A DNA stretch of 64,000 nt from an uncultured Coriobacteriaceae bacterium (GTDB lineage: Bacteria > Actinomycetota > Coriobacteriia > Coriobacteriales > Atopobiaceae): contig CACYWP010000007.1 of NCBI GenBank assembly GCA_902778135.1, positions 62,001 to 126,000 on the forward strand, given 5' to 3'. Of this stretch, positions 1 through 64,000 are shown piece by piece. Made by a program: the position numbers and the translations under genes. The notes below the pieces were generated by a model. It searched no databases, was not told the origin of the DNA, and was given only the letters and a program-made list of their open reading frames with translations. How positions within the stretch are numbered: the first letter of the stretch is position 1; each line of letters begins with the position of its first letter.

Positions 1-445
1 GGGGCGTGACCACGATGTTCGCTGCGATGCAGCAGGCCAGGCACACGACGGCTCCCACCACCATGCCGACGATGGCACCGCGGAAGGACGTCATGCGCTG
101 GTAGACGAGCGAGGCGGGCAGCACGAGCGAGAGCGTGGCGACGATGGCCATGAACGCCCCGTACAGGCCGCTCTGGGTGGCCAGGTGCACCAGGTAGGGC
201 AGGATGGAGACGACGGCACCGGTTGCCGGGCCGAAGGCGAAGCCTGCGACCAGCGCGACGATGGCCGATGGGTCGTACTTCAGGAAGGTGACGCCAGGAA
301 GGATCGGGAACTCGAGGAACAGCGTGGCGATGGCGGCGACGGCGCAGAAGAGCGCGGTGACCGCGATGCGCTTGGTGCTCCAGCCGGAACCCTGCGCGGT
401 GGTGGCGTGCGTGTCGTGACGCGATGCGTTGGAAATGGTGGCCAT
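1..445 (-). CDS. ribU: Riboflavin ECF transporter S component RibU (3' end outside window)
   Basis: Integral membrane substrate-binding subunit that captures riboflavin for an energy-coupling-factor transporter. The start ATG is the complement of 443-445, with a GGAG ribosome site just upstream. About 148 residues are visible. After a short polar N-terminus (about 25 residues) come hydrophobic helices containing the RibU-type segment FLEFPILPGVTFLKYDP (about residues 42-58) and then FAFGPATGAVVSILPYL. The C-terminal half runs off the window edge. An FMN riboswitch lies directly upstream on the same strand, which independently fits riboflavin uptake. The ECF ATPases and T subunit are not in the window, as expected for a group II ECF system. 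Confidence is high. Confidence 0.9.
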   Translation of the reverse strand, partial: MATISNASRHDTHATTAQGSGWSTKRIAVTALFCAVAAIATLFLEFPILPGVTFLKYDPSAIVALVAGFAFGPATGAVVSILPYLVHLATQSGLYGAFMAIVATLSLVLPASLVYQRMTSFRGAIVGMVVGAVVCLACCIAANIVVTP

Positions 446-458
446 GATGGCGCCTCCG

Positions 459-605
459 TTTCTCCCATCCGGACTGTGGAGCTGCCCGCTCCTTCACCGT
501 TGGCTCTGGACTCTCACCAGATCGGCCGCCTGTGCGGTTCGCGGGCTCGAGGCGCACTGCCTCACACCGCCAGTGGGGAATCTCACCCCGCCCTGAAACC
601 GAATA
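459..605 (-). promoter_or_regulatory. FMN riboswitch (RFN element)
   Basis: Read on the minus strand, the region begins with the conserved RFN 5' block CAGGGCGGGGTGAGATTCCC, continues with CACTGGCGGT, then has a segment ending in GGTGAGAGTCC, and closes with CAGTCCGGATGGGAGAA. These are the invariant blocks of the FMN-sensing six-helix aptamer. The element ends about 14 bases before the ribU start codon. With the SD (GGAG) so close to the 3' end, control of translation initiation is more likely than a separate terminator. This is inference; the aptamer itself is plain in the sequence. Confidence 0.93.
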
Positions 606-612
606 CGCAAAG

Positions 613-641
613 AGCATATGCCAGGCAGGGCAGGCGTGCAA
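613..641 (-). promoter_or_regulatory. Probable sigma-70 type promoter of ribU
   Basis: On the minus strand a -35 hexamer TTGCAC (complement of 636-641) is followed after exactly 17 bases by a -10 hexamer TATGCT (complement of 613-618). Each matches the consensus at four of six positions. It lies just upstream of the riboswitch aptamer, as expected for the start of the riboswitch leader. Confidence 0.55.
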
Positions 642-879
642 GTAGTTACCTTTGGGTAACCGCAAGTCTGCGCAAGGGTGCGGATGCCACCCGTGTCCCC
701 TGCCACGCTGGCCCACGGAACCGCAAACGCCAGCCGTTCCGGCCACCGGGGAACCCTTGGCACGTCTGCGCTCCCATCGTGTTGGTCTCGCCCATACGGG
801 GGCTCGTCCTACCGCGCCCGAGTGTGCTGCCCTATACTGGGGAGCCACACCCATCCGAGAAAGGGAGCGTGAACGCCAT
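642..879. other. Intergenic region between divergent ribU and murB
   Basis: No gene is supported here. A TATACT -10-like hexamer at 833-838 lies 42 bases before the murB start and is the best murB promoter candidate; no convincing -35 partner was seen. The ribosome site of murB (AAGGGAG, about 861-867) lies at the right end. Confidence 0.35.
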
Positions 880-1803
880 ATGACAGGGGACGGTCGAGAA
901 CGCGAGGAGCTGATCTGGCGGCTGCGCCAGATCGTGGGCGAGGACAACGTCGAGCTGGACGAGCCCCTCTCCGACCACACCACCTTCGAGATCGGTGGTC
1001 CTGCCGACGTGTACGTGGTTCCCGAATCGACCGACGAGGTGCGGGAGGTCATCGCCGCCTGCCGCGATGCCCAGGTCGAATACTTCGTGCTGGGCAACGG
1101 GTCGGACCTGCTCGTGTCCGACGAGGGCTATCGCGGCGTGATCATCGGGCTGGCCGATGGGTTCACCAACGTGACCATCGACGGCGACGAGATCTGCTGC
1201 CAGGCGGGCGTGAGCCTGCGCGAGGCCTCCGAAATGGCCTGTGAGCTGGGCCTGACGGGCCTCGAGTTTGCCTGCGGCATCCCGGGCACCATCGGTGGCG
1301 CCTGCTTCATGAACGCTGGCGCCTATGACGGGTGCATCGCCGACGTCCTGAAATGCGTCCGGGCCATCATGCCCGACGGGTCGGTCGAGACCATCGGCGT
1401 CGAGGACCTTGCCCTAGGCTATCGCGCCAGCCGCATCCGCGATGATGGCCTGGTGGTGCTGACCGCGACGTTTGCCCTGCGCAAGGGCAATCCCGACACC
1501 ATCCGTGCGCGCATGGACGACCTCACCCACAAGCGCGAGAGCAAGCAGCCGCTGGACATGCCCAGCGCCGGCTCGACCTTCAAGCGCCCCGAGGGCTACT
1601 TTGCCGGCAAGCTGATCATGGACGCCGGACTTCAGGGCTACCAGGTGGGTGGCGCCGCGGTCTCGAAGAAGCACGCAGGGTTTGTGGTCAACATGGGTGG
1701 TGCCACGGCTGCCGACGTGCATGCGGTGATCGAGCATGTCCAGGACGAGGTCGAGCGCCAGTTCGGCGTGCGCCTCGAGCCGGAGGTCCGCTTCCTCGGA
1801 TAG
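880..1803 (+). CDS. murB: UDP-N-acetylenolpyruvoylglucosamine reductase MurB
   Basis: Cytosolic FAD enzyme that uses NADPH to reduce UDP-GlcNAc-enolpyruvate to UDP-MurNAc in peptidoglycan precursor synthesis. It is 307 residues, normal for the family. The start is set by an AAGGGAG ribosome site; upstream in-frame starts would add a low-complexity tail. FAD-binding motifs are IGGPADVYVVP (about 38-48), GNGSDLLVS (72-80) and GIPGTIGGACFMNAGAY (133-149). Catalytic residues appear as R182 in YRASR, S232 in PSAGSTF and E302 in the C-terminal EPEVRFLG. The substrate-loop sequence around S232 resembles the type II (Gram-positive) form. It is divergent from ribU and convergent with the next gene. 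Certain. Confidence 0.97.
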   Translation: MTGDGREREELIWRLRQIVGEDNVELDEPLSDHTTFEIGGPADVYVVPESTDEVREVIAACRDAQVEYFVLGNGSDLLVSDEGYRGVIIGLADGFTNVTIDGDEICCQAGVSLREASEMACELGLTGLEFACGIPGTIGGACFMNAGAYDGCIADVLKCVRAIMPDGSVETIGVEDLALGYRASRIRDDGLVVLTATFALRKGNPDTIRARMDDLTHKRESKQPLDMPSAGSTFKRPEGYFAGKLIMDAGLQGYQVGGAAVSKKHAGFVVNMGGATAADVHAVIEHVQDEVERQFGVRLEPEVRFLG

Positions 1804-1848
1804 CCTGACACAGGGCGGTGCAACTGGCTGCGAGGTCTCCTGAGGGGG

Positions 1849-2880
1849 CTACTGCAGGGTGTCACGTGCGGTGTAGATGGCGGGGACCAGCGCTGCCAGA
1901 CGGTCCAGGTCGGCAGGCGCATCGGTCATGATGGCCACCACGTACCCATGGTCGCCCTCGAACACCAGCCCCGCATCGACGGTCGCCGGCTCGGCGTAAC
2001 CGTCCTCCTCGGGATACCAGCCCGCCTTGGTGATGGTCAGGCTCGCATCCTCTATGCCCGCGCGGATGGGCGACTCCTCGCGCTGCTGGAAGAGCTCGGC
2101 CAGCTGGGTGGCGCCGTCGCTTCCTCCCTCGAAATAGAGGAACGCATGCTCCCACATCGTGGCCAGCTGGTTGGTGGTCACGGACGGGAAGTAGCGGTCG
2201 AGGACGAGCTCATAGCTCTCGCTGCCCGGCTCGACGGCACCGCAGTCGACGCACCAATCCGCAAACACCTGGCTGCCGCACAGGTCGCGCAAGGCACGGT
2301 ATGCATCGTTGTCCGAATAGACGATCGTGGGCTCGACCAGGCCGTATATCTCGTCGACGGAGACGAGGCCCGTGTCGACCATGGTCTCGTAGACCGAGAT
2401 GATGTAGGGACCCTTGACGCTGCTCGCCGCGTAGAAGACGTCGTCTGCGCCATAGCTCACCGAGGCACCGCTGCCCATGTCGACGATGACGACGCCTATG
2501 CTGTGGCCGGTGGCCTCCCATTGCGACACCACGCCCTGGAAGACGCGCAGTCTCTTCTTGAGGGACTTCCCCGTGAGCGTCGAGCCCTTGACCACGACGT
2601 CATGCCTCAGGCCCTTGTCGCTGATGGTCTGGGTCGCGGGCACGATGGCGGGAGGCTCCACCTCCAGCGGAGTCTCCTCCGGTTCCTCCTTCTCGCCGAT
2701 GTCGGGGAGGGGAAACGTCCCAAACGGAATCGCCCTGGTGATGGTCGACACCATCGTCTGCCCGACGTCGGGCGTCTCGGCCGAACTCAGCATCGTCGCG
2801 CCGCAGGCGAGCGGCATGACCACCAACGCCCAGGTGAGGCTGACCTCCAGGAAGTATGCGGGGAAGAAGGGGCGGCGCAC
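1849..2880 (-). CDS. Exported class A beta-lactamase-like serine hydrolase
   Basis: 343-residue protein with a hydrophobic N-terminal segment (about 13-33) that fits a signal peptide or membrane anchor, then a Pro/Glu-rich linker and a beta-lactamase2-type domain. The serine-hydrolase motifs are visible: SxxK at S153-K156 (SSVK), SDN at 189-191, and KAG at 285-287 in place of the usual KTG. Proteins of this type in Gram-positives are often annotated as beta-lactamase-related; whether it cleaves beta-lactams or acts as a peptidoglycan hydrolase cannot be told. The start is GTG, one base after the stop of the PFL/DUF711 gene, so translation is probably coupled. No strong ribosome site is seen, and a start further downstream is possible. 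Confidence 0.8.
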   Translation of the reverse strand: MRRPFFPAYFLEVSLTWALVVMPLACGATMLSSAETPDVGQTMVSTITRAIPFGTFPLPDIGEKEEPEETPLEVEPPAIVPATQTISDKGLRHDVVVKGSTLTGKSLKKRLRVFQGVVSQWEATGHSIGVVIVDMGSGASVSYGADDVFYAASSVKGPYIISVYETMVDTGLVSVDEIYGLVEPTIVYSDNDAYRALRDLCGSQVFADWCVDCGAVEPGSESYELVLDRYFPSVTTNQLATMWEHAFLYFEGGSDGATQLAELFQQREESPIRAGIEDASLTITKAGWYPEEDGYAEPATVDAGLVFEGDHGYVVAIMTDAPADLDRLAALVPAIYTARDTLQ

Positions 2881-2881
2881 G

Positions 2882-4246
2882 TCAGTTCTTCAGCGAGTTG
2901 AGTGGGGCGGGGAAGCGACCCCCACGATGGGCGAGGACGGTTCCCGCAAAGGGACTGATGGGCATGACCGGCGCAGTGCCCAGCAGGCCGCCAAAGACCA
3001 GGGTGTCACCCACCTCGTGTCCGATGGCGGGAATGACGCGCACGGCGGTGGTCTTGGTGTTGATGACGCCGATGGCCATCTCGTCGGCGATGAGGCCGGC
3101 GATGGTCTCGGCCGTCGTGTCGCCCGGCACCGCGATCATGTCCAGGCCGACCGAGCAGACGCTGGTCATGGCCTCGAGCTTCTCGAGCGTCAGCGCGCCT
3201 TCCTCGGTGGCGCGGATCATGCCCGCGTCCTCGGAGACGGGGATGAAGGCGCCCGACAGGCCGCCCACGCTGGAGCTGGCCATGACGCCGCCCTTCTTGA
3301 CGGCATCGTTGAGCAGGGCAAGCGCGCACGTGGTGCCGGGACCGCCCGTGCGGCCCACGCCGATGATCTCGAGGATCTCCGCCACCGAGTCGCCCGCAGC
3401 GGGGGTGGGGGCCAGCGACAGGTCGACGATGCCCTTCTCCACGCCGAGGCGTGCGCTGGCCTGTCGGCTCATCAGCTCGCCGGCACGGGTGATCTTGAAG
3501 GCGGTCTCCTTGATCTTCTCGGCGACGTCCATGAGGCTGGCGTTCCGGGGCAGCTGGCGCAGGGCGGCCGCCATGACGCCCGGCCCACTGACGCCGACGT
3601 TGATGACGGCATCCGCCTCGCCGCTGCCATGGATGGCGCCGGCCATGAAGGGCGAGTCCTCGACCATGTTGGCGAAGACCACCAGCTTGGCGGCACCGCA
3701 GCAGTCGCGTGCGGTAGTGGCACGCGCCGTCTCGACGATGGTGTCGGCCATCAGCATGACCGCGTCCATGTTGATGCCTGCGCGCGTGGAGGCGACGTTG
3801 ACGCTGGAGCAGACGCGCTCCGTCGTGGCCAGTGCTTGGGGTATCGAGGCGATGAGGCGCCTGTCTGCGCTGCCCATGCCCTTCTGGACGAGCGCGGAGA
3901 AGCCACCGAGGAAGTCGATGCCCAACGTCTCGGCCGCTCGGTCAAGCGTCAGGGCCAGGGGTGTCAGGTCCTCGTCGGGACAGGCGGCGGCAATCTGCGC
4001 GATGGGGGTCACCGAGACGCGCTTGTTGGCAATGGGGATGCCGTACTCCCGCTGCAGGTCGTCGGCCACCTCGACGAGGTGCTCGGCTTTGGTGGTGATG
4101 CGGTCGTATACCTTGGTGCACATGCGACCCAGGTCCTCGTCCGCACAGGCGTACAGGGAGATGCCCATGGTGATGGTGCGCAGGTCGAGGTTCTGCTGCG
4201 AGACCATGCTGAGTGTCTCGGCGACCTCCTCAAGGGTGATGGCCAT
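2882..4246 (-). CDS. PFL family protein (UPF0210/DUF711)
   Basis: 454 residues, full length for the UPF0210 family, whose fold resembles pyruvate formate-lyase/ribonucleotide reductase barrels but whose reaction is not established. Conserved blocks seen include [15 protein letters not shown] near the N-terminus, [16 protein letters not shown] (about 110-125), [12 protein letters not shown] and [12 protein letters not shown]. The start ATG has GAGGACG upstream. In many Firmicutes this gene follows a small ACT-domain protein (UPF0237); that partner is absent here, and the gene is instead transcribed with the downstream serine hydrolase. Family assignment is secure, function unknown. Confidence 0.88.
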
Positions 4247-4338
4247 GATGCGTCCTCGTCTCGTGTCGGGATTGCCTACCCATTATGCACGAGGCACGGC
4301 ATTTGTGCAGGGTTTACAGATGGTGTCGCAGCTGGGAG

Positions 4339-4532
4339 CGCACCAGCCGGGCGAGGGGAGGCCCGCCGCTCTGCGGGCACCCCTCGGGCAAGGACGCCCG
4401 CCCCTCGCGGCGCGGCAGCTGCGGAACCGCTCGCTTCGCTCGCTAAGTCCTCGCTCCCGCCGCACCGCTCCTGGCGTGCCGCCCTCATAGGTGCCCGCAG
4501 GGCGGCGGGCCTCCCCTCGCCCGGCTGGTGCG
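4339..4532. repeat. 194-bp element with 43-bp terminal inverted repeats
   Basis: The left arm (4339-4381) and right arm (4490-4532) are reverse complements over 43 bp with one mismatch. They enclose about 108 bp containing CGCTCGCTTCGCTCGC-type sequence. No open reading frame in it has gene character. It fills most of the 305-bp gap between galM and the PFL/DUF711 gene, both on the minus strand. It could be a short non-autonomous mobile element (MITE-like) or a very large hairpin acting as a terminator or processing site. No clear target-site duplication was seen. Confidence 0.75.
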
Positions 4533-4551
4533 TGGGCCTCAGGTGTTCGAA

Positions 4552-5577
4552 CTAGACCTCGCTCGTCCCGAACGAGAAGACGGTCGTGCTCTTGAACGGG
4601 CGGTTGGGCGTATAGACCGGCTGGGGGAAGTTCTTGTGGTGGATGGCGTCGGGGTAGTGCTGGGTCTCCAGCGCGATGCCGGCAAAGGCGCCATAGTGGA
4701 TGCCGTCCTTGGCCCGTGGCACGTCGAAGTAGTCTGCGGTGTAGACCTGCATGCCGGGGGCGTCGGTCGAGACGCCCATCCATATGCCAGTCTGGTCGCC
4801 CACCAGCCGTGCGACCTCGCAGACCCTGCCACCGTTGTCCAGACAGAAGTTGTCGTCATAGCCAGAGGGCAACTGGTCGAGGCAGGCGTCGACGCGTCGT
4901 GCGGTCCGGAAGTCGTAGGGGGTTCCCTCGACGCGGGCAATCTCGCCGGTGGGGATCTGCCCGTCCATGGGGGTGTAGGATTGCGCCGCAATCCGCAGGG
5001 TGTGGCCGAGGACATCGCCTGCGGCGTGGCCGTTCAGGTTCCAGTAGGCATGGCAGGTGAGGTTGACGATGGTCGCCTCCGAGGGTAGGGCATGATAGGC
5101 GACGGTCAGGCGGTTGTCGGGGGAGAGGCGGTAGGTGACGTGCACCTGAACTTGCCCCGGATAGCCCTGGTCCCCCTTGCGGCTGGTCAGCACGAAGGTG
5201 ACGGAGCGGTCGTCCGATCCGGCGACCTGCCAGAGTCGCTCGGACCACTTGTGGGGACCGCTGTGCAAATTGTTGGGGCCATTGTTGGCGGCCAGGCGGT
5301 AGGTCGACCCACCCACCTCGAAGGAGGCTCCCGCGATGCGGTTCGCGTTGCGTCCGACGATGGCGCCCAGGTAGCATCCGTCACCGATGTAGCCGGGAGC
5401 CCCAGAGTGCCCCAGCAGCACGTCGGGAAAGCTTCCGCGTCCGTCGGGCACGCGGCAGCAGACGATGTTGGCGCCAAGGTCGGTGACGCCCACCAGCATT
5501 CCCGCATCGTTTCCCAGCAGGTAGAGGGTGGCATCGGTGCCTTGGGGAGTGGGGCCGAAGGGAAGGGTCGTCAACAT
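4552..5577 (-). CDS. galM: Aldose 1-epimerase (galactose mutarotase)
   Basis: Cytosolic enzyme interconverting alpha and beta anomers of galactose/glucose, first step of the Leloir pathway. 341 residues, normal length. Substrate motifs are GRNANRIAG (75-83), NNLHSG with H105, NLTCHAYWNLNG with the catalytic acid H176, DDN at 241-243, and the catalytic base E304 in ALETQHYPDA. The start has GGGAGCAAACG upstream. It is divergent from the FGGY kinase. No galK, galT or galE is next to it. Certain. Confidence 0.95.
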   Translation of the reverse strand: MLTTLPFGPTPQGTDATLYLLGNDAGMLVGVTDLGANIVCCRVPDGRGSFPDVLLGHSGAPGYIGDGCYLGAIVGRNANRIAGASFEVGGSTYRLAANNGPNNLHSGPHKWSERLWQVAGSDDRSVTFVLTSRKGDQGYPGQVQVHVTYRLSPDNRLTVAYHALPSEATIVNLTCHAYWNLNGHAAGDVLGHTLRIAAQSYTPMDGQIPTGEIARVEGTPYDFRTARRVDACLDQLPSGYDDNFCLDNGGRVCEVARLVGDQTGIWMGVSTDAPGMQVYTADYFDVPRAKDGIHYGAFAGIALETQHYPDAIHHKNFPQPVYTPNRPFKSTTVFSFGTSEV

Positions 5578-5826
5578 CGTTTGCTCCCTGTTCGCGAGGT
5601 GGCCATGTCACGTAGAGTGTACTCCCCGCCGTCGGCGGCGAGGGGACGCGGTCGATGGATGGGCATGCAGGCGAGGGGTCGGGGTACCTGGCGCATGGCC
5701 GACCATTGGTGTCCCATGCGGGGCATAAAACTCTTGGTACGTTCGAGGGCAAGAGGTGCGATACTAGCTATGACTCCTCGGGCATTCGACCGGCCGTGCC
5801 CTTGCAACCCCTGCGAAAGGATGCGC

Positions 5827-7299
5827 ATGCTGTTCATAGGCGTCGACTTGGGCACCACGACAACGATCCTCATGCTGATGGACGAGCAGGGGGACGTGCG
5901 CCGCACCATCGCCAAGGCCTATCCGCTCTACTTCCCACAGCCCGGCTGGTGCGAGCAGGACCCGTCGGTGTGGTGGGCTGCCGTGCGCATGGGCATCGGC
6001 GAGCTGATCCGTGGCTATGACACCTCCCAGGTCAAGGGCATCGGCGTCGCCGGTCAGATGCACGCGCTGGTCGCGCTCGATGCCGAGGACAAGCCGGTCT
6101 GCCCCGCCATCCTCTGGAACGACAGCCGCGCCCAGTTCCAGAGCGACTACCTCAACAACGAGGTGGGACGCAGGTGGCTCTCGGCCAAGACGGGAAACGT
6201 GTCGTATGCGGGCTTCACCGCGCCGAAGCTGCTCTGGCTGCGCGAGGAGGAGCCCCAGACCTTCTCCCGCATCGACAAGGTCATGCTGCCCAAGGATTAC
6301 ATCAACTACCGCCTGACGGGCGTCCATTCCACCGACTGCTCCGACGCATCGGGCACGCTGCTGTTCGACGTCCGCATGCGCCGTTGGTCGCGGGAGATGC
6401 TCTCCATCTGCGGCCTGCGCGAGCTCCAGATGCCGGAGGTCTACGAGAGCTACCAGCCGGTGGGCACGCTGCTGCCGTCGGTGGCGCAGGAGCTGGGGCT
6501 GCCGGCCGAAGTCATCGTCTGCGCGGGTGCCAGCAACAATGCGGCCGCCGCCGTCGGCACCGACACGGTGGGCACCGGTCGCTGCAACATCCGCATCGGC
6601 ACCTCGGGCACCATCCTGGTCAGCAACGACAACTTCGCCGTCGACGAGCACAACGCCCTGCACAGCTTCGCCCATGCGGATGGCAGCTACCACTTCCTCG
6701 GCTGCATGCTCTCGGCCTCGGCCAGCAACCGCTGGTGGATGAACGACGTGCTCAAGAGCCGCGACTATGCCGGCGAGCAGGCTCGCATCGACCCCAAGAG
6801 CTTCGGCCACAACAACGTGTTCTTCCTGCCGTACCTGATGGGCGAGCGCAGTCCTTACAACGACCCCAACGCACGCGGTGCATTCATCGGCATGCACCTG
6901 CACACCTCGCGCGAGGACATGACCCAGGCGGTGCTGGAGGGCGTCGCCTTTGCCATGCGCGACTGCCTGGACATCGCGCGCTCCGAGGACGTCCAGGTGA
7001 AGGGCTCGACCATCAGCGGCACGACCGTCACGCCCCTGTGGAAGCGGATCTTTGCCAACGTGCTGGGCATACCCCTGATCACGACCAAGGTGCCTGACGT
7101 CACGAGCTTTGGCGCGGCCATGCTGGCGGCCGTGTCCTGTGGGGCCTGGCCCGACGTTCGCAGTTGCTCGCACGCCCTGGTCAAGACCGCGGACCTCATC
7201 GAGCCCGACCGGTGGACCGTCTCGCTTTACCAGGAGCGCTACGACACCTGGCACTCTCTCTATCCGATCCTGCGCCCCAAGTTCGGACGCATGCGCTAG
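5827..7299 (+). CDS. FGGY-family carbohydrate kinase (xylulokinase-like), catalytic Asp replaced
   Basis: 490 residues with a complete two-domain FGGY/actin-ATPase layout. The ATP-binding start GVDLGTTTT is at 5-13, the xylulokinase-like GQMHALV at about 76-82, the substrate segment AILWNDSRA at 94-102, and the family signature MGERSPYNDPNARGAFIG in the C-terminal half. At the position of the catalytic base, xylulokinases have G-G-D-N-A-A; here it reads G-A-S-N-N-A-A, so Asp is Asn237. The kinase may be inactive, slow or altered in mechanism. The start at 5827 is preferred because GAAAGG ends six bases upstream; ATG 5821 is an alternative. It lies 14 bp before the aminopeptidase gene, probably as an operon. 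The sugar substrate is uncertain. Confidence 0.82.
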   Translation: MLFIGVDLGTTTTILMLMDEQGDVRRTIAKAYPLYFPQPGWCEQDPSVWWAAVRMGIGELIRGYDTSQVKGIGVAGQMHALVALDAEDKPVCPAILWNDSRAQFQSDYLNNEVGRRWLSAKTGNVSYAGFTAPKLLWLREEEPQTFSRIDKVMLPKDYINYRLTGVHSTDCSDASGTLLFDVRMRRWSREMLSICGLRELQMPEVYESYQPVGTLLPSVAQELGLPAEVIVCAGASNNAAAAVGTDTVGTGRCNIRIGTSGTILVSNDNFAVDEHNALHSFAHADGSYHFLGCMLSASASNRWWMNDVLKSRDYAGEQARIDPKSFGHNNVFFLPYLMGERSPYNDPNARGAFIGMHLHTSREDMTQAVLEGVAFAMRDCLDIARSEDVQVKGSTISGTTVTPLWKRIFANVLGIPLITTKVPDVTSFGAAMLAAVSCGAWPDVRSCSHALVKTADLIEPDRWTVSLYQERYDTWHSLYPILRPKFGRMR

Positions 7300-7313
7300 C
7301 AAGGAGCGCATCC

Positions 7314-8648
7314 ATGACGACGAGCGGTATCGACCTCTCGCGCGAGCTCTGCTCGTTCATAGAGGCCAGCCCCAGCGTGTTCCACGTGGTGGCAAACCTG
7401 GCAAAGGCCCTCGACGAGGCGGGGCTCACCCGTCTGCGCGAGCGCGACGCCTGGCAGCTGAGGCGTGGTGGCAGCTACTATGTCACGCGCAACGACTCCA
7501 GCATCATCGCCTTCAAGGTGGGGCGGGACCTGCCGGAGGAGGGCTATCACCTGCAGATGGCCGCGTCCCATCCCGACTCGCCGACCTTCAAGGTCAAGCA
7601 GGTTCCCGAGCTCGAGGGGCCGGGCGAGATGCTGAGGCTGAACGTGGAGGGGTATGGCGGCATGCTGGACGCCAGCTGGCTGGACCGGCCGCTGGGTGTT
7701 GCCGGACGGGTGCTGGTGCGTCGCGGGGACGGTCGCATCGAGAGTCGCCTGGTGGCCAGCGACCGTGACGTCGCGCTGATTCCCAACGTCGCCATCCACC
7801 AGCGTCGCGATGCCAACAAGGGATTTCCCTACAACCATCAGGTGGACCTGTGCCCGATCTTCTCCGCAGGGTCCCTGAGGATGGGTGCGTTCGACGAGAT
7901 GGTGGCCCACCTGGCGGGCGTCGAGGCAAGTCAGCTGCTGGGGAAGGACCTCTATCTCTGCAATCGGGCCGCGCCGCGCATCTGGGGCTGGGCCGACGAG
8001 TTCGTCTCCGCCCCCAAGCTGGACGACCTGCAATGCACCTTCCCGGCATCGCGGGCGTTCGTCCAGTCGGACAACCCGACGTGCATCACGGTGTTCGCCT
8101 GCTTCGACACCGAGGAGGTGGGCTCCGGCACCAGGCAGGGCGCGATGTCAACCTTCCTGCATGACGTGCTGGTGCGTGCCAATGCGGCCCTGGGCTATGC
8201 GCAGGAGGACTATCTGCGCGCGCTGGCAGCCTCGATGATGGTCAGCTGCGACAACGGACACGCCGTCCATCCCAACCACCCCGAGCTCTACGACGCGAGG
8301 AACTGCGGGCGACTGAACGGGGGCGTCCTGGTAAAGGAGGCGGCGAGCCAGAAGTACACCACCGACGCGCTGGGAAGGGCCATCTTCACGGCTGTCTGCA
8401 ACGATGCGGGCGTACCGGTCCAGACCTTTGCCAACCGGAGCGACTCGGCAGGGGGATCGACGCTGGGCAACAAGTCGAGCTGCCAGGTCAGCGTGCTCTC
8501 GGTGGACATAGGGCTGGCCCAGCTGGCGATGCACTCGAGCTACGAGACCGCGGGATCCCAGGATGCCGAGTACCTGATGCGTGCCTTGGCGGCCTTCTTT
8601 GCGACGGACATCCGGATCGATGATGCCGAGCTGGTGGCGTTCGAGTAG
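7314..8648 (+). CDS. M18 family aminopeptidase
   Basis: Cytosolic dinuclear zinc aminopeptidase removing N-terminal (often acidic) residues from peptides. 444 residues, typical of bacterial M18 enzymes. Zinc and catalytic motifs are SHPDSP (about residues 79-84), CFDTEEVGS, SCDNGHAVHPNHPE, SDSAGGSTLG and VDIGLAQLAMHSSYET near the C-terminus. The start is fixed by AAGGAG at 7301-7306. It follows the FGGY kinase by 14 bp, without an obvious metabolic link. Family assignment is near certain. Confidence 0.95.
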   Translation: MTTSGIDLSRELCSFIEASPSVFHVVANLAKALDEAGLTRLRERDAWQLRRGGSYYVTRNDSSIIAFKVGRDLPEEGYHLQMAASHPDSPTFKVKQVPELEGPGEMLRLNVEGYGGMLDASWLDRPLGVAGRVLVRRGDGRIESRLVASDRDVALIPNVAIHQRRDANKGFPYNHQVDLCPIFSAGSLRMGAFDEMVAHLAGVEASQLLGKDLYLCNRAAPRIWGWADEFVSAPKLDDLQCTFPASRAFVQSDNPTCITVFACFDTEEVGSGTRQGAMSTFLHDVLVRANAALGYAQEDYLRALAASMMVSCDNGHAVHPNHPELYDARNCGRLNGGVLVKEAASQKYTTDALGRAIFTAVCNDAGVPVQTFANRSDSAGGSTLGNKSSCQVSVLSVDIGLAQLAMHSSYETAGSQDAEYLMRALAAFFATDIRIDDAELVAFE

Positions 8649-8653
8649 CCGCG

Positions 8654-8816
8654 AAGTTGTCTGCGCTTTTTTCGCCCGCTCGTGCGATGAACGGGCAGTT
8701 GTCTGCGCTTTCGGGGGCTGTTTAATGCCAGCATCTGTAGTCTGCGCTTTACGTTGCGCAGACTAGGGTGTTCTCTGCGTAGCGGCGAAATCTGTGTCGA
8801 GCGAAACGCAGACAAC
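8654..8816. repeat. Cluster of GTCTGCGCTTT motifs in both orientations
   Basis: GTCTGCGCTTT occurs at 8659, 8701 and 8740, about 40 bp apart; a related inverted copy (AAACGCAGACAAC) lies at 8804-8816. The third copy pairs with GCGCAGAC at 8756-8763 to form an 8-bp stem with an 8-base loop. The cluster occupies the space between the convergent aminopeptidase and HAD genes. It could be a repetitive extragenic element or a binding array. No gene is seen here. Confidence 0.6.
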
Positions 8817-8850
8817 GCCGTATCGCGATGGGGCCAGGCCGCTCGGCTGC

Positions 8851-9702
8851 TCACCGCATGAAGGCCGGTACGACCTCGATGCCGGTCAGGCGGGTCTGGC
8901 GAGCAGCCTCGGCAATCTGCTCGAGGGCGATGGCAACGCCATCCTCGGCGGCGGCGCCGACATGCCACCGCGCAGCGGCCGCGGCCTCGGGCGTCGCGTT
9001 GGCGACGGCACAGGAATGGTGCACGCGCGAGAACATCTCCAGGTCGTTCGACGCGTCCCCGAAGACGCAGATCTCATCGCTCCCAATGCCCATCTCGTGC
9101 TGCAGAATCTCGATGCCATCCGCCTTGCTCAGGCCATGGGGCACGACGTCGAACCAGGTGGGTACCGTGTTGGGGAAGTCGAGTTCGGGGAAGGCCTCGA
9201 CCAGCTCCTGCCGCAGGGCCAGCTCCTCCTCGCGTGCGATGTTTGCGATGATGCCCACCTTGACGGCCGGGTGGTCCGCTGGCGCATCGACCCGCCGGTC
9301 GCCCTGGCGCGTCGCATTGTCGATGATGGGCTCGAGCTCCTTCCGACTGCCCCCGAACCATTCGGCGACTCCGTCGGCCCGATAGGTGAGCAGTGCGCAA
9401 CCGCGTCTGCCGCGAAGCCTGTCCGCCAGTCGGGCCAGCAGCGCGGCGTCGATGGCGACCTCGCGCACCAGGCGACCCTCCAGGAAGACCTGCTGGCCGT
9501 TGACCATGATTCCCGTCTGGTAGCAGCGGGCGTCGTTGCACAGGAAGTCGGCGACCTCCAAGGGGTTGCGTCCCGTTGCGGGGCCAAACACCAGGCCCTC
9601 CGCCTGGCACGCATGGATGGCAGCGATGGTGCGGGGACTGATGCGAGACATCCCGTAGGATATCAGCGTCTCGTCCATGTCGGAGAGGATGAGCTTGATC
9701 AT
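8851..9702 (-). CDS. HAD-superfamily phosphatase, Cof type
   Basis: 283-residue soluble HAD IIB (Cof-type) hydrolase, expected to dephosphorylate small sugar- or nucleotide-phosphates. Motif I is DMDET (8-12) with the nucleophile D8. Motif III Lys is in VVPHGLSKADGI, and motif IV is FGDASNDLEM. The cap segment between motifs I and III is of normal size. It lies downstream of the broken rpiB, separated from it by a terminator hairpin. The substrate cannot be predicted. Confidence 0.9.
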   Translation of the reverse strand: MIKLILSDMDETLISYGMSRISPRTIAAIHACQAEGLVFGPATGRNPLEVADFLCNDARCYQTGIMVNGQQVFLEGRLVREVAIDAALLARLADRLRGRRGCALLTYRADGVAEWFGGSRKELEPIIDNATRQGDRRVDAPADHPAVKVGIIANIAREEELALRQELVEAFPELDFPNTVPTWFDVVPHGLSKADGIEILQHEMGIGSDEICVFGDASNDLEMFSRVHHSCAVANATPEAAAAARWHVGAAAEDGVAIALEQIAEAARQTRLTGIEVVPAFMR

Positions 9703-9716
9703 GCGGTTCCCATCAA

Positions 9717-9761
9717 GACGAGAAAGGCCAGCCAGAGTCTCGACGTGGGTTCCGGCTGGCC
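9717..9761 (-). terminator. Intrinsic terminator after rpiB remnant
   Basis: On the minus strand GGCCAGCC (complement of 9754-9761) pairs with GGCTGGCC (complement of 9726-9733), followed by TTTCTCGTC. It lies just after the stop of the rpiB remnant and before the HAD gene. Confidence 0.7.
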
Positions 9762-9780
9762 TGGGCGATGGCGATGGGGG

Positions 9781-10211
9781 CTACTCCTGTGCGGCCCTCA
9801 GTGCCTGCGTCTGCTCGATCTCGCCGATCATGTCCACGCGCGCCTGGTGGCGGCCGCCCTCGAACTCGGCGCCGAGCCACGCGTCGACGATGTCCTTGGC
9901 GGTCTCGATGCCGACGACGCGGGCGCCGAAGGCCACGCAGTTGGTGTCGTTGTGCTGGCGGGGCCCTGGACCTTGTTCGCGGAGAGGGAGATGCCCACGC
10001 CGGTGCCGCAGATGAGGATGCCGCCGTCGACCTCGCCGTCGGCAACCATGCGCGCCACCTTGTAGCCGGAGATGGGGTAGTTGAAGCTGTCGGGGCTGTC
10101 GGTGCCGACGTTGACGACCTCGTAGCCCTTCTCCTGCAGATAGGCGAGAATCTCGTTCTTCATGTCGACGGCGGTGTGGTCGTTGCCGATGGCAAGCCTC
10201 TTCATGGCCAT
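9781..10211 (-). pseudogene. rpiB: Ribose-5-phosphate isomerase B, internally deleted and frameshifted
   Basis: RpiB interconverts ribose-5-phosphate and ribulose-5-phosphate. The 5' part, from ATG at 10211 with an AAAGGAA ribosome site, reads MAMKRLAIGNDHTAVDMKN... through the active-site segment GILICGTGVGISLSANKVQG. At about 9957-9966 the frame breaks. The correct continuation (HNDTNCVAFGARVVGIETAK through ...IEQTQALRAAQE and a TAG at 9781-9783) is found in another frame. Compared with intact RpiB, about 15-16 residues between KVQG and RQHNDTN are missing, consistent with a deletion of roughly 45-50 bp that is not a multiple of three. The 5' frame continues as unrelated sequence. An assembly or sequencing error cannot be excluded. 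Confidence 0.85.
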
Positions 10212-10488
10212 GCTGGGGTTCCTTTCCCGTGGGTGCGGCATCTCACAAAAATGATAGGCGAGGTCCCGGGCACGCGAGGGGGCTGCATGGAGTCTGCATA
10301 CGGACGACGCCCGGTGACGGTGCCGCACATCGCACATGCTCGAGTCTCGCCCACGGTTAACGAATGGGGAAGGATGAGGGAGGGGTTTTCCCGTCAGGCA
10401 TAATGGAAGGTGACTGACAGGGATGGGTTCCGGCGGGCATCGGGCGACGGGGGTGCGGGTCGGGAGAGGCGGCGGAAGGGCAAGGCGT

Positions 10489-10962
10489 ATGGCAATCAGC
10501 ATAGGACAGGCGACGGTCGCCGACATCGGAGAGCTGGTGCGGCTGCGACTGGAGTACCTCTCGGAGGACTTTGGCGAGCTGACCAGCGAGCAGGAGGAGA
10601 AGCTGGTGCACGAGATCGCCCCCTACCTGCGCTGGCATCTGGGGACCGGCCTGATGGTCTTCGTCGCGCGCGACGACGAGGCGGGCATCGTCAGCTGCGC
10701 CTGGCTCCTGCTGATAGAGAAGCCGCCCAGCCCCCGCTTCCTGCACGGGCGCACGGGCACGCTCTTCAACGTCTACACTCACCCCGACTGGCGGCGCCGC
10801 GGCTTGGCGAGCAGGGTGATGGAGGCCCTGATAGAGGATGCGCGCCTGCGCCATCTGGACCTGCTGGAGCTGAACGCCACCGAGGATGGATACCCGCTCT
10901 ACCGCACGCTGGGCTTCCGCAACGCCCATGAGAAGCACCGCGCCATGCGCCTGTGGCTGTGA
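10489..10962 (+). CDS. GNAT-family N-acetyltransferase
   Basis: 157-residue acetyl-CoA-dependent acyltransferase. The acetyl-CoA pyrophosphate loop is visible as HPDWRRRGLASRVM (about residues 100-113), followed by the C-terminal helix-strand with GYPLYRTLGF. The start is set by the AAGG-rich ribosome site (about 10476-10485); a longer in-frame version would begin with a low-complexity Gly/Arg segment. It is divergent from the rpiB remnant. Substrate unknown. Confidence 0.85.
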   Translation: MAISIGQATVADIGELVRLRLEYLSEDFGELTSEQEEKLVHEIAPYLRWHLGTGLMVFVARDDEAGIVSCAWLLLIEKPPSPRFLHGRTGTLFNVYTHPDWRRRGLASRVMEALIEDARLRHLDLLELNATEDGYPLYRTLGFRNAHEKHRAMRLWL

Positions 10963-11049
10963 GATGCGTCGCACGGGGAGGTCCGGGGGTTTCCCCTGGT
11001 GCCAATCGAATCCGAGCGTGGACAGGGGAACGCGTGAAAGGAGATTGAC

Positions 11050-11616
11050 ATGACGCTGTTGTTCGTGAATGCCTGCCTGAGGGATGGATCGCGCACCGAC
11101 CGTCTGGCGCGCATGTGGTTGGAACGCCGTGCCTACCCCGGCGATGTCGTGGAGCTGTCCCTGGCGCGACAGGACGTACGCCCCCTGGGGGCTGCCGGGC
11201 CCAACCGCATCGACGACTACAACAGGGGTGTCGCTGCGCATGACTTCGAGCACCCCATGTTCGACTACGCGAAGCAGTTTGCGCAGGCGGACGAGGTGCT
11301 GATCGCGGCGCCGATGTGGAACTACGGCATCCCGGCGCTGCTGCACGACTATCTCGAGCTGGTCTGTTCGCAGGGGGTCACCTTCGACATCGATGCGACG
11401 GGAGCCTACGTCAGCCTCTGCCACGCCCAGCGCCTGACCTTCGTGAGCACTGCCGGAGGGCCGCAGGTCGACCCGCTCGACGACCATGCATGGGGCTATG
11501 TGCGCACGCTGGCGACGAGGTTCTGGGGCGTCGCGCAACCCGATTCGGTCATCGCGTGGAGTGTCGACATGATTGGTGCCGACGTGGATGCCCTGCTTGC
11601 CGCGGCGCTGGATTAG
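11050..11616 (+). CDS. FMN-dependent NADH-azoreductase / flavodoxin-fold quinone reductase
   Basis: 188-residue flavodoxin-like protein that probably uses FMN and NAD(P)H to reduce quinones or azo compounds. FMN-site features are the N-terminal NACLRDGSRTDRL phosphate loop (8-20), APMWNYGIPALLHDYLE (about 80-96) and the VSTAGGP segment (about 133-139). A strong GAAAGGAG ribosome site precedes the ATG. It stands alone between a GNAT gene and the GH1 remnant. The family call is good; the electron acceptor is unknown. Confidence 0.85.
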   Translation: MTLLFVNACLRDGSRTDRLARMWLERRAYPGDVVELSLARQDVRPLGAAGPNRIDDYNRGVAAHDFEHPMFDYAKQFAQADEVLIAAPMWNYGIPALLHDYLELVCSQGVTFDIDATGAYVSLCHAQRLTFVSTAGGPQVDPLDDHAWGYVRTLATRFWGVAQPDSVIAWSVDMIGADVDALLAAALD

Positions 11617-11773
11617 AGCCTGCGGACATCGGGACCCATGCCTGCGGACGGGTGCGACGCGCCTGCGAACCGTCCATGAAAACGAGTGCCGTTCCTGAGG
11701 GGAAATCACGGCTCCAGATGGAAAGCGAGTTTCACGGAGCCATGGCGAGGCATGCTAGGATGGGAACATAAAC

Positions 11774-11785
11774 GGTTAACTAACC
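11774..11785. promoter_or_regulatory. Operator-like palindrome before the GH1 gene
   Basis: GGTTAACTAACC is an inverted repeat (GGTTA/TAACC, two-base centre) that ends a few bases before the AGGAGAGGG ribosome site of the GH1 gene. A LacI- or GntR-type sugar repressor site is possible; this is inference. Confidence 0.3.
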
Positions 11786-11801
11786 ATCCGAGGAGAGGGC
11801 C

Positions 11802-13040
11802 ATGGCATTTCCGAGCAAGTTCCTGTGGGGCGGATCCATCAGTGCCGAGCAGATTGAGGGAGGCTGGGACGAGGGTGGCAAGAGCCCGGTCCAGATCGAC
11901 TACGCCGGCCCCGACACGGGCATTGGGCTGAGGCCGGTCTACTACCGCAACGCCGATGGCACGCGCGGGCAGATGCACCAGTTCGACCGACTGCCCGAAG
12001 GTGCCGAGTACGTGTTGTTCGACGACATCGACTACACCAACCACGAGGCCAGCGACTTCTACCACCGTTGGCGCGAGGACCTCGACCTCTTCGCGGAGAT
12101 GGGCTTCACCACCTTCAACACGACGGTGGCGTGGAGTCGCATCTACGCGCACGGTGTCGCGGGTGGCGTCAACGCTGAGGGCGTGGAGTTCTACCGGCAG
12201 GTGTTCGCCTATGCCCGCGAGCTGGGCATGGACCCGGTCATCACCCTCTACAAGTACGACGAGCCCACCTACTTCGAGCTGACCTACGGTGGGTGGGACA
12301 ATCCTGCGATGATCGACGAGTTTGTGGCCTTCGCGCGCACGTGCTTCACCGAGTACAAGGGTCTCGTGGATAAGTGGCTGACCTTCAACGAGATCAACGT
12401 CATCCTGCTCTTCGACCCAGAGAACCCGCGCCGTGTGGCCGAGGTCCACAACCAGATGGTCGCCAGCGCCAAGAGCGTGGTCGCAGCCCACGAGGTCGAC
12501 CCCGACATCAAGGTCGGTGCGATGGTGGCCGGCCAGCAGTCCTACGCCTACACCTGCGACCCGGCCGACGAGCTGGCCAACCAGCGTGCCATCCAGGACC
12601 GCTTCCTCTACTGCGCCGACACCATGGTCAAGGGGCGCTATCCCGGCTGGGCGGCGCGCACCCGTGCCGCGCACCACGTGACGGACCTGGTGGTCTCCGA
12701 CGAGGACGCTGCCACGCTCGCGGCGGGCAAGGTGGACTTCCTCGCCTTCAGCTACTACAGCTCGGGTATCGTGACGACCCACGAGATCACCGGCGAGGAG
12801 GCGGGTGGCAACCTGTCCACCTCCGTGAGGAACCCCTACCTACGACAGGAACCATCCCAGCCGTCCGTCCGATCGAGAGGAAGCAGGCCATGGCCGTCAC
12901 ACGTCTCATCAACGCGACAGGATCCGAGATCCTTGGGATGGGCCCCATGGACCTCAAGGAGTCCATCAGAAAGTCCGAAGGCCGTGTCATCTGCGGCCAG
13001 CACCTGCTGTTTGCCAGCCCGGGCCTGGTGCGTGGGGTGA
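11802..13040 (+). pseudogene. GH1 beta-glucosidase / 6-phospho-beta-glucosidase, C-terminus deleted
   Basis: About 346 residues align with family GH1 retaining beta-glucosidases: FPSKFLWGGSISAEQIEGGW at the N-terminus, WSRIY, and the acid/base motif TFNEIN. The frame is GH1-like up to GGNLSTSVRNPYL, ending at about 12840. It then runs directly into the leader of the next gene and continues out of frame inside it to a stop at 13040. The last 110-130 residues of GH1, which hold the catalytic nucleophile motif ENG, are missing, so the product should be inactive. The AGGAGAGGG ribosome site and start are intact. Either a natural deletion of about 350 bp or an assembly gap explains this. Confidence 0.8.
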
Positions 13041-13822
13041 CCAACAGCGAGCTCATGTTCGCCTTCGGTGCCGACATGGTGATGCTCAACACCATCAACC
13101 TGGACGACGTGACGGACAACCCCGGTCTCTGTGGCATGTCCTACCAGGAGCTCAAGGCACTGTGCCGCCGTCCCATCGGCGTGTACCTGGGGTGCCCGGG
13201 AGCGGGGACCCAGGCGGAGAAGACCTACTCGCTCGACGGGATGCTGGCGACGCCGGAGCATGTGGCGACCTGCATCGAGTGGGGCGTCGACTTCATCGTG
13301 CTGGGAGGAAATCCCGGATGCGGCACCCGCATCGCCGACACGATCGCCGCCACCAGGCGCATCAAGGACGAGTTCGGCGACCGCGTGTTCCTCTGGGCCG
13401 GCAAGTGGGAGGACGGCATCACCGAGCCTGTGCTGGGTGACCCGCTGGCGGCGGCCCAGGGACGCGACGACCGGGCCCTCATCGCCGAGTTCATCGATGC
13501 TGGGGCCGACTGCATCGACCTGCCCGCGCCGGGCACGCGCAGTGGCATCACGGTGGAGGGCATCCGCAACCTGGTGACCTTCGCGCACTCCTATAAGCCG
13601 GGGACGCTGGCGATGTGCTTCCTCGACAGCTCGGTGGAGTGCGCCGACGAGGCGACGGTCCGCGAGGTGACCCTGATGATGAAGCAGACCGGAGCGGACA
13701 TCCTCTGCATCGGCGACGGCGGGTTCTCGGGAGGGTCGCGCCCCGAGAACGTCCATGCGATGAGCGTGGCGGCCAAGGACATGCATTACACCTATTTCCG
13801 CATGGCCAGCGTCAACCGCTAG
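12890..13822 (+). CDS. PEP-mutase/TIM-barrel-like protein of unknown function
   Basis: 310-residue soluble protein. The sequence has repeating beta-alpha character with glycine-rich strand ends such as GVYLGCPGAGTQ, FIVLGGNPGCGTRI, FLWAGKWEDG, CIDLPAPGTRSG and ILCIGDGGFSGG. This suggests a TIM-barrel akin to phosphoenolpyruvate-mutase-like or aldolase proteins. I recognise it as a protein that often sits with PTS or GH1 sugar genes, which fits the GH1 remnant upstream, but its reaction is not known to me. A GAGAGGAAGC ribosome site precedes the ATG. Its leader has been joined to the truncated GH1 frame. Confidence 0.7.
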   Translation: MAVTRLINATGSEILGMGPMDLKESIRKSEGRVICGQHLLFASPGLVRGVTNSELMFAFGADMVMLNTINLDDVTDNPGLCGMSYQELKALCRRPIGVYLGCPGAGTQAEKTYSLDGMLATPEHVATCIEWGVDFIVLGGNPGCGTRIADTIAATRRIKDEFGDRVFLWAGKWEDGITEPVLGDPLAAAQGRDDRALIAEFIDAGADCIDLPAPGTRSGITVEGIRNLVTFAHSYKPGTLAMCFLDSSVECADEATVREVTLMMKQTGADILCIGDGGFSGGSRPENVHAMSVAAKDMHYTYFRMASVNR

Positions 13823-13937
13823 GGCGTGCGTCCCAGTGCCAAATGGACCAACCTGTCGCAGCGTCGGTGAGGGCCAGTCGTATATGCTGGATCGGACGTG
13901 CGATGACGTGTCCGGTTTTTGTTGCAGGGAGGGCACG

Positions 13938-14768
13938 ATGGATACGCGTGATATCGAACGGGCGGCGCACGATGCCAATGAGCTGGCGGCTTGGCTGGGC
14001 AAGCGTGACGTGAGTGCGCTCACGCGTGACGCCCTGCGTGCGGAGGCCGGCCTTGCCGACGGCCAAGCGGACTGGTTCGTGCTCTTTGGTGGGGGCGTGG
14101 TCGGGCTGGTGGACGCCCTTGCCAACGCGATGCGCGCGGGTGTGGCCCGGCGCTACGCCATCGTGGGCGGACGTGGGCGCGCCACCTATTGGCTGGACGA
14201 GGCCATGGGGCGGGAGCTCGGGCAGTGGGACGATGCGATCTGCGCACCTCCGGCACCGGGATCGGCAAGCGAGGCGGAGATGCTGGCCGCACTCCTGCGC
14301 CAGCGCCATGGTCTGGTGCCCGACCTGCTGGAGACCCATTCGACCAACTGTGGCAACAACATCACCTACCTGCTCGACCTGCTGGACTCTCAGGAGCCAC
14401 CGCACAGCGTCATCCTCAGCCAGGACGAGGCCATGCAGCGGCGCATGGGTGCAACGTGGGCTCGGCAGGTCGCCGATCGGCCACGCTATGGGGGCACGCA
14501 GGTCGTCGAGTGGGCCTTCTACCATGCCGAGCTGGGATGCGTCGATGGCCGGCTGGAGTATGTGCGCGCCCCACGGGGGATCTGGGACCTGGAGACGTAC
14601 CTCTTCCTGCTGCTCGGTGACGTCGATCGCCTGAATGACGATGCGCTGGGATACGGCCCAAAGGGCCGGGACTTCCTCGTGCACGTGGACGTGCCAGTCG
14701 AGGTTCGTGCCGCTCGCGAGGAGCTGGGAGACCTCTGCGCCCGCATCGGCCTCGTCCCGCACCTGTAG
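13938..14768 (+). CDS. YdcF-like protein (DUF218, ElyC/SanA/YdcF family)
   Basis: 276 residues without an N-terminal membrane segment, so probably cytosolic. It matches E. coli YdcF in layout: LFGGGVVGLVDALANAM, YAIVGGRGRATYWL, THSTNCGNNITYLLDLL, SQDEAMQRRMGATW and a C-terminal YGPKGRDFLVHVDVPVEV. YdcF binds S-adenosylmethionine in crystals, but its role is unknown. The start is set by AGGGAGGG just before ATG 13938; a longer reading frame upstream lacks a ribosome site. It differs clearly from the two membrane YdcF-like proteins at 34703 and 41188. Confidence 0.85.
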   Translation: MDTRDIERAAHDANELAAWLGKRDVSALTRDALRAEAGLADGQADWFVLFGGGVVGLVDALANAMRAGVARRYAIVGGRGRATYWLDEAMGRELGQWDDAICAPPAPGSASEAEMLAALLRQRHGLVPDLLETHSTNCGNNITYLLDLLDSQEPPHSVILSQDEAMQRRMGATWARQVADRPRYGGTQVVEWAFYHAELGCVDGRLEYVRAPRGIWDLETYLFLLLGDVDRLNDDALGYGPKGRDFLVHVDVPVEVRAAREELGDLCARIGLVPHL

Positions 14769-14787
14769 GTCCGCGACGGCAATCCAA

Positions 14788-14832
14788 AGAAAAGGCCCGG
14801 CGCCCGCCCGACAATTCGGGGCGTGCGCCGGG
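14788..14832 (-). terminator. Intrinsic terminator of the Gfo/Idh gene
   Basis: On the minus strand CCCGGCGC (complement of 14825-14832) and GCGCCGGG (complement of 14796-14803) form the outer stem, and the 3' side runs into CCTTTTCTTTGG. It lies between the convergent YdcF-like and Gfo/Idh genes. Confidence 0.75.
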
Positions 14833-14865
14833 TGACGGTTGCCTCTCGCTGCCGCGCGGCTGACG

Positions 14866-15909
14866 CTACTTCAGGCTCTCGGTCGCCTCCTCGAGGATGC
14901 GCAGCTGTGCGATGGTCTCCTCGGGCTTCACGAGCTGCGGGGCGCCGTTCGCGACGGTCTCGTAGAGCGCCTCGTAGAAGCCGCTGTAGGTGCTGCGCAC
15001 GGTCTCGACGCGCTCCTCGTGCATGGCGCCCGCCTCGTCGTAGTAGCGGAGGGTGCCCCACTGCTCGGGCGTGTCCAGGCCGAAGTCGGGGTGGCCGGCG
15101 GGCAGGTAGAACTTCTTCAGGTCGCGCTCCTGCTGGTCCTTCTCCACCTTGATGAAGGTGCCGCGGGTGCCATAGACCTCGAAGCTCGGGCGCTGGATGG
15201 CGGCATGGTAGTTGGATGCCGCCGTGGCCTTGATGCCCAGCTCGTCGTAGTAGAGGTCGAAGTCGTAGAAGGTCTCGGGATGGCCCTCGCCATAGAGCTG
15301 GCGCGTCTCGACGTGCCAGCGGTCGGGAACGCCCAGCCAGCTGATCAGCTGGTCGACGCTGTGGCACGCATGACCGTAGCAGATGCCCATCAGGCGGTCG
15401 TAGGCGCCCTCCTTGGCGTAGCGCAGGTACTCCTCGCGCCAGTAGTCGTAGTGGGTCACGATCTCGAAGACGTCGCCGAGCTTGCCGGACTCCATGACCT
15501 TCCTTGCGGTGAGGAGGTCGGAGTCGAAGCGGCGGTTCTGGTAGCACTGGACGGTCACGCCCTTGGCCTCGGCCAGTGCGTAGAGCTCCTCCGCCTCGGC
15601 GACGGTGCCGACGAAGGCCTTGTCGCAGACGACGTGCTTGCCGGCCTCGAGCGCCTGCTTGGTCAGGGAGTAGTGGGTGCTGTGCGGGGTGCTGACCTCG
15701 ATGACGTCGATCTCGGGGTCGGAGAGCATGGACTCGAGGTCGGTGGTGTACTCGACGCCCGGCACCTCGGGCCACGGACCGCCCAGATGGCGGGCATACA
15801 CGGTCTTGATGCGGAACTTCTCGGGCAGGGCCAGCGAGAAGGGCATGTGGTAGCGGTTGGAACCCTTGCCATTGCCGATGAATCCGATGGTGATGATGCG
15901 GTCTGCCAT
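14866..15909 (-). CDS. Gfo/Idh/MocA-family NAD(P)-dependent oxidoreductase
   Basis: 347-residue cytosolic sugar or cyclitol dehydrogenase-like protein. The N-terminal Rossmann domain begins ITIGFIGNGKGSNRYH. The family catalytic segment AGKHVVCDKAF contains the usual Lys (EKP in many relatives, here CDK). The C-terminal alpha/beta domain carries YGHACHSVDQLISWLG. AAAGGGAA lies before the ATG. It is monocistronic, with its own terminator. The substrate cannot be predicted from the context. Confidence 0.92.
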   Translation of the reverse strand: MADRIITIGFIGNGKGSNRYHMPFSLALPEKFRIKTVYARHLGGPWPEVPGVEYTTDLESMLSDPEIDVIEVSTPHSTHYSLTKQALEAGKHVVCDKAFVGTVAEAEELYALAEAKGVTVQCYQNRRFDSDLLTARKVMESGKLGDVFEIVTHYDYWREEYLRYAKEGAYDRLMGICYGHACHSVDQLISWLGVPDRWHVETRQLYGEGHPETFYDFDLYYDELGIKATAASNYHAAIQRPSFEVYGTRGTFIKVEKDQQERDLKKFYLPAGHPDFGLDTPEQWGTLRYYDEAGAMHEERVETVRSTYSGFYEALYETVANGAPQLVKPEETIAQLRILEEATESLK

Positions 15910-16238
15910 TGACGTTCCCTTTCATGTCGTCCCCTCTGTTGGCTACAGCATACGCCTGCTCTTCGCGCCTCATGGGGCATGCCGGGCAGATTGGACGGAA
16001 AGTGCGGCCTCGGGCTCGTTTCGCGCCCTGTTCCTGCAAGGCAGTTTCACGCGTTGACGCACGTTGCGCTGGTGGTCGGTGCGCCGACGAATGGTTGATG
16101 GACGATTGCACAAGGCGCCGCTTTCGAGTGCCGGGTTGCTTTGAATCCCCATCCATTGTTCGCGGACACCCGAGACGGGAAACTGGATACATGGTTAGCA
16201 GGGTGGGGGCTACGCCCTCCAGACGAGAGGAGAGCAAG
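15910..16238. other. 329-bp divergent intergenic region, Gfo/Idh versus ACP
   Basis: No gene, repeat or clear terminator is supported. The ribosome sites of both flanking genes lie at its ends (AAAGGGAA complement at the left, GAGAGGAGAG at the right). Promoters for both directions must lie here, but no hexamer pair was convincing. Confidence 0.4.
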
Positions 16239-16487
16239 ATGGATGAGGATCGCCAGGAAGTATTTGACGCTTTGTGCGAGCGCGCAAGCCAGCTCTTTGG
16301 CAAGGATGCCGACGAGTTCAGCCTGGATACCAAGTTCGAGGACCTGGGCATCAAGTCCGTGCAGGTGTCCCAGATCACCACGTACCTCGAGGACGAGCTG
16401 GACATCGAGGTTCCCTACATGAAGTTCCGTCGCTGCGCCACCTTCGGCGAGGCAGTCGACTTCGTTGCGGACCTGCTTGACGAGTAG
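16239..16487 (+). CDS. Acyl carrier protein (stand-alone)
   Basis: 82-residue acidic four-helix ACP. The phosphopantetheine-attachment Ser lies in FEDLGIKSVQVSQI (about residues 29-42), in the position of the DSL motif but with Lys before Ser. It carries an acyl chain as a thioester for an unknown partner. The start is set by GAGAGGAGAG. It is followed after 80 bp by the CocE-type hydrolase in the same direction. It is not next to fatty-acid synthesis genes, so a dedicated secondary role is likely. A second stand-alone ACP at 25043 has a different recognition helix. Confidence 0.88.
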   Translation: MDEDRQEVFDALCERASQLFGKDADEFSLDTKFEDLGIKSVQVSQITTYLEDELDIEVPYMKFRRCATFGEAVDFVADLLDE

Positions 16488-16567
16488 CTCCCGCATGAGT
16501 CCCTTGGCAGGCGTGCGAGGCACCCGGGCGTCTCGGTGCTATCGCACAGACGAGAGGATGTGATCAG

Positions 16568-18484
16568 ATGCTCGAACCTCGCATTCCCGAGGATTGGATT
16601 CCCGTAACCGACAAGAAGCTCTCCGACCTGGTGCAGATGACCGGCGAGCTGGCAACCTTCGACGAGGATGAGGTCCCCATCTATTGGGACCCCGACACCG
16701 AGGGCTACATCTTCCTGCACAAGGAGGAGTTCGGTGGCGTCGAGATGATGGCCGCCTATCGCGTTGCGCGTCAGCCCAACGACAACCAGGCCGACGTCGA
16801 CCTGGCCAAGTCCGACGACCCCATGGCTCGCATGGGCCAGGGCTTCTGCCCGCCGTTCAACCCGCACACCTATGAGGTCGAGCCGGGCATCGTCTGCATG
16901 CAGGACCAGGAGGTCGTCATGCGTGACGGCACCAAGATCTATGCGGACATCTATCGCCCCGCTGGCGACGACGTCAAGTGCCCGACCATCGTCAGCTGGT
17001 CGTGGTTTGGCAAGCGTCCCGGTGACGGCATGAGCGAGTGGCAGATCATGGGCGTGCCGCCCCAGACGGTCTCCAAGTGCGCCAAGTTCGAGTCGCCCGA
17101 CCCGCTGTACTGGTGCCACTACGGCTATGCCGTCGCCAACGTCGACGTCCGCGGCGCCGGCCACTCCGAGGGCTCGGTCCACATGTTCACGCACCAGGAC
17201 CGCGAGGACGGCTACGACTTCGTCGAGTGGGTCGCCCAGCAGCCGTGGTCCAATGGCAAGGTCGGCATGGCCGGCAACTCCGGCGTCGCCATGCACCAGT
17301 GGGGCATCGCCTCGCTGCAGCCGCCTCACCTCGCCTGCATCGCACCGTGGGAGTCCACGACCGACCTGTACCGCGAGAGCTTCTTCGAGGGCGGCGTGCC
17401 GGCGCTGTCGTTCAACAAGTTCATCGCCGCCCAGGTGACGGGTCCCAACGGCGTGGACGACCAGGTCGCCATGGCCAAGATGTATCCCGACATGAACCCC
17501 TATTGGGAGGACAAGCGTCCCGACTTCAAGAAGGTCAAGCTGCCCGTCTACCAGACGGCCGGTTGGTCGCACTTCCATCTGCCGGGCTCCATCAACGCGT
17601 ACAACCGCTGCCGCTCGCACTTCAAGTGGCTGCGTGCCCACCGCGACTTCGAGTGGCCCGACACCTACAACCCCTACAACCTCGACGAGCTGCGCAAGTT
17701 CTACGACCGCTACCTCAAGGGCATCCACAACGGCTGGGAGATGATGCCGAAGGTGCGCATCGACGTCATGGACGGCTATGACGTGGACTACCAGGAGCAG
17801 CGTGCCGAGAAGGCCTGGCCCATCAAGCGCACCGAGTACAAGAAGCTCTATCTCGATGCCTCGCAGACGCTCGAGAGCGTCGAGACCGACCATGTCCAGA
17901 CCTTCGTGGCGGGCTTCGAGCCCACCGAGACCGAGGCTGTCGCCAAGTACGACCCCGTCGACGAGGAGGTCCGCTTCGAGTGGGTCCTGCCCGAGGACAC
18001 CGAGATTACCGGCCACATGACGCTGCACCTGTGGCTGTCCTGCGAGGGCTGGGACGACATGGACCTCTTCATCAACATCCAGAAGGCCGCCGCGGACGGC
18101 ACCTGGGTGCCGTGGCTGACCCTCGATGAGCCGCATCCCGGCGCATGGGGCAAGTGCCGCGTGTCGCGCCGCGAGCTCGACAGGAAGCTCAGCCGCGCCC
18201 ATCGTCCGGTGCTGAAGAACACCAGCAGCCAGAAGCTGTCCGAGGGCGAGGTCGTGCCGGTCGACATCGCCATCGTCCCGACGGCTCGCGTGTACCACAA
18301 GGGCGAGCGCTTCCGCATCCAGATCGCCGGTCGCTACATCCGCGAGGGTTGGTTCGAGCCGCTGTCCTGGGACGAGGAGGCCAAGGGTACCCACGTCATC
18401 CACACTGGTGGCCAGTACGACTCCTGGATCGAGATCCCGGTCATTCCGCCGCGCTATCAGGCGGGAGAGTACATCCACCGCTAG
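16568..18484 (+). CDS. CocE/NonD-type serine hydrolase (X-Pro dipeptidyl-peptidase S15-like)
   Basis: 638-residue alpha/beta hydrolase with the CocE/PepX layout. There is an N-terminal extension of about 110 residues, then a hydrolase domain starting VVMRDGTKIYADIYRP with the nucleophile Ser in AGNSGVAMHQWG. A cap region and AGWSHFHLPGSINAY follow, then a C-terminal beta-sandwich (PepX_C) from about residue 450. There is no signal peptide, so it is cytosolic. Known relatives cleave esters, amides or X-Pro peptides. The neighbour is an ACP gene 80 bp upstream, so an acyl-thioester or acyl-ester substrate is possible; this is inference. GAGAGGA precedes the ATG. Codon use is strongly biased, suggesting high expression. 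Confidence 0.85.
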   Translation: MLEPRIPEDWIPVTDKKLSDLVQMTGELATFDEDEVPIYWDPDTEGYIFLHKEEFGGVEMMAAYRVARQPNDNQADVDLAKSDDPMARMGQGFCPPFNPHTYEVEPGIVCMQDQEVVMRDGTKIYADIYRPAGDDVKCPTIVSWSWFGKRPGDGMSEWQIMGVPPQTVSKCAKFESPDPLYWCHYGYAVANVDVRGAGHSEGSVHMFTHQDREDGYDFVEWVAQQPWSNGKVGMAGNSGVAMHQWGIASLQPPHLACIAPWESTTDLYRESFFEGGVPALSFNKFIAAQVTGPNGVDDQVAMAKMYPDMNPYWEDKRPDFKKVKLPVYQTAGWSHFHLPGSINAYNRCRSHFKWLRAHRDFEWPDTYNPYNLDELRKFYDRYLKGIHNGWEMMPKVRIDVMDGYDVDYQEQRAEKAWPIKRTEYKKLYLDASQTLESVETDHVQTFVAGFEPTETEAVAKYDPVDEEVRFEWVLPEDTEITGHMTLHLWLSCEGWDDMDLFINIQKAAADGTWVPWLTLDEPHPGAWGKCRVSRRELDRKLSRAHRPVLKNTSSQKLSEGEVVPVDIAIVPTARVYHKGERFRIQIAGRYIREGWFEPLSWDEEAKGTHVIHTGGQYDSWIEIPVIPPRYQAGEYIHR

Positions 18485-18518
18485 GTAGTTGACCGTTCGT
18501 ACGCAAAGCGGGACATGA

Positions 18519-18552
18519 GGGCAGGGGCACTTCGGCAGAGGTGCCCCTGCCC
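18519..18552 (+). terminator. Terminator hairpin after the CocE-type gene
   Basis: GGGCAGGGGCAC (18519-18530) pairs with GTGCCCCTGCCC (18541-18552), a 12-bp stem with a 10-base loop. No long T-run follows; the sequence goes straight into CTATAATGG. Confidence 0.55.
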
Positions 18553-18559
18553 CTATAAT
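18531..18559 (+). promoter_or_regulatory. Candidate promoter of the membrane protein gene
   Basis: A perfect -10 hexamer TATAAT lies at 18554-18559. The best -35 at 17-bp spacing is TTCGGC (18531-18536), a weak match located inside the hairpin loop of the preceding terminator. The -10 is 38 bases before the next start codon. Confidence 0.4.
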
Positions 18560-18596
18560 GGGCCTGCATGAGTGCTGGCCGTCTGAAGGGAACGAC

Positions 18597-20129
18597 ATGG
18601 GTGACGCCTGGGACTTTCGCCGCATACGCAAGACCGCGTGGGACACCACGTTCCGTCGCGGATGGCGCGCATGGCTCTCGCTGGTGTCGGTCTGCTTCAT
18701 CTTCTCGTTCGTCGGTGCGAGCAACTCCTCCCAGTCCTACTTACTCGACGTGGCCGACGCGGCCATAGGCACGACCGATGTCATGCTGCCCCACAACGTG
18801 GAGATCCTCGACGAGTACCTCCAGAACGTGCCCTTCGCGCGAGATGTGATGGCCTACGACTCCCGTCTGGTGCAAGGGCTGCTCGACAGCGCCTCGAAGA
18901 GCGCCACCTGGGTCATACGGCTCTTGGCGCTCAACCCCGCCTACATGCGGCGCAATCCCGACGAGGTGTGGGCGAACGTGATCATCGCGGCGGTCATCTC
19001 GCTCGTCCTGCACTTCTGCGTGCAGAACGTCGCCGTGGTGGGACAGCATCGCTATGTGATGGAGAGCAGGTTCTCCCGCAAGGTTGCCTGGAGGCGCATG
19101 CTGGCGCCGTTCCACCTCTCCATGCTCGCCAATGTGGTGTGGGTGACGGTCTGCTACCACATGACGCTGCTCCTGTGGTGGCTGACCATCGTGGGCGGCG
19201 CCTACAAGTCGTACCAGTATGCGATGGTGCCCTACCTGCTTGCCGAGAACCCGCACATCACCTGGCGTGAGGCGCGAAGCCTCTCGAAAAGGATGACCGA
19301 GGGGTACAAGCTGAGGATGTTCTGGACGCAGCTCTCGTACCTGCACGTCTTCCTTCTGCAGGCGTTGCCGCTGGCAGGGCTCCTGATGGCGCTGCCCCTG
19401 CGGGCCGCGCTGGGTGCCGAGTTCTACTTCACGCTCCGGGGCATCCTCGACGAGGACCGGGACCTGCTGGTGGAGCGCGCCTTCGACGGGCCGGCCGTCG
19501 TGTGGCTGCAGGACGGCGGGCAGCCGGCCGGCGAGCCCACGTACGTGCTGCGCGACCTCAACCTCGACCGCGTGCACGCCATGCGGGGGCCGCTGCCCTA
19601 TCCGGTGATCGACCTCGTCTACATCTTCTTCGCCTTCTGCTTTGCGGGCTGGCTTTGGGAGGTGGGCCTGCACTTCGTCCAGGAGCACGAGTGGGTCAAC
19701 CGTGGGACGCTGTATGGGCCATGGATTCCCATCTATGGCGTGGGGGGCGTGGGCATCATCGTGCTGCTCGACCGCTTCCGCGAGTATCCCGAGCGGCTGT
19801 TCGCCCTGACGATCGCCCTGTGTGCCGTGCTCGAGTACGCGACGAGCTTCCTTCTGGACTTCATGTTCAACTCGTCGTACTGGGACTACACCGACATGCT
19901 CTTCAACGTCAACGGCCGCATCTGCCTGGCAGGCCTGATGGCCTTTGGCATCGGTGGACTCTTTGGGGTGTACGTGGCAGCCCCCGCCGTCAGCCGCCTC
20001 GTGGCGAATCTCCCGACGCGCTGGCGCACCACGCTTGCCGTGCTGTTCGCCATGGCATTCTGCGGGGATGTCGGCTACTGCCTGCTCAACGGTTTCAACG
20101 GGGGCTCAGGCGTGGGCGAGAAGCTGTAG
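18597..20129 (+). CDS. Membrane protein: DUF975-like N-terminus with CmpB-type putative ABC permease C-terminus
   Basis: 510-residue multi-pass membrane protein. The N-terminal part (about 1-280) has hydrophobic segments near 23-40, 118-140, 170-195 and 245-270, with a sequence style like DUF975 integral membrane proteins. The C-terminal part (about 320-510) has the family pattern of putative ABC-transporter permease CmpB proteins: YPVIDLVYIFFAFCFAGWLW, RGTLYGPWIPIYGVGG and ATSFLLDFMFNSSYWDY. The substrate is unknown and no ATPase is adjacent. GAAGGGA precedes the chosen ATG. The fusion reading is inference from the two distinct halves. Confidence 0.75.
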   Translation: MGDAWDFRRIRKTAWDTTFRRGWRAWLSLVSVCFIFSFVGASNSSQSYLLDVADAAIGTTDVMLPHNVEILDEYLQNVPFARDVMAYDSRLVQGLLDSASKSATWVIRLLALNPAYMRRNPDEVWANVIIAAVISLVLHFCVQNVAVVGQHRYVMESRFSRKVAWRRMLAPFHLSMLANVVWVTVCYHMTLLLWWLTIVGGAYKSYQYAMVPYLLAENPHITWREARSLSKRMTEGYKLRMFWTQLSYLHVFLLQALPLAGLLMALPLRAALGAEFYFTLRGILDEDRDLLVERAFDGPAVVWLQDGGQPAGEPTYVLRDLNLDRVHAMRGPLPYPVIDLVYIFFAFCFAGWLWEVGLHFVQEHEWVNRGTLYGPWIPIYGVGGVGIIVLLDRFREYPERLFALTIALCAVLEYATSFLLDFMFNSSYWDYTDMLFNVNGRICLAGLMAFGIGGLFGVYVAAPAVSRLVANLPTRWRTTLAVLFAMAFCGDVGYCLLNGFNGGSGVGEKL

Positions 20130-20303
20130 CACTCGCCTGCTGGGTGCCACGCCCTGCAGGTGCTTGTGAGAACAACCAAAGCATTTGCGTCCTTCGCGAT
20201 AGCGTTTCGGGCAGCCGAACGGTGTCGAGCGCCTCTCTCGTCCATACGATAGAGACACTGACATCCGTGTCTCCACTGGCACGGCACGCGGAGAGGAGCC
20301 CAC

Positions 20304-21272
20304 ATGAAGGTTATGGCCATTTGCGCAGGTCGCAAGAACGGCAACGGCGAGATCCTGGCCAAGGAGGCCCTGAGTGCGGCCCAGGCGGCAGGCGCCGAGG
20401 TCGAGATGATCAACCTCTTTGACTACAACATCCTGCCCTGCACGGGCTGCGAGGGCTGCACCATGCAGATGGGCGAGGTCGCCATGGACCCGACCAAGCA
20501 GTACCGCGGCTGCGTCCTCAAGAACAAGGACGATGTGGACGCGCTCATCGCCGAGATGCACACCTGCGAGGGCGTCATCTTCTCCGTTCCCACCTATGAC
20601 CTGACACCCAGCTCGCTGTACACCCGCTTCGCGCAGCGCTTCCTGGCCTACGAGCTCTCCTTCCTGCTGGAGATCGGCGTCGTGGACCACAACCCGCACA
20701 CCGTTGCCGGCCTCATCGCAGTCGGCGGGTCCATGCACGACTGGCAGACGCTCGCGCTCGAGAGCCTGCAGGCGACCATGTTCACCATGTCGCTCACCGT
20801 CGTCGATCGCTTCATGAGCCAGCGCGTCGGCCGTCCCGGCAACGTCCTGCTGCATCAGGAGCAGCTCGACCGTGCCCACCAGATGGGCGAGAACATCGTC
20901 AAGGCCATCCAGACCCCGGTCGAGGAGCGCACCTGGCTGGGCGACCCGAACGATGGCGTGTGCCCCGTCTGCCACTCCAGCCTGGTCTATCCCGGCGACC
21001 CGCACTGGGACGGCATCGAGTTCCCGTACGAGTGCGCCGTGTGCGGCTGTGGCGGCGACCTGGGGACCAACCCCGAGACCGGCAAGCCCATGCTCGTCAT
21101 CGATCCCGAGAACGGGCGCATTCGTGACCGCAACAACGACAAGGCGCGCGCCGAGCACCTCAACGAGATCATCCAGACCCGCATCGGCTTCTTCCAGAAG
21201 GCCGACGAGGTCAAGCCGCTGATGGCCAAGTATCGTGACATGAAGTTCCCGACCTTCACCATCGAGCGCTAG
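20304..21272 (+). CDS. NAD(P)H-dependent FMN reductase-like flavoprotein with C-terminal zinc ribbon
   Basis: 322 residues. The N-terminal flavodoxin-like domain (1-about 200) starts MKVMAICAGRKNGNGE and contains the ILPCTGCEGCTMQ segment typical of NADPH-dependent FMN reductases of the iron-sulfur flavoprotein type, then SVPTYDLTPSSLY. A C-terminal segment holds CPVC and CAVCGCGG about 28 residues apart, a four-Cys ribbon likely to bind zinc or iron. A related protein at 56623 has the same design. GAGAGGAG precedes the ATG. Strong codon bias suggests high expression. The electron acceptor is unknown. Confidence 0.82.
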   Translation: MKVMAICAGRKNGNGEILAKEALSAAQAAGAEVEMINLFDYNILPCTGCEGCTMQMGEVAMDPTKQYRGCVLKNKDDVDALIAEMHTCEGVIFSVPTYDLTPSSLYTRFAQRFLAYELSFLLEIGVVDHNPHTVAGLIAVGGSMHDWQTLALESLQATMFTMSLTVVDRFMSQRVGRPGNVLLHQEQLDRAHQMGENIVKAIQTPVEERTWLGDPNDGVCPVCHSSLVYPGDPHWDGIEFPYECAVCGCGGDLGTNPETGKPMLVIDPENGRIRDRNNDKARAEHLNEIIQTRIGFFQKADEVKPLMAKYRDMKFPTFTIER

Positions 21273-21290
21273 CGTCCGACACGAACGTGT

Positions 21291-21343
21291 GACAGGGGCT
21301 GCCCCCGCAGGCGCAGCGTGCACCTGTGGGGGCAGCCCCTGTC
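21291..21343. terminator. Bidirectional terminator between convergent genes
   Basis: A 21-base arm at 21291-21311 pairs with 21323-21343 with a single G-T mismatch and an 11-base loop. It separates the FMN reductase gene (+) from pucR1 (-). Confidence 0.75.
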
Positions 21344-21358
21344 TGCGCAAGTCCATCT

Positions 21359-22969
21359 CTATTCACTCAGATCACGGCGGTTCAGGTGAAGCCGTGGGGA
21401 GAAGAGTCCGGTATTCATGAGGATCCTGAAGCCCAATTGGAGCATGAACAGCTCCTCGCCACTGGTGAGGTCCATACCCAGTTGCTTCCGGATGCGCCCA
21501 AGCCGATAGAGCATCGTGTTCTTGTGCAGGTTGAGCAGCTCTGCCGCGCGCGCCGTCGAGCCGGCCACCTGCAGGTAGCAGAAGAGCGTCTCGAGCAGCT
21601 CGCTGTTGTGCTCCTCGTCGTATTCCAGCAGCGAGAGCAGTGCCGGATGGCAGAGCGACAGCAGGTCGGTGCGACGTCCGGTGATGTCGAGCATGTGCAT
21701 GTAGGCATAGTCGCAATACCGGTACAGCCCATCGTCGGCTATGGCATGCGATGCCATGTTGCCATAGCGAATGGCGGCACGGGCCTGCTCGTATGCCTTG
21801 CGTGTGTCGACGATGGACGTGAAGATGTTCGACACGCCGACCGTGAGGCCGTTCAGGGCGGCAACCTCGCGCAGCTTGCGCTCGGCAGAGGGCGAGAACC
21901 CAACGTCGGCATCACGGGAGAGCAATGCCACCAAGTGCTGGTGGTGGCGCGTGTACAGCGCATGGTGGAGCACCGGACGCAGCTGTCCCGCAACGTGTTC
22001 CGCCTGGACCTGCGACAGCCCCTCTCCCGGTGCGTGCAGGCACACCACATACTTCAGCTCCTTGGGATGGAAGTTGAGCGCCTTCATGCGACGGTTGGTG
22101 ACGGCGACGCTGGGGGAGCGGTCGTTCAGCAGGTTCTCGAGGAAGTACGATCCCATTTCGCCGCTCGTCGGACCCCACACCTCCGACTTCTGCATCTCCT
22201 GCGCCACAAAGCGGGAGAGACGCACGAATGCCTCGCGGTCGAGGTCGCCAAAGGGGTGCGCGCCCTCCATCATCATGACATGGGCGATGCAGACGCCGCG
22301 GACCATGACGGCAATCGTCATGGTGTTGCAGTCGAGGATCTCGTTGTGATGCTCGTATGGCCCCTTGTTGCGGGCTATCTCGGAGTCGATGTGGTTGTCG
22401 CGGATGTAGGCGACCGCCTCGTCGAGCACGGTCTCGTTGGCGATCTCCTTGCGCATGACCTGGGCGAGCTGCGAGTCGTCCTCGGGAAGGTCGCCCAAGT
22501 GGTATGCGACGTAGCGATAGGTCGGGTCGACCACGACGATGGGGTTGCCGAGTGCCGTCGCAGCCTCCTCGATGAGGTATTGCAGGCCCTGGTTGGAGAA
22601 GTGCGCGGCCAGGAGCCTGCGAATGATGCCCATCAGGCGCTGGTCCTCAAGGAAGGCGGACTGCAGGGCGTTGTAGCAGGCGAAGAGGTTCGCCCCCTGC
22701 TCCAGCCAGCAGAGGTTGACGTTGGGTTGGCCAGCCAGGGTGTCCGGGGCAGGCGCCCCGTCGACGATGACGCAGCTGAAGTGCCGGGAGCTGGGGATTT
22801 GCTTGGGCAGCAGCTCGCTGTCGGTGAAGTACAGCACGTCACCGCGCGGCAGCTGGCATGCCTCGTTCGTGAGGAACGAGAGGTTGTAGACGTCGCAGGC
22901 GGGGTCGGCTAGGGAGAGCGAGGCGACCGACTCCTCGGGTAGGCGTGATAGCAGTTCGTCAAGCCTCAT
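21359..22969 (-). CDS. PucR-family transcriptional regulator 1
   Basis: 536-residue cytosolic regulator. It has an N-terminal ligand-sensing region (about 1-120), a central GGDEF-like/CdaR-type segment (about 280-420), and a C-terminal PucR helix-turn-helix with STARAAELLNLHKNTMLYRL near residues 480-500. The start ATG (complement of 22967-22969) has GGAGG six bases upstream; a longer frame lacks such a site. It is divergent from the thiolase operon. The shared intergenic region holds the palindrome TTGTG-N6-CACAA 19-34 bases from its own start, so autoregulation and control of the operon are likely. A paralogue is at 54841. Confidence 0.9.
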   Translation of the reverse strand: MRLDELLSRLPEESVASLSLADPACDVYNLSFLTNEACQLPRGDVLYFTDSELLPKQIPSSRHFSCVIVDGAPAPDTLAGQPNVNLCWLEQGANLFACYNALQSAFLEDQRLMGIIRRLLAAHFSNQGLQYLIEEAATALGNPIVVVDPTYRYVAYHLGDLPEDDSQLAQVMRKEIANETVLDEAVAYIRDNHIDSEIARNKGPYEHHNEILDCNTMTIAVMVRGVCIAHVMMMEGAHPFGDLDREAFVRLSRFVAQEMQKSEVWGPTSGEMGSYFLENLLNDRSPSVAVTNRRMKALNFHPKELKYVVCLHAPGEGLSQVQAEHVAGQLRPVLHHALYTRHHQHLVALLSRDADVGFSPSAERKLREVAALNGLTVGVSNIFTSIVDTRKAYEQARAAIRYGNMASHAIADDGLYRYCDYAYMHMLDITGRRTDLLSLCHPALLSLLEYDEEHNSELLETLFCYLQVAGSTARAAELLNLHKNTMLYRLGRIRKQLGMDLTSGEELFMLQLGFRILMNTGLFSPRLHLNRRDLSE

Positions 22970-22987
22970 GGAATGCCTCCTTGAGCA

Positions 22988-23003
22988 TTGTGCAAACACA
23001 CAA
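22988..23003. promoter_or_regulatory. TTGTG-N6-CACAA palindrome (putative PucR box 1)
   Basis: TTGTGCAAACACACAA lies in the gap between pucR1 and the thiolase operon, 116 bp before the thiolase start. The same pattern is found at 25392 and 43798. Confidence 0.5.
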
Positions 23004-23118
23004 GAGGATACGTCGTTTTCGCCTGAAACGTCGGGTGAACAGACCTCTTTTCTTTGATTGGAAGATAAGAAGATATATCCAACGCAAATCGTCTCCACTG
23101 ACGGAAGGAGCATGAGCA

Positions 23119-24402
23119 ATGAAGGTAGGCAAGTACGCACGCAGCGTGTCCATCGTGGGCGTCGGCTGCACCCCGTTCACCAACTTCGAGGATCATCCCG
23201 AGACCAAGGGCATGTCCGAGGGTGACGCCTTTGGCTACGCGGCCCTCGAGGCCATCACGGATGCCGGACTCGAGCCGCGCGACATCCAGTACTTCTATCA
23301 TGGCTCTGCCAACCCCTTCATGATCGGCGACTCCCTGACCCCCAACATGCAGGTTGCCGACTGGTTTGGCGTTCGCGGCATCGGCTCGGTCCATCACTCC
23401 GAGGCCTGCTGCACCGGTTACGTCGCCATGCAGGAGGCCGCCATGGCCATCGCCTCCGGCGAGTTTGACATCGTGCTCTCTGGCGCCGTCGACCTGGCCG
23501 CGAGCCTGCCCGTGGTTGGTGCCCCCGGTCACATGCGTCGCGACTTCCCGCTCGAGGAGATGCTCCCCTCGATCCCGATGGTCTACGATCGCGCCTACGG
23601 CCGTCCGCTTGACTCCGCCTTCGGCATCTCGTTCGACAACTGGATCAACGAGTATCGCTGGACCTATGGCCTCTCCGCAGACGACATCGACCGCGCCCTG
23701 AACGCCGTCGCCAAAAGCCTGCGTCGCGCCGCCGTGCTCAACCCGCGCGGCTTCTACGATGTCGACTTCGACCAGATCGCCGCTGCCAATGGCATGCCCG
23801 ACGCCGACGCCTTCCTGACCTCCATGATGAACCCCAAGGTCACCCAGTACCTGCGCGTCACCGGCTTCGAGACCAAGTGCGACGGCGCCGCCGCCATGGT
23901 CCTCATGCCCACCGAGATGGCCGTCGCCCGAGGCCTCGACCACAAGATCATCGACATCCTCGGCACCGGCTCCGCCGCCTACGAGGGCGCCACGCTCGCC
24001 AACGAGAAGACCGGCACCATCCGTGGCACCAAGCAGTGCTACGAGCTCACGGGCGTCTCCCCGGACGAGGTCGACCTCCTGTTCATCAATGACTTCTTCA
24101 TGGCCGGCGACATCGTGGTTCCCGAAGAGGTCGGCTACGTCCCGCGTGGCGAGGCCTGGCAGTACGCCATCGACGGCCGCTTCGCCTTTGACGGCGACAA
24201 GCCCATCAACACCCACGGCGGCCGCTGCAACTTTGGCCATGCCCACGGCGCCTCCGGCATCGCCGACATCGTCGAGGCCGTCTGGCAGATGCGCGGCGAG
24301 GCTGGCGCAACCCAGATGAAGAAGCTCCCGAAGACCACGATGTTCCGCGGCTTCGGCGGCGGCCAGAACATCCGCGTCCAGCTCATCCGCACCCACGAGT
24401 AG
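23119..24402 (+). CDS. Thiolase-like condensing enzyme (SCP-x/DUF35-associated type)
   Basis: 427-residue thiolase-fold enzyme expected to form or cleave a C-C bond on an acyl thioester. The nucleophile region reads HHSEACCTGYVAM with the likely catalytic Cys97, and the His motif is NTHGGRCNFGHAHGASG. The second catalytic Cys of ordinary thiolases (CxGGG) is replaced: the C-terminal motif reads RGFGGGQN. This resembles lipid-transfer-type thiolases that act with a DUF35 partner, which is the next gene (28-bp gap). A stand-alone ACP follows. GAAGGAG gives the start; an out-of-frame ATG lies 6 bases before it. Codon use is highly biased. Confidence 0.85.
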   Translation: MKVGKYARSVSIVGVGCTPFTNFEDHPETKGMSEGDAFGYAALEAITDAGLEPRDIQYFYHGSANPFMIGDSLTPNMQVADWFGVRGIGSVHHSEACCTGYVAMQEAAMAIASGEFDIVLSGAVDLAASLPVVGAPGHMRRDFPLEEMLPSIPMVYDRAYGRPLDSAFGISFDNWINEYRWTYGLSADDIDRALNAVAKSLRRAAVLNPRGFYDVDFDQIAAANGMPDADAFLTSMMNPKVTQYLRVTGFETKCDGAAAMVLMPTEMAVARGLDHKIIDILGTGSAAYEGATLANEKTGTIRGTKQCYELTGVSPDEVDLLFINDFFMAGDIVVPEEVGYVPRGEAWQYAIDGRFAFDGDKPINTHGGRCNFGHAHGASGIADIVEAVWQMRGEAGATQMKKLPKTTMFRGFGGGQNIRVQLIRTHE

Positions 24403-24429
24403 CGTATACGCGCAGAACAGGAGATAACC

Positions 24430-24897
24430 ATGCCTCTGCTCAAGGATATGGAGCCCATCGTCAAGAAGTTCTATGACGGTGTTGCCGAGGGTAAGTACTA
24501 CGGTCGCAAGTGCAAGGAGTGCGGCGCCATCGAGTTCCCGCCGCACCTGGGCTGCAACACCTGCGGCTACCACGAGACCGAGTGGGTCGAGCTCTCCGGC
24601 CACGGCACCCTAAAGAGCTTCGTGGTTCCCGGCATCCAGAACGACAAGCCCTACCTCAAGGCCGTCGCCCCGTATGGCTACGGCGCCGTCCAGCTCGACG
24701 AGGGCCCCATCTACAGCTTCGTCGTGTTCGCTGGCAAGAAGAAGATCGTCAAGGGCCTGCAGCAGCGTCTGGCCGACGGCGAGGTCATCGGCGTCCACGC
24801 CAAGCCCATCGACCGTGAGGTTCCCCTCAAGCCGGGCGAGCCCGAGATGGTTCACTTTGCCGAGCTCTGCTTCGAGCTCGACGAGGTTGCCGAGTAG
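24430..24897 (+). CDS. DUF35 OB-fold / zinc-ribbon partner protein
   Basis: 155 residues. An N-terminal rubredoxin-like zinc ribbon has CKECG (28-32) and CNTCG (about 42-46), and an OB-fold C-terminal domain follows (from about residue 55). DUF35 proteins form complexes with thiolase-type enzymes, as in archaeal HMG-CoA synthesis and the PhlACB acyltransferase, where they bridge subunits and bind CoA. Its position right after the thiolase gene supports the same role. A possible ribosome site (AGGAG) precedes the ATG. Confidence 0.92.
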   Translation: MPLLKDMEPIVKKFYDGVAEGKYYGRKCKECGAIEFPPHLGCNTCGYHETEWVELSGHGTLKSFVVPGIQNDKPYLKAVAPYGYGAVQLDEGPIYSFVVFAGKKKIVKGLQQRLADGEVIGVHAKPIDREVPLKPGEPEMVHFAELCFELDEVAE

Positions 24898-24907
24898 CTA
24901 ACCACCA

Positions 24908-24974
24908 TCGGGGACGGCTCCCTCCGTTCAATTGCGGACGAGAGACGCATTCGACCAAGGAGAACCGTCCCCGA
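24908..24974. repeat. Hairpin between the DUF35 and ACP genes carrying the dispersed GGGGACGG core
   Basis: TCGGGGACGG (24908-24917) is the exact complement of CCGTCCCCGA (24965-24974), and the stem continues as CTCC/GGAG past a two-base bulge. The right arm contains GGAGAACCGTCCC, the complement of GGGACGGTTCTCC seen in the repeats at 62517-62602 and 63975-64000. It lies inside the operon, so it may attenuate the ACP gene or affect mRNA stability. Confidence 0.6.
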
Positions 24975-25042
24975 CGGACGAAACCCGAGTATGCAAGCGT
25001 CACAGGTCACCAATAGGCAACACCACACGAAAGGAAACCACC

Positions 25043-25279
25043 ATGGATCAGGAGCTTCTTGAGCAGCTTGCCGAGTTCGCAAAGACCGCCTACGGCTATG
25101 ACGGCGAGATCACCGCTGACACCACCTTCGACGAGCTGGGCAAGGGTTCGATGAAGATGATCGCCCTCACCTCCACCATCGAGAACGAGCTCGACGCCGA
25201 GGTGACCATCCACGAGGTCATGAAGATGAAGACCTTCGGCGAGCTCGTCGAGCGCGTTGCCGAGGAGATGGAGGACTAG
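25043..25279 (+). CDS. Acyl carrier protein of the thiolase operon
   Basis: 78-residue acidic ACP. The phosphopantetheine Ser sits in FDELGKGSMKMIALTS (about 28-43), followed by the conserved helix II Glu-rich segment ENELDAEV. AAAGGAAAC lies before the ATG. It follows the DUF35 gene by 145 bp, which includes a hairpin, and ends at a strong terminator. An ACP beside a thiolase/DUF35 pair suggests that the condensing enzyme works on an ACP-bound acyl group instead of, or as well as, CoA esters. This is inference from context. Confidence 0.88.
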   Translation: MDQELLEQLAEFAKTAYGYDGEITADTTFDELGKGSMKMIALTSTIENELDAEVTIHEVMKMKTFGELVERVAEEMED

Positions 25280-25335
25280 TCTCCGCCCTCTGTCCAACAG
25301 TCGATTGGACGATAGTCCAAGACGCACTTTCCAAG

Positions 25336-25375
25336 AAGGAAGTCACTTCGTGCAGACGCACGAAGTGACTTCCTT
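25336..25375 (+). terminator. Strong terminator hairpin after the ACP gene
   Basis: A perfect 18-bp stem (25336-25353 with 25358-25375) closes over a four-base loop. It ends the thiolase-DUF35-ACP operon. Confidence 0.75.
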
Positions 25376-25391
25376 TGTGGCTCTTTTGATA

Positions 25392-25407
25392 TTGTGCAAT
25401 AGCACAA
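25392..25407. promoter_or_regulatory. TTGTG-N6-CACAA palindrome (putative PucR box 2)
   Basis: TTGTGCAATAGCACAA lies within the longer palindrome ATTGTGC-AATA-GCACAAT (25391-25408). It is downstream of the ACP terminator and facing no obvious start codon. It may be a distal site of the PucR regulon or a remnant. Confidence 0.4.
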
Positions 25408-25464
25408 TAGCTTGTATCTTGCAGCATATCCTAGCCGGGCGAAAGGCCTCGCGCAGGCGCTCGC

Positions 25465-25689
25465 TCAGCGGACGAGGGCGAGGACCAGCAACATCAAGGC
25501 CCCAAGCACGAGTCCCACCACGACGACGATCCTGCCCACGCGCTTGACTTCATCTCGGTTCGAGATGGAGTGTCGCGCGCGGTAGGGCATGAGCTCCAGG
25601 CTGCCCGTCTTTGCCATCAGCGCCCCGTACAGCACGAGTGACACGGCAAAGATGAGCAGGAACAGGCTCGCGTTTGCAAGGTCGTTCAT
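25465..25689 (-). CDS. Small two-TM membrane protein
   Basis: 74 residues with two predicted transmembrane stretches (about 5-27 and 52-73) and a basic loop (RARHSISNRDEVKRVGR). No family recognised with confidence; the layout resembles DUF3784-like small membrane proteins. GAGGACGG is seen about 7 bases before the ATG. It stands alone between the thiolase operon and the esterase. Confidence 0.55.
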   Translation of the reverse strand: MNDLANASLFLLIFAVSLVLYGALMAKTGSLELMPYRARHSISNRDEVKRVGRIVVVVGLVLGALMLLVLALVR

Positions 25690-26080
25690 TGTGGTTCCGT
25701 CCTCTTCGGGTTTCCCATTCAGACAAGGATACGACGGCTGCCCTGCGCCTGCCGCGTGATGACTTGGATAGGCAGCGGGACGCCGGTTCCGAAATGAGTT
25801 GGCATGGCCTTACAAACCTAGGCTGGCCAGGTCGATCTACGCCGACGAGGACAGCGACGAGATGCGCGCCTTCCTCGACGGCTTCTCGCGGGGACACGCA
25901 CGACGGCCGACGCGAGGGGGCGACCTCGCCTGTCCACCGCCCTACCCAGAGGCATACGCCGGTCATGGCCGTGTGCGCTATTGGCCCTTTCGCACGACCC
26001 ATTTGACGGCATGGGCATTCTGGCGAGTTCGTGCCACGTTACGATGGAGTCACGTGCACTTGTGAGGGAAAGGACTCGTC
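25690..26080. other. 391-bp intergenic region
   Basis: No gene supported. Short frames on both strands lack a ribosome site and protein-like composition. The right end carries AAAGGA, the esterase ribosome site. Confidence 0.4.
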
Positions 26081-26884
26081 ATGGCAAAGGTCGTCTGCAA
26101 CTTCCTGTCGTACTCGCTCAATCGTGCGGTGGACATCACCGTGGTGCTGCCGTCCGTGACCTGTCCGGAGGCGATGGGCCTCCCCGGTCAGGCGGAGGCC
26201 ACCCACCAGCTGCCTGCCAAGTTCCCCGTGGTCTACCTGCTGCACGGATTTGCCAACAACCACGCACAGTGGACGGGCTACACCAACGTGGAGCTCTACG
26301 CCGAGGAGCGCCGCATCGCCATCGTGAACATCTCTGCCGAGAACAAGGCCTATGCAAAGGTGGGCGCGGACGACTTCAAGCGCTTTGTCTCGGAGGAGCT
26401 CCCCGAGTTCGTGACCAACTATTTCCCCATCTCGACCGTGCCCGAGGACACCTACATCGCAGGTCTTTCTATGGGCGGCTACGGCGCCCTCATGCACGGG
26501 TTGACGCATCCCGAGCGCTATCACGCCATCGGTGCGTTCTCGGCGGGCCTGAACATCAACCCTGCGGTCTTTGCGGCCGACCCGCTTGGCCAAGAGCAGG
26601 AGAAGGTCGACCCGCAGTATGACCTGCATGTGCTTGCCCAGGCCATCGCTGATGGGGACAATGCGTTTCCCGTCATCTACAGCGCCTGTGGCATGGACGA
26701 CTTCCTCTTTGCCGCCAACCAGGCCTTCGCAGCCGAGCTCGCGGAGCTTGGCGCGGATGTCACCTGGAAGGAGGTCCCAGGCTACGGCCACGAGTGGCGT
26801 TTCTGGGACCAGCAGGTGGAGCAGTTCCTTGACTGGCTGCCGCGCGATGACGCCTACGCCAGAATGGGGAAGCGCTCCTGCTGA
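26081..26884 (+). CDS. Esterase of the EstA/esterase D family
   Basis: 267-residue alpha/beta-hydrolase (PF00756 type), probably cytosolic. The oxyanion segment is VVYLLHGFANNHAQWTGY (about 49-66), the nucleophile is in GLSMGGYGALMHG (about 128-140), the acid is in SACGMDDFLF, and the His is in GYGHEWRFWD. Relatives such as lactococcal tributyrin esterase or esterase D cleave short-chain esters or S-formylglutathione. AAAGGA precedes the ATG. It is 110 bp before the L,D-transpeptidase-like gene; no functional link is evident. Confidence 0.9.
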   Translation: MAKVVCNFLSYSLNRAVDITVVLPSVTCPEAMGLPGQAEATHQLPAKFPVVYLLHGFANNHAQWTGYTNVELYAEERRIAIVNISAENKAYAKVGADDFKRFVSEELPEFVTNYFPISTVPEDTYIAGLSMGGYGALMHGLTHPERYHAIGAFSAGLNINPAVFAADPLGQEQEKVDPQYDLHVLAQAIADGDNAFPVIYSACGMDDFLFAANQAFAAELAELGADVTWKEVPGYGHEWRFWDQQVEQFLDWLPRDDAYARMGKRSC

Positions 26885-26994
26885 CGTGGCCGGGGTTTGG
26901 CCAGCTGGTCGGACGAGGGGGCCGTGTTGGCCCCTCCACCCAAGTCGTTCCCATCCGTCGTGGCACTCGTCATGGGGAGGTCGTCCTGCAATCC

Positions 26995-27786
26995 ATGGAC
27001 AGAAGAAGCTTCCTTTCCGGCGCAGGGTCTGCGGCGCTTGCCTCGCTTCTGGCAGGGTGTTCCCAGCCTGACCAGGGGGCTCCCGTACGGGCGGGTGCGG
27101 TCGATGCCGTCGAGGCGGAAGGGCTGCACGCATCCATCCAGCATGAGTCTCCCTCACCGAAATGGGTCACCAATCTTCCCGAGGCCAAGGATGAGACAAC
27201 GACGCAGCTCTTCGTCGTGGCCTGCATGGGCGCAAAGCTCACCACGGCTACCGTCTCGATGCACGAGCGCGACGAGGGTGGCAACTGGGTTCGGGTGCTC
27301 TCCACGCCAAGCTACGTGGGGAAGCTCGGCGTCTGTGCAGACGCCGAGCACAGGGAGGGGCGTTCCCAGACTCCCCTGGGAACGTATCGCTTCAACTGCG
27401 CCTTTGGCATCGCGGACGATCCGGGCTGCGCGCTGCCCTATGTGAGGGTGACGGACGACACGTACTGGTCTGGTGACGAGCGCGAGGGCATGCACTACAA
27501 CGAGATGGTGAGCCTTTCGGACTACCCCGACCTGGCCATGGAGAACAGCGAGCACATCGTCGACTACGAGTACCAGTATCAGTACTGCCTCAACATCAGC
27601 TTCAACGAGGAAGGCACCCCGGGGCGGGGATCGGCCATCTTCCTGCACTGCCTGGGACCGGAAAAGCCCTATACCGGCGGATGCGTGGCCATTCCCGAGT
27701 ACCTGATGGTGCAGGTCATGCAGCGCGTGCGCGAGGATTGCGTCGTGGTCATTGGGCTCTTCGATGAGATGGGTGGCAGCTTCTAG
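26995..27786 (+). CDS. L,D-transpeptidase-like (YkuD) lipoprotein
   Basis: 263 residues. The N-terminus has a Tat-like RRSFLSGAGSAALASLLAGC, in which the final Cys is a lipobox, so the protein is probably an exported lipoprotein. The catalytic domain ends with FLHCLGPEKPYTGGCVAIP, the H...GC pattern of YkuD L,D-transpeptidases. A YkuD-type QTPLGTYRF segment lies upstream. Such enzymes cross-link or modify peptidoglycan or hydrolyse peptide bonds in it. The ribosome site is weak (GGGAGG lies about 14 bases upstream). Confidence 0.82.
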   Translation: MDRRSFLSGAGSAALASLLAGCSQPDQGAPVRAGAVDAVEAEGLHASIQHESPSPKWVTNLPEAKDETTTQLFVVACMGAKLTTATVSMHERDEGGNWVRVLSTPSYVGKLGVCADAEHREGRSQTPLGTYRFNCAFGIADDPGCALPYVRVTDDTYWSGDEREGMHYNEMVSLSDYPDLAMENSEHIVDYEYQYQYCLNISFNEEGTPGRGSAIFLHCLGPEKPYTGGCVAIPEYLMVQVMQRVREDCVVVIGLFDEMGGSF

Positions 27787-28110
27787 CCAGTGCGCGACTT
27801 TCCCTCGGAGCGGGCCTGCATGGCAGACGATCTCAGCCTGCTCCGAGGGGGATGACGGACATGCAGTTTGCCGAGATGGGACGCAAAGACGGCATGGCGC
27901 CGGCGCTGCCCTCCGGCACGGCACGCACCTGGCAGGTGGACTCTGCGCGGGCGACTGACGCGCTGGCCGAATGCCCCACCACTCCTGTCTGCGGATGGAG
28001 GCACTGCTCCTGCCGATATCGACAGGAGACGCTCGAGGCTTTGGGTAACCTTGTGGGAAGGGGACTCGACGAGGCGATGCTCGGAAGGGCACGGGAGGGG
28101 ACGAACGACC
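27787..28110. other. 324-bp intergenic region with a possible terminator
   Basis: CCCTCGGAGC (27802-27811) pairs with GCTCCGAGGG (27840-27849) and could end the L,D-transpeptidase gene. An open frame from 27852 has a plausible ribosome site (GAGGGGG) but runs out of frame into the next gene with unlikely composition. I do not call it. Confidence 0.35.
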
Positions 28111-30033
28111 ATGAAGCTGTTCGAACGCATCAACATCGGCAGCCTGCAGCTCAAGAACCGTGTGGTGCTGGCGCCCATGGGGACGACGACCGACCACACC
28201 TACGGCTTCAACGAGCGCGACGTCGCCTACTATGGCGAGCGCGCCAAAGGTGGTGTGGGCCTTGTGCTGACCGGCGCGGTGGTCTGCTCGGAGGAGTTCG
28301 AGCCGGCACCGTGTCAGAAGCTCATCACCGTCAAGGATGTCTATCGGTTGCGGCGCGTGGTGGAGCGCGTGCACGACTATGGCGCCAAGTTCGGCATCCA
28401 GCTTTCGCCCGGCATCGGGCGCATGAACTGGATCGACCCTTCGACCGCCCCGTACTCGGCCAGCCCCTGTCCTAACTACTACACGCCTGAGCTCACCTGT
28501 CGCGAGCTGCCTACCGATGGGGTGAAGCGCCTGGTCAAGGCCATGGGGCGTTCGGCGAAGCTTGCGCAGGGAGCAGGCGTGGACATCATCGAGATCCATG
28601 CGTACGGAGGCTACCTCATCGACCAGTTCAACTCGTCGTGCTGGAACTACCGTACCGACGAGTACGGTGGCAGCCTCGAGAACCGCATGCGCTTCATGAT
28701 GGAGATCATCCAGGAGGTGCGTGATGCCTGCGGGCGGGACTATCCCATCGCCGTCAAGATGACGCTCGATTCCGTCGATGACCCCGAGCGCCCGCTCGAC
28801 GAGGGCCTGGCCATCGCCAAGACGCTGGCCGACTCGGGCCTGGTGGACCTCATCCACTTCGGTCGCGGAGCGTACTCCTGCCGCTGGCGCATGGTGAGCA
28901 GCGTGTATCAGCCCGAGGGCTTCGACCTCGAGGCGGCACGCACGATTCGCGAGGTCACTGGTGACATTCCGCTGATGGCGCACGGCAAGCTCAACCATGC
29001 GGCCGTCGCCGAGGAGGCGCTGCAGGAAGGGCTCGTCGACCTCGTGGCCATCGGCCATGGCCTCATCGCCGACCCGCACTGGGCCAACAAGGTGCGTGCC
29101 GGCAGGGAGGACGAGGTCTGCCAGTGCATCGGCTGCGGCGAGTGCCACTTCAACTCGATGAAGGGCTGGCCGCGCCCCTGTGCGGTGAACCCGACTTCCA
29201 TGCACGAGGGCGAGTACGTGCTCACGCCCGCCAAGGAGCCCAAGCGCGTGCTGGTCATCGGTGGTGGCCCCGGTGGCATGAAGGCTGCGGCCACTGCGGC
29301 AGAGCGCGGCTTAGACGTGACCCTCTGGGAGAGGACCCAGCGCCTTGGCGGGGCCATGGCCGCCGCCGGCGCGATGGACTTCAAGCGCGACGTGCGCAGC
29401 CAAGTCGAGTACCTCGAGCGTCAGATGGCCAAGTACGACGTCGCGGTCGAGATGGGCAGGGAGGCCACCATCGAGGACGTGCGCGCCTTCGACCCGGACT
29501 TCGTGGTGGTGGCGACGGGAGCCGACCCCATCGTGATTCCCGTGCCCGGCTCCAAGGGGGACAACGTCAAGCTGGCCATTCCGGTGCTGCTGGGCGACCA
29601 GGCGACCGGCAAGCGCGTGGCGGTCATCGGTGGCGGCGACGTGGGTTGCGAGCTGGCCGTGGAGCTGTGCCGTCAGGGCAGGGAGGTCACCATCATCGAG
29701 ATGCTCGACAGGCTCATGAGCCGCGGCGGATCCTTTGTGGCCAACGAGCAGAACCTGCGCTACCTGGTCGAGCACTCCGGCGCCAAGGTCATGTGTGGTG
29801 CACGCATGATGGAGATCCGTGTGGACGGCGTGATCGTGCAGAAGGACGGCGAGGAGCGGAAGGTGCCCTGCGACACCGTGGTCTTCGCGGCGGGCTATCG
29901 TGCCAATCACAGTCTGTACGAGGCCATCATCGACGCGGGCTATGACTGCGTGCAGGTGGGCGACAACGTGCGCCCCGGCAAGATCATCGATGCCATAAGC
30001 CAGGGATACAACTACATCCGCGTGTTGGAGTAA
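28111..30033 (+). CDS. Old Yellow Enzyme-type Fe-S flavoenzyme (BaiCD/FadH/enoate reductase family)
   Basis: 640-residue NAD(P)H-dependent reductase of unsaturated carboxylates, enoyl thioesters or similar. An N-terminal FMN TIM barrel (1-about 335) holds NRVVLAPMGT and EIHAYGGYLIDQF. The 4Fe-4S ligand run is CIGCGECHFN with a further Cys in RPCAVNP. The C-terminal FAD/NAD(P)H domains begin RVLVIGGGPGGMKAA and KRVAVIGGGDVGCELA. This is the complete 2,4-dienoyl-CoA reductase/BaiCD layout. It is probably cotranscribed with the metallo-beta-lactamase lipoprotein 31 bp downstream. The substrate (bile acid, enoate, aromatic acrylate) cannot be told. Confidence 0.92.
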   Translation: MKLFERINIGSLQLKNRVVLAPMGTTTDHTYGFNERDVAYYGERAKGGVGLVLTGAVVCSEEFEPAPCQKLITVKDVYRLRRVVERVHDYGAKFGIQLSPGIGRMNWIDPSTAPYSASPCPNYYTPELTCRELPTDGVKRLVKAMGRSAKLAQGAGVDIIEIHAYGGYLIDQFNSSCWNYRTDEYGGSLENRMRFMMEIIQEVRDACGRDYPIAVKMTLDSVDDPERPLDEGLAIAKTLADSGLVDLIHFGRGAYSCRWRMVSSVYQPEGFDLEAARTIREVTGDIPLMAHGKLNHAAVAEEALQEGLVDLVAIGHGLIADPHWANKVRAGREDEVCQCIGCGECHFNSMKGWPRPCAVNPTSMHEGEYVLTPAKEPKRVLVIGGGPGGMKAAATAAERGLDVTLWERTQRLGGAMAAAGAMDFKRDVRSQVEYLERQMAKYDVAVEMGREATIEDVRAFDPDFVVVATGADPIVIPVPGSKGDNVKLAIPVLLGDQATGKRVAVIGGGDVGCELAVELCRQGREVTIIEMLDRLMSRGGSFVANEQNLRYLVEHSGAKVMCGARMMEIRVDGVIVQKDGEERKVPCDTVVFAAGYRANHSLYEAIIDAGYDCVQVGDNVRPGKIIDAISQGYNYIRVLE

Positions 30034-30064
30034 GGGGGCGGCGGTGCCGTTGGGGGGACTGCAG

Positions 30065-30952
30065 ATGAAGAGGTGGGTGTTCTCCATGCTTGCAATCGTG
30101 CACGCGTTGTCGTTGGCGCTGTTTGGTTGCAGCGAACCGCCCGCGGCCGCCTCGGCGCCGAGAAATGCTCCCACGACGGTGCAGGGTACGCGTGTCACCT
30201 GTATCGACGTGGGCAAGGGCGACTGCATCCTCGTGCAGGCGGGCGCGTCTGCGGCCCTGATCGACACGGGCTTTCAGGATACGGCCGACGACGTGCTCGC
30301 AGTCATGCAGGAGCGCGGCGCGAGCCATCTGGATGCGCTGATCATCACCCACTACGATCGGGACCACGTGGGAGGGCTCTCCGCGATTGTTGGTGACGCT
30401 GATATCGACATGGTCTACCTCCCCGGATACGTCGGGGCTGACAAGAACTACAAGACGGTTTCGAAGGCGCTTGAAGGCTCGGGCCTTGCGACGCAACCCG
30501 TCACGGAGGAGGTGCGAATCGCGCTGGGGGAGGGGCAGCTGGCCATCCATCCTTCGGACGTGGACTACGTTCCAAATGCCAATGGCGACGAGGGCAACGA
30601 CAATGACGTCTCGCTCGTGGTGACGCTGACGCATGGTGGCGACTCGTACCTGTTCGCGGGAGACCTGGAGAGGGAAGGCATCGAGGCATATCTGCGTGCG
30701 GGGCACGGGCACTTCGATGTGCTCAAGATGCCGCATCACGGTGAGGGGGACGGCAACACCGACGAGTTGCTCGATGACGTGCGGCCGACGATAGCCCTCA
30801 TCACCGACAGCGCTGACGACCCGGCTGACAAGAAGGTCCTCAAGCTGCTCAGGAAGCGGGATGTGGACACTTACCGCACGAGCGAGTGCGGCACCATCGT
30901 CGTCGAGGGCGATGGCGCCGGCACCTACGAGGTGACGGTGGGCAACACCTGA
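30065..30952 (+). CDS. Metallo-beta-lactamase-fold lipoprotein (ComEC C-domain-like)
   Basis: 295 residues. The signal peptide ends in the lipobox LALFGC, so it is an exported lipoprotein. The hydrolase domain contains THYDRDHVGGLSA (metal-binding HxxxDH), a later FAGDLEREG and PHHGEGDGN, the pattern of the extracellular ComEC-type metallo-beta-lactamase domain and its free-standing relatives. No transmembrane competence domain is present. The chosen ATG gives a normal signal peptide; a GTG at 30044 is an alternative start. Confidence 0.82.
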   Translation: MKRWVFSMLAIVHALSLALFGCSEPPAAASAPRNAPTTVQGTRVTCIDVGKGDCILVQAGASAALIDTGFQDTADDVLAVMQERGASHLDALIITHYDRDHVGGLSAIVGDADIDMVYLPGYVGADKNYKTVSKALEGSGLATQPVTEEVRIALGEGQLAIHPSDVDYVPNANGDEGNDNDVSLVVTLTHGGDSYLFAGDLEREGIEAYLRAGHGHFDVLKMPHHGEGDGNTDELLDDVRPTIALITDSADDPADKKVLKLLRKRDVDTYRTSECGTIVVEGDGAGTYEVTVGNT

Positions 30953-30953
30953 T

Positions 30954-30969
30954 ACGCAACATATGTTAT
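30954..30969. promoter_or_regulatory. 16-bp operator upstream of the TetR gene
   Basis: ACGCAACATATGTTAT contains the perfect palindrome AACATATGTT. The exact reverse complement recurs at 32984-32999 in the promoter of the membrane protein/esterase operon. It is a probable binding site of the adjacent TetR protein. Confidence 0.6.
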
Positions 30970-31000
30970 CCTTTCTGGGAGAAACCGCCTCCCAGAAAGG
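30970..31000 (+). promoter_or_regulatory. Leader hairpin covering the TetR ribosome site
   Basis: A perfect 12-bp inverted repeat, CCTTTCTGGGAG at 30970-30981 and CTCCCAGAAAGG at 30989-31000, has a seven-base loop. Its 3' arm contains the AGAAAGG Shine-Dalgarno of the TetR gene. It may lower translation or be a second operator. Confidence 0.55.
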
Positions 31001-31011
31001 ACGGCACGCAC

Positions 31012-31635
31012 ATGCCCCCCAGCGTCAAGTTCACAAGAGACGAGATAATTGATGCCGCGCTTGCCATAACGCGCAAGAAGGGCGCCGACGCGGTGACGGC
31101 ACGGGAGGTGGCAAAGGAGCTGGGCGTCTCCACACGGCCCATCTTCACCCACTACGAGTCGATGGAGGAGCTCAGGCGAGACGTGCGCGAGCGCGCCAAG
31201 GGTTGCTACCGGGCCTACATCGAGCACGGTCTTGACGAGCCCATCCCCTTCCTGGGTGTCGGGCAGAGCTACATTCGCTTTGCGCGGGAGGAGCCGCAGC
31301 TGTATCGGCTGATCTTCCTGACCAAGCCCAGCGCGGGCGGTGGCGGTGCCATGGAGGCGCTCGGCCTCTCGCAAGACCTTGCACGCGCGTCCATCATGCG
31401 CATCTATCACATGAGTGCGTTCGAGGCGGACTGCTACTTCCGCGACCTGTGGCTGGTGGTGTTCAGCTTTGCCACCATGATCGTGGCGGACGAGTGCACG
31501 CTCACGGACGAGCAGATGAGTGCGGTCCTCACCGAGGTCAGCCTCGCCGTCTGCAAGGCATACAAGGAGATTCCCGGCCTGCCCGAAGGCGCCTACGACC
31601 GGGATGCCATCTTCTCCCAGCTGGTCGGGGAATAG
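31012..31635 (+). CDS. TetR/AcrR-family transcriptional regulator
   Basis: 207 residues. The N-terminal TetR helix-turn-helix spans about 6-52 (FTRDEIIDAALAI...TAREVAKELGVSTRPIFTHY). The C-terminal ligand domain is of the TetR WHG/AefR-like kind with FLTKPSAGGGG and a long helix region. The AGAAAGG ribosome site lies in a hairpin. The 16-bp sequence at 30954 and its inverted copy at 32984 define likely targets: itself and the operon of small membrane proteins, esterase-like protein and YdcF-like protein. The ligand is unknown. Confidence 0.88.
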   Translation: MPPSVKFTRDEIIDAALAITRKKGADAVTAREVAKELGVSTRPIFTHYESMEELRRDVRERAKGCYRAYIEHGLDEPIPFLGVGQSYIRFAREEPQLYRLIFLTKPSAGGGGAMEALGLSQDLARASIMRIYHMSAFEADCYFRDLWLVVFSFATMIVADECTLTDEQMSAVLTEVSLAVCKAYKEIPGLPEGAYDRDAIFSQLVGE

Positions 31636-31656
31636 CTGCTGTCCAAGGGGGTCTTC

Positions 31657-32208
31657 ATGGAATATCGCGAGACGACGACGCTCAAAGACGGCAGGGCCTG
31701 TCTTCTGCGCAACGGCACCGAGACGGATGGCAAGGCCCTGCACGACATCTTCGTGCTCACGCATGGACAGACGAACTTCCTGCTGACCTATGCGGACGAA
31801 TGCACCCTGACGGAGGAGGACGAGGCCCGCTACCTCAGGGAGAAGACGGAGAACCCGCGTGAGATAGAGATCCTCGCGTTCGTTGACGGGGTCGTCGTCG
31901 GCTCCGCAGGCATCGAGGCCATCGATGCGGCAAAGGAGAAGGTCCGGCACCGGGCGGAGTTTGGCATCAGTGTCGACCTTGCGTACGGGAGGCTCGGCAT
32001 CGGGAGGGCGCTCACGCGGGCATGCATCGCGTGTGCGCGAAAGGCGGGCTACAGGCAGCTTGAGCTTGACGTGGTTGCGGAGAACGTGGCCGCTATCGCC
32101 CTCTACCAGAGTGAGGGCTTCGTCGAGTGGGGCCGCAATCCGAGGGGCTTCTTGACGCGCAAGGGATGCTGGCAGGAGCTCGTGCTCATGCGGCTGGAGC
32201 TCGACTGA
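31657..32208 (+). CDS. GNAT-family N-acetyltransferase
   Basis: 183 residues. The fold runs from the N-terminal RETTTLKDGRACLLRNGTE to the acetyl-CoA loop VDLAYGRLGIGRALT (about 108-122) and ENVAAIALYQSEGFVEWG. The layout resembles RimJ/RimL or YhhY-type acetyltransferases. AAGGGGG lies about 7 bases before the ATG. It follows the TetR gene by 21 bp, so it is probably cotranscribed and under the same operator. Substrate unknown. Confidence 0.87.
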   Translation: MEYRETTTLKDGRACLLRNGTETDGKALHDIFVLTHGQTNFLLTYADECTLTEEDEARYLREKTENPREIEILAFVDGVVVGSAGIEAIDAAKEKVRHRAEFGISVDLAYGRLGIGRALTRACIACARKAGYRQLELDVVAENVAAIALYQSEGFVEWGRNPRGFLTRKGCWQELVLMRLELD

Positions 32209-32288
32209 GGCAAACTCCACGCTCCGTAGGTAGCCATGCGCCGCGCACGAGCCTACCGTAGTTGGTGACGACGACGGAAGGACGGACG

Positions 32289-32888
32289 ATGGACAGGTAT
32301 CTGACCGGTGCGACGATTCGAGACCTACGCGAGCGCCATGGGATGACCCAGGCACAGCTCGCCCAGCAGCTGAGCGTGAGCGACAAGGCGGTGTCAAAGT
32401 GGGAGACGGGGGCAGGCTATCCCGACATCACGCTGATCGAGCCGATCGCACATGCCCTGCACACCTCCGCTGCCGAGCTCTTGAGCGGGGCAGCCGTGCA
32501 TAACGACAACGTGAGCGCCAACATGCTTCGGTCGCACTTCTACGTGTGCCCCGTGTGCGGCAACACCGTGCATGCCATGGGCGAGGCCCACCTGAGCTGC
32601 CATGGGATCACCCTGCCCCCGCAAAGCGCCGAGCCGGTTGAGGCAGGCCATGAGCTCCACGCCTCCTGCACGGGCGACGAGCTCTATGTCTGGTCGGACC
32701 ATGCGATGGACAAGCGCCACTACCTCATGTTTCTGGCCGCTGTGTCCCCCGCCTGCGTGCAGATCGTGCGGCTCTATCCCGAGGGACCCGCAGCGGCACA
32801 CTTCAGGCGTTCGGGAGTCCGTGACCTCTACCTCTATTGCAACCGTGACGGACTGTTTGCGACGCGCCTGAGGAGCATCCTGAAGTGA
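32289..32888 (+). CDS. XRE-type regulator with desulfoferrodoxin-like C-terminal domain
   Basis: 199 residues. The N-terminal HTH is at about 8-60 (LRERHGMTQAQLAQQLSVSD, KAVSKWETG). A two-Cys knuckle FYVCPVCGNTVHAMG follows, and the remainder resembles desulfoferrodoxin/superoxide-reductase: HYLMFLAAVS, then LYLYCNRDGLF, which matches the YAYCNxHGLW iron-ligand end except that His is replaced by Asp. A redox- or metal-sensing regulator is plausible. GAAGGA precedes the ATG. Confidence 0.78.
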   Translation: MDRYLTGATIRDLRERHGMTQAQLAQQLSVSDKAVSKWETGAGYPDITLIEPIAHALHTSAAELLSGAAVHNDNVSANMLRSHFYVCPVCGNTVHAMGEAHLSCHGITLPPQSAEPVEAGHELHASCTGDELYVWSDHAMDKRHYLMFLAAVSPACVQIVRLYPEGPAAAHFRRSGVRDLYLYCNRDGLFATRLRSILK

Positions 32889-32961
32889 CGCGTGGGCTTG
32901 CGCTGCGCCTGTGAACAGCCCGTGACGGCGTGTGGCAGGAGCGAAATGTGCCCAAGTGGTG

Positions 32962-32990
32962 TTGACACCCTGCGGCGCAAAGCATAACAT
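32962..32990 (+). promoter_or_regulatory. Promoter of the small-membrane-protein/esterase operon
   Basis: A perfect -35 TTGACA (32962-32967) is followed by 17 bases and the -10 TAACAT (32985-32990). The -10 lies inside the 16-bp operator, so repressor binding would block the promoter. Confidence 0.65.
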
Positions 32991-32999
32991 ATGTTGCGT
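32984..32999. promoter_or_regulatory. 16-bp operator, inverted copy
   Basis: ATAACATATGTTGCGT is the exact reverse complement of the site at 30954-30969. It overlaps the -10 of the promoter at 32962-32990. Confidence 0.6.
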
Positions 33000-33032
33000 A
33001 ACAAGTGTTGTCTAGACGAAGGGAAGACTGTC

Positions 33033-33224
33033 GTGTCGGAGAGCCTGAAGTCCTCAAAGTGGTTGATGCTGGCGGCGCTGTTCATGTTTGTTGGCGCGAC
33101 GTTCCAGATAGCGGATGGGCACTGGGCCTGTGCCGCGTTGTGCTTTGGCGCGGCCGCAAGCTTCATGGCGCTTGCGGGCCGTCGTCGCAAGTTGGAGAAC
33201 GTGACGAATAGAGGGAAGCGATGA
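33033..33224 (+). CDS. Small membrane protein A (63 aa)
   Basis: GTG start at 33033 with GAAGGGAAG upstream. 63 residues with two hydrophobic stretches (about 9-25 and 28-48) and a basic tail (GRRRKLENVTNRGKR). No family recognised. It is first gene of an operon under the TetR-type operator; its stop overlaps the start of the next gene by ATGA. Confidence 0.65.
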   Translation: MSESLKSSKWLMLAALFMFVGATFQIADGHWACAALCFGAAASFMALAGRRRKLENVTNRGKR

Positions 33225-33397
33225 CACGCGGGCAGCGGATTGTCATGGTCACGTTTCTCACCCTGCTGTCGTGTGGCGCCTTCGGGGCTGCTCTGAACAG
33301 TTGGGCGGGTATCTTCATGGGCGTGTGCATGGGCGTGGCGTTTGGCCTCTTTGGCTCGGGGGAGGACGATGATGGGCAGGCAGGGGAAGGGCGCTAG
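33221..33397 (+). CDS. Small membrane protein B (58 aa)
   Basis: The ATG overlaps the preceding TGA (ATGA), with GAGGGAAG upstream. 58 residues: MTRGQRIVMVTFLTLL..., two hydrophobic segments (about 7-24 and 29-45) and an acidic tail GEDDDGQAGEGR. Its 3' end overlaps the start of the esterase-like gene by 29 bases in another frame. Coupling to both neighbours supports it as a real gene. Function unknown. Confidence 0.6.
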   Translation: MTRGQRIVMVTFLTLLSCGAFGAALNSWAGIFMGVCMGVAFGLFGSGEDDDGQAGEGR

Positions 33398-34661
33398 GGG
33401 TTGCAGACGCGGATGCCTCGTGATGGCGGCATTCGTCGCGGTGACGCTTGTGGCGGGTGCCGTCTTCTCGCGCTTTGGCGGCTTTGGGACGGGGCCGTCG
33501 GCTGACGCGCATGAGTTCGCGCGGTATGCGGTGCCCGTTTCCGACCTACGGATTCCCGAGGGCACGCGTGTCGTGGCGCTCGGGGAGGCCACGCATGGCA
33601 ACCGTGAATTCCAAGAGCTCAAGCTCAGCGTGTTCCAGGTCTTGGTGGAGCAGCAGGGGGTGCGCGCCTTCGCGCTGGAGGCGGACTTCGGCGGCTGCGA
33701 GAAGGTGAACCGCTACATCCATGGGGGCGAAGGCACGCTGCAGGAGGCTGTTGGGGACCTCGTCTTCACGATCTATCGCACGGACCAGATGGCCCAGCTC
33801 ATCTCGTGGATGCGCACGTACAACAAGGCTGCGGCCCCCGGCGAGGACCTGCGCTTCTATGGCTTTGACATGCAGAACTATGGGCACGGCTTTGGCCTTC
33901 TTCTGGAGGAGCTGCGTCGGCTGGGGCTCGATGCTGCGGACCTCGAGAACCTCTGGGCGGGCGATGACTTTGCAGAGGGCGTTGGCCCCGAGCAGCTCGA
34001 GGCCGCGTACGAGAAGGTCGCCGAGGCGCTCGAGTCGATGGGCGACGGGGCGGATGCAGGCCTGGCGCTCCAGCTGATCACCTGCCTGAGGCAGAACATC
34101 GAGCTCGGAAGGCTGGTCGATTCTCCCGAGGGCTATGGAGCGCGGGACCGCCTCATGGCGCAGAACGTGTCGTGGATTCTCTCCCAGGAGGAGGCGCGCG
34201 GCAACCGCTGCATCTTCGTCTCGGCGCACAGCGGCCACATCGAGCAGCAGGGCTCCTATGGCCCCGACGACAAGGTGATGGGCAACCTCATTGCCGATGA
34301 GCTAGGGGAGGCGTACTACGCCATTGGCACCGACTTTCACAGGGCGACCGTCAACCTGCCCAAGAATGATGGTCGGCGCATGACGCACACCTTCTACTCG
34401 TACGATCCGCTGGCCAAGGCCGCGGCGGCGTGCGGCTACGAGACCTGCTGGCTCGACTTCGCGCAGGTGCCCAAGGACTCCACGCTGGCTGAGTGCATCG
34501 ACGGGCCCGTCATGATGGGAAGAGTCGGCGAGGGCTTCAGCCCGCTCATGTACGTGCTGCCCCAGGCCTACCGCGTGAAGCGCGAACCGTCGGCGCCCTA
34601 CGACAGCATGATCTTCGTGCCCTACGCCCATCCGACGGAAATCCATGTGGTGCAACCGTAA
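33369..34661 (+). CDS. Membrane-anchored erythromycin-esterase-like protein, copy A
   Basis: 430 residues. A short basic N-terminus is followed by one transmembrane/signal segment (about 18-38), so the domain is outside the membrane. The erythromycin-esterase family core starts LRIPEGTRVVALGEATHGNR, with the conserved E-x-x-H of the active site in GEATHG, then FALEADFGGCEKVNRYIHGG, RFYGFDMQNYG and SAHSGHIEQQGSYGPDDKVMG. Family members hydrolyse macrolide lactones or have unknown substrates; resistance should not be assumed. GGGGAGG precedes the two ATG codons at 33369 and 33372. It is followed by a YdcF-like gene; the same pair recurs at 39883-42210. Confidence 0.85.
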   Translation: MMGRQGKGARGCRRGCLVMAAFVAVTLVAGAVFSRFGGFGTGPSADAHEFARYAVPVSDLRIPEGTRVVALGEATHGNREFQELKLSVFQVLVEQQGVRAFALEADFGGCEKVNRYIHGGEGTLQEAVGDLVFTIYRTDQMAQLISWMRTYNKAAAPGEDLRFYGFDMQNYGHGFGLLLEELRRLGLDAADLENLWAGDDFAEGVGPEQLEAAYEKVAEALESMGDGADAGLALQLITCLRQNIELGRLVDSPEGYGARDRLMAQNVSWILSQEEARGNRCIFVSAHSGHIEQQGSYGPDDKVMGNLIADELGEAYYAIGTDFHRATVNLPKNDGRRMTHTFYSYDPLAKAAAACGYETCWLDFAQVPKDSTLAECIDGPVMMGRVGEGFSPLMYVLPQAYRVKREPSAPYDSMIFVPYAHPTEIHVVQP

Positions 34662-34702
34662 AAAAGCGAGACGTGAGGCAAGAGAGAGGATGCGACGAGA
34701 CG

Positions 34703-35728
34703 ATGACGGATGCGACACTCGACACGGTGCATGCGCTGGGCCCCCTGCTTGCCGGCGTTTGGCTGCTGGCGATTGGCTCGACAATCCTGTGGCCGCAGAG
34801 GTTTCGCAACAGCTTCCTGCTGATGCTCGCCCTGTTGGTGACGATGGTCTTTGCCACGGGCTGCCTTGGTGACGCAGGGCCGACGTTCATGCTCGTAGCC
34901 TTCATGTTGATGATGCTTGCCCTGCTTCTGGTCCCGGTGCTGCTCGTCGTCAACGGCATGCAGATGATTCGCCGGGAGTCGCTTTGCCTTGCGCATTGCC
35001 TTTCGTTGGCACTTGGCTTGTTCGTGGGTGCAGGGGAGATTGCGGCGATCGTGTACGTGTTCGGCCTTGACGGAAGCGCTGCCTATGGGACGGTGGGCCC
35101 TTGGGTCATGCTCCTTTCGATGACCGTGTTCTACTTCAGTTGCCTGGTCCTGTGCTTTGTCGTGTATACGGTGTTCATCCAGGTCCTGCCGCGCAGGACG
35201 AACTTTGATTTCGTGATTATCCACGGCTGTGGCCTCATGGGCGGAGAGAGGCTCACCAAGCTCCTCTCCAATAGGGTGGACAGGGCGATTGAGATCTACC
35301 GGCAATGCAAGAAGAAGCCGATCATCATTCCCAGTGGTGGCCAAGGCGCCGACGAGAAGGTGAGCGAGGCCGAGGCGATGGGACGATACCTCGTTGAGCA
35401 TGGCGTGCCGGAGGAGAGCATCGTCTTGGAGGACCGCTCGGTCACGACGAGGGAGAACCTGCTCAACTCGAAGGCGATCGTCGATGCGCGGGGTGGGGGC
35501 AAGACGGCGCTGGTGTCGAGCAACTACCACGTGTACCGTTGCCTGAGAATTGCGCGCGAGGTGGGGCTTTCCTGCACGGGCGTGGGGGCTAAGACGGCGC
35601 TCTACTACTGGCCGTCAGCGCTGATTCGCGAGTTCATTGCGGTCTTTCTCACGAGGGGCTTCCTCGTGAGGGCACTCGTGGGATATGCGCTGTTCATGAG
35701 TCCGATGCTGCTCGCGTTGTTTGGGTAG
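34703..35728 (+). CDS. Membrane YdcF-like protein (DUF218), copy A
   Basis: 341 residues. About five transmembrane segments fill the first half (near 8-28, 36-56, 62-85, 95-118 and 128-150). Then comes the DUF218 domain with FVIIHGCGLMGGERLTKLLS, PIIIPSGGQGADEKVSEAEA, LEDRSVTTRENLLNSK and TALVSSNYHVYRCL, and a final C-terminal membrane segment. The domain probably faces the cytoplasm or membrane surface. ElyC/SanA/YdcF relatives are linked to envelope homeostasis, but the reaction is unknown. It follows the esterase-like gene by 41 bp. Confidence 0.88.
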   Translation: MTDATLDTVHALGPLLAGVWLLAIGSTILWPQRFRNSFLLMLALLVTMVFATGCLGDAGPTFMLVAFMLMMLALLLVPVLLVVNGMQMIRRESLCLAHCLSLALGLFVGAGEIAAIVYVFGLDGSAAYGTVGPWVMLLSMTVFYFSCLVLCFVVYTVFIQVLPRRTNFDFVIIHGCGLMGGERLTKLLSNRVDRAIEIYRQCKKKPIIIPSGGQGADEKVSEAEAMGRYLVEHGVPEESIVLEDRSVTTRENLLNSKAIVDARGGGKTALVSSNYHVYRCLRIAREVGLSCTGVGAKTALYYWPSALIREFIAVFLTRGFLVRALVGYALFMSPMLLALFG

Positions 35729-35749
35729 CGGTGGGGCGAGCCATGGGAA

Positions 35750-35786
35750 GCGGTCCCGGTCCGAGGATTCTTCGGTCCGGGACCGC
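35750..35786. terminator. Bidirectional terminator between YdcF-like copy A and the SpoIIE gene
   Basis: GCGGTCCCGGTCCGA (35750-35764) pairs with the complementary run ending at 35786 (TCGGTCCGGGACCGC) with one mismatch and a short loop. It lies between convergent genes. Confidence 0.75.
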
Positions 35787-35814
35787 CTTGCCTTCTGGCA
35801 CGCGAACCCGCCTA

Positions 35815-36990
35815 TCAGAAGTAGCTCACCCTGATGCGCTTGCCCATGCGCTCGAGACAACTGGCCAGCTCCTTCACGATGTTCATCTTGATGTTGAAGT
35901 TGATGGGCAGGTCCGGGTTCTGATGCGCGGGGTTCATCGCGCGACCCACATAGAAGTTGATGTCCGTTGCCTCCTCGAACAGCAGCTGGCAGATGCGCGA
36001 GGCGCCGTCGTGGCCGTAGTTCCACTCCTCGTAGGTCTCGTTGGCCTGCAGGTAGTCCTGGGCATACTCCAGCACCCTGCTCATGGTGACGACGCCCTCC
36101 GTCACGAGGTCGACCCCCTCGAGCTCGGAGATGGGCGGAATGCCACCCGTCGCCCCCTGCGGAGCCTTGGCCTTCAGCGGCTTGCGAAGGTACTTGGCCG
36201 CGATGGAGGCAGTGGTACCTCCGCAGACGATGCGCTTGCCTTCCTTCGAGAAGAACAGGCTCATCATCTTGTTGCAGTCGTCGGGGTCGGCGGGAGGCCC
36301 GAACAGGATGTTCATGGGCACGCGCTTCCTGATGCGCACGACGGCTGCGGTGGCATCGTCGAGCGGGTGGTAGCCGTAGAGCTTGTCGCACTCGTCCACG
36401 AGCATCGTGCAGAGCACCTTCGCCGTGTAGCCCGTCAGCGACATGTCTGCGACAAACTGGGCGATGTCCTCGCGCTTCCAGTCGTTGTTGTACATGATGT
36501 CCGCGCTTGCATGCGGGCATCCGTCGCTCATGGCAACGAAGATGTCGCCCTCCTGCAGGCGAATCGTGGAGCGATAGATCTTCTTGCCCTCGATGTTCAT
36601 CTCCGTCATGGGATAGTCTGTGACGTCTCCGTCCCTGATGAAGATGACCTCGGGGTTGTCGTACTGGATGAGTTCCGCCGTGTGGTTGCGCACCAGGTTG
36701 ATGATCGTGAAGGTGGAGTAGGCCACGCCGTGCTTGCCCGTGACAGGCAACGTCGCGGCAATGGTGGAGACGCAGTCCTCGATGGAGAGGTCGGCGGCCA
36801 TCATGGTGGAGATGATCTTGGATGTCAGCGTCGAGAGGATGCTCGCCTGCACGCCACTGCCAAGTCCGTCAGCGAGCACGATGATGGTGGAGCCATCCTC
36901 CTTGCTCGCCACGTCCACATGGTCGCCGCAGAGCTCCTCACCTGCATGATTGATGCTCTTGAAGCCGATGTCGGCGCACAGGTCATTCAT
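35815..36990 (-). CDS. SpoIIE-type PP2C serine phosphatase
   Basis: 391 residues. The PP2C metal motifs are visible: GDHVDVASKEDGSTIIVLADGLGSG (first Asp pair, about 22-46), MSDGCPHA (about 154-161) and LDDATAAVVRIR (about 204-215). The C-terminal half (about 225-391) is not catalytic and may bind a partner. The start overlaps the last 8 bases of the sensory hydrogenase gene (ATGAATGA), so translation is coupled. In the families known, this phosphatase acts downstream of the HydS-type hydrogenase in H2- or redox-dependent signalling, removing phosphate from an anti-sigma-antagonist-like protein. The target is not in the window. Confidence 0.88.
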   Translation of the reverse strand: MNDLCADIGFKSINHAGEELCGDHVDVASKEDGSTIIVLADGLGSGVQASILSTLTSKIISTMMAADLSIEDCVSTIAATLPVTGKHGVAYSTFTIINLVRNHTAELIQYDNPEVIFIRDGDVTDYPMTEMNIEGKKIYRSTIRLQEGDIFVAMSDGCPHASADIMYNNDWKREDIAQFVADMSLTGYTAKVLCTMLVDECDKLYGYHPLDDATAAVVRIRKRVPMNILFGPPADPDDCNKMMSLFFSKEGKRIVCGGTTASIAAKYLRKPLKAKAPQGATGGIPPISELEGVDLVTEGVVTMSRVLEYAQDYLQANETYEEWNYGHDGASRICQLLFEEATDINFYVGRAMNPAHQNPDLPINFNIKMNIVKELASCLERMGKRIRVSYF

Positions 36991-38659
36991 TGACGATCGA
37001 CTCCTTCAGCTTGGACAGGGCAATCTTGGTCTCTGCCGTCGTCTCTCCCAGAAGCGAGGCGATCTCCTGCACGATGAGCATCTGCCTCTCGACGACCTTG
37101 TCGGCGACCTCCACCGTCTGGTGGCTGATCTCCTCCTTGCGCTGACGCGCCTCCTCCTCGGCGGTCACGTCGTGCATGATGCAGATGATCATGCGTCCGT
37201 CCTCGGCGGGAACGATCGTCTCGTCCACGTAGCGCTGGTACTCGGCCAGGTACGTCCGCTTGTTGTACACGCCTCGCCCCGAGCGCTTCACGTCCATGAA
37301 CACCTTCGGGTCGAGGATACGCACCACCTGGTCGCCAAGGACGTCCGACGCGAAGCGGATGTTGAGCAGGCGAAGGGCCGCGTCGTTGAGCTGCTGCACC
37401 TCGAGGGTGTCGTTGACGACGATCAGGGCGTTGGGGCTGTTCTTGACGATGGCGTCGGAGAAGCCCTCCGCCTTCTCCATCAGGAACGGCAGGCACATGG
37501 ATATCTCCGCCTTGCCCTGGTAGATTGCGACTGCCTTCTCCCGGCAGGTGTTGTAGCCGCAGGAGCCGCAGTTCAGCTCGTCGCTGGGCTTGAACTTGCC
37601 CATCTCGCGGAGGATCTCGACGAGCTCGTAGTTGGAGGGGGTCCTCTCCGTGCGTCCGATCGGCGTCTGGTACTGCTTCATCAGGGACATGTCCGGTTGG
37701 GCCACGTCGAAGTCACGGCTGCCGGCAAATGTCGACACGGCCATGTAGTCCGAGACGGGGCTGCGGCGGTACTTTTCCATCACGGGGCCGCCGATGCAGC
37801 TTCCGGCGCATGTGGACATCTCGATGAAGCACTTGTGTATCTTGCCCTCGGCGATGTCGTCCAATGCCGCGAGGCAGGCGTCGATGCCATCGAGCGCCAT
37901 GTAGGTGTAGTCGGGCGCGTCCTGTTCCATGGTCTTGAGGATTCCGCCCGGCGTGGGGAAGAAGCGCGCAAGGCTCTGGTCATCCGGGATGACCTCACGC
38001 CTGAGCTCGACCTTCTCCTCCTCGAGCCACCTCGTCAGCTCCTCGAAGGTCAGGGCGACGTCGACGACGTCGCTGTGCTCCGCGGCCTCGTCCTTCTTGG
38101 CGACGCAGGGGCCGACGAACACCGTCTTGGCGCCTGGGATGCGTCGCTTGATGTCCGCGCAGTGCGCCACCATGGGCGACACGACGTCTGCGAGATAGGG
38201 GAGCTGCTCGGGGAAATACTTGCGTATCAGCAGGTTGATGGAATGGCAGCAGGACGAGATGACGATGTCCCGGTTCTCCTCGCGCAGCATGCGATCGTAC
38301 TCCCGCTTGACCATCGTCGCGCCGATGGCGGTCTCCTCGACGTCGTGGAATCCAAGTCTCTTGAGCGCCTCGCGCATCGACTCGATGCCGACGCCCTCGT
38401 AGTTGGCGATGAACGACGGCGCGAGGCTGACCACGACGGGGTCGCCGCTACCGATGAGGACGCGAACCTTTTCGGTGTCGTCCACGATCTGCTTTGCATC
38501 TTGCGGGCAGACGACGAAGCACTGGCCGCAGAGGATGCACTCGTCATCGATGATGTGCGCCTGGCCCGCCGAGAAGCGGATGGATTTGACCGGGCAGTGA
38601 CGGATGCACTTGTAGCAGTTCTTGCAGTTAGACTTCTTCAGCCTCAGACAGCTTGCCAT
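36983..38659 (-). CDS. Sensory [FeFe]-hydrogenase (HydS-type) with PAS domain
   Basis: 558 residues. Two N-terminal 4Fe-4S sites are CKNCYKCIRHC (12-22) and CILCGQCFVVC (41-51). The H-cluster domain keeps the four cluster cysteines: C138 in SSCC, C185 in VGPC, and C284 and C288 in STCAGSC. The L1 motif lacks the Pro-x-Trp of catalytic enzymes (SSCCHSIN). An extra FeS motif CGSCGYNTC follows (about 392-400), then a PAS domain (about 430-535). There is no signal peptide. This architecture and the overlapping SpoIIE phosphatase match group C sensory hydrogenases, thought to sense H2 and regulate hydrogenase genes. Confidence 0.92.
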   Translation of the reverse strand: MASCLRLKKSNCKNCYKCIRHCPVKSIRFSAGQAHIIDDECILCGQCFVVCPQDAKQIVDDTEKVRVLIGSGDPVVVSLAPSFIANYEGVGIESMREALKRLGFHDVEETAIGATMVKREYDRMLREENRDIVISSCCHSINLLIRKYFPEQLPYLADVVSPMVAHCADIKRRIPGAKTVFVGPCVAKKDEAAEHSDVVDVALTFEELTRWLEEEKVELRREVIPDDQSLARFFPTPGGILKTMEQDAPDYTYMALDGIDACLAALDDIAEGKIHKCFIEMSTCAGSCIGGPVMEKYRRSPVSDYMAVSTFAGSRDFDVAQPDMSLMKQYQTPIGRTERTPSNYELVEILREMGKFKPSDELNCGSCGYNTCREKAVAIYQGKAEISMCLPFLMEKAEGFSDAIVKNSPNALIVVNDTLEVQQLNDAALRLLNIRFASDVLGDQVVRILDPKVFMDVKRSGRGVYNKRTYLAEYQRYVDETIVPAEDGRMIICIMHDVTAEEEARQRKEEISHQTVEVADKVVERQMLIVQEIASLLGETTAETKIALSKLKESIVNE

Positions 38660-39030
38660 AGATTCCCCCAGTGCTTCGATTCAAGGGCTCATGGTCTCTG
38701 GGACCATCATGTCTCTAGCATAGTGTATCGCCGTTAATGCCTGTGACTGGCTAGCAAACTCTCCCCGCCAATCCTCCCAGAGGGGTCGCGCCGACCGTTG
38801 GCAGCCGCTTTCTGCCTTGGTTTGCATCAAGGCACGGAAGGATGCTACGCTGGGGCTGCCGTTCAGGGCGGAGGGCCTTGTCGGGGCGACTATCCAAGGG
38901 GATGTCTTTTTGGTCATTGTTCTGTAGGGAACGCACAACCGCAGATTGATTCTGGGAGGGGCATGGAAGATGTCCCCTGGCCAGTTGCGTTCCAAGCCAA
39001 TGCCTCGTATGAACACTCACAGAACAGGAT
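38660..39030. other. 371-bp divergent intergenic region, hydrogenase versus methyltransferase
   Basis: ATGGTC-N5-GACCAT (38691-38707) is a palindrome near the hydrogenase start and could be an operator. TGCCTTG-N8-CAAGGCA (38813-38834) is a second one. A minus-strand TATGCT near 38715 is a possible -10. An open frame at 38798-39034 has unlikely composition and no ribosome site, so I do not call it. Confidence 0.4.
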
Positions 39031-39753
39031 ATGACCATGGACTTCCCCAAGTCTTCCACCTTTCCCCCATCAATCGTGCTCGAGAAGAGCATGGGACCCA
39101 ACCCGCTGAAGCTCTGCGAGGAGCTGCTTGACGGTGTCGGACTGCCCGCAGGCTCGGTCGTGCTTGACCTTGGCAGCGGCACGGGACTCACCAGCGTGCT
39201 CATGGCGCGTGAGTATGGCCTGATGGTGTATGCCGCCGACCTCTGGAGCGAGCCGGGCGAGAACATGCGCTTCTTCGAGGGCATGGGGCTCACCAACCGA
39301 CAGATCGTCCCCCTCAAGGTCGATGCCACCGCGCTGCCCTTTGCGACCGAGTTCTTCGATGCCGTGGTGAGCGTCGACTCCTACAACTACTTCGGTCGTG
39401 ACCCGGCGTACCTGGGCACGTGCCTTTTGCCTCTGGTCAGGCGGGGAGGCATGCTGCTCTTCTCCATCCCCGGCATGGTGCGCGACTGTCATGACGACCT
39501 GCCGGCGTGCCTGCTCGCGTCGTGGACGCCCGAGCAGCTCGACTACATGCACGACATGGTCTGGTGGCGCCGCAACCTCGAGCAGACCGAGGGCGTGCAG
39601 GTCGTCGACATGCACGAGATGGCCTGCACCGCCGAGGCGTGGGCCGACTGGATCGCATGCGACAACGACTATGCGCGTGGTGACCGTGCCGCCGTCGAGG
39701 CGGGTGCGCTCGACTACCTCAACACGATCGCCGTCGTGATGAGACGCCGATAG
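39031..39753 (+). CDS. Class I SAM-dependent methyltransferase
   Basis: 240 residues, cytosolic. The SAM-binding motif I is VVLDLGSGTGLTS (about 43-55). Post-I acidic region VYAADLW and motif II around LPFATEFFDAVVSVDSYNYF follow. The C-terminal half is specific and has WTPEQLDYMHDMVWWRR. The layout resembles small-molecule (UbiE/arsenite/malonyl-type) methyltransferases, but the substrate cannot be told. AGGA precedes ATG 39031; ATG 39037 is a possible alternative. It is monocistronic between the hydrogenase and the second cassette. Confidence 0.85.
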   Translation: MTMDFPKSSTFPPSIVLEKSMGPNPLKLCEELLDGVGLPAGSVVLDLGSGTGLTSVLMAREYGLMVYAADLWSEPGENMRFFEGMGLTNRQIVPLKVDATALPFATEFFDAVVSVDSYNYFGRDPAYLGTCLLPLVRRGGMLLFSIPGMVRDCHDDLPACLLASWTPEQLDYMHDMVWWRRNLEQTEGVQVVDMHEMACTAEAWADWIACDNDYARGDRAAVEAGALDYLNTIAVVMRRR

Positions 39754-39760
39754 GCTTGTT

Positions 39761-39796
39761 GGCGCGCAGCCTCTCGCCACCCGGAGGCTGCGCGCC
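39761..39796 (+). terminator. Terminator hairpin after the methyltransferase gene
   Basis: GGCGCGCAGCCTC (39761-39773) pairs perfectly with GAGGCTGCGCGCC (39784-39796) over a 10-base loop. No T-run is evident. Confidence 0.55.
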
Positions 39797-39882
39797 GTCC
39801 GATGGATTATGCTGGTGGCTGCATGCACCATGGTTCGGCAGAACAGCGATAGTGGCGATCGTCCGAGAGGGAGGCGCGGTCG

Positions 39883-41172
39883 ATGAGCAGGCATATGGGC
39901 GGAACCAAACGACGCGGGCATGGTTGCCTACGCGTGGCGCTGGGGCTGCTGGTGGTGCTCGGGGTGGCGGGAGGCGTCTTCTCCCGCTTCGGCGGCTTCG
40001 GGACGGGGCCCTCCGCGGATGCGGAGGAGTTCGCGCGCCATGCGCAGCCGGTGGACGACCTCGAGATTCCCGAGGGGACGCGTGTCGTGGCCCTCGGCGA
40101 GGCGACGCACGGAAATCGCGAGTTCCAGCGGCTCAAGCTGGATGTGTTCAAGATCCTGGTCGAGCGCTTTGGCGTGCGTGCCTTCGCGTTGGAGGGCGAC
40201 TTTGGCGGATGCGAGGCAGTCAACCGCTACATCCACGGTGGAGAGGGCACGGCCGAGGAGGCCGCGGCTGCCATCGGGTTTGCCATCTATCGCACCGACG
40301 AGATGGCCGATCTCGTCTCGTGGATGCGCGCATACAATGAGACGGCGGCTCCGGGAGATGACCTGCGCTTCTATGGCTTTGACATGCAGCGCTACCAGCG
40401 CAGCTACCTGTTCCTCGTCGAGGAGGTGCGTCGGCTGGGGCTTGATGCCCAACCCCTCGAGGACCTCTGGGCAGGCGATGACTTCGCGGAGGGCGTCGGC
40501 CCGGACCAGAGGGAGGCTGCGTATGACGAGGTCGAGGGGGAGCTTGCGACGTTGGACGACGCGTCCGACGCAAGCCTAGCGCTTCACCTGATCGACTGCC
40601 TCCGACAGAACATCGAGCTGGGAAGGCTCGTCGACTCTCCTGACGGCTATGGCGTACGCGACCGCCTCATGGCCCAGAACGTGCAGTGGATCCTTGGCCA
40701 GGAGGAGGTGCGAGGGAACTCGTGCGTCTTCGTCTCGGCGCACAACGGCCACATCGAGCAGAACGGGTCGTACGGTCCCGACGACAAGGTGATGGGCCAC
40801 CTCCTTGCCGACGAGCTGGGGGATGCCTACTACGCCATCGGCACCGACTTCTTCAGGGCCGAGGTCAACCTGCCACGCGGTGACGGGCGCATGACGCACA
40901 CGTTCTACTCCTATGACCCCCTTGCCAAGGCAGCCAAGGAGGATGGGTACGAGACATGCTGGCTCGACTTCGCGCGCGTGCCCGAGGACTCGAGCCTGCG
41001 AGCCAGCATCGATGGGCCTATCATGATGGGCAGCATCGGCGAGGGGTTCAGCCCGCTCATGTACCTCCTGCCCCAGACCTATCGCGTGAGACGCGAGCCG
41101 ACGGGCCCCTATGACAGCATGGTCTTCGTGCCGAACGCGACCCCGACCGTGATAGTCGACGCCGATGCCTGA
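39883..41172 (+). CDS. Membrane-anchored erythromycin-esterase-like protein, copy B
   Basis: 429 residues, clearly paralogous to the protein at 33369 along its whole length. The same single membrane segment is near 20-40 and followed by RFGGFGTGPSADAEEFA. It shares VVALGEATHGNREFQ, EGDFGGCEAVNRYIHGGEG, RFYGFDMQRYQR and SAHNGHIEQNGSYGPDDKV. The active-site E-x-x-H is kept. GAGAGGGAGG lies upstream of the ATG. Unlike copy A it has no small membrane proteins in front and no TetR-type operator nearby, so the copies may be expressed under different conditions. Confidence 0.85.
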   Translation: MSRHMGGTKRRGHGCLRVALGLLVVLGVAGGVFSRFGGFGTGPSADAEEFARHAQPVDDLEIPEGTRVVALGEATHGNREFQRLKLDVFKILVERFGVRAFALEGDFGGCEAVNRYIHGGEGTAEEAAAAIGFAIYRTDEMADLVSWMRAYNETAAPGDDLRFYGFDMQRYQRSYLFLVEEVRRLGLDAQPLEDLWAGDDFAEGVGPDQREAAYDEVEGELATLDDASDASLALHLIDCLRQNIELGRLVDSPDGYGVRDRLMAQNVQWILGQEEVRGNSCVFVSAHNGHIEQNGSYGPDDKVMGHLLADELGDAYYAIGTDFFRAEVNLPRGDGRMTHTFYSYDPLAKAAKEDGYETCWLDFARVPEDSSLRASIDGPIMMGSIGEGFSPLMYLLPQTYRVRREPTGPYDSMVFVPNATPTVIVDADA

Positions 41173-41187
41173 CGGAGGGTGACCACG

Positions 41188-42210
41188 ATGGATTCGACGC
41201 TCGACGCCTTGCGGACGGTGGGTCCGTTCTTTGCCGTTGTCTGGCTGCTGACGATCGGGTCGGCGCTGCTGTGGCCCCAGAGGTACCGCAACAGCCTGCT
41301 TCTGATGTTCGCCCTGATAGTTACGATGGTGTTCGCCGCCGGTTGCCTTGGCAGCTTGGGGCCGACCTTCCTGCTGGTCAGCTTCCTGCTTGTGATGCTT
41401 GCGCTGCTGCTGGTGCCCCTGCTGCTCGTCATCAACGGCATCGTGATGATTCGACGGGAATCGCTCTGCCTTGCGCACTGCCTGTCACTGGGGCTGGGTC
41501 TGGTTGTCGGGGCGGGCGAGCTCTCTGCCGTCGCGTACGTGCTGGAGCTCGACGGAACCTCCCCCGGCGAGCCCTTGAATCCCTGGCTCATGCTCCTCTC
41601 GCTCACCGTCTTCTACTTCAGCTTCCTCGTGCTGAGCTTCGTCGCGTATACAGTGTTCATCCAGGTTCTGCCCCGCAGGATGAACTTCGACTACGTGATC
41701 ATCCACGGCTGTGGCCTGGCAGGTGGGGAGCGCCTCACCAAGCTGCTCTCCAATCGGGTGGACAAGGCGATGGAGATCTATGGCAAGTGTCGGGTGAAGC
41801 CGCTCATCATCCCCAGTGGTGGGCAGGGTCCGGACGAGAGGGTCTCCGAGGCAGAGGCGATGGGCAGGTATCTGCTTGCCCACGGGGTGCCCCAGGAGAG
41901 CATCGCCCTGGAGGACCAGTCGGCTACGACCAGGGAGAACCTGCTCAACTCCAAGGCGATCATCGACGCGCGCGGTGGCGGGAGGACGGCCCTCGTCTCG
42001 AGCAACTATCACGTATACCGCTGCCTGCGATATGCACGCGAGGTGGGACTCGCCTGCACGGGAATCGGGGCATGGACCGCGCTCTACTACTGGCCGTCTG
42101 CCCTCATCCGAGAGTTCATCGCGGTGTTTCTGACGAGGAGGTTCCTCGTCTGGGCACTCGGCGGGTACGTGCTGCTCGTCGGGCCAATCGCCTTTGTGCT
42201 CTTCGGGTAG
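41188..42210 (+). CDS. Membrane YdcF-like protein (DUF218), copy B
   Basis: 340 residues, paralogue of the protein at 34703 with the same plan: about five N-terminal membrane segments, then YVIIHGCGLAGGERLTKLLS, PLIIPSGGQGPDERVSEAEA, LEDQSATTRENLLNSK, ALVSSNYHVYRCLR and a last membrane segment. The ATG at 41188 has GGAGGG upstream and matches the start of copy A; a GTG at 41179 is in frame. It lies 15 bp after copy B of the esterase-like gene, the same order as copy A. Confidence 0.88.
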   Translation: MDSTLDALRTVGPFFAVVWLLTIGSALLWPQRYRNSLLLMFALIVTMVFAAGCLGSLGPTFLLVSFLLVMLALLLVPLLLVINGIVMIRRESLCLAHCLSLGLGLVVGAGELSAVAYVLELDGTSPGEPLNPWLMLLSLTVFYFSFLVLSFVAYTVFIQVLPRRMNFDYVIIHGCGLAGGERLTKLLSNRVDKAMEIYGKCRVKPLIIPSGGQGPDERVSEAEAMGRYLLAHGVPQESIALEDQSATTRENLLNSKAIIDARGGGRTALVSSNYHVYRCLRYAREVGLACTGIGAWTALYYWPSALIREFIAVFLTRRFLVWALGGYVLLVGPIAFVLFG

Positions 42211-42318
42211 CGAGTCATGCGAGCGTATGCGGGTGGGGCAACAAGGCGTTGCTCGACGCGATGACGTGACGCCCGTACACTCGATGGCAGATGGTTCACG
42301 CAAGGAGGAGGTGCCACC

Positions 42319-42777
42319 ATGGCAATCAAGGACGTGCTCGCCCAGGTGCGCAAGGAGAAGGGCGTCACGCAGGAGCAACTGGCCCGCAGGGTCTATGTCA
42401 CCCGCCAGGCGGTGAGTCGCTGGGAGACGGGCGAGACCACGCCGAGCATCGACATGACCAAGCTCATCGCCGCGGCGCTCGACGTGCCGGTCGTGCGTCT
42501 GCTCGACCTGCCCCAGGAGCCCTCGTGCCAGTGCTGCGGCACGCCATTCTCGGTGCCCAACATGCCTGCGGGCACCAATGCGGATGGTACCGAGAACCCC
42601 GCGTACTGCAAGTGGTGCTATGACGAGGGGGCCTTTGCCTATGCGACCATGGACGACGTCATCGAGACGTCGGCTCCCTACCTTGCCCAGGCGACGGGGG
42701 TGAGCCTCGACGAGGCGGTCTCGTTCATGGGCGTGCTGCTTCCCACGCTCGACCACTGGAAGGGCGAGTCGGACTAA
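42319..42777 (+). CDS. XRE-type regulator with C-terminal zinc-ribbon domain
   Basis: 152 residues. The N-terminal HTH is at about 5-58 (VRKEKGVTQEQLARRVYVTR, QAVSRWETGETTP). The C-terminal half has CQCCGTPF and CKWCYDEG, a four-Cys zinc-ribbon-like domain found in a common class of small regulators whose ligand is unknown. A strong AAGGAGGAGG ribosome site precedes the ATG. It follows YdcF-like copy B by 108 bp. Confidence 0.87.
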   Translation: MAIKDVLAQVRKEKGVTQEQLARRVYVTRQAVSRWETGETTPSIDMTKLIAAALDVPVVRLLDLPQEPSCQCCGTPFSVPNMPAGTNADGTENPAYCKWCYDEGAFAYATMDDVIETSAPYLAQATGVSLDEAVSFMGVLLPTLDHWKGESD

Positions 42778-42786
42778 GGCCTGCGG

Positions 42787-42824
42787 GGATGCCGTGCGTA
42801 TGCCACTGGTCAGGCACGGCATCC
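42787..42824. terminator. Bidirectional terminator between the XRE and lysozyme genes
   Basis: GGATGCCGTGC (42787-42797) pairs perfectly with GCACGGCATCC (42814-42824). The genes are convergent; no long T-run is present. Confidence 0.6.
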
Positions 42825-42835
42825 TGACCTCATGG

Positions 42836-43660
42836 TCAACCTTGCGTCGATGGCGCTACTAGGCTCATGTCGAGATTGAGGTCGGCGGGCGTCGCTATAC
42901 CGGCGACCGTGCCGCTGCCGGTGTACTGCCAAATGGCAAAGGGCGCCCCATACGAGGGCGCCGTCGCATACCCCGCATACCAGATGGGGACGTCGGGCAG
43001 CTGCGTGGTGTCGACGTACTGCAGGTCATACCCGTTGCCGTAGACCATGGGATCGTATCCGGCCTCTCGGATGGCGTCGCAGAAGGCACGGGCACAGCGG
43101 GTGGCGGTGTCGCCATCGATTCCGGCAAGCCTGTTACCATCGTTTGGCTCGTAGTCGAACACAACCGGATAGTCGAGCTCCCGGCCGGAGAGCAGATCGA
43201 GTGCGAACAGGGCCTCGTCGCGCGCCTCGTCTTCCGTGATGGCCTGGGAGTAGAAGTAGGCGCCGCAGGCGACCCCCGCCTCCCGAGCCCCTGCCCAGTT
43301 CCGTTCGAACTGCTCGTCGGCGTGCAGGTAGCCCTCGGTATTGCCCCGCCAACCGACCCGAATCATCGCGAAGCCGACACCGTCGGCCGCCACGGCCTGC
43401 CAGTCGATGGCCCCCTGATGGTCGGACACATCGACGCCCGTCACATGCGCGGTAGCATCCTCGTCCTCATAGGTGACGCGGCCCCCCTCCCACACGAAGC
43501 GCTCGCTGTCGAAGTAGGCAGTCCGATATGGGGGCATCATCCCTCGTCCCTCGTCGGCACCCGTGCATCCCGTCAGGGCGATGCTCGCAAACGCCACCAG
43601 CAGGATGTGACGGGCGATGCTTCCGCCGGGCGTTCTGTGTCTGTTGGTGCTGTGGCGCAT
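42836..43660 (-). CDS. GH25 lysozyme-like lipoprotein
   Basis: 274 residues. The signal peptide ends in the lipobox ALTGC (about 29-33), so it is anchored outside the membrane. The GH25 (1,4-beta-N-acetylmuramidase) domain has the family start TGVDVSDHQGAIDW and the acidic pair VVFDYEPNDGN in the active site, then YGNGYDLQY and PIWYAGYATAP. It should cleave peptidoglycan between MurNAc and GlcNAc. The ATG is the complement of 43658-43660, with GGGAAACGAAG upstream; a longer frame lacks a signal peptide. Confidence 0.9.
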   Translation of the reverse strand: MRHSTNRHRTPGGSIARHILLVAFASIALTGCTGADEGRGMMPPYRTAYFDSERFVWEGGRVTYEDEDATAHVTGVDVSDHQGAIDWQAVAADGVGFAMIRVGWRGNTEGYLHADEQFERNWAGAREAGVACGAYFYSQAITEDEARDEALFALDLLSGRELDYPVVFDYEPNDGNRLAGIDGDTATRCARAFCDAIREAGYDPMVYGNGYDLQYVDTTQLPDVPIWYAGYATAPSYGAPFAIWQYTGSGTVAGIATPADLNLDMSLVAPSTQG

Positions 43661-43797
43661 GATCGGCTTCGTTTCCCAAGTTCGTGGCGTGTGCGGCGAC
43701 GGGCACCGCATACGATGGTAGCCCAAGGGGGAGTGAGGCGGTTGTCGCGGCCGTTGTCCTCCGTCGTTCGCACGTGACGTCCGTCGCCTTTTGCATC

Positions 43798-43813
43798 TTG
43801 TGCGACCACACAA
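43798..43813. promoter_or_regulatory. TTGTG-N6-CACAA palindrome (putative PucR box 3)
   Basis: TTGTGCGACCACACAA, within CTTGTG-N6-CACAAG, lies 117 bp before the ptb start codon. That is almost the same distance (116 bp) as box 1 from the thiolase start. Confidence 0.5.
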
Positions 43814-43929
43814 GCAAAGGGGAATTGAATCAAACAATGATTGGCGGGGCACCCATAGTGCGTTCGTCTCGTAGCTGAAAGAATGGGTATCAGCTGGAAT
43901 CACGTCTTTTCAAGTGAGAGGAGCATCAC

Positions 43930-44937
43930 ATGGACCTTATGGAGCAGCTGCGCGACAAGGCGCGTGCCAACGTGCAGAAGGTGGCCTTCTTCGAGGCCGA
44001 TGACCCCAAGATGATGGAGGTCGTGGGCGAGCTCACCAAAGAGGGGCTGGCCGACTGCTACATCGTGGGTGACGGCGAGACCCTGCGCGCCACGGCCGAG
44101 CAGGTTGGTGTCGACCTCACGAACGTCAACGTCGTTGACCTGGCCGATGACGAGGCCAACGAGGCCTTCGCCGCTCGCTTCGAGGCTGCACCCGACTGCC
44201 CGTTCAAGTCCAAGGCCATCCGTCGTCGCGCCAAGCGTCCGATGGACCGCTGCCTCATGATGCAGCGCATAGACGATGTCGACATCACCTTTGGCGGCCT
44301 GTGCTGCTCCACCGGAGAGGTCATCATCGGTGGCCAGACCATCATCGGCCTTGCCGACGGCATCGAGACCATCTCCAGTCTGGGCATCTTCAACATCCCC
44401 GGCTGGGAGGGCAGCGAGGGCCATCTCATGGGCTTCGGCGACGCCGCCGTGTGCGTGAACCCCGACCCCGAGCAGCTTGCCTCCATCGCCATCACCTCCG
44501 CCGAGACGGTCCATGCCCTTATGGGCTGGGAGCCGCGTGTTGCCATGCTCAGCTACTCCACCGACGGCTCTGCCGAGTCCGAGATGGTCGACAAGGTCCG
44601 CGAGGCCGTGCGCATCGCCAACGAGCAGCGTCCCGACCTGGCCATCGACGGCGAGTTCCAGCTCGACTCCGCCATCGTCCCGGCCGTCGCTGCCAAGAAG
44701 GTCCGTCGTGAGAGCGCCGTCGCCGGCAAGGCCAACGTCCTCATCTGCCCCGACATCAACGTTGGCAACATCGGCGTCAAGCTCGTGCAGAACTTTGCCC
44801 ATGCCGATGCCTACGGCCCGATGCTCCAGGGCTTCAAGAAGATCGTCTGCGACTGCAGCCGCTCCGCGCCGGTCTCCGAGCTCGTCGGCAACGTCGTGAT
44901 GAGCTGCGTGCGCGCCCAGGCGCTGAAGGAGGCCTAA
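43930..44937 (+). CDS. ptb: Phosphate butyryl/acetyl-transferase family protein
   Basis: 335 residues of the PF01515 family, exchanging CoA of an acyl-CoA for phosphate. The shape fits phosphate butyryltransferase: single domain, no extra N-terminal BioD-like part as in long Pta, and followed immediately by a butyrate kinase. Conserved segments include RPMDRCLMMQ, GEVIIGGQTIIG, LSYSTDGSAESEMVDKV (about 212-228), DGEFQLDSAIVP and ANVLICPDINVGNIGVKLVQ. GAGAGGAG lies before the ATG. Codon use is highly biased, suggesting strong expression. The chain length of the acyl group is inferred from the kinase. Confidence 0.87.
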   Translation: MDLMEQLRDKARANVQKVAFFEADDPKMMEVVGELTKEGLADCYIVGDGETLRATAEQVGVDLTNVNVVDLADDEANEAFAARFEAAPDCPFKSKAIRRRAKRPMDRCLMMQRIDDVDITFGGLCCSTGEVIIGGQTIIGLADGIETISSLGIFNIPGWEGSEGHLMGFGDAAVCVNPDPEQLASIAITSAETVHALMGWEPRVAMLSYSTDGSAESEMVDKVREAVRIANEQRPDLAIDGEFQLDSAIVPAVAAKKVRRESAVAGKANVLICPDINVGNIGVKLVQNFAHADAYGPMLQGFKKIVCDCSRSAPVSELVGNVVMSCVRAQALKEA

Positions 44938-44941
44938 GAAC

Positions 44942-46051
44942 ATGGCAGACAAGACCTACCGCATCCTGGTCATCAACCCCGGTTCCACCTCCACCAAGGT
45001 CGGCGTCTTTGACGGCGAGACCGAGGTCTTCACCAAGAACGTCGCCCATGAGGCCGAGAAGCTTGCCGAGTTCAAGAGCGTGTCCGACCAGATGCCCTAT
45101 CGTCGCGACCTCATCCTCGAGGCGCTCGCCGAGAACGACGTCGACCTCTCCACCATCGACGCCTTCGTCGGCCGCGGCGGTGGCCTGCTGGCCCTCGAGG
45201 GTGGCACCTATACGGTCAACGACGTCATCCTCGACCATGCGTACCGCGGCGCCAACGGCGTGCAGCACCCCGCCCAGCTGGGCAGCCAGCTCGCCAACGC
45301 CTTCGCGTCGCAGGTCGGCAAGCCTGCCTTCGTGGTCAACCCGCCCGACACAGACGAGCTCTGCGACCTTGCCCGCATGACCGGCATCAAGGGCGTCTAC
45401 CGCAACGTCCACCTGCACGCGCTCAACCTCAAGGAGACCGCCATCCGTCACGCCCACGGCATGGGCAGGCGCTATGACGAGTGCAACTTCATCGTCTGCC
45501 ACATCGGCGGCGGCATCTCCATCAGCGCCCACAGGGCTGGCAAGATGATCGACGGCTACGACATCGTGGGCGGCGAGGGCATGATGGCCCCCACGCGCTG
45601 CGGCGCCGTTCCCGTGGCCGAGGTCCTCAACTACCTCGAGGCCGGGCACTCCATCAAGGAGGTCCGCGGCATGTGCATGAAGACCGGCGGATTCGTCGAC
45701 CTGCTGGGCACCTCCGACGCCATCGAGGTGTGCGACCGCGCCGCAGCCGGCGACAAGGCCGCAGCACGCGCCTGGGACGCCATGCTCTACCAGATCAACA
45801 AGTACATCGGCTCGATGGCCACCGTGCTTGGCGGCAAGGTCGACGGCATCCTGCTCGGCGGCGGCATGGTCCACAACAAGGGCCTCGTCAAGAGCATCGA
45901 GGACAACTGCGGCTGGATCGCGCCCGTCTCCGCCTATCCCGGCGAGTTCGAGCTCGAGGCCATGGCCGCCGGCGCCATCCGCGTCCTCGACGGCGAGGAG
46001 GAGCCCAAGACCTACACGGGCGTTCCCGTGTTCACCGGTTTCGACGATTAG
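44942..46051 (+). CDS. buk: Butyrate kinase 1
   Basis: 369-residue ASKHA-fold kinase converting butyryl-phosphate (or branched or related acyl phosphate) plus ADP to the acid plus ATP. The family start is ILVINPGSTSTKVGVF (7-22). The substrate and phosphate segments are HIGGGISISAHRAGKMID (about 182-199), GEGMMAPTRCGAVP, and the ATP site MLYQINKYIGSMATVLGGKVDGILLGGG. It follows ptb by four bases, with GGAGG in the ptb end as ribosome site. Together they conserve the thioester energy as ATP. Confidence 0.92.
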   Translation: MADKTYRILVINPGSTSTKVGVFDGETEVFTKNVAHEAEKLAEFKSVSDQMPYRRDLILEALAENDVDLSTIDAFVGRGGGLLALEGGTYTVNDVILDHAYRGANGVQHPAQLGSQLANAFASQVGKPAFVVNPPDTDELCDLARMTGIKGVYRNVHLHALNLKETAIRHAHGMGRRYDECNFIVCHIGGGISISAHRAGKMIDGYDIVGGEGMMAPTRCGAVPVAEVLNYLEAGHSIKEVRGMCMKTGGFVDLLGTSDAIEVCDRAAAGDKAAARAWDAMLYQINKYIGSMATVLGGKVDGILLGGGMVHNKGLVKSIEDNCGWIAPVSAYPGEFELEAMAAGAIRVLDGEEEPKTYTGVPVFTGFDD

Positions 46052-46080
46052 TTCCATTGCACCAACGAAAGGAAGATCGA

Positions 46081-46869
46081 ATGCAAGAGAAGAGTCTTGG
46101 CGCAAAGCTCGGTGGCGCCTTTGTCGTCGGCGGCCTGATCGCCGTCGTCGCGCAGGTCATCATGATGGTCATGGGAATGATACTTCCCGTCAAGGACCTC
46201 ACGGCTCCCGCCATGCTGGTGATCCTTGGCTTCATCGGCGTGGTGCTCGTGCTCAATGGCAGCTACGCGAAGCTCAACGAGGTCGGTGGCTTTGGTGCCG
46301 GCATCATGTTCTGCGGCCTGGTCGACGCGGTCGCGGGCGTGTACATGGGCGGCGCCATGGAGGAGGGCGGCAATCCCTCTGCCGGCATGAAGGCAGCCAT
46401 CAAGTTCGCCGTCGCCATCCTTGGCTCGCTGGTGGTCGTCGGCACGGTGCTTGGTGTGGTGCTTGCCCACAGCGCCGGCGTCCTCGCCGCGATGGAGCCT
46501 CCCACGGCCGACCCCGGCATGATGATCTTCCTGTATGCCTTCCTGATGGGTGGCCTCATCTCCATCATCGGTGAGGCGCTGCTCGACCTCACGCCGCTGC
46601 CGCTGCCGGTGGTCATCCTGGGCAACGCGGCCGCAGGCATGGTCATGGCGCTCACGGGCGTCTCCACCCAGCTCGAGGCCCTCACGGGCGGCGGACTCTG
46701 CGCGACCGTCGTCGACGCAGGAGCGGGTGCCGTGCTTGGTGGCTCGACGCTGGTGCTTGCGGGCACTCCCATCCGCCTGGTCATCCTCGTGCTGGTGATG
46801 GTCTTCGTCGTGCTGCTGGGCATCATGACGGGAAGCATCCTGCTCAAGCGTGCCAAGGCTGGCAAGTAG
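46081..46869 (+). CDS. SpoVAE-like membrane protein in the ptb-buk operon
   Basis: 262 residues, nearly all hydrophobic, with about seven membrane segments. It has the SpoVAEb-like pattern: KLGGAFVVGGLIAVVAQVIM at the start, GGFGAGIMFCGLVDAVAG in the middle and a second, similar half. SpoVA proteins form the dipicolinic-acid channel of endospores, but nothing here suggests sporulation. The position 29 bp after butyrate kinase suggests that it exports or takes up a carboxylate made by Ptb-Buk; this is inference. AAAGGAAG is the ribosome site. Confidence 0.72.
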   Translation: MQEKSLGAKLGGAFVVGGLIAVVAQVIMMVMGMILPVKDLTAPAMLVILGFIGVVLVLNGSYAKLNEVGGFGAGIMFCGLVDAVAGVYMGGAMEEGGNPSAGMKAAIKFAVAILGSLVVVGTVLGVVLAHSAGVLAAMEPPTADPGMMIFLYAFLMGGLISIIGEALLDLTPLPLPVVILGNAAAGMVMALTGVSTQLEALTGGGLCATVVDAGAGAVLGGSTLVLAGTPIRLVILVLVMVFVVLLGIMTGSILLKRAKAGK

Positions 46870-46891
46870 CATTGAGTCACTGATCGAGATT

Positions 46892-46934
46892 CGGAAGGGC
46901 GGGCTTGGCTGGTAGGGCCAGGCTCGTCCTTCCG
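46892..46934 (+). terminator. Terminator hairpin after the ptb-buk-SpoVAE operon
   Basis: The left arm at 46892-46909 and right arm at 46917-46934 pair over about 18 bases with three G-T/mismatch positions. It lies just before the ribosome site of the next gene. Confidence 0.55.
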
Positions 46935-46954
46935 TCATGGAGAGAGGGGTGCCG

Positions 46955-47824
46955 ATGGGGGAGTCTCCCGCCATGGGCTTTGAGGTGGGCGAGATCGGCG
47001 ACGGCCTGACCCGCATCGTCGATGTTCTGGGCAACCATGCCTACCTGGTGGAGGGAATCGAGCGGGCGCTGCTGGTGGACGCATGCGGGGGCTTTGGCGA
47101 CCTGCGCTCCTGCATCGACCAGCTCACCGACCTGCCGGTGACGGTGGTCCTGACCCATGGGCACGAGGACCACATGATGGGCTCGTACTGGTTTGGCGAG
47201 GCTCGCCTTTCGCCGCTGGATGGCGGGCTGCCGTGCTGGAAAGGCGCGGAGGAGCGCACCCGGCGCATCTATGAGCAGGTCGTTGCCGAGGGCATCGTCG
47301 ACGGGGATGCACCGTTTGCCCTGCGCGAGGGCTCGCGCCCGGTGGAGCTGCCCGTCACGGACGGCGACGTCTTCGACTTGGGTGGACGCAGGGTCCGCGC
47401 GGTCGGGCTGCCGGGCCACACGGCAGGTTCCATGGGCTATCTGGTGGAGGACTGCGGGGTGCTTCTTTCCGGCGATGCCGTGACGCCCATCATGTGCCTC
47501 TTCTTCGAGGAGTCGCTCTCCATCCAGGGCTGGCGCGACCAGACGCTCGCCCGCATGGCCGAGCTTCCCTTCTCGCACTTCTACACCGGGCACCACGACC
47601 ATGCCTTCGAGAAGGCCTGCCTGGCAAGCTTCGATGCGGCGGGCGCCCATGCCTTGGAGGATCGGGGCATGCCCTGGGAGCACAACCGTCTGACCGAGTT
47701 CCGTGGCATCATCCACCTGTGTCCGAGCGACACCCTCGATGCGGACAGCGTCGACTTCCGCGCGGTCATCGACCGCTGGCACGAGCTGCCACCACGCGTG
47801 CGGAAGGGACGCCGCCGTCGCTAG
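46955..47824 (+). CDS. Metallo-beta-lactamase-fold hydrolase
   Basis: 289 residues, cytosolic. Metal ligands are in VVLTHGHEDHMMG (HxHxDH), a later LPGHTAGSMGYL, LLSGDAVTP and FYTGHHDHAF, all in normal order. Glyoxalase-II-like or quorum-lactonase-like relatives are numerous, so the substrate is not predictable. The ATG at 46955 is chosen because AGAGAGGGG lies just before it; ATG 46937 is part of the terminator region. Monocistronic or weakly linked to the preceding operon. Confidence 0.85.
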   Translation: MGESPAMGFEVGEIGDGLTRIVDVLGNHAYLVEGIERALLVDACGGFGDLRSCIDQLTDLPVTVVLTHGHEDHMMGSYWFGEARLSPLDGGLPCWKGAEERTRRIYEQVVAEGIVDGDAPFALREGSRPVELPVTDGDVFDLGGRRVRAVGLPGHTAGSMGYLVEDCGVLLSGDAVTPIMCLFFEESLSIQGWRDQTLARMAELPFSHFYTGHHDHAFEKACLASFDAAGAHALEDRGMPWEHNRLTEFRGIIHLCPSDTLDADSVDFRAVIDRWHELPPRVRKGRRRR

Positions 47825-47976
47825 CCTAATACGGGACGAATGGCTGGCAACTCCCCGTTCGCGGCCCCCAATACCCTATGATGGTTGCTCAAAGAGACGC
47901 CTCATCTCGTCGGCCGCCCAAGGGCGGTCGTGTGATGAGGCGCCCATGACGACAGACGGGGGGTTCGTTGAACGGG

Positions 47977-50232
47977 ATGAGACCAAGACGATGGGCGATG
48001 GTCGTGCTCGTCGCGCTGGCACTGCTGGTGGCCACTGCGCCTCCGGCGTGGGCTGCCGCGGGCGCCACGCCCGAGATGGCCACCATAGAGGAGCTCGACG
48101 GCAAGCGGATCGGCATGCTCAACGGTGCCGCATTCGACCAGCTCATGGAGCAGAACCTCGACGGAACGTACGAGATCTCGTACTACAACAGCGTTGCAGA
48201 CGCGGTCGCCGCGCTCAAGAGCGGTCGCATCGATGCCTACGTGGATGACGATCCCGTCATCCATCTGGCCGTGTCGCGCAACGACGGCATTGCGGTGATG
48301 CCCGAGTCCTTCATGGAGGATGACTACGGCTTCGTCTTCGCCAAGGGCAACCCGATCGTGAGCGACGTCGACCGAGTGATCGAGCAGTTCCGCGCCGACG
48401 GCACGCTCGACGATCTCAAGAGCCGCTGGACTGGCTCGGACGAGGCTGCCAAGGTCCTCCCCGAACAGGACTGGGATGCGCCAAACGGCGTCCTGACGAT
48501 GGTCGTGGACGATGCCTCGGAGCCCATGAGCTACGTGGGCGAGGGCGGCAAGGTGATGGGCTACAGCTGCGAGTTGGGCATGCTCATCGCCAAGGAGCTG
48601 GGGTATCGCCTCGATATCAAGTCCATGGCCTTCGCCTCGGTCCTTGCCTCGATCCAGAGCGGCAAGGCGGACTTTGGCGGAGGCAACGTCTCCATCACCG
48701 ACGAGCGCAAGCAGACGCTGGACTTCTCGGTGCCCGACTACTATGGGGCCGCGAGGTTCGCTGTACGGGCGGCAGGCGGCGCCGCGCCGGAGCCCGAGCT
48801 CACGACGGTGGACGAGGTGCTCGACGCACGCGTCGGCATGGTTTCGGGTGCCGCCTTCGACCTCTTGATCACGGAGGCCCACGATACGGTTTCGGCGGAC
48901 AAGTTCTCCTATTACAACTCCGTCGCCGAGCTGGTGGGTGCGCTCCAGTCGAACAAGATTGACGCCTTCGTCGTCGACCTGCCGGTCGCAAGCCTGGCCG
49001 TGAGCAGGAACGAGGGAATCGCTCTCGTTTCCGAGCCGATCGTGGAGGACCACTACGGCTATGTCCTGAAGAAGGACAGTCCGCTCACGCCCCTCGTCAA
49101 CGAGCGCATCGAGGCATATCGCGCCGACGGCACCATCGAGGCGCTGTACCAGAAGTGGACCGGCTCCGACGAGGCGGCCAAGACCATGCCGTCCTTTGAC
49201 GGGGATGCCCCCAATGGGACGCTGAGGGTGGTCGCCGATGGGGGGACCGAGCCGATGACCTATGTGGTGGGCGACGAGGTCGTGGGAATGTGTCCCGAGC
49301 TGATGGGCATGATTGCGCAGGACTTGGGCTACAAGCTCGAGTACCACCTGGCCAACCTCTCTGCGTTGATTCCGGAAGTCGAGTCGGGCAAGTCGGACAT
49401 TGCCATGAGCTGCTTCTCCATCACCGACGAGCGCAAGCAGGTGGTGGACATGACCGAACCGTTCTATGACGGCGGCATCATGGCGGTCGTGCGATTGAAG
49501 GGGGGTACCGCCTCCGAATCGCAGGGCTTCCTCGAGGGCTTGAAGGCGAGCTTCGAGCGCACCTTCATCACGGAGAGCCGCTGGAAGCTCGTTACCGACG
49601 GCCTGACGGTGACGATGCTCATCGCCGTCGTGTCCGGTGTGCTGGGATGCGTCCTGGGCTTCTGTCTGGTGCTGTTGCGACGCAGCGGCATGGGCATCGC
49701 CGGGACGCTCATCGACGGCTACGAGTCGCTGATGGGGGGCCTGCCCATCGTCGCGGTGCTGATGGTCCTCTACTACGTGGTCTTTGGCGCCTTCGACGTG
49801 TCGGGGACGCTCGTCGCGATACTCGCCTTCACGCTGGTGTTTGGCGCGTCGGCGGGCTCCATCATGTGGAATGCCGTGCGGGCCGTTGACGTGGGCCAGA
49901 GCGAGGCAGGTCGCGCCCTGGGATTCTCCGACCGCAGCACCTTCTTCCTGGTGGTGCTGCCCCAGGCTGCCCGGCAGTTCCTGCCCCTGTTGCGAGGGCA
50001 GTTCGTGAGCCTGGTCAAGGACACCTCCGTCGTGGGCTACATTGCCGTTCAGGACCTTACGCGCGCGAGCGACCTCATCCGCAGCCGCACGATGGAGGCC
50101 TTCTTCCCGCTCATCGCGATGGCGGTCATCTACTTCGTGCTCTGCCAGCTGCTGGCCTTCGTGCTCGACCGCTTCATCAGGCGGTTCGAGCCGGACAACG
50201 GGCCTCGAACCATCAAGGGGGTGGAGCTGTGA
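47977..50232 (+). CDS. Amino-acid ABC transporter, substrate-binding/permease fusion with unusual half-domain order
   Basis: 751 residues. A signal peptide (about 1-26) is followed by SBP_3 half-domains, then a permease (about 530-745) with the BPD-type loop [25 protein letters not shown]. Positions below are rough. The first half (about 35-160) is a C-terminal-lobe type unit ([11 protein letters not shown]...[10 protein letters not shown]); the next (about 170-265) is an N-terminal-lobe unit ([20 protein letters not shown]); this order repeats (275-510). So a complete canonical domain lies in the middle, and two single halves lie at the ends and may pair as a permuted domain. A TTG at 47968 is an alternative start. 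GTGA overlap links it to the ATPase. Confidence 0.87.
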
Positions 50233-51362
50233 GCCTCATCGAAGTCAAGCACCTGCGCAAGGAGTACTCCAACGTCACGCCGCTCAAGGACGTGAACGCC
50301 ACGGTCGACCGTGGCGAGGTCATCTCGATCATCGGTCCCTCGGGTACGGGCAAGTCGACGTTCCTGCGTTGCCTCAACCGCCTGGAGACGCCCACCTCGG
50401 GAGAGATCTGGGTGGATGGCACCAACATGTGCGATCCCAAGACCGACCTCGACATGATGCGGCGCAAGATGGGCATGGTGTTCCAGAGCTTCAACCTCTT
50501 CGACCACCTGCTGATCGCCGAGAACATCATGCTGGGGCCCACGCGCCTGCTGGGCATGGGACGGCAGGAGGCCTACGACCGCGCCCTCGAGCTGCTTGCC
50601 CAGGTGGGTCTCAAGGACAAGGCGCTCAACTACCCGCACGAGCTCTCCGGCGGGCAGAAGCAGCGCGTGGCCATTGCGCGCGGCCTGGCGATGAACCCCG
50701 ACATCCTGCTCTTCGACGAGCCGACGAGCGCCCTTGACCCGACGATGGTCTCCGAGGTGCTCTCGGTCATGAAGGACCTCGCCTCGCGCGGCCTCACGAT
50801 GCTGGTGGTGACCCACGAGATGCGTTTCGCGCGCGACGCGAGCACCCGCGTCTTCTATATGGACCGCGGCGAGTGCTGGGAGGCCGGGCCGCCCGAGCAG
50901 ATCTTCGAGCATCCGCTGCGCCAGGAGACCTACGACTTCATCTTCCGGGTGCGCTCGTGGAACCAGGTCATTGACGACGTCGACTACGACGAGCCCGCCC
51001 TCGAGGGCTCGCTCGAGGGGTTCTGCATCCGCCAGTTCATGGGCCGTCGTGCCGCCAACGCCTGCCAGATGGTGGTCGAGGAACTGGTCGCACAACGGCT
51101 GGTGCCCGCCGCCCGCAGGGTGGGGCTGGCCCACCCGCACCTCTCCCTGACGCTCTCGGTTGCCGAAGGAGGCGAGAATGGCCAGCTCGATGTGGACTAT
51201 CGCGAGCTGCAAGAGGCGTGTGGTGGCATCGATCCCCTCGAGCCGACCGCATCAGACGACCTGTCGGCCCGCATCGTCAGCCGTCTGGCCGTCCGCCAGT
51301 CGGGCACGACGCGCGGCATGGCACGCTTTCACATCGGATGGGACGAGGCCGTCCGCTCGTAA
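50229..51362 (+). CDS. Amino-acid ABC transporter ATPase with C-terminal extension
   Basis: 377 residues. Residues 1-about 245 are a GlnQ-type ATPase: Walker [10 protein letters not shown] (about 37-45), Q-loop [10 protein letters not shown], signature LSGGQKQR, Walker [13 protein letters not shown] and switch VTHEM. GTG start overlaps the transporter stop by GTGA, so translation is coupled. The last 120-130 residues are extra relative to GlnQ; they contain [16 protein letters not shown] and, near the end, [19 protein letters not shown], which looks like a degenerate GHKL/anti-sigma kinase-type fold. That extension's function is unknown. Confidence 0.88.
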
Positions 51363-51420
51363 TGAGACTTGGTAAGATGCATATGTCTGATGGCCTGCAT
51401 GGGAAGAGGGGTGCGTGACG

Positions 51421-52068
51421 ATGCAGATGGACGAGCGGCAGCGCGAGAGGTTGGCACAGCTGCCTACGGGTAACGTGGCGGACAACAATGGGCTGGCGCC
51501 TCGCCAAGGCGTCATGGACAGTGCCATCAAGCCACTCGACCCGACCTGCCACATGGTTGGTCGTGCCGTGACGGTGAAGGGCTACCCGGGCGACAACCTT
51601 GCCGTGCACCAGGGCATCAATGCCGCCGGCGAAGGCGACGTCCTGGTCATAGACCTCGGTGGCCACACCGAGGGAGGCCACTTCGGTGACATCTGCGCGC
51701 TGGCCTGCCAGATGCGCGGCATCGTGGGCGTGGTCATCGACGGTGCCGTGCGCGACGCGCAGGACATCGTCGAGCTCGGGCTGCCGGTGTTCTCCCGCGG
51801 GCTCTGCCCGGCCGGTACCACCAAGGACAGCCTGGGCAAGGTGAACGTGCCCATCGTGTGCGGGGGCATCACGGTGCGCCCGGGCGACGTCGTGCTTGGT
51901 GACTGCGACGGCGTGGTGGTCGTGCCCCGGGAGCGCGAGGACGAGGTCTTCGCCGCGGCCCAGGCCAAGTTCGAGCATGAGGTCGAGTATGTCGAGCAGC
52001 TGCGGGCTGGCGCCAACACGCTGGAGATGTACGGATTCGACAAGGTGATAGAGCGCCTGCAGGGATAG
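51421..52068 (+). CDS. RraA-like / HMG-CHA aldolase-family protein
   Basis: 215 residues. The fold is the RraA/4-hydroxy-4-methyl-2-oxoglutarate aldolase family. Segments seen are TGNVADNNGLAPRQGVMDS near the N-terminus, GEGDVLVIDLGGHTEGGHFGD (about 72-92), GIVGVVIDGAVRDAQDI and PVFSRGLCPAGTTKD with VRPGDVVLGDCDGVVVVPRE. The conserved Gly/Asp/Arg metal and pyruvate sites are present. It may cleave a 2-oxo acid aldol product, but RraA-like proteins without aldolase activity exist. The start choice (ATG 51421 versus GTG 51415 or ATG 51427) is uncertain. No partners for a catabolic pathway are adjacent. Confidence 0.82.
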   Translation: MQMDERQRERLAQLPTGNVADNNGLAPRQGVMDSAIKPLDPTCHMVGRAVTVKGYPGDNLAVHQGINAAGEGDVLVIDLGGHTEGGHFGDICALACQMRGIVGVVIDGAVRDAQDIVELGLPVFSRGLCPAGTTKDSLGKVNVPIVCGGITVRPGDVVLGDCDGVVVVPREREDEVFAAAQAKFEHEVEYVEQLRAGANTLEMYGFDKVIERLQG

Positions 52069-52111
52069 CGGGCTGTCGAAAGGCGATGCCAGCCTGCAAA
52101 ATCGAGCATGG

Positions 52112-52144
52112 GGAGGGGGTGGACCCAGCGGGCCCACCCCCTCC
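52112..52144. terminator. Bidirectional terminator between the RraA-like and MFS genes
   Basis: GGAGGGGGTGG (52112-52122) pairs with CCACCCCCTCC (52134-52144), perfect over 11 bp with an 11-base loop, between convergent genes. Confidence 0.65.
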
Positions 52145-52177
52145 GTCATGAACGAATCCCCTCGTGCATCCAGATGC

Positions 52178-53431
52178 CTACCGGATCGCCTTCTGTCCTA
52201 GGGCGAAGAGGCTTGTGACGAGGCAGGCGGCCATGCATGCGAGACCACCCACGAACATGCCCGGGAAGCCGAGGGGGGAGTCGATCACGAAGCTCCAGAA
52301 GACCGCCGCGACGGCGCTCATCAGCGAGCCCACCATGGAGATGCGGGAGTAGATGTTGGTGTAGTCGGCCGAACCGAAGACGGAACGCACGAGCAGCGGC
52401 GTCTGGACGGTGGTCATGGCGTACACGACGCCAAAGAGGAACGCGCCACACAGCAGCATGGCGAGCGGGGAGGGGAAGACCCACATGAGCAGCACGCCCG
52501 CGACGCCACAGCCAAGGCCAAAGAAGATGCCCAAGCGCACGGAGCGGTCGTTGATGATGCCGAGCACCACCTTGCCGATGGCCTGGCCGGCCATCGCGGC
52601 GCTGGCGACGACGCCGGAGGCCGCGGCGATGGAGGGCAACGTCGCCTCGAACGAGGCCGCATAGCTCGCCAGGAACTGGTAGATGGTCTGGTTGAGCGTG
52701 ATGATCCCGCAGAAGGCGGCCAGTGCGAAGAAGGCGGGCGTCCTCATGGCCTTGGCCGCGGGCATCCCCGTGACGTCGACCGACGGACCGGCATTCTCGC
52801 CGGCCTCCTCGGCACCGTAGGGCGCGAGTCCCTTGTCCTGGGGCCTGCTGCGAACCACCAGCAGGGTGAAGGGCAGCGTGCCCACCAGCACGATGAGGCC
52901 GAACACGAAGTAGGCGGTGCGCCAGCCCTCGGGCCCGCTTTGGATGAGCGAGGTGCCGATGGGGTTGAAGATGACGCCGCCTATGCCCGTGAAGGCCATG
53001 CACAGGCCGACGAAGAAGCCCGCCTGCCTGACGCACCAGGCGTTGATGAGCGCGGGGACCGACAGGTAGATGAGCGGGGCCACACCGATGCCCAGGATGA
53101 CGCCCATGGCATAGAACCAGGGCATCGAGTTGCCGCGACTCATGCCGATGAGGCCCAGACCACAGATGACCACGCAGGCGGAGAGCACGATGCGCAGGTC
53201 GACCTTGCTCATGAGGCGCCCCGCGACGGGCAGCGTCAGCATCATGGCGACGTTGAGCAGCGAGAAGTACAGCGTGAACTGCGCACGCGCCACGCCGAAG
53301 AACTCGGCGACGGGCGTGAAGAAGATGCCCGCGCAGCTGAGCACCAAGGCGCAGGGGAGGCACGTGATGGCTATGCAGCTGGCCACGATGGCGAAGGCGT
53401 AGTGGAAGCCGCCCTTTTGGCTGGTGGGCAT
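52178..53431 (-). CDS. MFS transporter, oxalate/formate-antiporter-like
   Basis: 417 residues with about twelve membrane segments. The sequence after the start (SQKGGFHYAFAIVASCIAIT) and the cytoplasmic loop motif VAGRLMSKVDLRIVL between segments 2 and 3 fit the MFS fold; overall style resembles OFA/monocarboxylate-type carriers. It is downstream of butyrate kinase 2 (76-bp gap) on the same strand, so a short-chain organic-acid substrate is plausible; this is inference. AAAGGA precedes the ATG (complement of 53429-53431). Confidence 0.85.
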   Translation of the reverse strand: MPTSQKGGFHYAFAIVASCIAITCLPCALVLSCAGIFFTPVAEFFGVARAQFTLYFSLLNVAMMLTLPVAGRLMSKVDLRIVLSACVVICGLGLIGMSRGNSMPWFYAMGVILGIGVAPLIYLSVPALINAWCVRQAGFFVGLCMAFTGIGGVIFNPIGTSLIQSGPEGWRTAYFVFGLIVLVGTLPFTLLVVRSRPQDKGLAPYGAEEAGENAGPSVDVTGMPAAKAMRTPAFFALAAFCGIITLNQTIYQFLASYAASFEATLPSIAAASGVVASAAMAGQAIGKVVLGIINDRSVRLGIFFGLGCGVAGVLLMWVFPSPLAMLLCGAFLFGVVYAMTTVQTPLLVRSVFGSADYTNIYSRISMVGSLMSAVAAVFWSFVIDSPLGFPGMFVGGLACMAACLVTSLFALGQKAIR

Positions 53432-53468
53432 GGGGGATCCTTTCGAGGCTCGATGACCCGTTGCGCGC

Positions 53469-53486
53469 GGACGGAAGCTTCCGTCC
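53469..53486. promoter_or_regulatory. 18-bp palindrome between butyrate kinase 2 and the MFS gene
   Basis: GGACGGAAGCTTCCGTCC is a perfect 9+9 dyad without spacer. It could be an operator or an mRNA stem in the gap upstream of the MFS ribosome site. Confidence 0.35.
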
Positions 53487-53507
53487 CGGACGTCCGGCAC
53501 TGCTTGC

Positions 53508-54632
53508 CTACGCCTCGACGTCGGCGAAGGCCCCGGGCATGTCGAAGCCGTCCCACGAGGGCTCGCCGGTATAGGTCATGACCTCCTCGGTGCCCTCGAG
53601 CGCACGGATGGCGCCGGAGGCCGAGCCCTCCATCTCGAAGTCGCCACCATAGGCGACGACGGGGGCGATCCAGCCCACACGCTCCTCGATGTAGGCGACG
53701 AAGCCCTTGTCGTTGGAGACGCCGCCGGTCAGGATGATGCCATCCACCTTGCCCTTGAGCGTCGCGGCGAAGGCTCCGATGGCCTTGGCGGTCTGATAGG
53801 CCATTGCCTCGTAGACGACCTTTGCCCACCCGTCCCCCGCGGCGATGCGCTCGTTGATGGCGATCGCGTCATCGGTGCCCACCAGGCCCAGCAGGCCACC
53901 GGTCTTGCCGATGACGTTCATGATCTCGCGCTTGTCGTGGTCGCCGGAGAAGGCCAGTGCCACGACGGGCTTCAGCGGCACGTCGCCGGAGCGGTTGGGG
54001 GCAAAGGGGCCGGAGCCCTCGAGCACGTCGTTGGTGTCCACCATGCGACCGTGGCGATGCGCCGCGACCGAAAGTCCGCCACCCACGTGCGCCACGATGA
54101 CGTTGACCTCGTCGTACGCCTTGCCGAGCGTGGTGGCGTAGCGGATCGCGCATTCCTTCTGGTTGAGGCAGTGCACGTGGCTCTTGCGGTAGACGCCTGG
54201 GTAGCCGGTGATGCGTGCGACGTCGTCCAGCTCGTCCGTGTCGGGCTGGTTGACGGCAAAGGCGGGCTTGCCGGTCTTCTGGGCGAACGAGTGCAGGATG
54301 GGTGCGCCCAGGATCGCGGGGTGGTTCATGCCGCAGTTCAGCACGTGGTCGCAGACCGTCTCGTCAATGGCGAAGATGCCACCGACGGTGGGGCCCATGC
54401 CGCCGCAGTAGCCCGAGAAGGCGTCGATGGACTCCAGCGTCACGTTGGCCGCCGCCAGCTCGCGCTCGATGGTGGCTATGCGGTACTCCAGCTGGTCGGC
54501 AGCCAGGTCGAAAGAGGCGAGCTCGGCCGGGTCATGGCGGACGTTGGCCTTGAACACGGGCTGGTTGCCCTCGAACACGGCCACCTTGGTGGAGGTCGAA
54601 CCAGGGGAGAGCGTGAGGATGCGGTAGGCCAT
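53508..54632 (-). CDS. Butyrate kinase 2
   Basis: 374 residues, paralogous to the kinase at 44942. It has ILTLSPGSTSTKVAVF, GHVNHPAI-type substrate segment NCGMNHPAILGAP, VAHVGGGLSVAAHRHGRMVD and TLKGKVDGIILTGGVSND. It is in a different neighbourhood, with an MFS carrier and no phosphotransacylase, so it may act in another direction or on another acid (salvage of a taken-up acid to acyl phosphate). AGGAG precedes the ATG (complement of 54630-54632). Divergent from pucR2. Confidence 0.92.
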   Translation of the reverse strand: MAYRILTLSPGSTSTKVAVFEGNQPVFKANVRHDPAELASFDLAADQLEYRIATIERELAAANVTLESIDAFSGYCGGMGPTVGGIFAIDETVCDHVLNCGMNHPAILGAPILHSFAQKTGKPAFAVNQPDTDELDDVARITGYPGVYRKSHVHCLNQKECAIRYATTLGKAYDEVNVIVAHVGGGLSVAAHRHGRMVDTNDVLEGSGPFAPNRSGDVPLKPVVALAFSGDHDKREIMNVIGKTGGLLGLVGTDDAIAINERIAAGDGWAKVVYEAMAYQTAKAIGAFAATLKGKVDGIILTGGVSNDKGFVAYIEERVGWIAPVVAYGGDFEMEGSASGAIRALEGTEEVMTYTGEPSWDGFDMPGAFADVEA

Positions 54633-54760
54633 GTCGGCTCCTATCTTCGTTTGGCGGTCGCGGGACGTGGTCGCATGAGGCGACACCTCTAGCCTACGGA
54701 TACTCGTTCGTTGCTCACATGGTCACTGCCCCAAATTGACAAGGGCCCAGTCTTTGAACT

Positions 54761-54776
54761 TTGTGCTGGAGTACAA
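54761..54776. promoter_or_regulatory. Near copy of the TTGTG-N6-CACAA palindrome before pucR2
   Basis: TTGTGCTGGAGTACAA differs from the pattern at one position (TACAA). It lies in the divergent gap between butyrate kinase 2 and pucR2. Confidence 0.35.
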
Positions 54777-54840
54777 CGCATTTATCACTCGCGGAAATGA
54801 GAATTACATCAGGTTGTTTTGTCGTGCGAATGGGTGGCTC

Positions 54841-56445
54841 ATGAAGCTTCGGACAGTGCTGGGAGAGCTTTCGGTGACGGACTTTGTGACGGGGTCGGAT
54901 GTGGCCCTCGACAGGGACGTCATCGTATATCCCGGTAAGGAGCCTGTATCACCCATCCCCGAGATGGTGGTGCTGGCTCCCGAAGGTGCGGGTGTCGGTA
55001 TCGAGGGCTTCGCTGGCATAACGTTGGCCTACCGGGGGTCCGGGCCCCTTGACGAGGCGAACCGACCGCCTGCGCGCACGGTGTATGTCGTCTCGGAGCT
55101 CGACTACGACGGGCTCATGCAGGAGTTTGTGCGACTGCCCGAGCTGCACATCCGCCTCGACCTGCAGCGCAAGCGGATCTTTACGGCGTTCCAGAGCTCC
55201 TATGATATCCAGCGGTATGCGGACCGGGTGCACGAGATCCTGGACAACCCGCTCATAATCGTCAACTCCGACCGTCGCCTGCTGGCCAGCGCCGGCTCCT
55301 TTCCGGAGAACCGTGCCGACGTGATCGAGGAGATCGACCAGGGCTACGTGTCCGAGGAGGTGCACGGCGAGCTGGAGCGCGAGGGCATCCTCGACGACGT
55401 GCGCCATGCCGGTCACTCCATCATCTCCGAGAACAGCCGCTTCGGGCAGCGCTGGGTGACCTCCATCATCACCTATCACCACATGGAGATGGGTCGCTTC
55501 GACATGCTCGAGCAGGATCGGGTGATAGGCATCGCCGACCTCGAGCTGGTGGACTTCGCGGGCTCGCTGGCGGGTGTGATCATCGACCGCCTGGGCGTTG
55601 CCGGGGAGCGCGCCGGTTCGGGCTCAACGGTGCTGGACGACCTGTTGGGCGCGACCTTTGCCAACGAGAAGACCATGCGTGCCCAGCTGGCCCTCTCGTC
55701 CATGCCGCTCGACGAGACCTATGTCCTGGTCGAGCTCGTGGGCGACCGCGAGATACCACGCGCGCATCTGCAGCGCATCGCCACCCGCGTGACCCACGCC
55801 TTCCGCAACAGCCTGTGGACCATCCGCGACGGCAACCTGGTGGTGATGATCGCATTGGGCGTGCGCACCTGCGTGGGGTGGGATGCCTACGAGCTCGCCG
55901 AGCGCATGCTTGGCCAGCGCAAGGAGTTCGTCACGACCTGCGAGGTCAATGGCCTGCGTGCCTATGTGAGCGAGCCCTTCGAGCAGATCGACTTCGCTCC
56001 CGACCGCTACCAGCAGATATGCGACCTCCTGGCCGCCCATGTCCCCGGCCAAGGCAACATGGTCCTCTTCTGGCAGCACCGCTACCTGGTGCTGGCAAGC
56101 ATGGCGCACACCTTTGGGCAGATGGACATGATGCTGGACAAGCGCGTGATAGCCATGAGCCTGTACGACCTCGACCACCATACCTCCTACCTGGAGACCG
56201 CGCGCATGACCGTTGAGTTCCCCGGCAGCCCGGCCGAGGCGGCAAAGGCGCTGAACGTCCATCGCAACACCTACTTCTATCGCGTGAACAAGATCTCCGA
56301 GCTGTTCTTCCTCGACCTGCGCTGCGGCGAGGACCGCCTGGCCGTCGCGTTCTTCACGCGCTTCCTGGAGGGGATGGACAACCACCTGCTCTTCGATGCC
56401 GACCACATGCCCATCAAATGGCAGCGCGCCGTGGGCCGCGCCTGA
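54841..56445 (+). CDS. PucR-family transcriptional regulator 2
   Basis: 534 residues. The N-terminal sensing region is similar in plan to PucR1 (VLGELSVTDFVTGSDVALDR...). The middle has DNPLIIVNSDRRLLASAGSF, and the C-terminal PucR HTH is GSPAEAAKALNVHRNTYFYR (about 460-480). The start ATG 54841 is chosen by similarity of the N-terminus to PucR1; its ribosome site is weak (GGGTGG). It is divergent from butyrate kinase 2, whose promoter it probably controls. Confidence 0.88.
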   Translation: MKLRTVLGELSVTDFVTGSDVALDRDVIVYPGKEPVSPIPEMVVLAPEGAGVGIEGFAGITLAYRGSGPLDEANRPPARTVYVVSELDYDGLMQEFVRLPELHIRLDLQRKRIFTAFQSSYDIQRYADRVHEILDNPLIIVNSDRRLLASAGSFPENRADVIEEIDQGYVSEEVHGELEREGILDDVRHAGHSIISENSRFGQRWVTSIITYHHMEMGRFDMLEQDRVIGIADLELVDFAGSLAGVIIDRLGVAGERAGSGSTVLDDLLGATFANEKTMRAQLALSSMPLDETYVLVELVGDREIPRAHLQRIATRVTHAFRNSLWTIRDGNLVVMIALGVRTCVGWDAYELAERMLGQRKEFVTTCEVNGLRAYVSEPFEQIDFAPDRYQQICDLLAAHVPGQGNMVLFWQHRYLVLASMAHTFGQMDMMLDKRVIAMSLYDLDHHTSYLETARMTVEFPGSPAEAAKALNVHRNTYFYRVNKISELFFLDLRCGEDRLAVAFFTRFLEGMDNHLLFDADHMPIKWQRAVGRA

Positions 56446-56622
56446 CGGCGCGCCAGATGCCGTCGCACGACCGTCGCAGCGGGGCGCATTAGTCTCTTGC
56501 CCTATGCGCAGCGCTGTAAGGCCACGTTCCATTGGTCGCTTTCAAACGATTGCACAGCGCTTTTGACCATAAGCTTTTGCTGTTAGTTCGACAGTGGGAA
56601 TCGGCTTGGAGAGGGGAAAGCA

Positions 56623-57702
56623 ATGACCAAGATTCTCGGCGTGTCGTTTGGTACCAGGAACGGCAACAACGACTCCATCTGCAAGGAGGTGCTGAAGGGC
56701 GCCCAGGAGGCTGGCTGCGAGGTGGAGTTCATCCGCGCCCAGGATCTCGACATCAAGCACTGCACGGGCTGCATCGCCTGCGTCAAGGCCCTCATGAGCG
56801 GTCGCGGGAACATGTGCATCCACAAGGACGACTTCGACTGGCTGGCCTACAAGATGTTCACCTCCGACGGCATCGTCATGGTCGACCCGATCTTCGAGAC
56901 GGGTGCGTCCGGCCTGTTCCACACCATCATGGACCGCTTCGGGCCCCGCATGGACACCGGAAACAACTTCATCGGCATGCAGATCGCCAAGGACATCATC
57001 GAGCATGGCGGCAAGGGCACCGTCCCGCCCGAGTGCGTCTTCCACACCGGCATCCCCGTGTCCTACATCGGCATCGGCGGCTCCGACTGGGGCACCCACA
57101 TCCAGTCCGACCACCAGATCCAGTCCATGACGCCCGCATGGAAGGTCATTGACAACGAGTGGATCGCCTGGTCCAAGACCGCGCTGATGAAGGACGAGGT
57201 CGTGGCGCGCGCCCACCAGATCGGCATCAACCTCGCCGAGGCCGCCAAGGATCCCGAGCATGCCGAGTACAAGGGCGAGAAGGGCGTCTGCCCGCACTGC
57301 AACTGCAACGACTTCTACCTGTACCCCGGCACCAACCGCGCCGTGTGTGCCGTGTGCGGCCTGCAGGGCAAGATCGTCATCGACGCCAAGGGCGCCGTCA
57401 CGGTCGAGTACGCCGAGCACGACCTGTGCGACGAGGACGGCAACGTCATCTACGACGAGGACGGCGCCCCGGCCTTCCCCGGTATCTACGACGAGCAGGG
57501 TCGCGAGCGCGCCCACGACACCATGGGCGGCAAGCAGATCCATGGCGAGGACATCGGCAAGAACGAGGGCATCCTCGCCGAGATGCAGAAGACCCCCGAG
57601 TACAAGGCCCGCGTCGCCGCGTACAAGGAGTTCCTGTCGCCCGTCAAGCCCGACGAGGCCGACCGCTACGCCAGGTTCCAGGACCTGGGCGCCCGCCAAT
57701 AA
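56623..57702 (+). CDS. NAD(P)H-dependent FMN reductase-like flavoprotein with zinc ribbon, paralogue 2
   Basis: 359 residues, same plan as the protein at 20304. A flavodoxin-fold domain starts ILGVSFGTRNGNNDSI and carries IKHCTGCIACVKAL with the Cys pair of iron-sulfur flavoprotein relatives. A four-Cys zinc-ribbon follows at about 222-247 (CPHC, then CAVCG). A longer acidic C-terminal tail is added. GAGAGGGGAAAG lies before the ATG. Codon bias is strong. It is followed, after a terminator-like hairpin, by the FAD-dependent reductase. Confidence 0.82.
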   Translation: MTKILGVSFGTRNGNNDSICKEVLKGAQEAGCEVEFIRAQDLDIKHCTGCIACVKALMSGRGNMCIHKDDFDWLAYKMFTSDGIVMVDPIFETGASGLFHTIMDRFGPRMDTGNNFIGMQIAKDIIEHGGKGTVPPECVFHTGIPVSYIGIGGSDWGTHIQSDHQIQSMTPAWKVIDNEWIAWSKTALMKDEVVARAHQIGINLAEAAKDPEHAEYKGEKGVCPHCNCNDFYLYPGTNRAVCAVCGLQGKIVIDAKGAVTVEYAEHDLCDEDGNVIYDEDGAPAFPGIYDEQGRERAHDTMGGKQIHGEDIGKNEGILAEMQKTPEYKARVAAYKEFLSPVKPDEADRYARFQDLGARQ

Positions 57703-57712
57703 GCACAACCCG

Positions 57713-57742
57713 AGGGCCCTTGTCCATTTGCACAAGGGCCCT
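57713..57742 (+). terminator. Terminator hairpin after FMN reductase 2
   Basis: AGGGCCCTTGT (57713-57723) pairs perfectly with ACAAGGGCCCT (57732-57742) over an eight-base loop. The inner bases contain TTGTC-N6-CACAA, close to the PucR box pattern, but the hairpin explains them. Confidence 0.65.
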
Positions 57743-57787
57743 TACGCACTTTGTGTGGCAGCATCGGTTGCATACACATAGATTGGC

Positions 57788-57806
57788 CGTTCTCACTGTG
57801 AGAACG
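57788..57806. promoter_or_regulatory. 19-bp operator palindrome before the FAD reductase gene
   Basis: CGTTCTCACTGTGAGAACG is a perfect 9+1+9 dyad, 80 bp upstream of the start codon. The half-site GTGAGAAC also occurs at 20166-20173, upstream of the paralogous FMN reductase gene at 20304. Confidence 0.5.
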
Positions 57807-57885
57807 TTGTAGTCAGGGTAATTGGGTCGTCTGCACGAGCGGGCGACCGTACGGATAGAGATCGGACGATACAAGGAGGATTCGT

Positions 57886-59430
57886 ATGGCAAAGCAGCTT
57901 GAGGCCGATGTCGTCGTCGTTGCCGCTGGCCTGTCGGGACTGGCAGCCGCAATCTCCGCCGCCGAGAACGGCGCGAGCGTCATCTGCCTGGAGAAGGCGT
58001 CCAACACCGGTGGCGCTGCCAACATGGGCATGGGTCCCTGCGCGGCCGGCTCGCCCGTCCAGAAGATGAGCGGCATCACCCTCACCCCTGGCGAGCTGTT
58101 CCGTCGCCACATGTTCTACACCCATTACCAGGTCGACGCCAAGCTGGTAAAGGCCTACTACGACAAGTCCGGTGACACCATCCAGTGGCTGATGGACATG
58201 GGCGTCGTCTTCAACTCCGTGCGTCCCGCCTTCCGCGCCGGCGAGCGCACCAAGGCCTATGCCGATGGCGAGTACACCTGGCACGTCGTCCAGCCCGAGG
58301 ACGGCTCCGAGCCCGGCCCGCGCGCCGCGACCACGATGACCAAGCGCATGACCGAGAAGGCCCAGGACCTGGGCGTCGAGTTCATGCTCGAGACCCCCGG
58401 CACCGACCTGATCACCGACGAGGACGGCGCCATCTGCGGCGTCAAGGCCGTCGACAAGTCCGGCGAGGAGATCGAGATCTCCTGCAAGGCCGCCATCGTC
58501 GCCACCGGCGGCTTCGGCCACAACACCGAGATGATCAAGGACCTCATCGGCCTCGAGTGGGGCAAGAACCTCTTCTCCTTCGCCATCCCCGGCATGGACG
58601 GCGACGGCTTCAACATGTGCCACAAGGTTGGCGCGGGCCACACCCCCGTCACCATGGAGATGATGTACCAGCTGCCCGACAACATGAACCACTTCTACGT
58701 CGAGGGCGCCTTCCGCCAGCCCTGCTACTGGTGCGACCGTCTGGGCGAGCGCTTCATGCCCGAGGACGAGGTCTTCAACACCACCTTCGTCGGCAATGCC
58801 ATCAACCACCTGCCCGGCAAGGTCGGCTATGCCATCTTCGACGCCAACATGCTCAAGCGCTGGAAGAAGTACGGTCCCGACATCGTCTCCCACGTGCATC
58901 CGCATGACCTCTACGAGGGCTTCGAGGCCCAGTGGAACGCCGATCTCGAGACCTACAAGGACGCTGACGGCAACCCCTACATCGCCCAGGCCGACACCCT
59001 CGAGGAGCTCGCCGAGAAGCTCGGCATCAACGTCGATGGCTTCGTCGCCGCGGTCGAGGAGTACAACGAGATGTGCGCCGAGGGCTATGACGCCCTGTTC
59101 GAGAAGGACCGCCAGTTCATGATCCCTCTGGAGGAGGGTCCCTTCTACGGCTGCAAGCAGTTCATGGGCGCCTACGGCACCCTGGGCGGCGTGCTGGTCA
59201 ACCACAAGCTCGAGGTCATGACCGACGACTACGAGACCATCCCCGGCCTGTACTGCGTCGGCACCGACGCCTGCACCATCTATGGCGACTCCTACAACTT
59301 CTGCATCCCCGGCAACACCATGGGCTTCTGCCTGAACTCCGGCCGCATCGCCGGCGAGAACGCCGCGATGCTTGCCTTCGAGGGCGGGGACGACGAGGAC
59401 TGGGACGACGGTGACGGCGATTGGGACTAG
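57886..59430 (+). CDS. FAD-dependent reductase (fumarate-reductase/FAD_binding_2 family)
   Basis: 514 residues, no signal peptide and no FMN-binding domain, so a cytosolic single-flavin enzyme. The FAD site is at ADVVVVAAGLSGLAAAISAA (8-27), with EKASNTGGAANMGMG (about 36-50) and PGMDGDGFNMCHKVGAGH in the middle and GDSYNFCIPGNTMGFCLN at the end. Family members reduce fumarate, urocanate, cinnamates or steroids. The acidic tail GGDDEDWDDGDGDWD is unusual. The substrate is unknown. The downstream genes supply a likely NAD(P)H-to-reductase electron path. Codon bias indicates high expression. Confidence 0.88.
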   Translation: MAKQLEADVVVVAAGLSGLAAAISAAENGASVICLEKASNTGGAANMGMGPCAAGSPVQKMSGITLTPGELFRRHMFYTHYQVDAKLVKAYYDKSGDTIQWLMDMGVVFNSVRPAFRAGERTKAYADGEYTWHVVQPEDGSEPGPRAATTMTKRMTEKAQDLGVEFMLETPGTDLITDEDGAICGVKAVDKSGEEIEISCKAAIVATGGFGHNTEMIKDLIGLEWGKNLFSFAIPGMDGDGFNMCHKVGAGHTPVTMEMMYQLPDNMNHFYVEGAFRQPCYWCDRLGERFMPEDEVFNTTFVGNAINHLPGKVGYAIFDANMLKRWKKYGPDIVSHVHPHDLYEGFEAQWNADLETYKDADGNPYIAQADTLEELAEKLGINVDGFVAAVEEYNEMCAEGYDALFEKDRQFMIPLEEGPFYGCKQFMGAYGTLGGVLVNHKLEVMTDDYETIPGLYCVGTDACTIYGDSYNFCIPGNTMGFCLNSGRIAGENAAMLAFEGGDDEDWDDGDGDWD

Positions 59431-59592
59431 TCGCTTGCGGTAACTGACGTGCCTTGCGGGGCCCCTGTGCCAGGGGTCCCGCTTTCGGGGTTATTCGGGC
59501 GATGGGGGTCCCTCTCGTTCCGTTCGCTGGCAAGGGGAGCCTGTCCCATCACCTGACCCCACCAACCAAGAGTGAAGAGAGGAGAGGAGCGC

Positions 59593-61716
59593 ATGAAGCT
59601 GACGATCGATGGCCAGCAGGTCGAGGCGCAAGAGGGCCAGTCAGTCCTCAACGCGGCCCTTGCCGCCGGCATCTTCGTTCCGCATCTGTGCGGCCATCCC
59701 GACCTGGAGCCCATCGGGGGATGCGGTCTCTGCATGGTCGAGGTGGAGGGGTGCGACGAGCCCGTTCGTGCCTGCATGACCAAGGCAGAGGATGGCATGG
59801 TCGTCAACACCAAGGGTGATGCCGCCGACAGGCTGCGTCGCCTGGCGATGGAGCTGATCCTGGCCACCCACCCCGCCGACTGCACCGGCTGCCCCAAGTA
59901 CGGCGTCTGCGAGCTGCAGTCCATGTACCAGTACATGGGCGTCTCGCCGCAGCGCTGGCGTTGCAAGGGCCGCACGGTTCCCGCCGACACCTCCAACCCG
60001 CTGATCTCGCACGGGTTCACCCGCTGCATCCGCTGCGGACGCTGCGTGCGCGCCTGCGAGGAGCTGCGTGGCGTCGGTGCCATCGGCTTCCACCGCGCCG
60101 AGGACGGCTCGATGCGCGTCGCCATCAACGGCGCATCCCTGCAGGAGGCGGGCTGCCGCTTCTGCGGTGCCTGCATCGAGGTGTGCCCCACCGGTTCCAT
60201 CGTGGACATGGTCGGTCTCGTCAAGGAGAACCGCAGCCGCGAGGACAATGTCGTCCCGTGCCGCTCGGGCTGCCCCGCGCACATCGACATCCCGCGCTAC
60301 CTGCGCTACGTCAAGGCTGGCGAGTGGGAGAAGGCAACCGCCGTCGTGCGCGAGAAGGTGCCGTTCCCCGAGAGCCTCGGCAACATCTGCACCCACAACT
60401 GCCAGGGCGAGTGCAAGCGCAACTACCTGCAGGAGCCGCTCTCGATCTGCCGCCTGAAGCGCGCCGCTGCGGTGCGCGATACCGGCGAGTGGAAGAGTCG
60501 CGTGCGCCACGAGCCCCTCACGGGCAAGAGGGTCGCAGTGGTCGGCGCAGGCCCCGGTGGCCTCACCGCGGCGCTCTTCCTTGCCGAGAAGGGTCACAAG
60601 GTCGACGTCTTCGAGGCCAATGCCAAGGTGGGCGGCCAGATGCGCTATGGCATCCCGGCCTACCGCCTGCCCGACGAGATCGTCGACCGCGAGGTCGCGA
60701 CCATCCTCGAGATCAGCCAGGGCGACGACGCCGAGCCGCGCATCCAGCTGAAGTGCAACGAGTGCGTGAAGGACGTCAAGGCGCTGCTTTCCCAGGGCTA
60801 CGACGCCGTGCTCGTCACCGTGGGCACCTTCCAGGGCAACGTGCTGCCCATGAAGGGACACGACCTGCAGAACGTGTACGTCAACACCGAGTTCCTCAAG
60901 GCTGCCCGCGAGGGCGAGCCGCAACCGGTCGAGGGTGGCCGCGTCGTGGTGCTGGGTGGCGGCAACGTCGCCTACGACTGCGCACGCACCGCCGTGCGCC
61001 TTGGTGCGGCAAGCGTCGACGTGGCGTGCCTCGAGGCCGAGGCCGTCATGACCTCCACGCCCGAGGAGCGCGAGGAGGCTGCCGAGGAGGGCATCGTCCT
61101 GCACGACGCCTACGCCTTCACCTCCATCAACGACGATGGGACCGGCAAGGTCGGCTCCATGACCATCCACAAGATCGCGAAGTTCTACTTCGACGAGAAC
61201 CGCCGCGCGGTGACCGAGCTGGTCGAGGGTGGCGAGCTGACGCTGCCGGCAGACTACGTTATCTTCGGCGTGGGCCAGAAGCCCGAGGACACCATGGGCT
61301 TCGATCTCGAGCTGACCCATGGTCCGTACGTGGTGGCCGACGACAACCACGCGACCAGCGCCGAGGGCATCTTTGCCGCAGGCGACGTGGTCACCGGCAC
61401 CAAGAGCGTCATCGGTGCCATCGCAGAGGGCCGCGAGGCCGCAAGCGCCATCGACCGCTACCTGGGCGGCGACGGCGACATCTCGGCAGAGCTGCTCGAC
61501 CCCGAGCCGGTGGAGAAGGAGCTGGGCAAGGCCCCGGCGGAATTCTACACGCCCGCCGTGCAGCCCAAGATGGCTCCCGCCGAGGAGCGCAAGGGCAACT
61601 TCGTGCAGTACGAGTGCCCGTTCACCGAGGACGAGGCAAGGTGCGAGGCGAGCCGCTGCCTGCAGTGCGACCTGCGCCTTACCATCACCAAGCCGCGCCT
61701 GTGGAACGAATACTAG
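59593..61716 (+). CDS. Fe-S flavoprotein: NuoG-like N-terminus fused to GltD-like FAD/NAD(P)H domain
   Basis: 707 residues. The N-terminal 2Fe-2S ferredoxin domain (1-about 75) has LCGHPDLEPIGGCGLC. A His-Cys3 site follows (HPADCTGCPKYGVC), then two 4Fe-4S sites CIRCGRCVRAC and CRFCGACIEVC. From about 225 a glutamate-synthase-small-subunit domain begins with CRSGCPAHIDIP and CTHNCQGECKRNY, then FAD and NAD(P)H folds RVAVVGAGPGGLTAALF and RVVVLGGGNVAYDCA. It should pass electrons between NAD(P)H and other carriers. A GAGGAG ribosome site fixes the start. The next gene begins 13 bp after its stop. Confidence 0.88.
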   Translation: MKLTIDGQQVEAQEGQSVLNAALAAGIFVPHLCGHPDLEPIGGCGLCMVEVEGCDEPVRACMTKAEDGMVVNTKGDAADRLRRLAMELILATHPADCTGCPKYGVCELQSMYQYMGVSPQRWRCKGRTVPADTSNPLISHGFTRCIRCGRCVRACEELRGVGAIGFHRAEDGSMRVAINGASLQEAGCRFCGACIEVCPTGSIVDMVGLVKENRSREDNVVPCRSGCPAHIDIPRYLRYVKAGEWEKATAVVREKVPFPESLGNICTHNCQGECKRNYLQEPLSICRLKRAAAVRDTGEWKSRVRHEPLTGKRVAVVGAGPGGLTAALFLAEKGHKVDVFEANAKVGGQMRYGIPAYRLPDEIVDREVATILEISQGDDAEPRIQLKCNECVKDVKALLSQGYDAVLVTVGTFQGNVLPMKGHDLQNVYVNTEFLKAAREGEPQPVEGGRVVVLGGGNVAYDCARTAVRLGAASVDVACLEAEAVMTSTPEEREEAAEEGIVLHDAYAFTSINDDGTGKVGSMTIHKIAKFYFDENRRAVTELVEGGELTLPADYVIFGVGQKPEDTMGFDLELTHGPYVVADDNHATSAEGIFAAGDVVTGTKSVIGAIAEGREAASAIDRYLGGDGDISAELLDPEPVEKELGKAPAEFYTPAVQPKMAPAEERKGNFVQYECPFTEDEARCEASRCLQCDLRLTITKPRLWNEY

Positions 61717-61729
61717 GGGAGGGGGAACC

Positions 61730-62458
61730 ATGGACTACGCAATCGACAAGGCTGGCACCACGACCGTCCAGGCATTGCTTGACGCAGCGGGCGCCTCTGC
61801 CGAGGACCTCAAGGCGGTCTGGCTCTCCTATCCGACGGCATCCTTCGTGCCGGCTGCCCAGTTTGCCAGCGAGCTCGAGGTCGCAGAGGGTACCGAGACC
61901 CTGCGCACCTATGGCGAGGGCGACTGCATGGCCGATGCCCTGTACAAGGTGATCGGCGAGCTGCGCATGGCCACCGAGTGCACCTGCACCTTCGGTCACG
62001 AGGGCGGCTACCAGCTGCACACCATCATGGGCGACGCCTGCACCAAGAAGGGCAGGCCGACCGACATCGCCCTGATGCGCGACCTTGCCCCCGTGATGGA
62101 GAAGCAGGCCATCTGCGGAGAGGGCAGGGCCATCGGCCGCGTGACGACCCAGGCGCTCGACCTCTTCGGCGCCGAGATCGAGCCGCACTTCGCCAAGCGC
62201 CAGTGCCCCACCGGTGGCTGCGAGGCCTTCAAGACCTATCACGTCCTGGTGAGCAAGTGCACCGGCTGCGGCAAGTGCCTCAAGGCCTGCGATGATGGCG
62301 CCATTCTCGGCAAGGCCAAGTTCGTGCACGTCGTCAACCAGAAGAAGTGCACCCAGTGCGGACAGTGCCTGGAGGCCTGCCCCGAAGGCGCCATCGTGCG
62401 CGCCGGCGCCAAGAAGCCCAAGACGCCGCCGAAGCCCATTCCGGTGCGTCGCAAGTAG
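61730..62458 (+). CDS. NuoF C-terminal-like / ferredoxin protein
   Basis: 242 residues. The middle (about 75-165) resembles the Fe-S-binding C-terminal region of NuoF/HydB (ECTCTFGHEGG, then DIALMRDLAPVMEKQAICGEG and KRQCPTGGCEAF), but the FMN/NADH domain is absent and the first Cys cluster is partly degenerate. Two 4Fe-4S ferredoxin motifs end the protein: CTGCGKCLKAC and CTQCGQCLEAC. It is translated right after the large Fe-S flavoprotein and may be its electron-transfer partner. AGGGGGAACC is the weak ribosome site. Confidence 0.83.
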   Translation: MDYAIDKAGTTTVQALLDAAGASAEDLKAVWLSYPTASFVPAAQFASELEVAEGTETLRTYGEGDCMADALYKVIGELRMATECTCTFGHEGGYQLHTIMGDACTKKGRPTDIALMRDLAPVMEKQAICGEGRAIGRVTTQALDLFGAEIEPHFAKRQCPTGGCEAFKTYHVLVSKCTGCGKCLKACDDGAILGKAKFVHVVNQKKCTQCGQCLEACPEGAIVRAGAKKPKTPPKPIPVRRK

Positions 62459-62486
62459 ACAGGGGAAAGGGAGAGGGGCCCTTGTA

Positions 62487-62516
62487 GGGGGCCGGCAGCC
62501 TCGGCTGTCGGCCCCC
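62487..62516 (+). terminator. Terminator hairpin after the electron-transfer operon
   Basis: GGGGGCCGGCAGCC (62487-62500) pairs with GGCTGTCGGCCCCC (62503-62516) with one G-T pair and a tight loop. Confidence 0.6.
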
Positions 62517-62602
62517 GTTCGACCGTCTGGGACGGTTCTCCACGGTCGAAAACCCGTTCGTTCGACCGTCTGGGACGGTTCTCCACGGTCGAAAACCCGT
62601 CC
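62517..62602. repeat. Two tandem 43-bp copies of a palindromic repeat
   Basis: Copy 1 at 62517-62559 and copy 2 at 62560-62602 are nearly identical. Each contains TTCGACCGT and its complement ACGGTCGAA around GGGACGGTTCTCC, so each can form a hairpin. The same core recurs at 63975-64000 (window end) and, inverted, at 24959-24971. A dispersed extragenic repeat family is likely. Confidence 0.75.
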
Positions 62603-62733
62603 CGCCGGACGAAGGCCCCGCTCCGATCGTCCGTCCGTGGTGGTTCGTTGCTGCTAACTCTTGCACGGCATCGAGGGCATGACGGGTGGGTATACTTGCT
62701 GCTTGTCAACCGCATCGAAAGGAAGCGTCAGAC

Positions 62734-63876
62734 ATGTCCAACACCAACCCCGTGCGCATCGCGCTCATCACCGGCTACCTCGGGGCCGGCAAAACCACCC
62801 TGCTCAACAACATCCTGGCGAACGACAAGGGCATCCGCGCCGCCGTCATCGTCAACGACATCGGCGAGGTCAACATCGACGCCGACCTCATCGCCCAGCG
62901 CGGCGTGGTCAGCCAGGTCGACGACAACCTCGTCCCCCTGACCAACGGCTGCATCTGCTGCACCTTGGCCGACGACCTCGCCCGCCAGCTGACCGAGCTT
63001 GCGGAGTCCGGCAAGTTCGACCACATCATCATCGAGGCCTCCGGCATCTGCGAGCCCATCCCCATCGCCTTCACCATCGACAACTTCTGCAAGCAGGAGG
63101 CCATGCGCGGTGTCGAGATCGACCTGGACAACATCATTGCCGTGGTCGACAGCGCCCGCATGTTCGACCAGTTCAACGGTGGCCGCGACCTGCTGGCCGA
63201 CGACATCGACGACGAGGACATCGAGGCCCTGCTCATCCAGCAGATCGAGTTCTGCACGACCCTGGTGCTGAACAAGGCCGACCTGGTGAGCCCCGAGCAG
63301 CTGGCGGAGCTGCGCGCGCTGGTGCGCGGCCTGCAGAAGGACGCCAAGATCATCTCCGCGGAGCAGGGGCAGGTCGACGTCTCCGAGGTCCTCTCCACCG
63401 ACCGTTTCGACTTCGACCGCGCCTACGAGTCGGCCGCCTGGATGGATGCCATGGAGCATCCCGAGGAGCATGAGGATCCCGAGGTGCTCGAGTATGACAT
63501 CGAGACCTTCGTCTACGAGCGCAGGAAGCCCTTCGACATGGACCAGCTGGAGTCCTTCGCCCAGAACTGGCCGGACGAGATCATCCGCTGCAAGGGCATT
63601 GCGTGGTTTGCCGACGATCCCAACATGGCCTACGTGTTCGAGCAGGCGGGCCACCAGATCCACCTGCAAGAGAACGGCCTGTTCGTCGACTCCGCTCCCG
63701 AGGCCGAGAAGCAGAAGATCATCGCCGCCAATCCCGAGATTCTCGAGCACTGGGATCCCGAGGTGGGCGATCGCATGACCAAGCTGGTCGTCATCGGCCG
63801 CCACATGAAGAAGGACGAGGTCATCACGGGCTTCGACTCGTGCCTGGTGGAATGGAAGCCAGACGAGCTGTACTAG
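62734..63876 (+). CDS. COG0523 (CobW/Zng-like) GTP-dependent metallochaperone family protein
   Basis: 380 residues. Walker A GYLGAGKTT is at about 14-22, the COG0523 metal motif CxCC at GCICC (about 72-76), then EASGICEP and LVLNKADLVS (G4-like). The C-terminal CobW_C domain runs from about 250, with IRCKGIAWFADD. Such GTPases deliver zinc, cobalt or iron to target enzymes; the metal cannot be read from sequence. GAAAGGAAG precedes the ATG. It is flanked by dispersed repeats on both sides. No Zur-type box was recognised. Confidence 0.9.
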   Translation: MSNTNPVRIALITGYLGAGKTTLLNNILANDKGIRAAVIVNDIGEVNIDADLIAQRGVVSQVDDNLVPLTNGCICCTLADDLARQLTELAESGKFDHIIIEASGICEPIPIAFTIDNFCKQEAMRGVEIDLDNIIAVVDSARMFDQFNGGRDLLADDIDDEDIEALLIQQIEFCTTLVLNKADLVSPEQLAELRALVRGLQKDAKIISAEQGQVDVSEVLSTDRFDFDRAYESAAWMDAMEHPEEHEDPEVLEYDIETFVYERRKPFDMDQLESFAQNWPDEIIRCKGIAWFADDPNMAYVFEQAGHQIHLQENGLFVDSAPEAEKQKIIAANPEILEHWDPEVGDRMTKLVVIGRHMKKDEVITGFDSCLVEWKPDELY

Positions 63877-63903
63877 GCACTTACAAGTAGACATGTGCTG
63901 TCG

Positions 63904-63936
63904 GCGGGACCGGGAAGAGCTCGGTCCCGCTATTTT
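63904..63936 (+). terminator. Intrinsic terminator after the COG0523 gene
   Basis: GCGGGACCG (63904-63912) pairs perfectly with CGGTCCCGC (63922-63930) and is followed by TATTTT. Confidence 0.85.
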
Positions 63937-63974
63937 GTTGCCGCGTGAAAGCCTCCGTCCGCCGTTCGGGCCAA

Positions 63975-64000
63975 GTTCGACCATCTGGGACGGTTCTCCA
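63975..64000. repeat. Third copy of the GGGACGGTTCTCC repeat, cut by window end
   Basis: GTTCGACCATCTGGGACGGT and the following TCTCCA match the start of the 43-bp repeat at 62517 with one mismatch. Confidence 0.7.

Follow-up and report, generated by a model that had tools for sequence, protein, structure and literature searches.

A thiolase-fold acyl transferase, its DUF35 partner and a small acyl carrier protein (ACP), encoded side by side in an uncultured Coriobacteriaceae bacterium, appear on balance to be the core of an ACP-dependent module for C-C bond cleavage and energy conservation in an anaerobic catabolic pathway. The window (the whole stretch of 64,000 nucleotides that was analysed, to which positions refer unless another locus is named) belongs to a 3.17 Mb genome to which Atopobiaceae are closest, including several from the rumen or from sheep or deer gut. 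An initial sequence-only reading had described the three genes as a mini-operon with its own PucR regulator and a strong terminator, and the genes and both attributes stand:

20304..21272, + strand: FMN-reductase/iron-sulphur-flavoprotein-like enzyme, a conserved neighbour of the thiolase
21362..22969, - strand: PucR-type regulator (PF13556), divergent from the thiolase and near it in most coriobacterial loci
23119..24402, + strand: thiolase-fold acyl transferase (THL), 427 aa; PF22691 Thiolase_C_1 (1.1e-26) and Thiolase_N
24430..24897, + strand: DUF35 partner of THL (zinc ribbon and OB fold); OB_ChsH2_C (1.5e-7)
25043..25279, + strand: ACP1, the dedicated acyl carrier protein, 78 aa; PF00550 (4.5e-9); Ser36 in GKGSMKM
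25338..25377, + strand: terminator-like sequence after ACP1, an 18-bp perfect palindrome with a T-rich tail

All three are genuine, intact genes with domain matches, and the true start of ACP1 is the ATG at 25043. Cys spacing in the DUF35 zinc ribbon is canonical (C-x2-C-x10-C-x2-C), and ACP1 is a free carrier with a phosphopantetheine Ser, as had been claimed. The palindrome was read from the sequence by eye, and a computed scan scores only part of it. Assignment of ACP1 to the citrate lyase/malonate decarboxylase carriers (CitD/MdcC family) was considered and rejected, as only PF00550 matched. The mini-operon frame itself is too small: the conserved unit also includes a phosphotransacetylase (PTA) homologue, an acyl kinase and, often, a phosphopantetheinyl transferase (PPTase).

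The carrier protein as a partner of thiolase and DUF35

The ACP is almost certainly a functional partner of THL-DUF35. Across the loci compared, 47 fetched by protein pattern and 35 regions around matches in other genomes, DUF35 adjoins THL in 44 of 45 coriobacterial copies and in all 39 others. An ACP occurs on the same strand within 2.7 kb of THL in 41 of the 45 coriobacterial copies and the remaining four are cut by a contig end, so that every locus whose contig reaches that far (41/41) has one. Outside the Coriobacteriia, in Lachnospiraceae, Anaerolineales and another actinobacterium, 35 of 39 loci have an intact ACP. No ACP was found in three of these 39 (L096, L106 and L118), and L097 retains a remnant (10790-11410) from which the Ser-bearing segment is deleted. 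The orthologous operons thus do the opposite of consistently lacking the ACP gene. L097 is also without a nearby PTA and kinase, an apparent loss of the ACP branch.

The position of the ACP varies. It is encoded after DUF35, before THL, after PTA, or as a fusion to the DUF35 C-terminus, and in the thiolase tree the fused, upstream and after-PTA arrangements each form one clade. Fusions of DUF35 to one or two tandem ACP domains (8 genes in 7 loci) are a classic form of evidence for functional linkage. Conserved synteny and these four arrangements, fusions included, establish the ACP as a genuine third member, as the sequence-only reading had proposed. In the predicted model of a fused homologue (L112), both domains are recognised by fold, with a low-confidence linker that has no bearing on domain contact. 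The carrier domain of this homologue, rather than ACP1 itself, matches the four-helix ACP fold of 1x3o (TMt 0.88, rmsd 1.1). The phosphopantetheine-attachment Ser at the start of helix 2 is kept in 75 of 75 aligned ACP sequences, a set that includes the second window ACP and the AcpP of the genome. Only two of the 75 have the Asp found before this Ser in standard ACPs, a pattern that fits dedicated PPTases. One locus (L117:8083-11900) has a tandem pair of thiolase-DUF35 pairs, followed by an ACP with the standard DSL motif.

Phosphotransacylase, kinases and reductases

In relatives, the genes occur in the order THL-DUF35-ACP-PTA-kinase, and this arrangement recurs in Lachnospiraceae, Coriobacteriia and Anaerolineales. 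A single tight operon in L103 reads FMN reductase, FAD reductase, NuoG/GltD-like, NuoF-like, THL, DUF35, ACP, PTA and kinase. In a distant actinobacterium with a thiolase only 30% identical (L121), THL, DUF35, ACP, kinase, PTA and an AcpS-type PPTase follow in one run with gaps of at most 60 bp, the kinase being acetate-kinase-like by reading of its sequence. L105 also has an AcpS-type PPTase inside the operon, and Sfp-type PPTases are encoded near several loci; the window genome itself has an Sfp-type PPTase. No PTA was found within 3 kb in several ACP-bearing loci (L047, L093-L095 and L101). The window has these parts scattered across 46 kb, with the PTA-kinase pair 19 kb from the ACP; ACP2, the PTA-kinase pair and the paralogous locus at 53.5-62.5 kb had been overlooked in the sequence-only reading:

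16239..16487, + strand: ACP2, a second acyl carrier protein; Ser in LGIKSVQV
16568..18484, + strand: CocE/NonD-type alpha/beta hydrolase directly after ACP2; TIGR00976 (2.1e-72)
43930..44937, + strand: PTA homologue without two CoA-binding Arg; adjoins THL-DUF35-ACP in relatives
44942..46051, + strand: butyrate-kinase-type acyl kinase, 4 bp after PTA
53508..54686, - strand: second butyrate-kinase-type acyl kinase
54841..56445, + strand: second PucR-type regulator (paralogue)
56623..57702, + strand: second FMN-reductase-like enzyme (paralogue)
57886..59430, + strand: FAD reductase of the fumarate reductase/vinylphenol reductase type; shares an operon with THL-DUF35-ACP-PTA-kinase in L103
59572..61716, + strand: NuoG/GltD-like electron-input protein (NAD(P)H to flavin)
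61733..62458, + strand: NuoF-C-terminal/ferredoxin-like electron carrier; start inferred

The paralogous locus at 53508-62458 (kinase, PucR, FMN-reductase-like protein, FAD enzyme, NuoG/GltD- and NuoF-like carriers) has no thiolase. The ACP2-CocE pair is kept in many relatives, and an ACP would be an unusual target for a hydrolase or transacylase. Directly after the PTA-kinase pair is a SpoVAC/SpoVAEB-family membrane protein (46081-46869), and a similar-looking protein occurs near the thiolase in Collinsella (L046). Two similar tandem pairs (33369-35728 and 39883-42210), apparently a duplication, each comprise an erythromycin-esterase-like protein and a YdcF-like membrane protein, named by eye.

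The strong codon bias that had been taken as a sign of high expression is present at the THL locus (effective codon number 28.9) and extends well beyond it. Gene calling gave 42 window genes that encode 200 aa or more; in 11 of these the effective codon number is below 30, and the next gene is at 32.3. All nine THL-linked enzyme genes, defined as those that co-occur with THL elsewhere (THL, PTA, the two kinases, the two FMN reductases, CocE, the FAD reductase and the NuoG/GltD-like protein), are among these 11. The chance that nine random genes all fall in the top 11 is 55/445,891,810, or ~1e-7, with genes treated as independent. The shared bias points to a highly expressed pathway; bias alone is no proof of shared function. 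A GFO/IDH/MocA oxidoreductase (14866-15909) and a CobW-type GTPase (62734-63876) share the extreme bias and may belong to the pathway.

On wider sampling the clade is rare. It occurs in 20 of 397 genomes in the Lachnospiraceae family search and in 2 of 396 genomes of the window's phylum, its own included. It was found in the centre genome only among 398 phylum-wide genomes around the Lachnospiraceae one, and likewise among 298 of the Anaerolineales class.

The carrier proteins of the window genome are an AcpP encoded next to plsX and rnc, ACP1, ACP2 and a single NRPS-like carrier domain. FabF was not found in the genome. The separate AcpP at plsX and the absence of FabF make fatty acid elongation an unlikely role for ACP1 and ACP2, and the candidate identity of ACP1 as the fatty-acid ACP was rejected on these grounds. 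The genome is nearly complete and encodes AcpP and PlsX; without FabF, the organism may depend on outside fatty acids.

Proposed acyl transfer, phosphorolysis and direction of flow

In the reading that we favour, flavin reductases would prepare a substrate with a C-C bond of the 1,3-dicarbonyl-like or aryl-ketone type, and THL-DUF35 would cleave this bond by retro-Claisen chemistry (reverse acyl transfer). Cys97 of THL would take the acyl group as a thioester and hand it to the phosphopantetheine arm of ACP1, not to CoA. A PTA adapted to acyl-ACP would then convert the thioester by phosphorolysis to an acyl phosphate, from which a butyrate/acetate-type kinase would generate ATP and a short carboxylate. 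From the parts and their linkage, the DUF35-ACP fusions, the catalytic residues, the loss of arginines from PTA and the shared codon bias, we infer acyl transfer to the ACP, acyl-ACP as the PTA substrate and flow in the catabolic direction.

The catabolic direction is probable, judging from gene content around the loci. In a Pfam scan of 99 neighbouring proteins, MFS proteins were commonest (12), followed by FAD_binding_2 reductases (7), xylose-isomerase-like proteins (7), GFO/IDH (6), FMN_red (4), binding-protein ABC permease components (4), [FeFe] hydrogenases (3), carboxylesterases (2) and acyl-ACP thioesterases (2). Import, hydrolysis, reduction, cleavage and a kinase together give the unit a catabolic look. 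PTA and the kinase are reversible, so the direction of flow is not fixed by sequence, and the unit could in principle run biosynthetically. The kinase and PTA would then consume ATP in loading ACP1 with a short acyl group from a free acid, and the thiolase-DUF35 pair would C-acylate an acceptor in the manner of PhlC or MucABC, with the reductases tailoring, and an MFS pump exporting, a specialised metabolite. The closest solved DUF35-thiolase relatives do include the C-acyltransferases PhlABC and MucABC, biosynthetic systems typically have an ACP and PPTase of their own, the unit would offer a CoA-free way to acyl-ACP in a genome that lacks FabF, and MFS genes are the commonest neighbours. Nonetheless, we consider biosynthesis unlikely, as the ABC importers, carboxylesterases, sugar-isomerase-like proteins, GFO/IDH proteins and [FeFe] hydrogenases beside several loci look catabolic, the very high codon bias of reductases and kinases is a better fit to a main energy pathway, and there is no conserved acceptor-making gene set. 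The [FeFe] hydrogenase-type genes occur beside thiolase/DUF35-ACP fusion loci (L112, L113, L115 and L116), and that of L112 passes the model for group A6 NADH-dependent enzymes. Around the thiolase-DUF35 pairs of L096 (without ACP) and L097 (with the ACP remnant) are sugar-isomerase-like, VOC and GFO/IDH genes, a set that we take to be reminiscent of C-glycoside-cleaving clusters.

The identity of the acyl carrier bears on a second alternative. Arg87 and Arg133 of PTA (M. thermophila Pta numbering) hold the CoA phosphates. Each of the 28 operon-type PTAs in the comparison, that of L121 among them, has a replacement or deletion at both positions, and the catalytic Ser309-Arg310 is kept throughout (PF01515). 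In the reference set, which comprised the second PTA of the genome and five solved Ptas, the genome's second PTA keeps both arginines and the solved Ptas keep Arg133. The arginines are not essential for catalysis in known enzymes (PMC6461089). Among the hints that PTA acts on acyl-ACP, which we regard as quite likely, the loss of these residues is the strongest. The alternative is an ordinary CoA-dependent 3-ketoacyl thiolase whose acyl-CoA product PTA and kinase would use, the ACP having only a structural or regulatory role. Thiolase, PTA and butyrate kinase are the usual end of anaerobic degradation, as for phloroglucinol (PMC10470551), and the ACP is lost in some loci. The invariance of the ACP Ser (75/75), the operon-encoded PPTases, the missing CoA-phosphate arginines and the DUF35-ACP fusions, those with tandem ACPs included, all argue against this, and we rate it somewhat below the biosynthetic alternative.

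The active site of THL favours acyl transfer. The AlphaFold2 model (pLDDT 90) matches SCP2 thiolases, archaeal thiolases, PhlC, benzoylsuccinyl-CoA thiolase and MucABC. The nucleophile Cys97 (EACCTG) corresponds in alignments to the Cys that accepts the acyl group in archaeal and SCP2 thiolases, and the equivalent Cys of PhlC takes the acyl group directly from an aromatic ketone (PMC6392133). Further active-site residues are N324 (NDFF) and H374 (GHA). Cys97 and His374 are invariant in 36 aligned homologues, as is D325, and N324, F326 and H61, the last a candidate counterpart of PhlC His56, are nearly so. The second catalytic Cys, in the CxGGG motif of type II thiolases, is absent, as noted earlier: the motif is RGFGGG with Gly at the Cys position, and R410, G411 and G413 are invariant or nearly so. 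The label of lipid-transfer-type thiolase that had been attached to this loss does not follow from it, since the best-matching archaeal and SCP2-type thiolases also differ there. The sequence-only reading had further proposed a condensing or retro-aldol unit acting on an ACP-tethered acyl chain; acyl chemistry on the ACP remains likely, but the retro-aldol part falls away. A retro-aldolase akin to Ltp2-ChsH2 or Sal-Shy, acting on beta-hydroxyacyl-ACP, would share the thiolase-fold plus DUF35 architecture and the missing second Cys, but is highly improbable and was rejected on its motifs, given that the Tyr-bearing YDHF/YDCY of the Ltp2 and Sal aldolases (PMC12329534) is NDFF here, that the acyl-accepting Cys97 never varies and that coupling to PTA and kinase requires an acyl thioester product.

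ACP-dependent cleavage would, in its full form, amount to a previously undescribed kind of substrate-level phosphorylation. A dedicated ACP, not CoA, would carry the thioester of C-C cleavage from THL-DUF35 to an ACP-specific phosphotransacylase and kinase, with up to four paralogous copies for different substrates in several gut bacteria. We put this forward tentatively, as a proposition with slightly less than even prospects. If true, catabolism would here have an acyl-carrier economy distinct from the CoA pool, served by a dedicated ACP and PPTase and by a PTA that has lost the CoA-phosphate arginines. It also provides a concrete hypothesis for thiolase-DUF35 genes now annotated as "acetyl-CoA acetyltransferase". 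The unit is present in gut and rumen Lachnospiraceae and Coriobacteriia, in loci with reductases, esterases and sugar-handling genes, and so may underlie the degradation of dietary compounds for which no C-C cleavage enzyme is known. The same mix of genes suggests plant polyphenol-type compounds or plant phenolic conjugates as substrates, a guess with rather poor odds, as the evidence is circumstantial and differs among loci.

Comparison with known systems

No description of the thiolase-DUF35-ACP-PTA-kinase set was found in the open-access literature searched. The phloroglucinol pathway of C. scatologenes, considered as a precedent, includes a thiolase and butyrate kinase, but the text searched (PMC10470551) mentions no carrier protein and its C-C lyase comes from a different family. 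The C-acyltransferases PhlACB and MucABC similarly pair a thiolase-fold subunit bearing an acyl-accepting Cys with a DUF35 subunit, and PhlC needs no CoA to add acyl groups to aromatic ketones or to remove them (PMC6392133). They have a third, HMG-CoA-synthase-like subunit. Here, neither the genes next to THL in the window nor the neighbour families listed include such an HMGS/KASIII-like protein; an ACP, separate or fused to DUF35, is present, and PTA and kinase are linked. The archaeal HMG-CoA complex has the same thiolase and DUF35 folds and pairing and is among the best sequence and fold matches, but it uses CoA and an HMGCS subunit in the anabolic mevalonate route and has no ACP. The steroid aldolases Ltp2-ChsH2 and Sal-Shy combine an SCP2-thiolase-like protein with a DUF35 domain, but have a Tyr-based retro-aldol active site and no ACP, PTA or kinase. 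Benzoylsuccinyl-CoA thiolase (BbsAB), related by family matches, is a thiolase-DUF35 enzyme of C-C cleavage in anaerobic catabolism, but acts on a CoA substrate in an aromatic hydrocarbon pathway, without an ACP.

Separate elements of the proposed scheme have parallels elsewhere. Citrate lyase and malonate decarboxylase employ a small ACP in anaerobic catabolism, but these carriers belong to other ACP families with a special prosthetic group, whereas ACP1 is a plain PF00550 protein. PlsX converts acyl-ACP and phosphate to acyl phosphate for phospholipid precursors, not ATP, and glycine reductase GrdC/GrdD joins a thiolase fold to a phosphotransacylase that makes acetyl phosphate; both are of different families and pathways. 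Textbook accounts of fermentative ATP formation from thioesters usually centre on CoA. The Pta-AckA and Ptb-Buk systems of substrate-level phosphorylation share the PTA_PTB and butyrate/acetate kinase families and the catalytic Ser-Arg with the unit described here, in which, by contrast, PTA is without the CoA-phosphate arginines and is embedded with an ACP and a PPTase.
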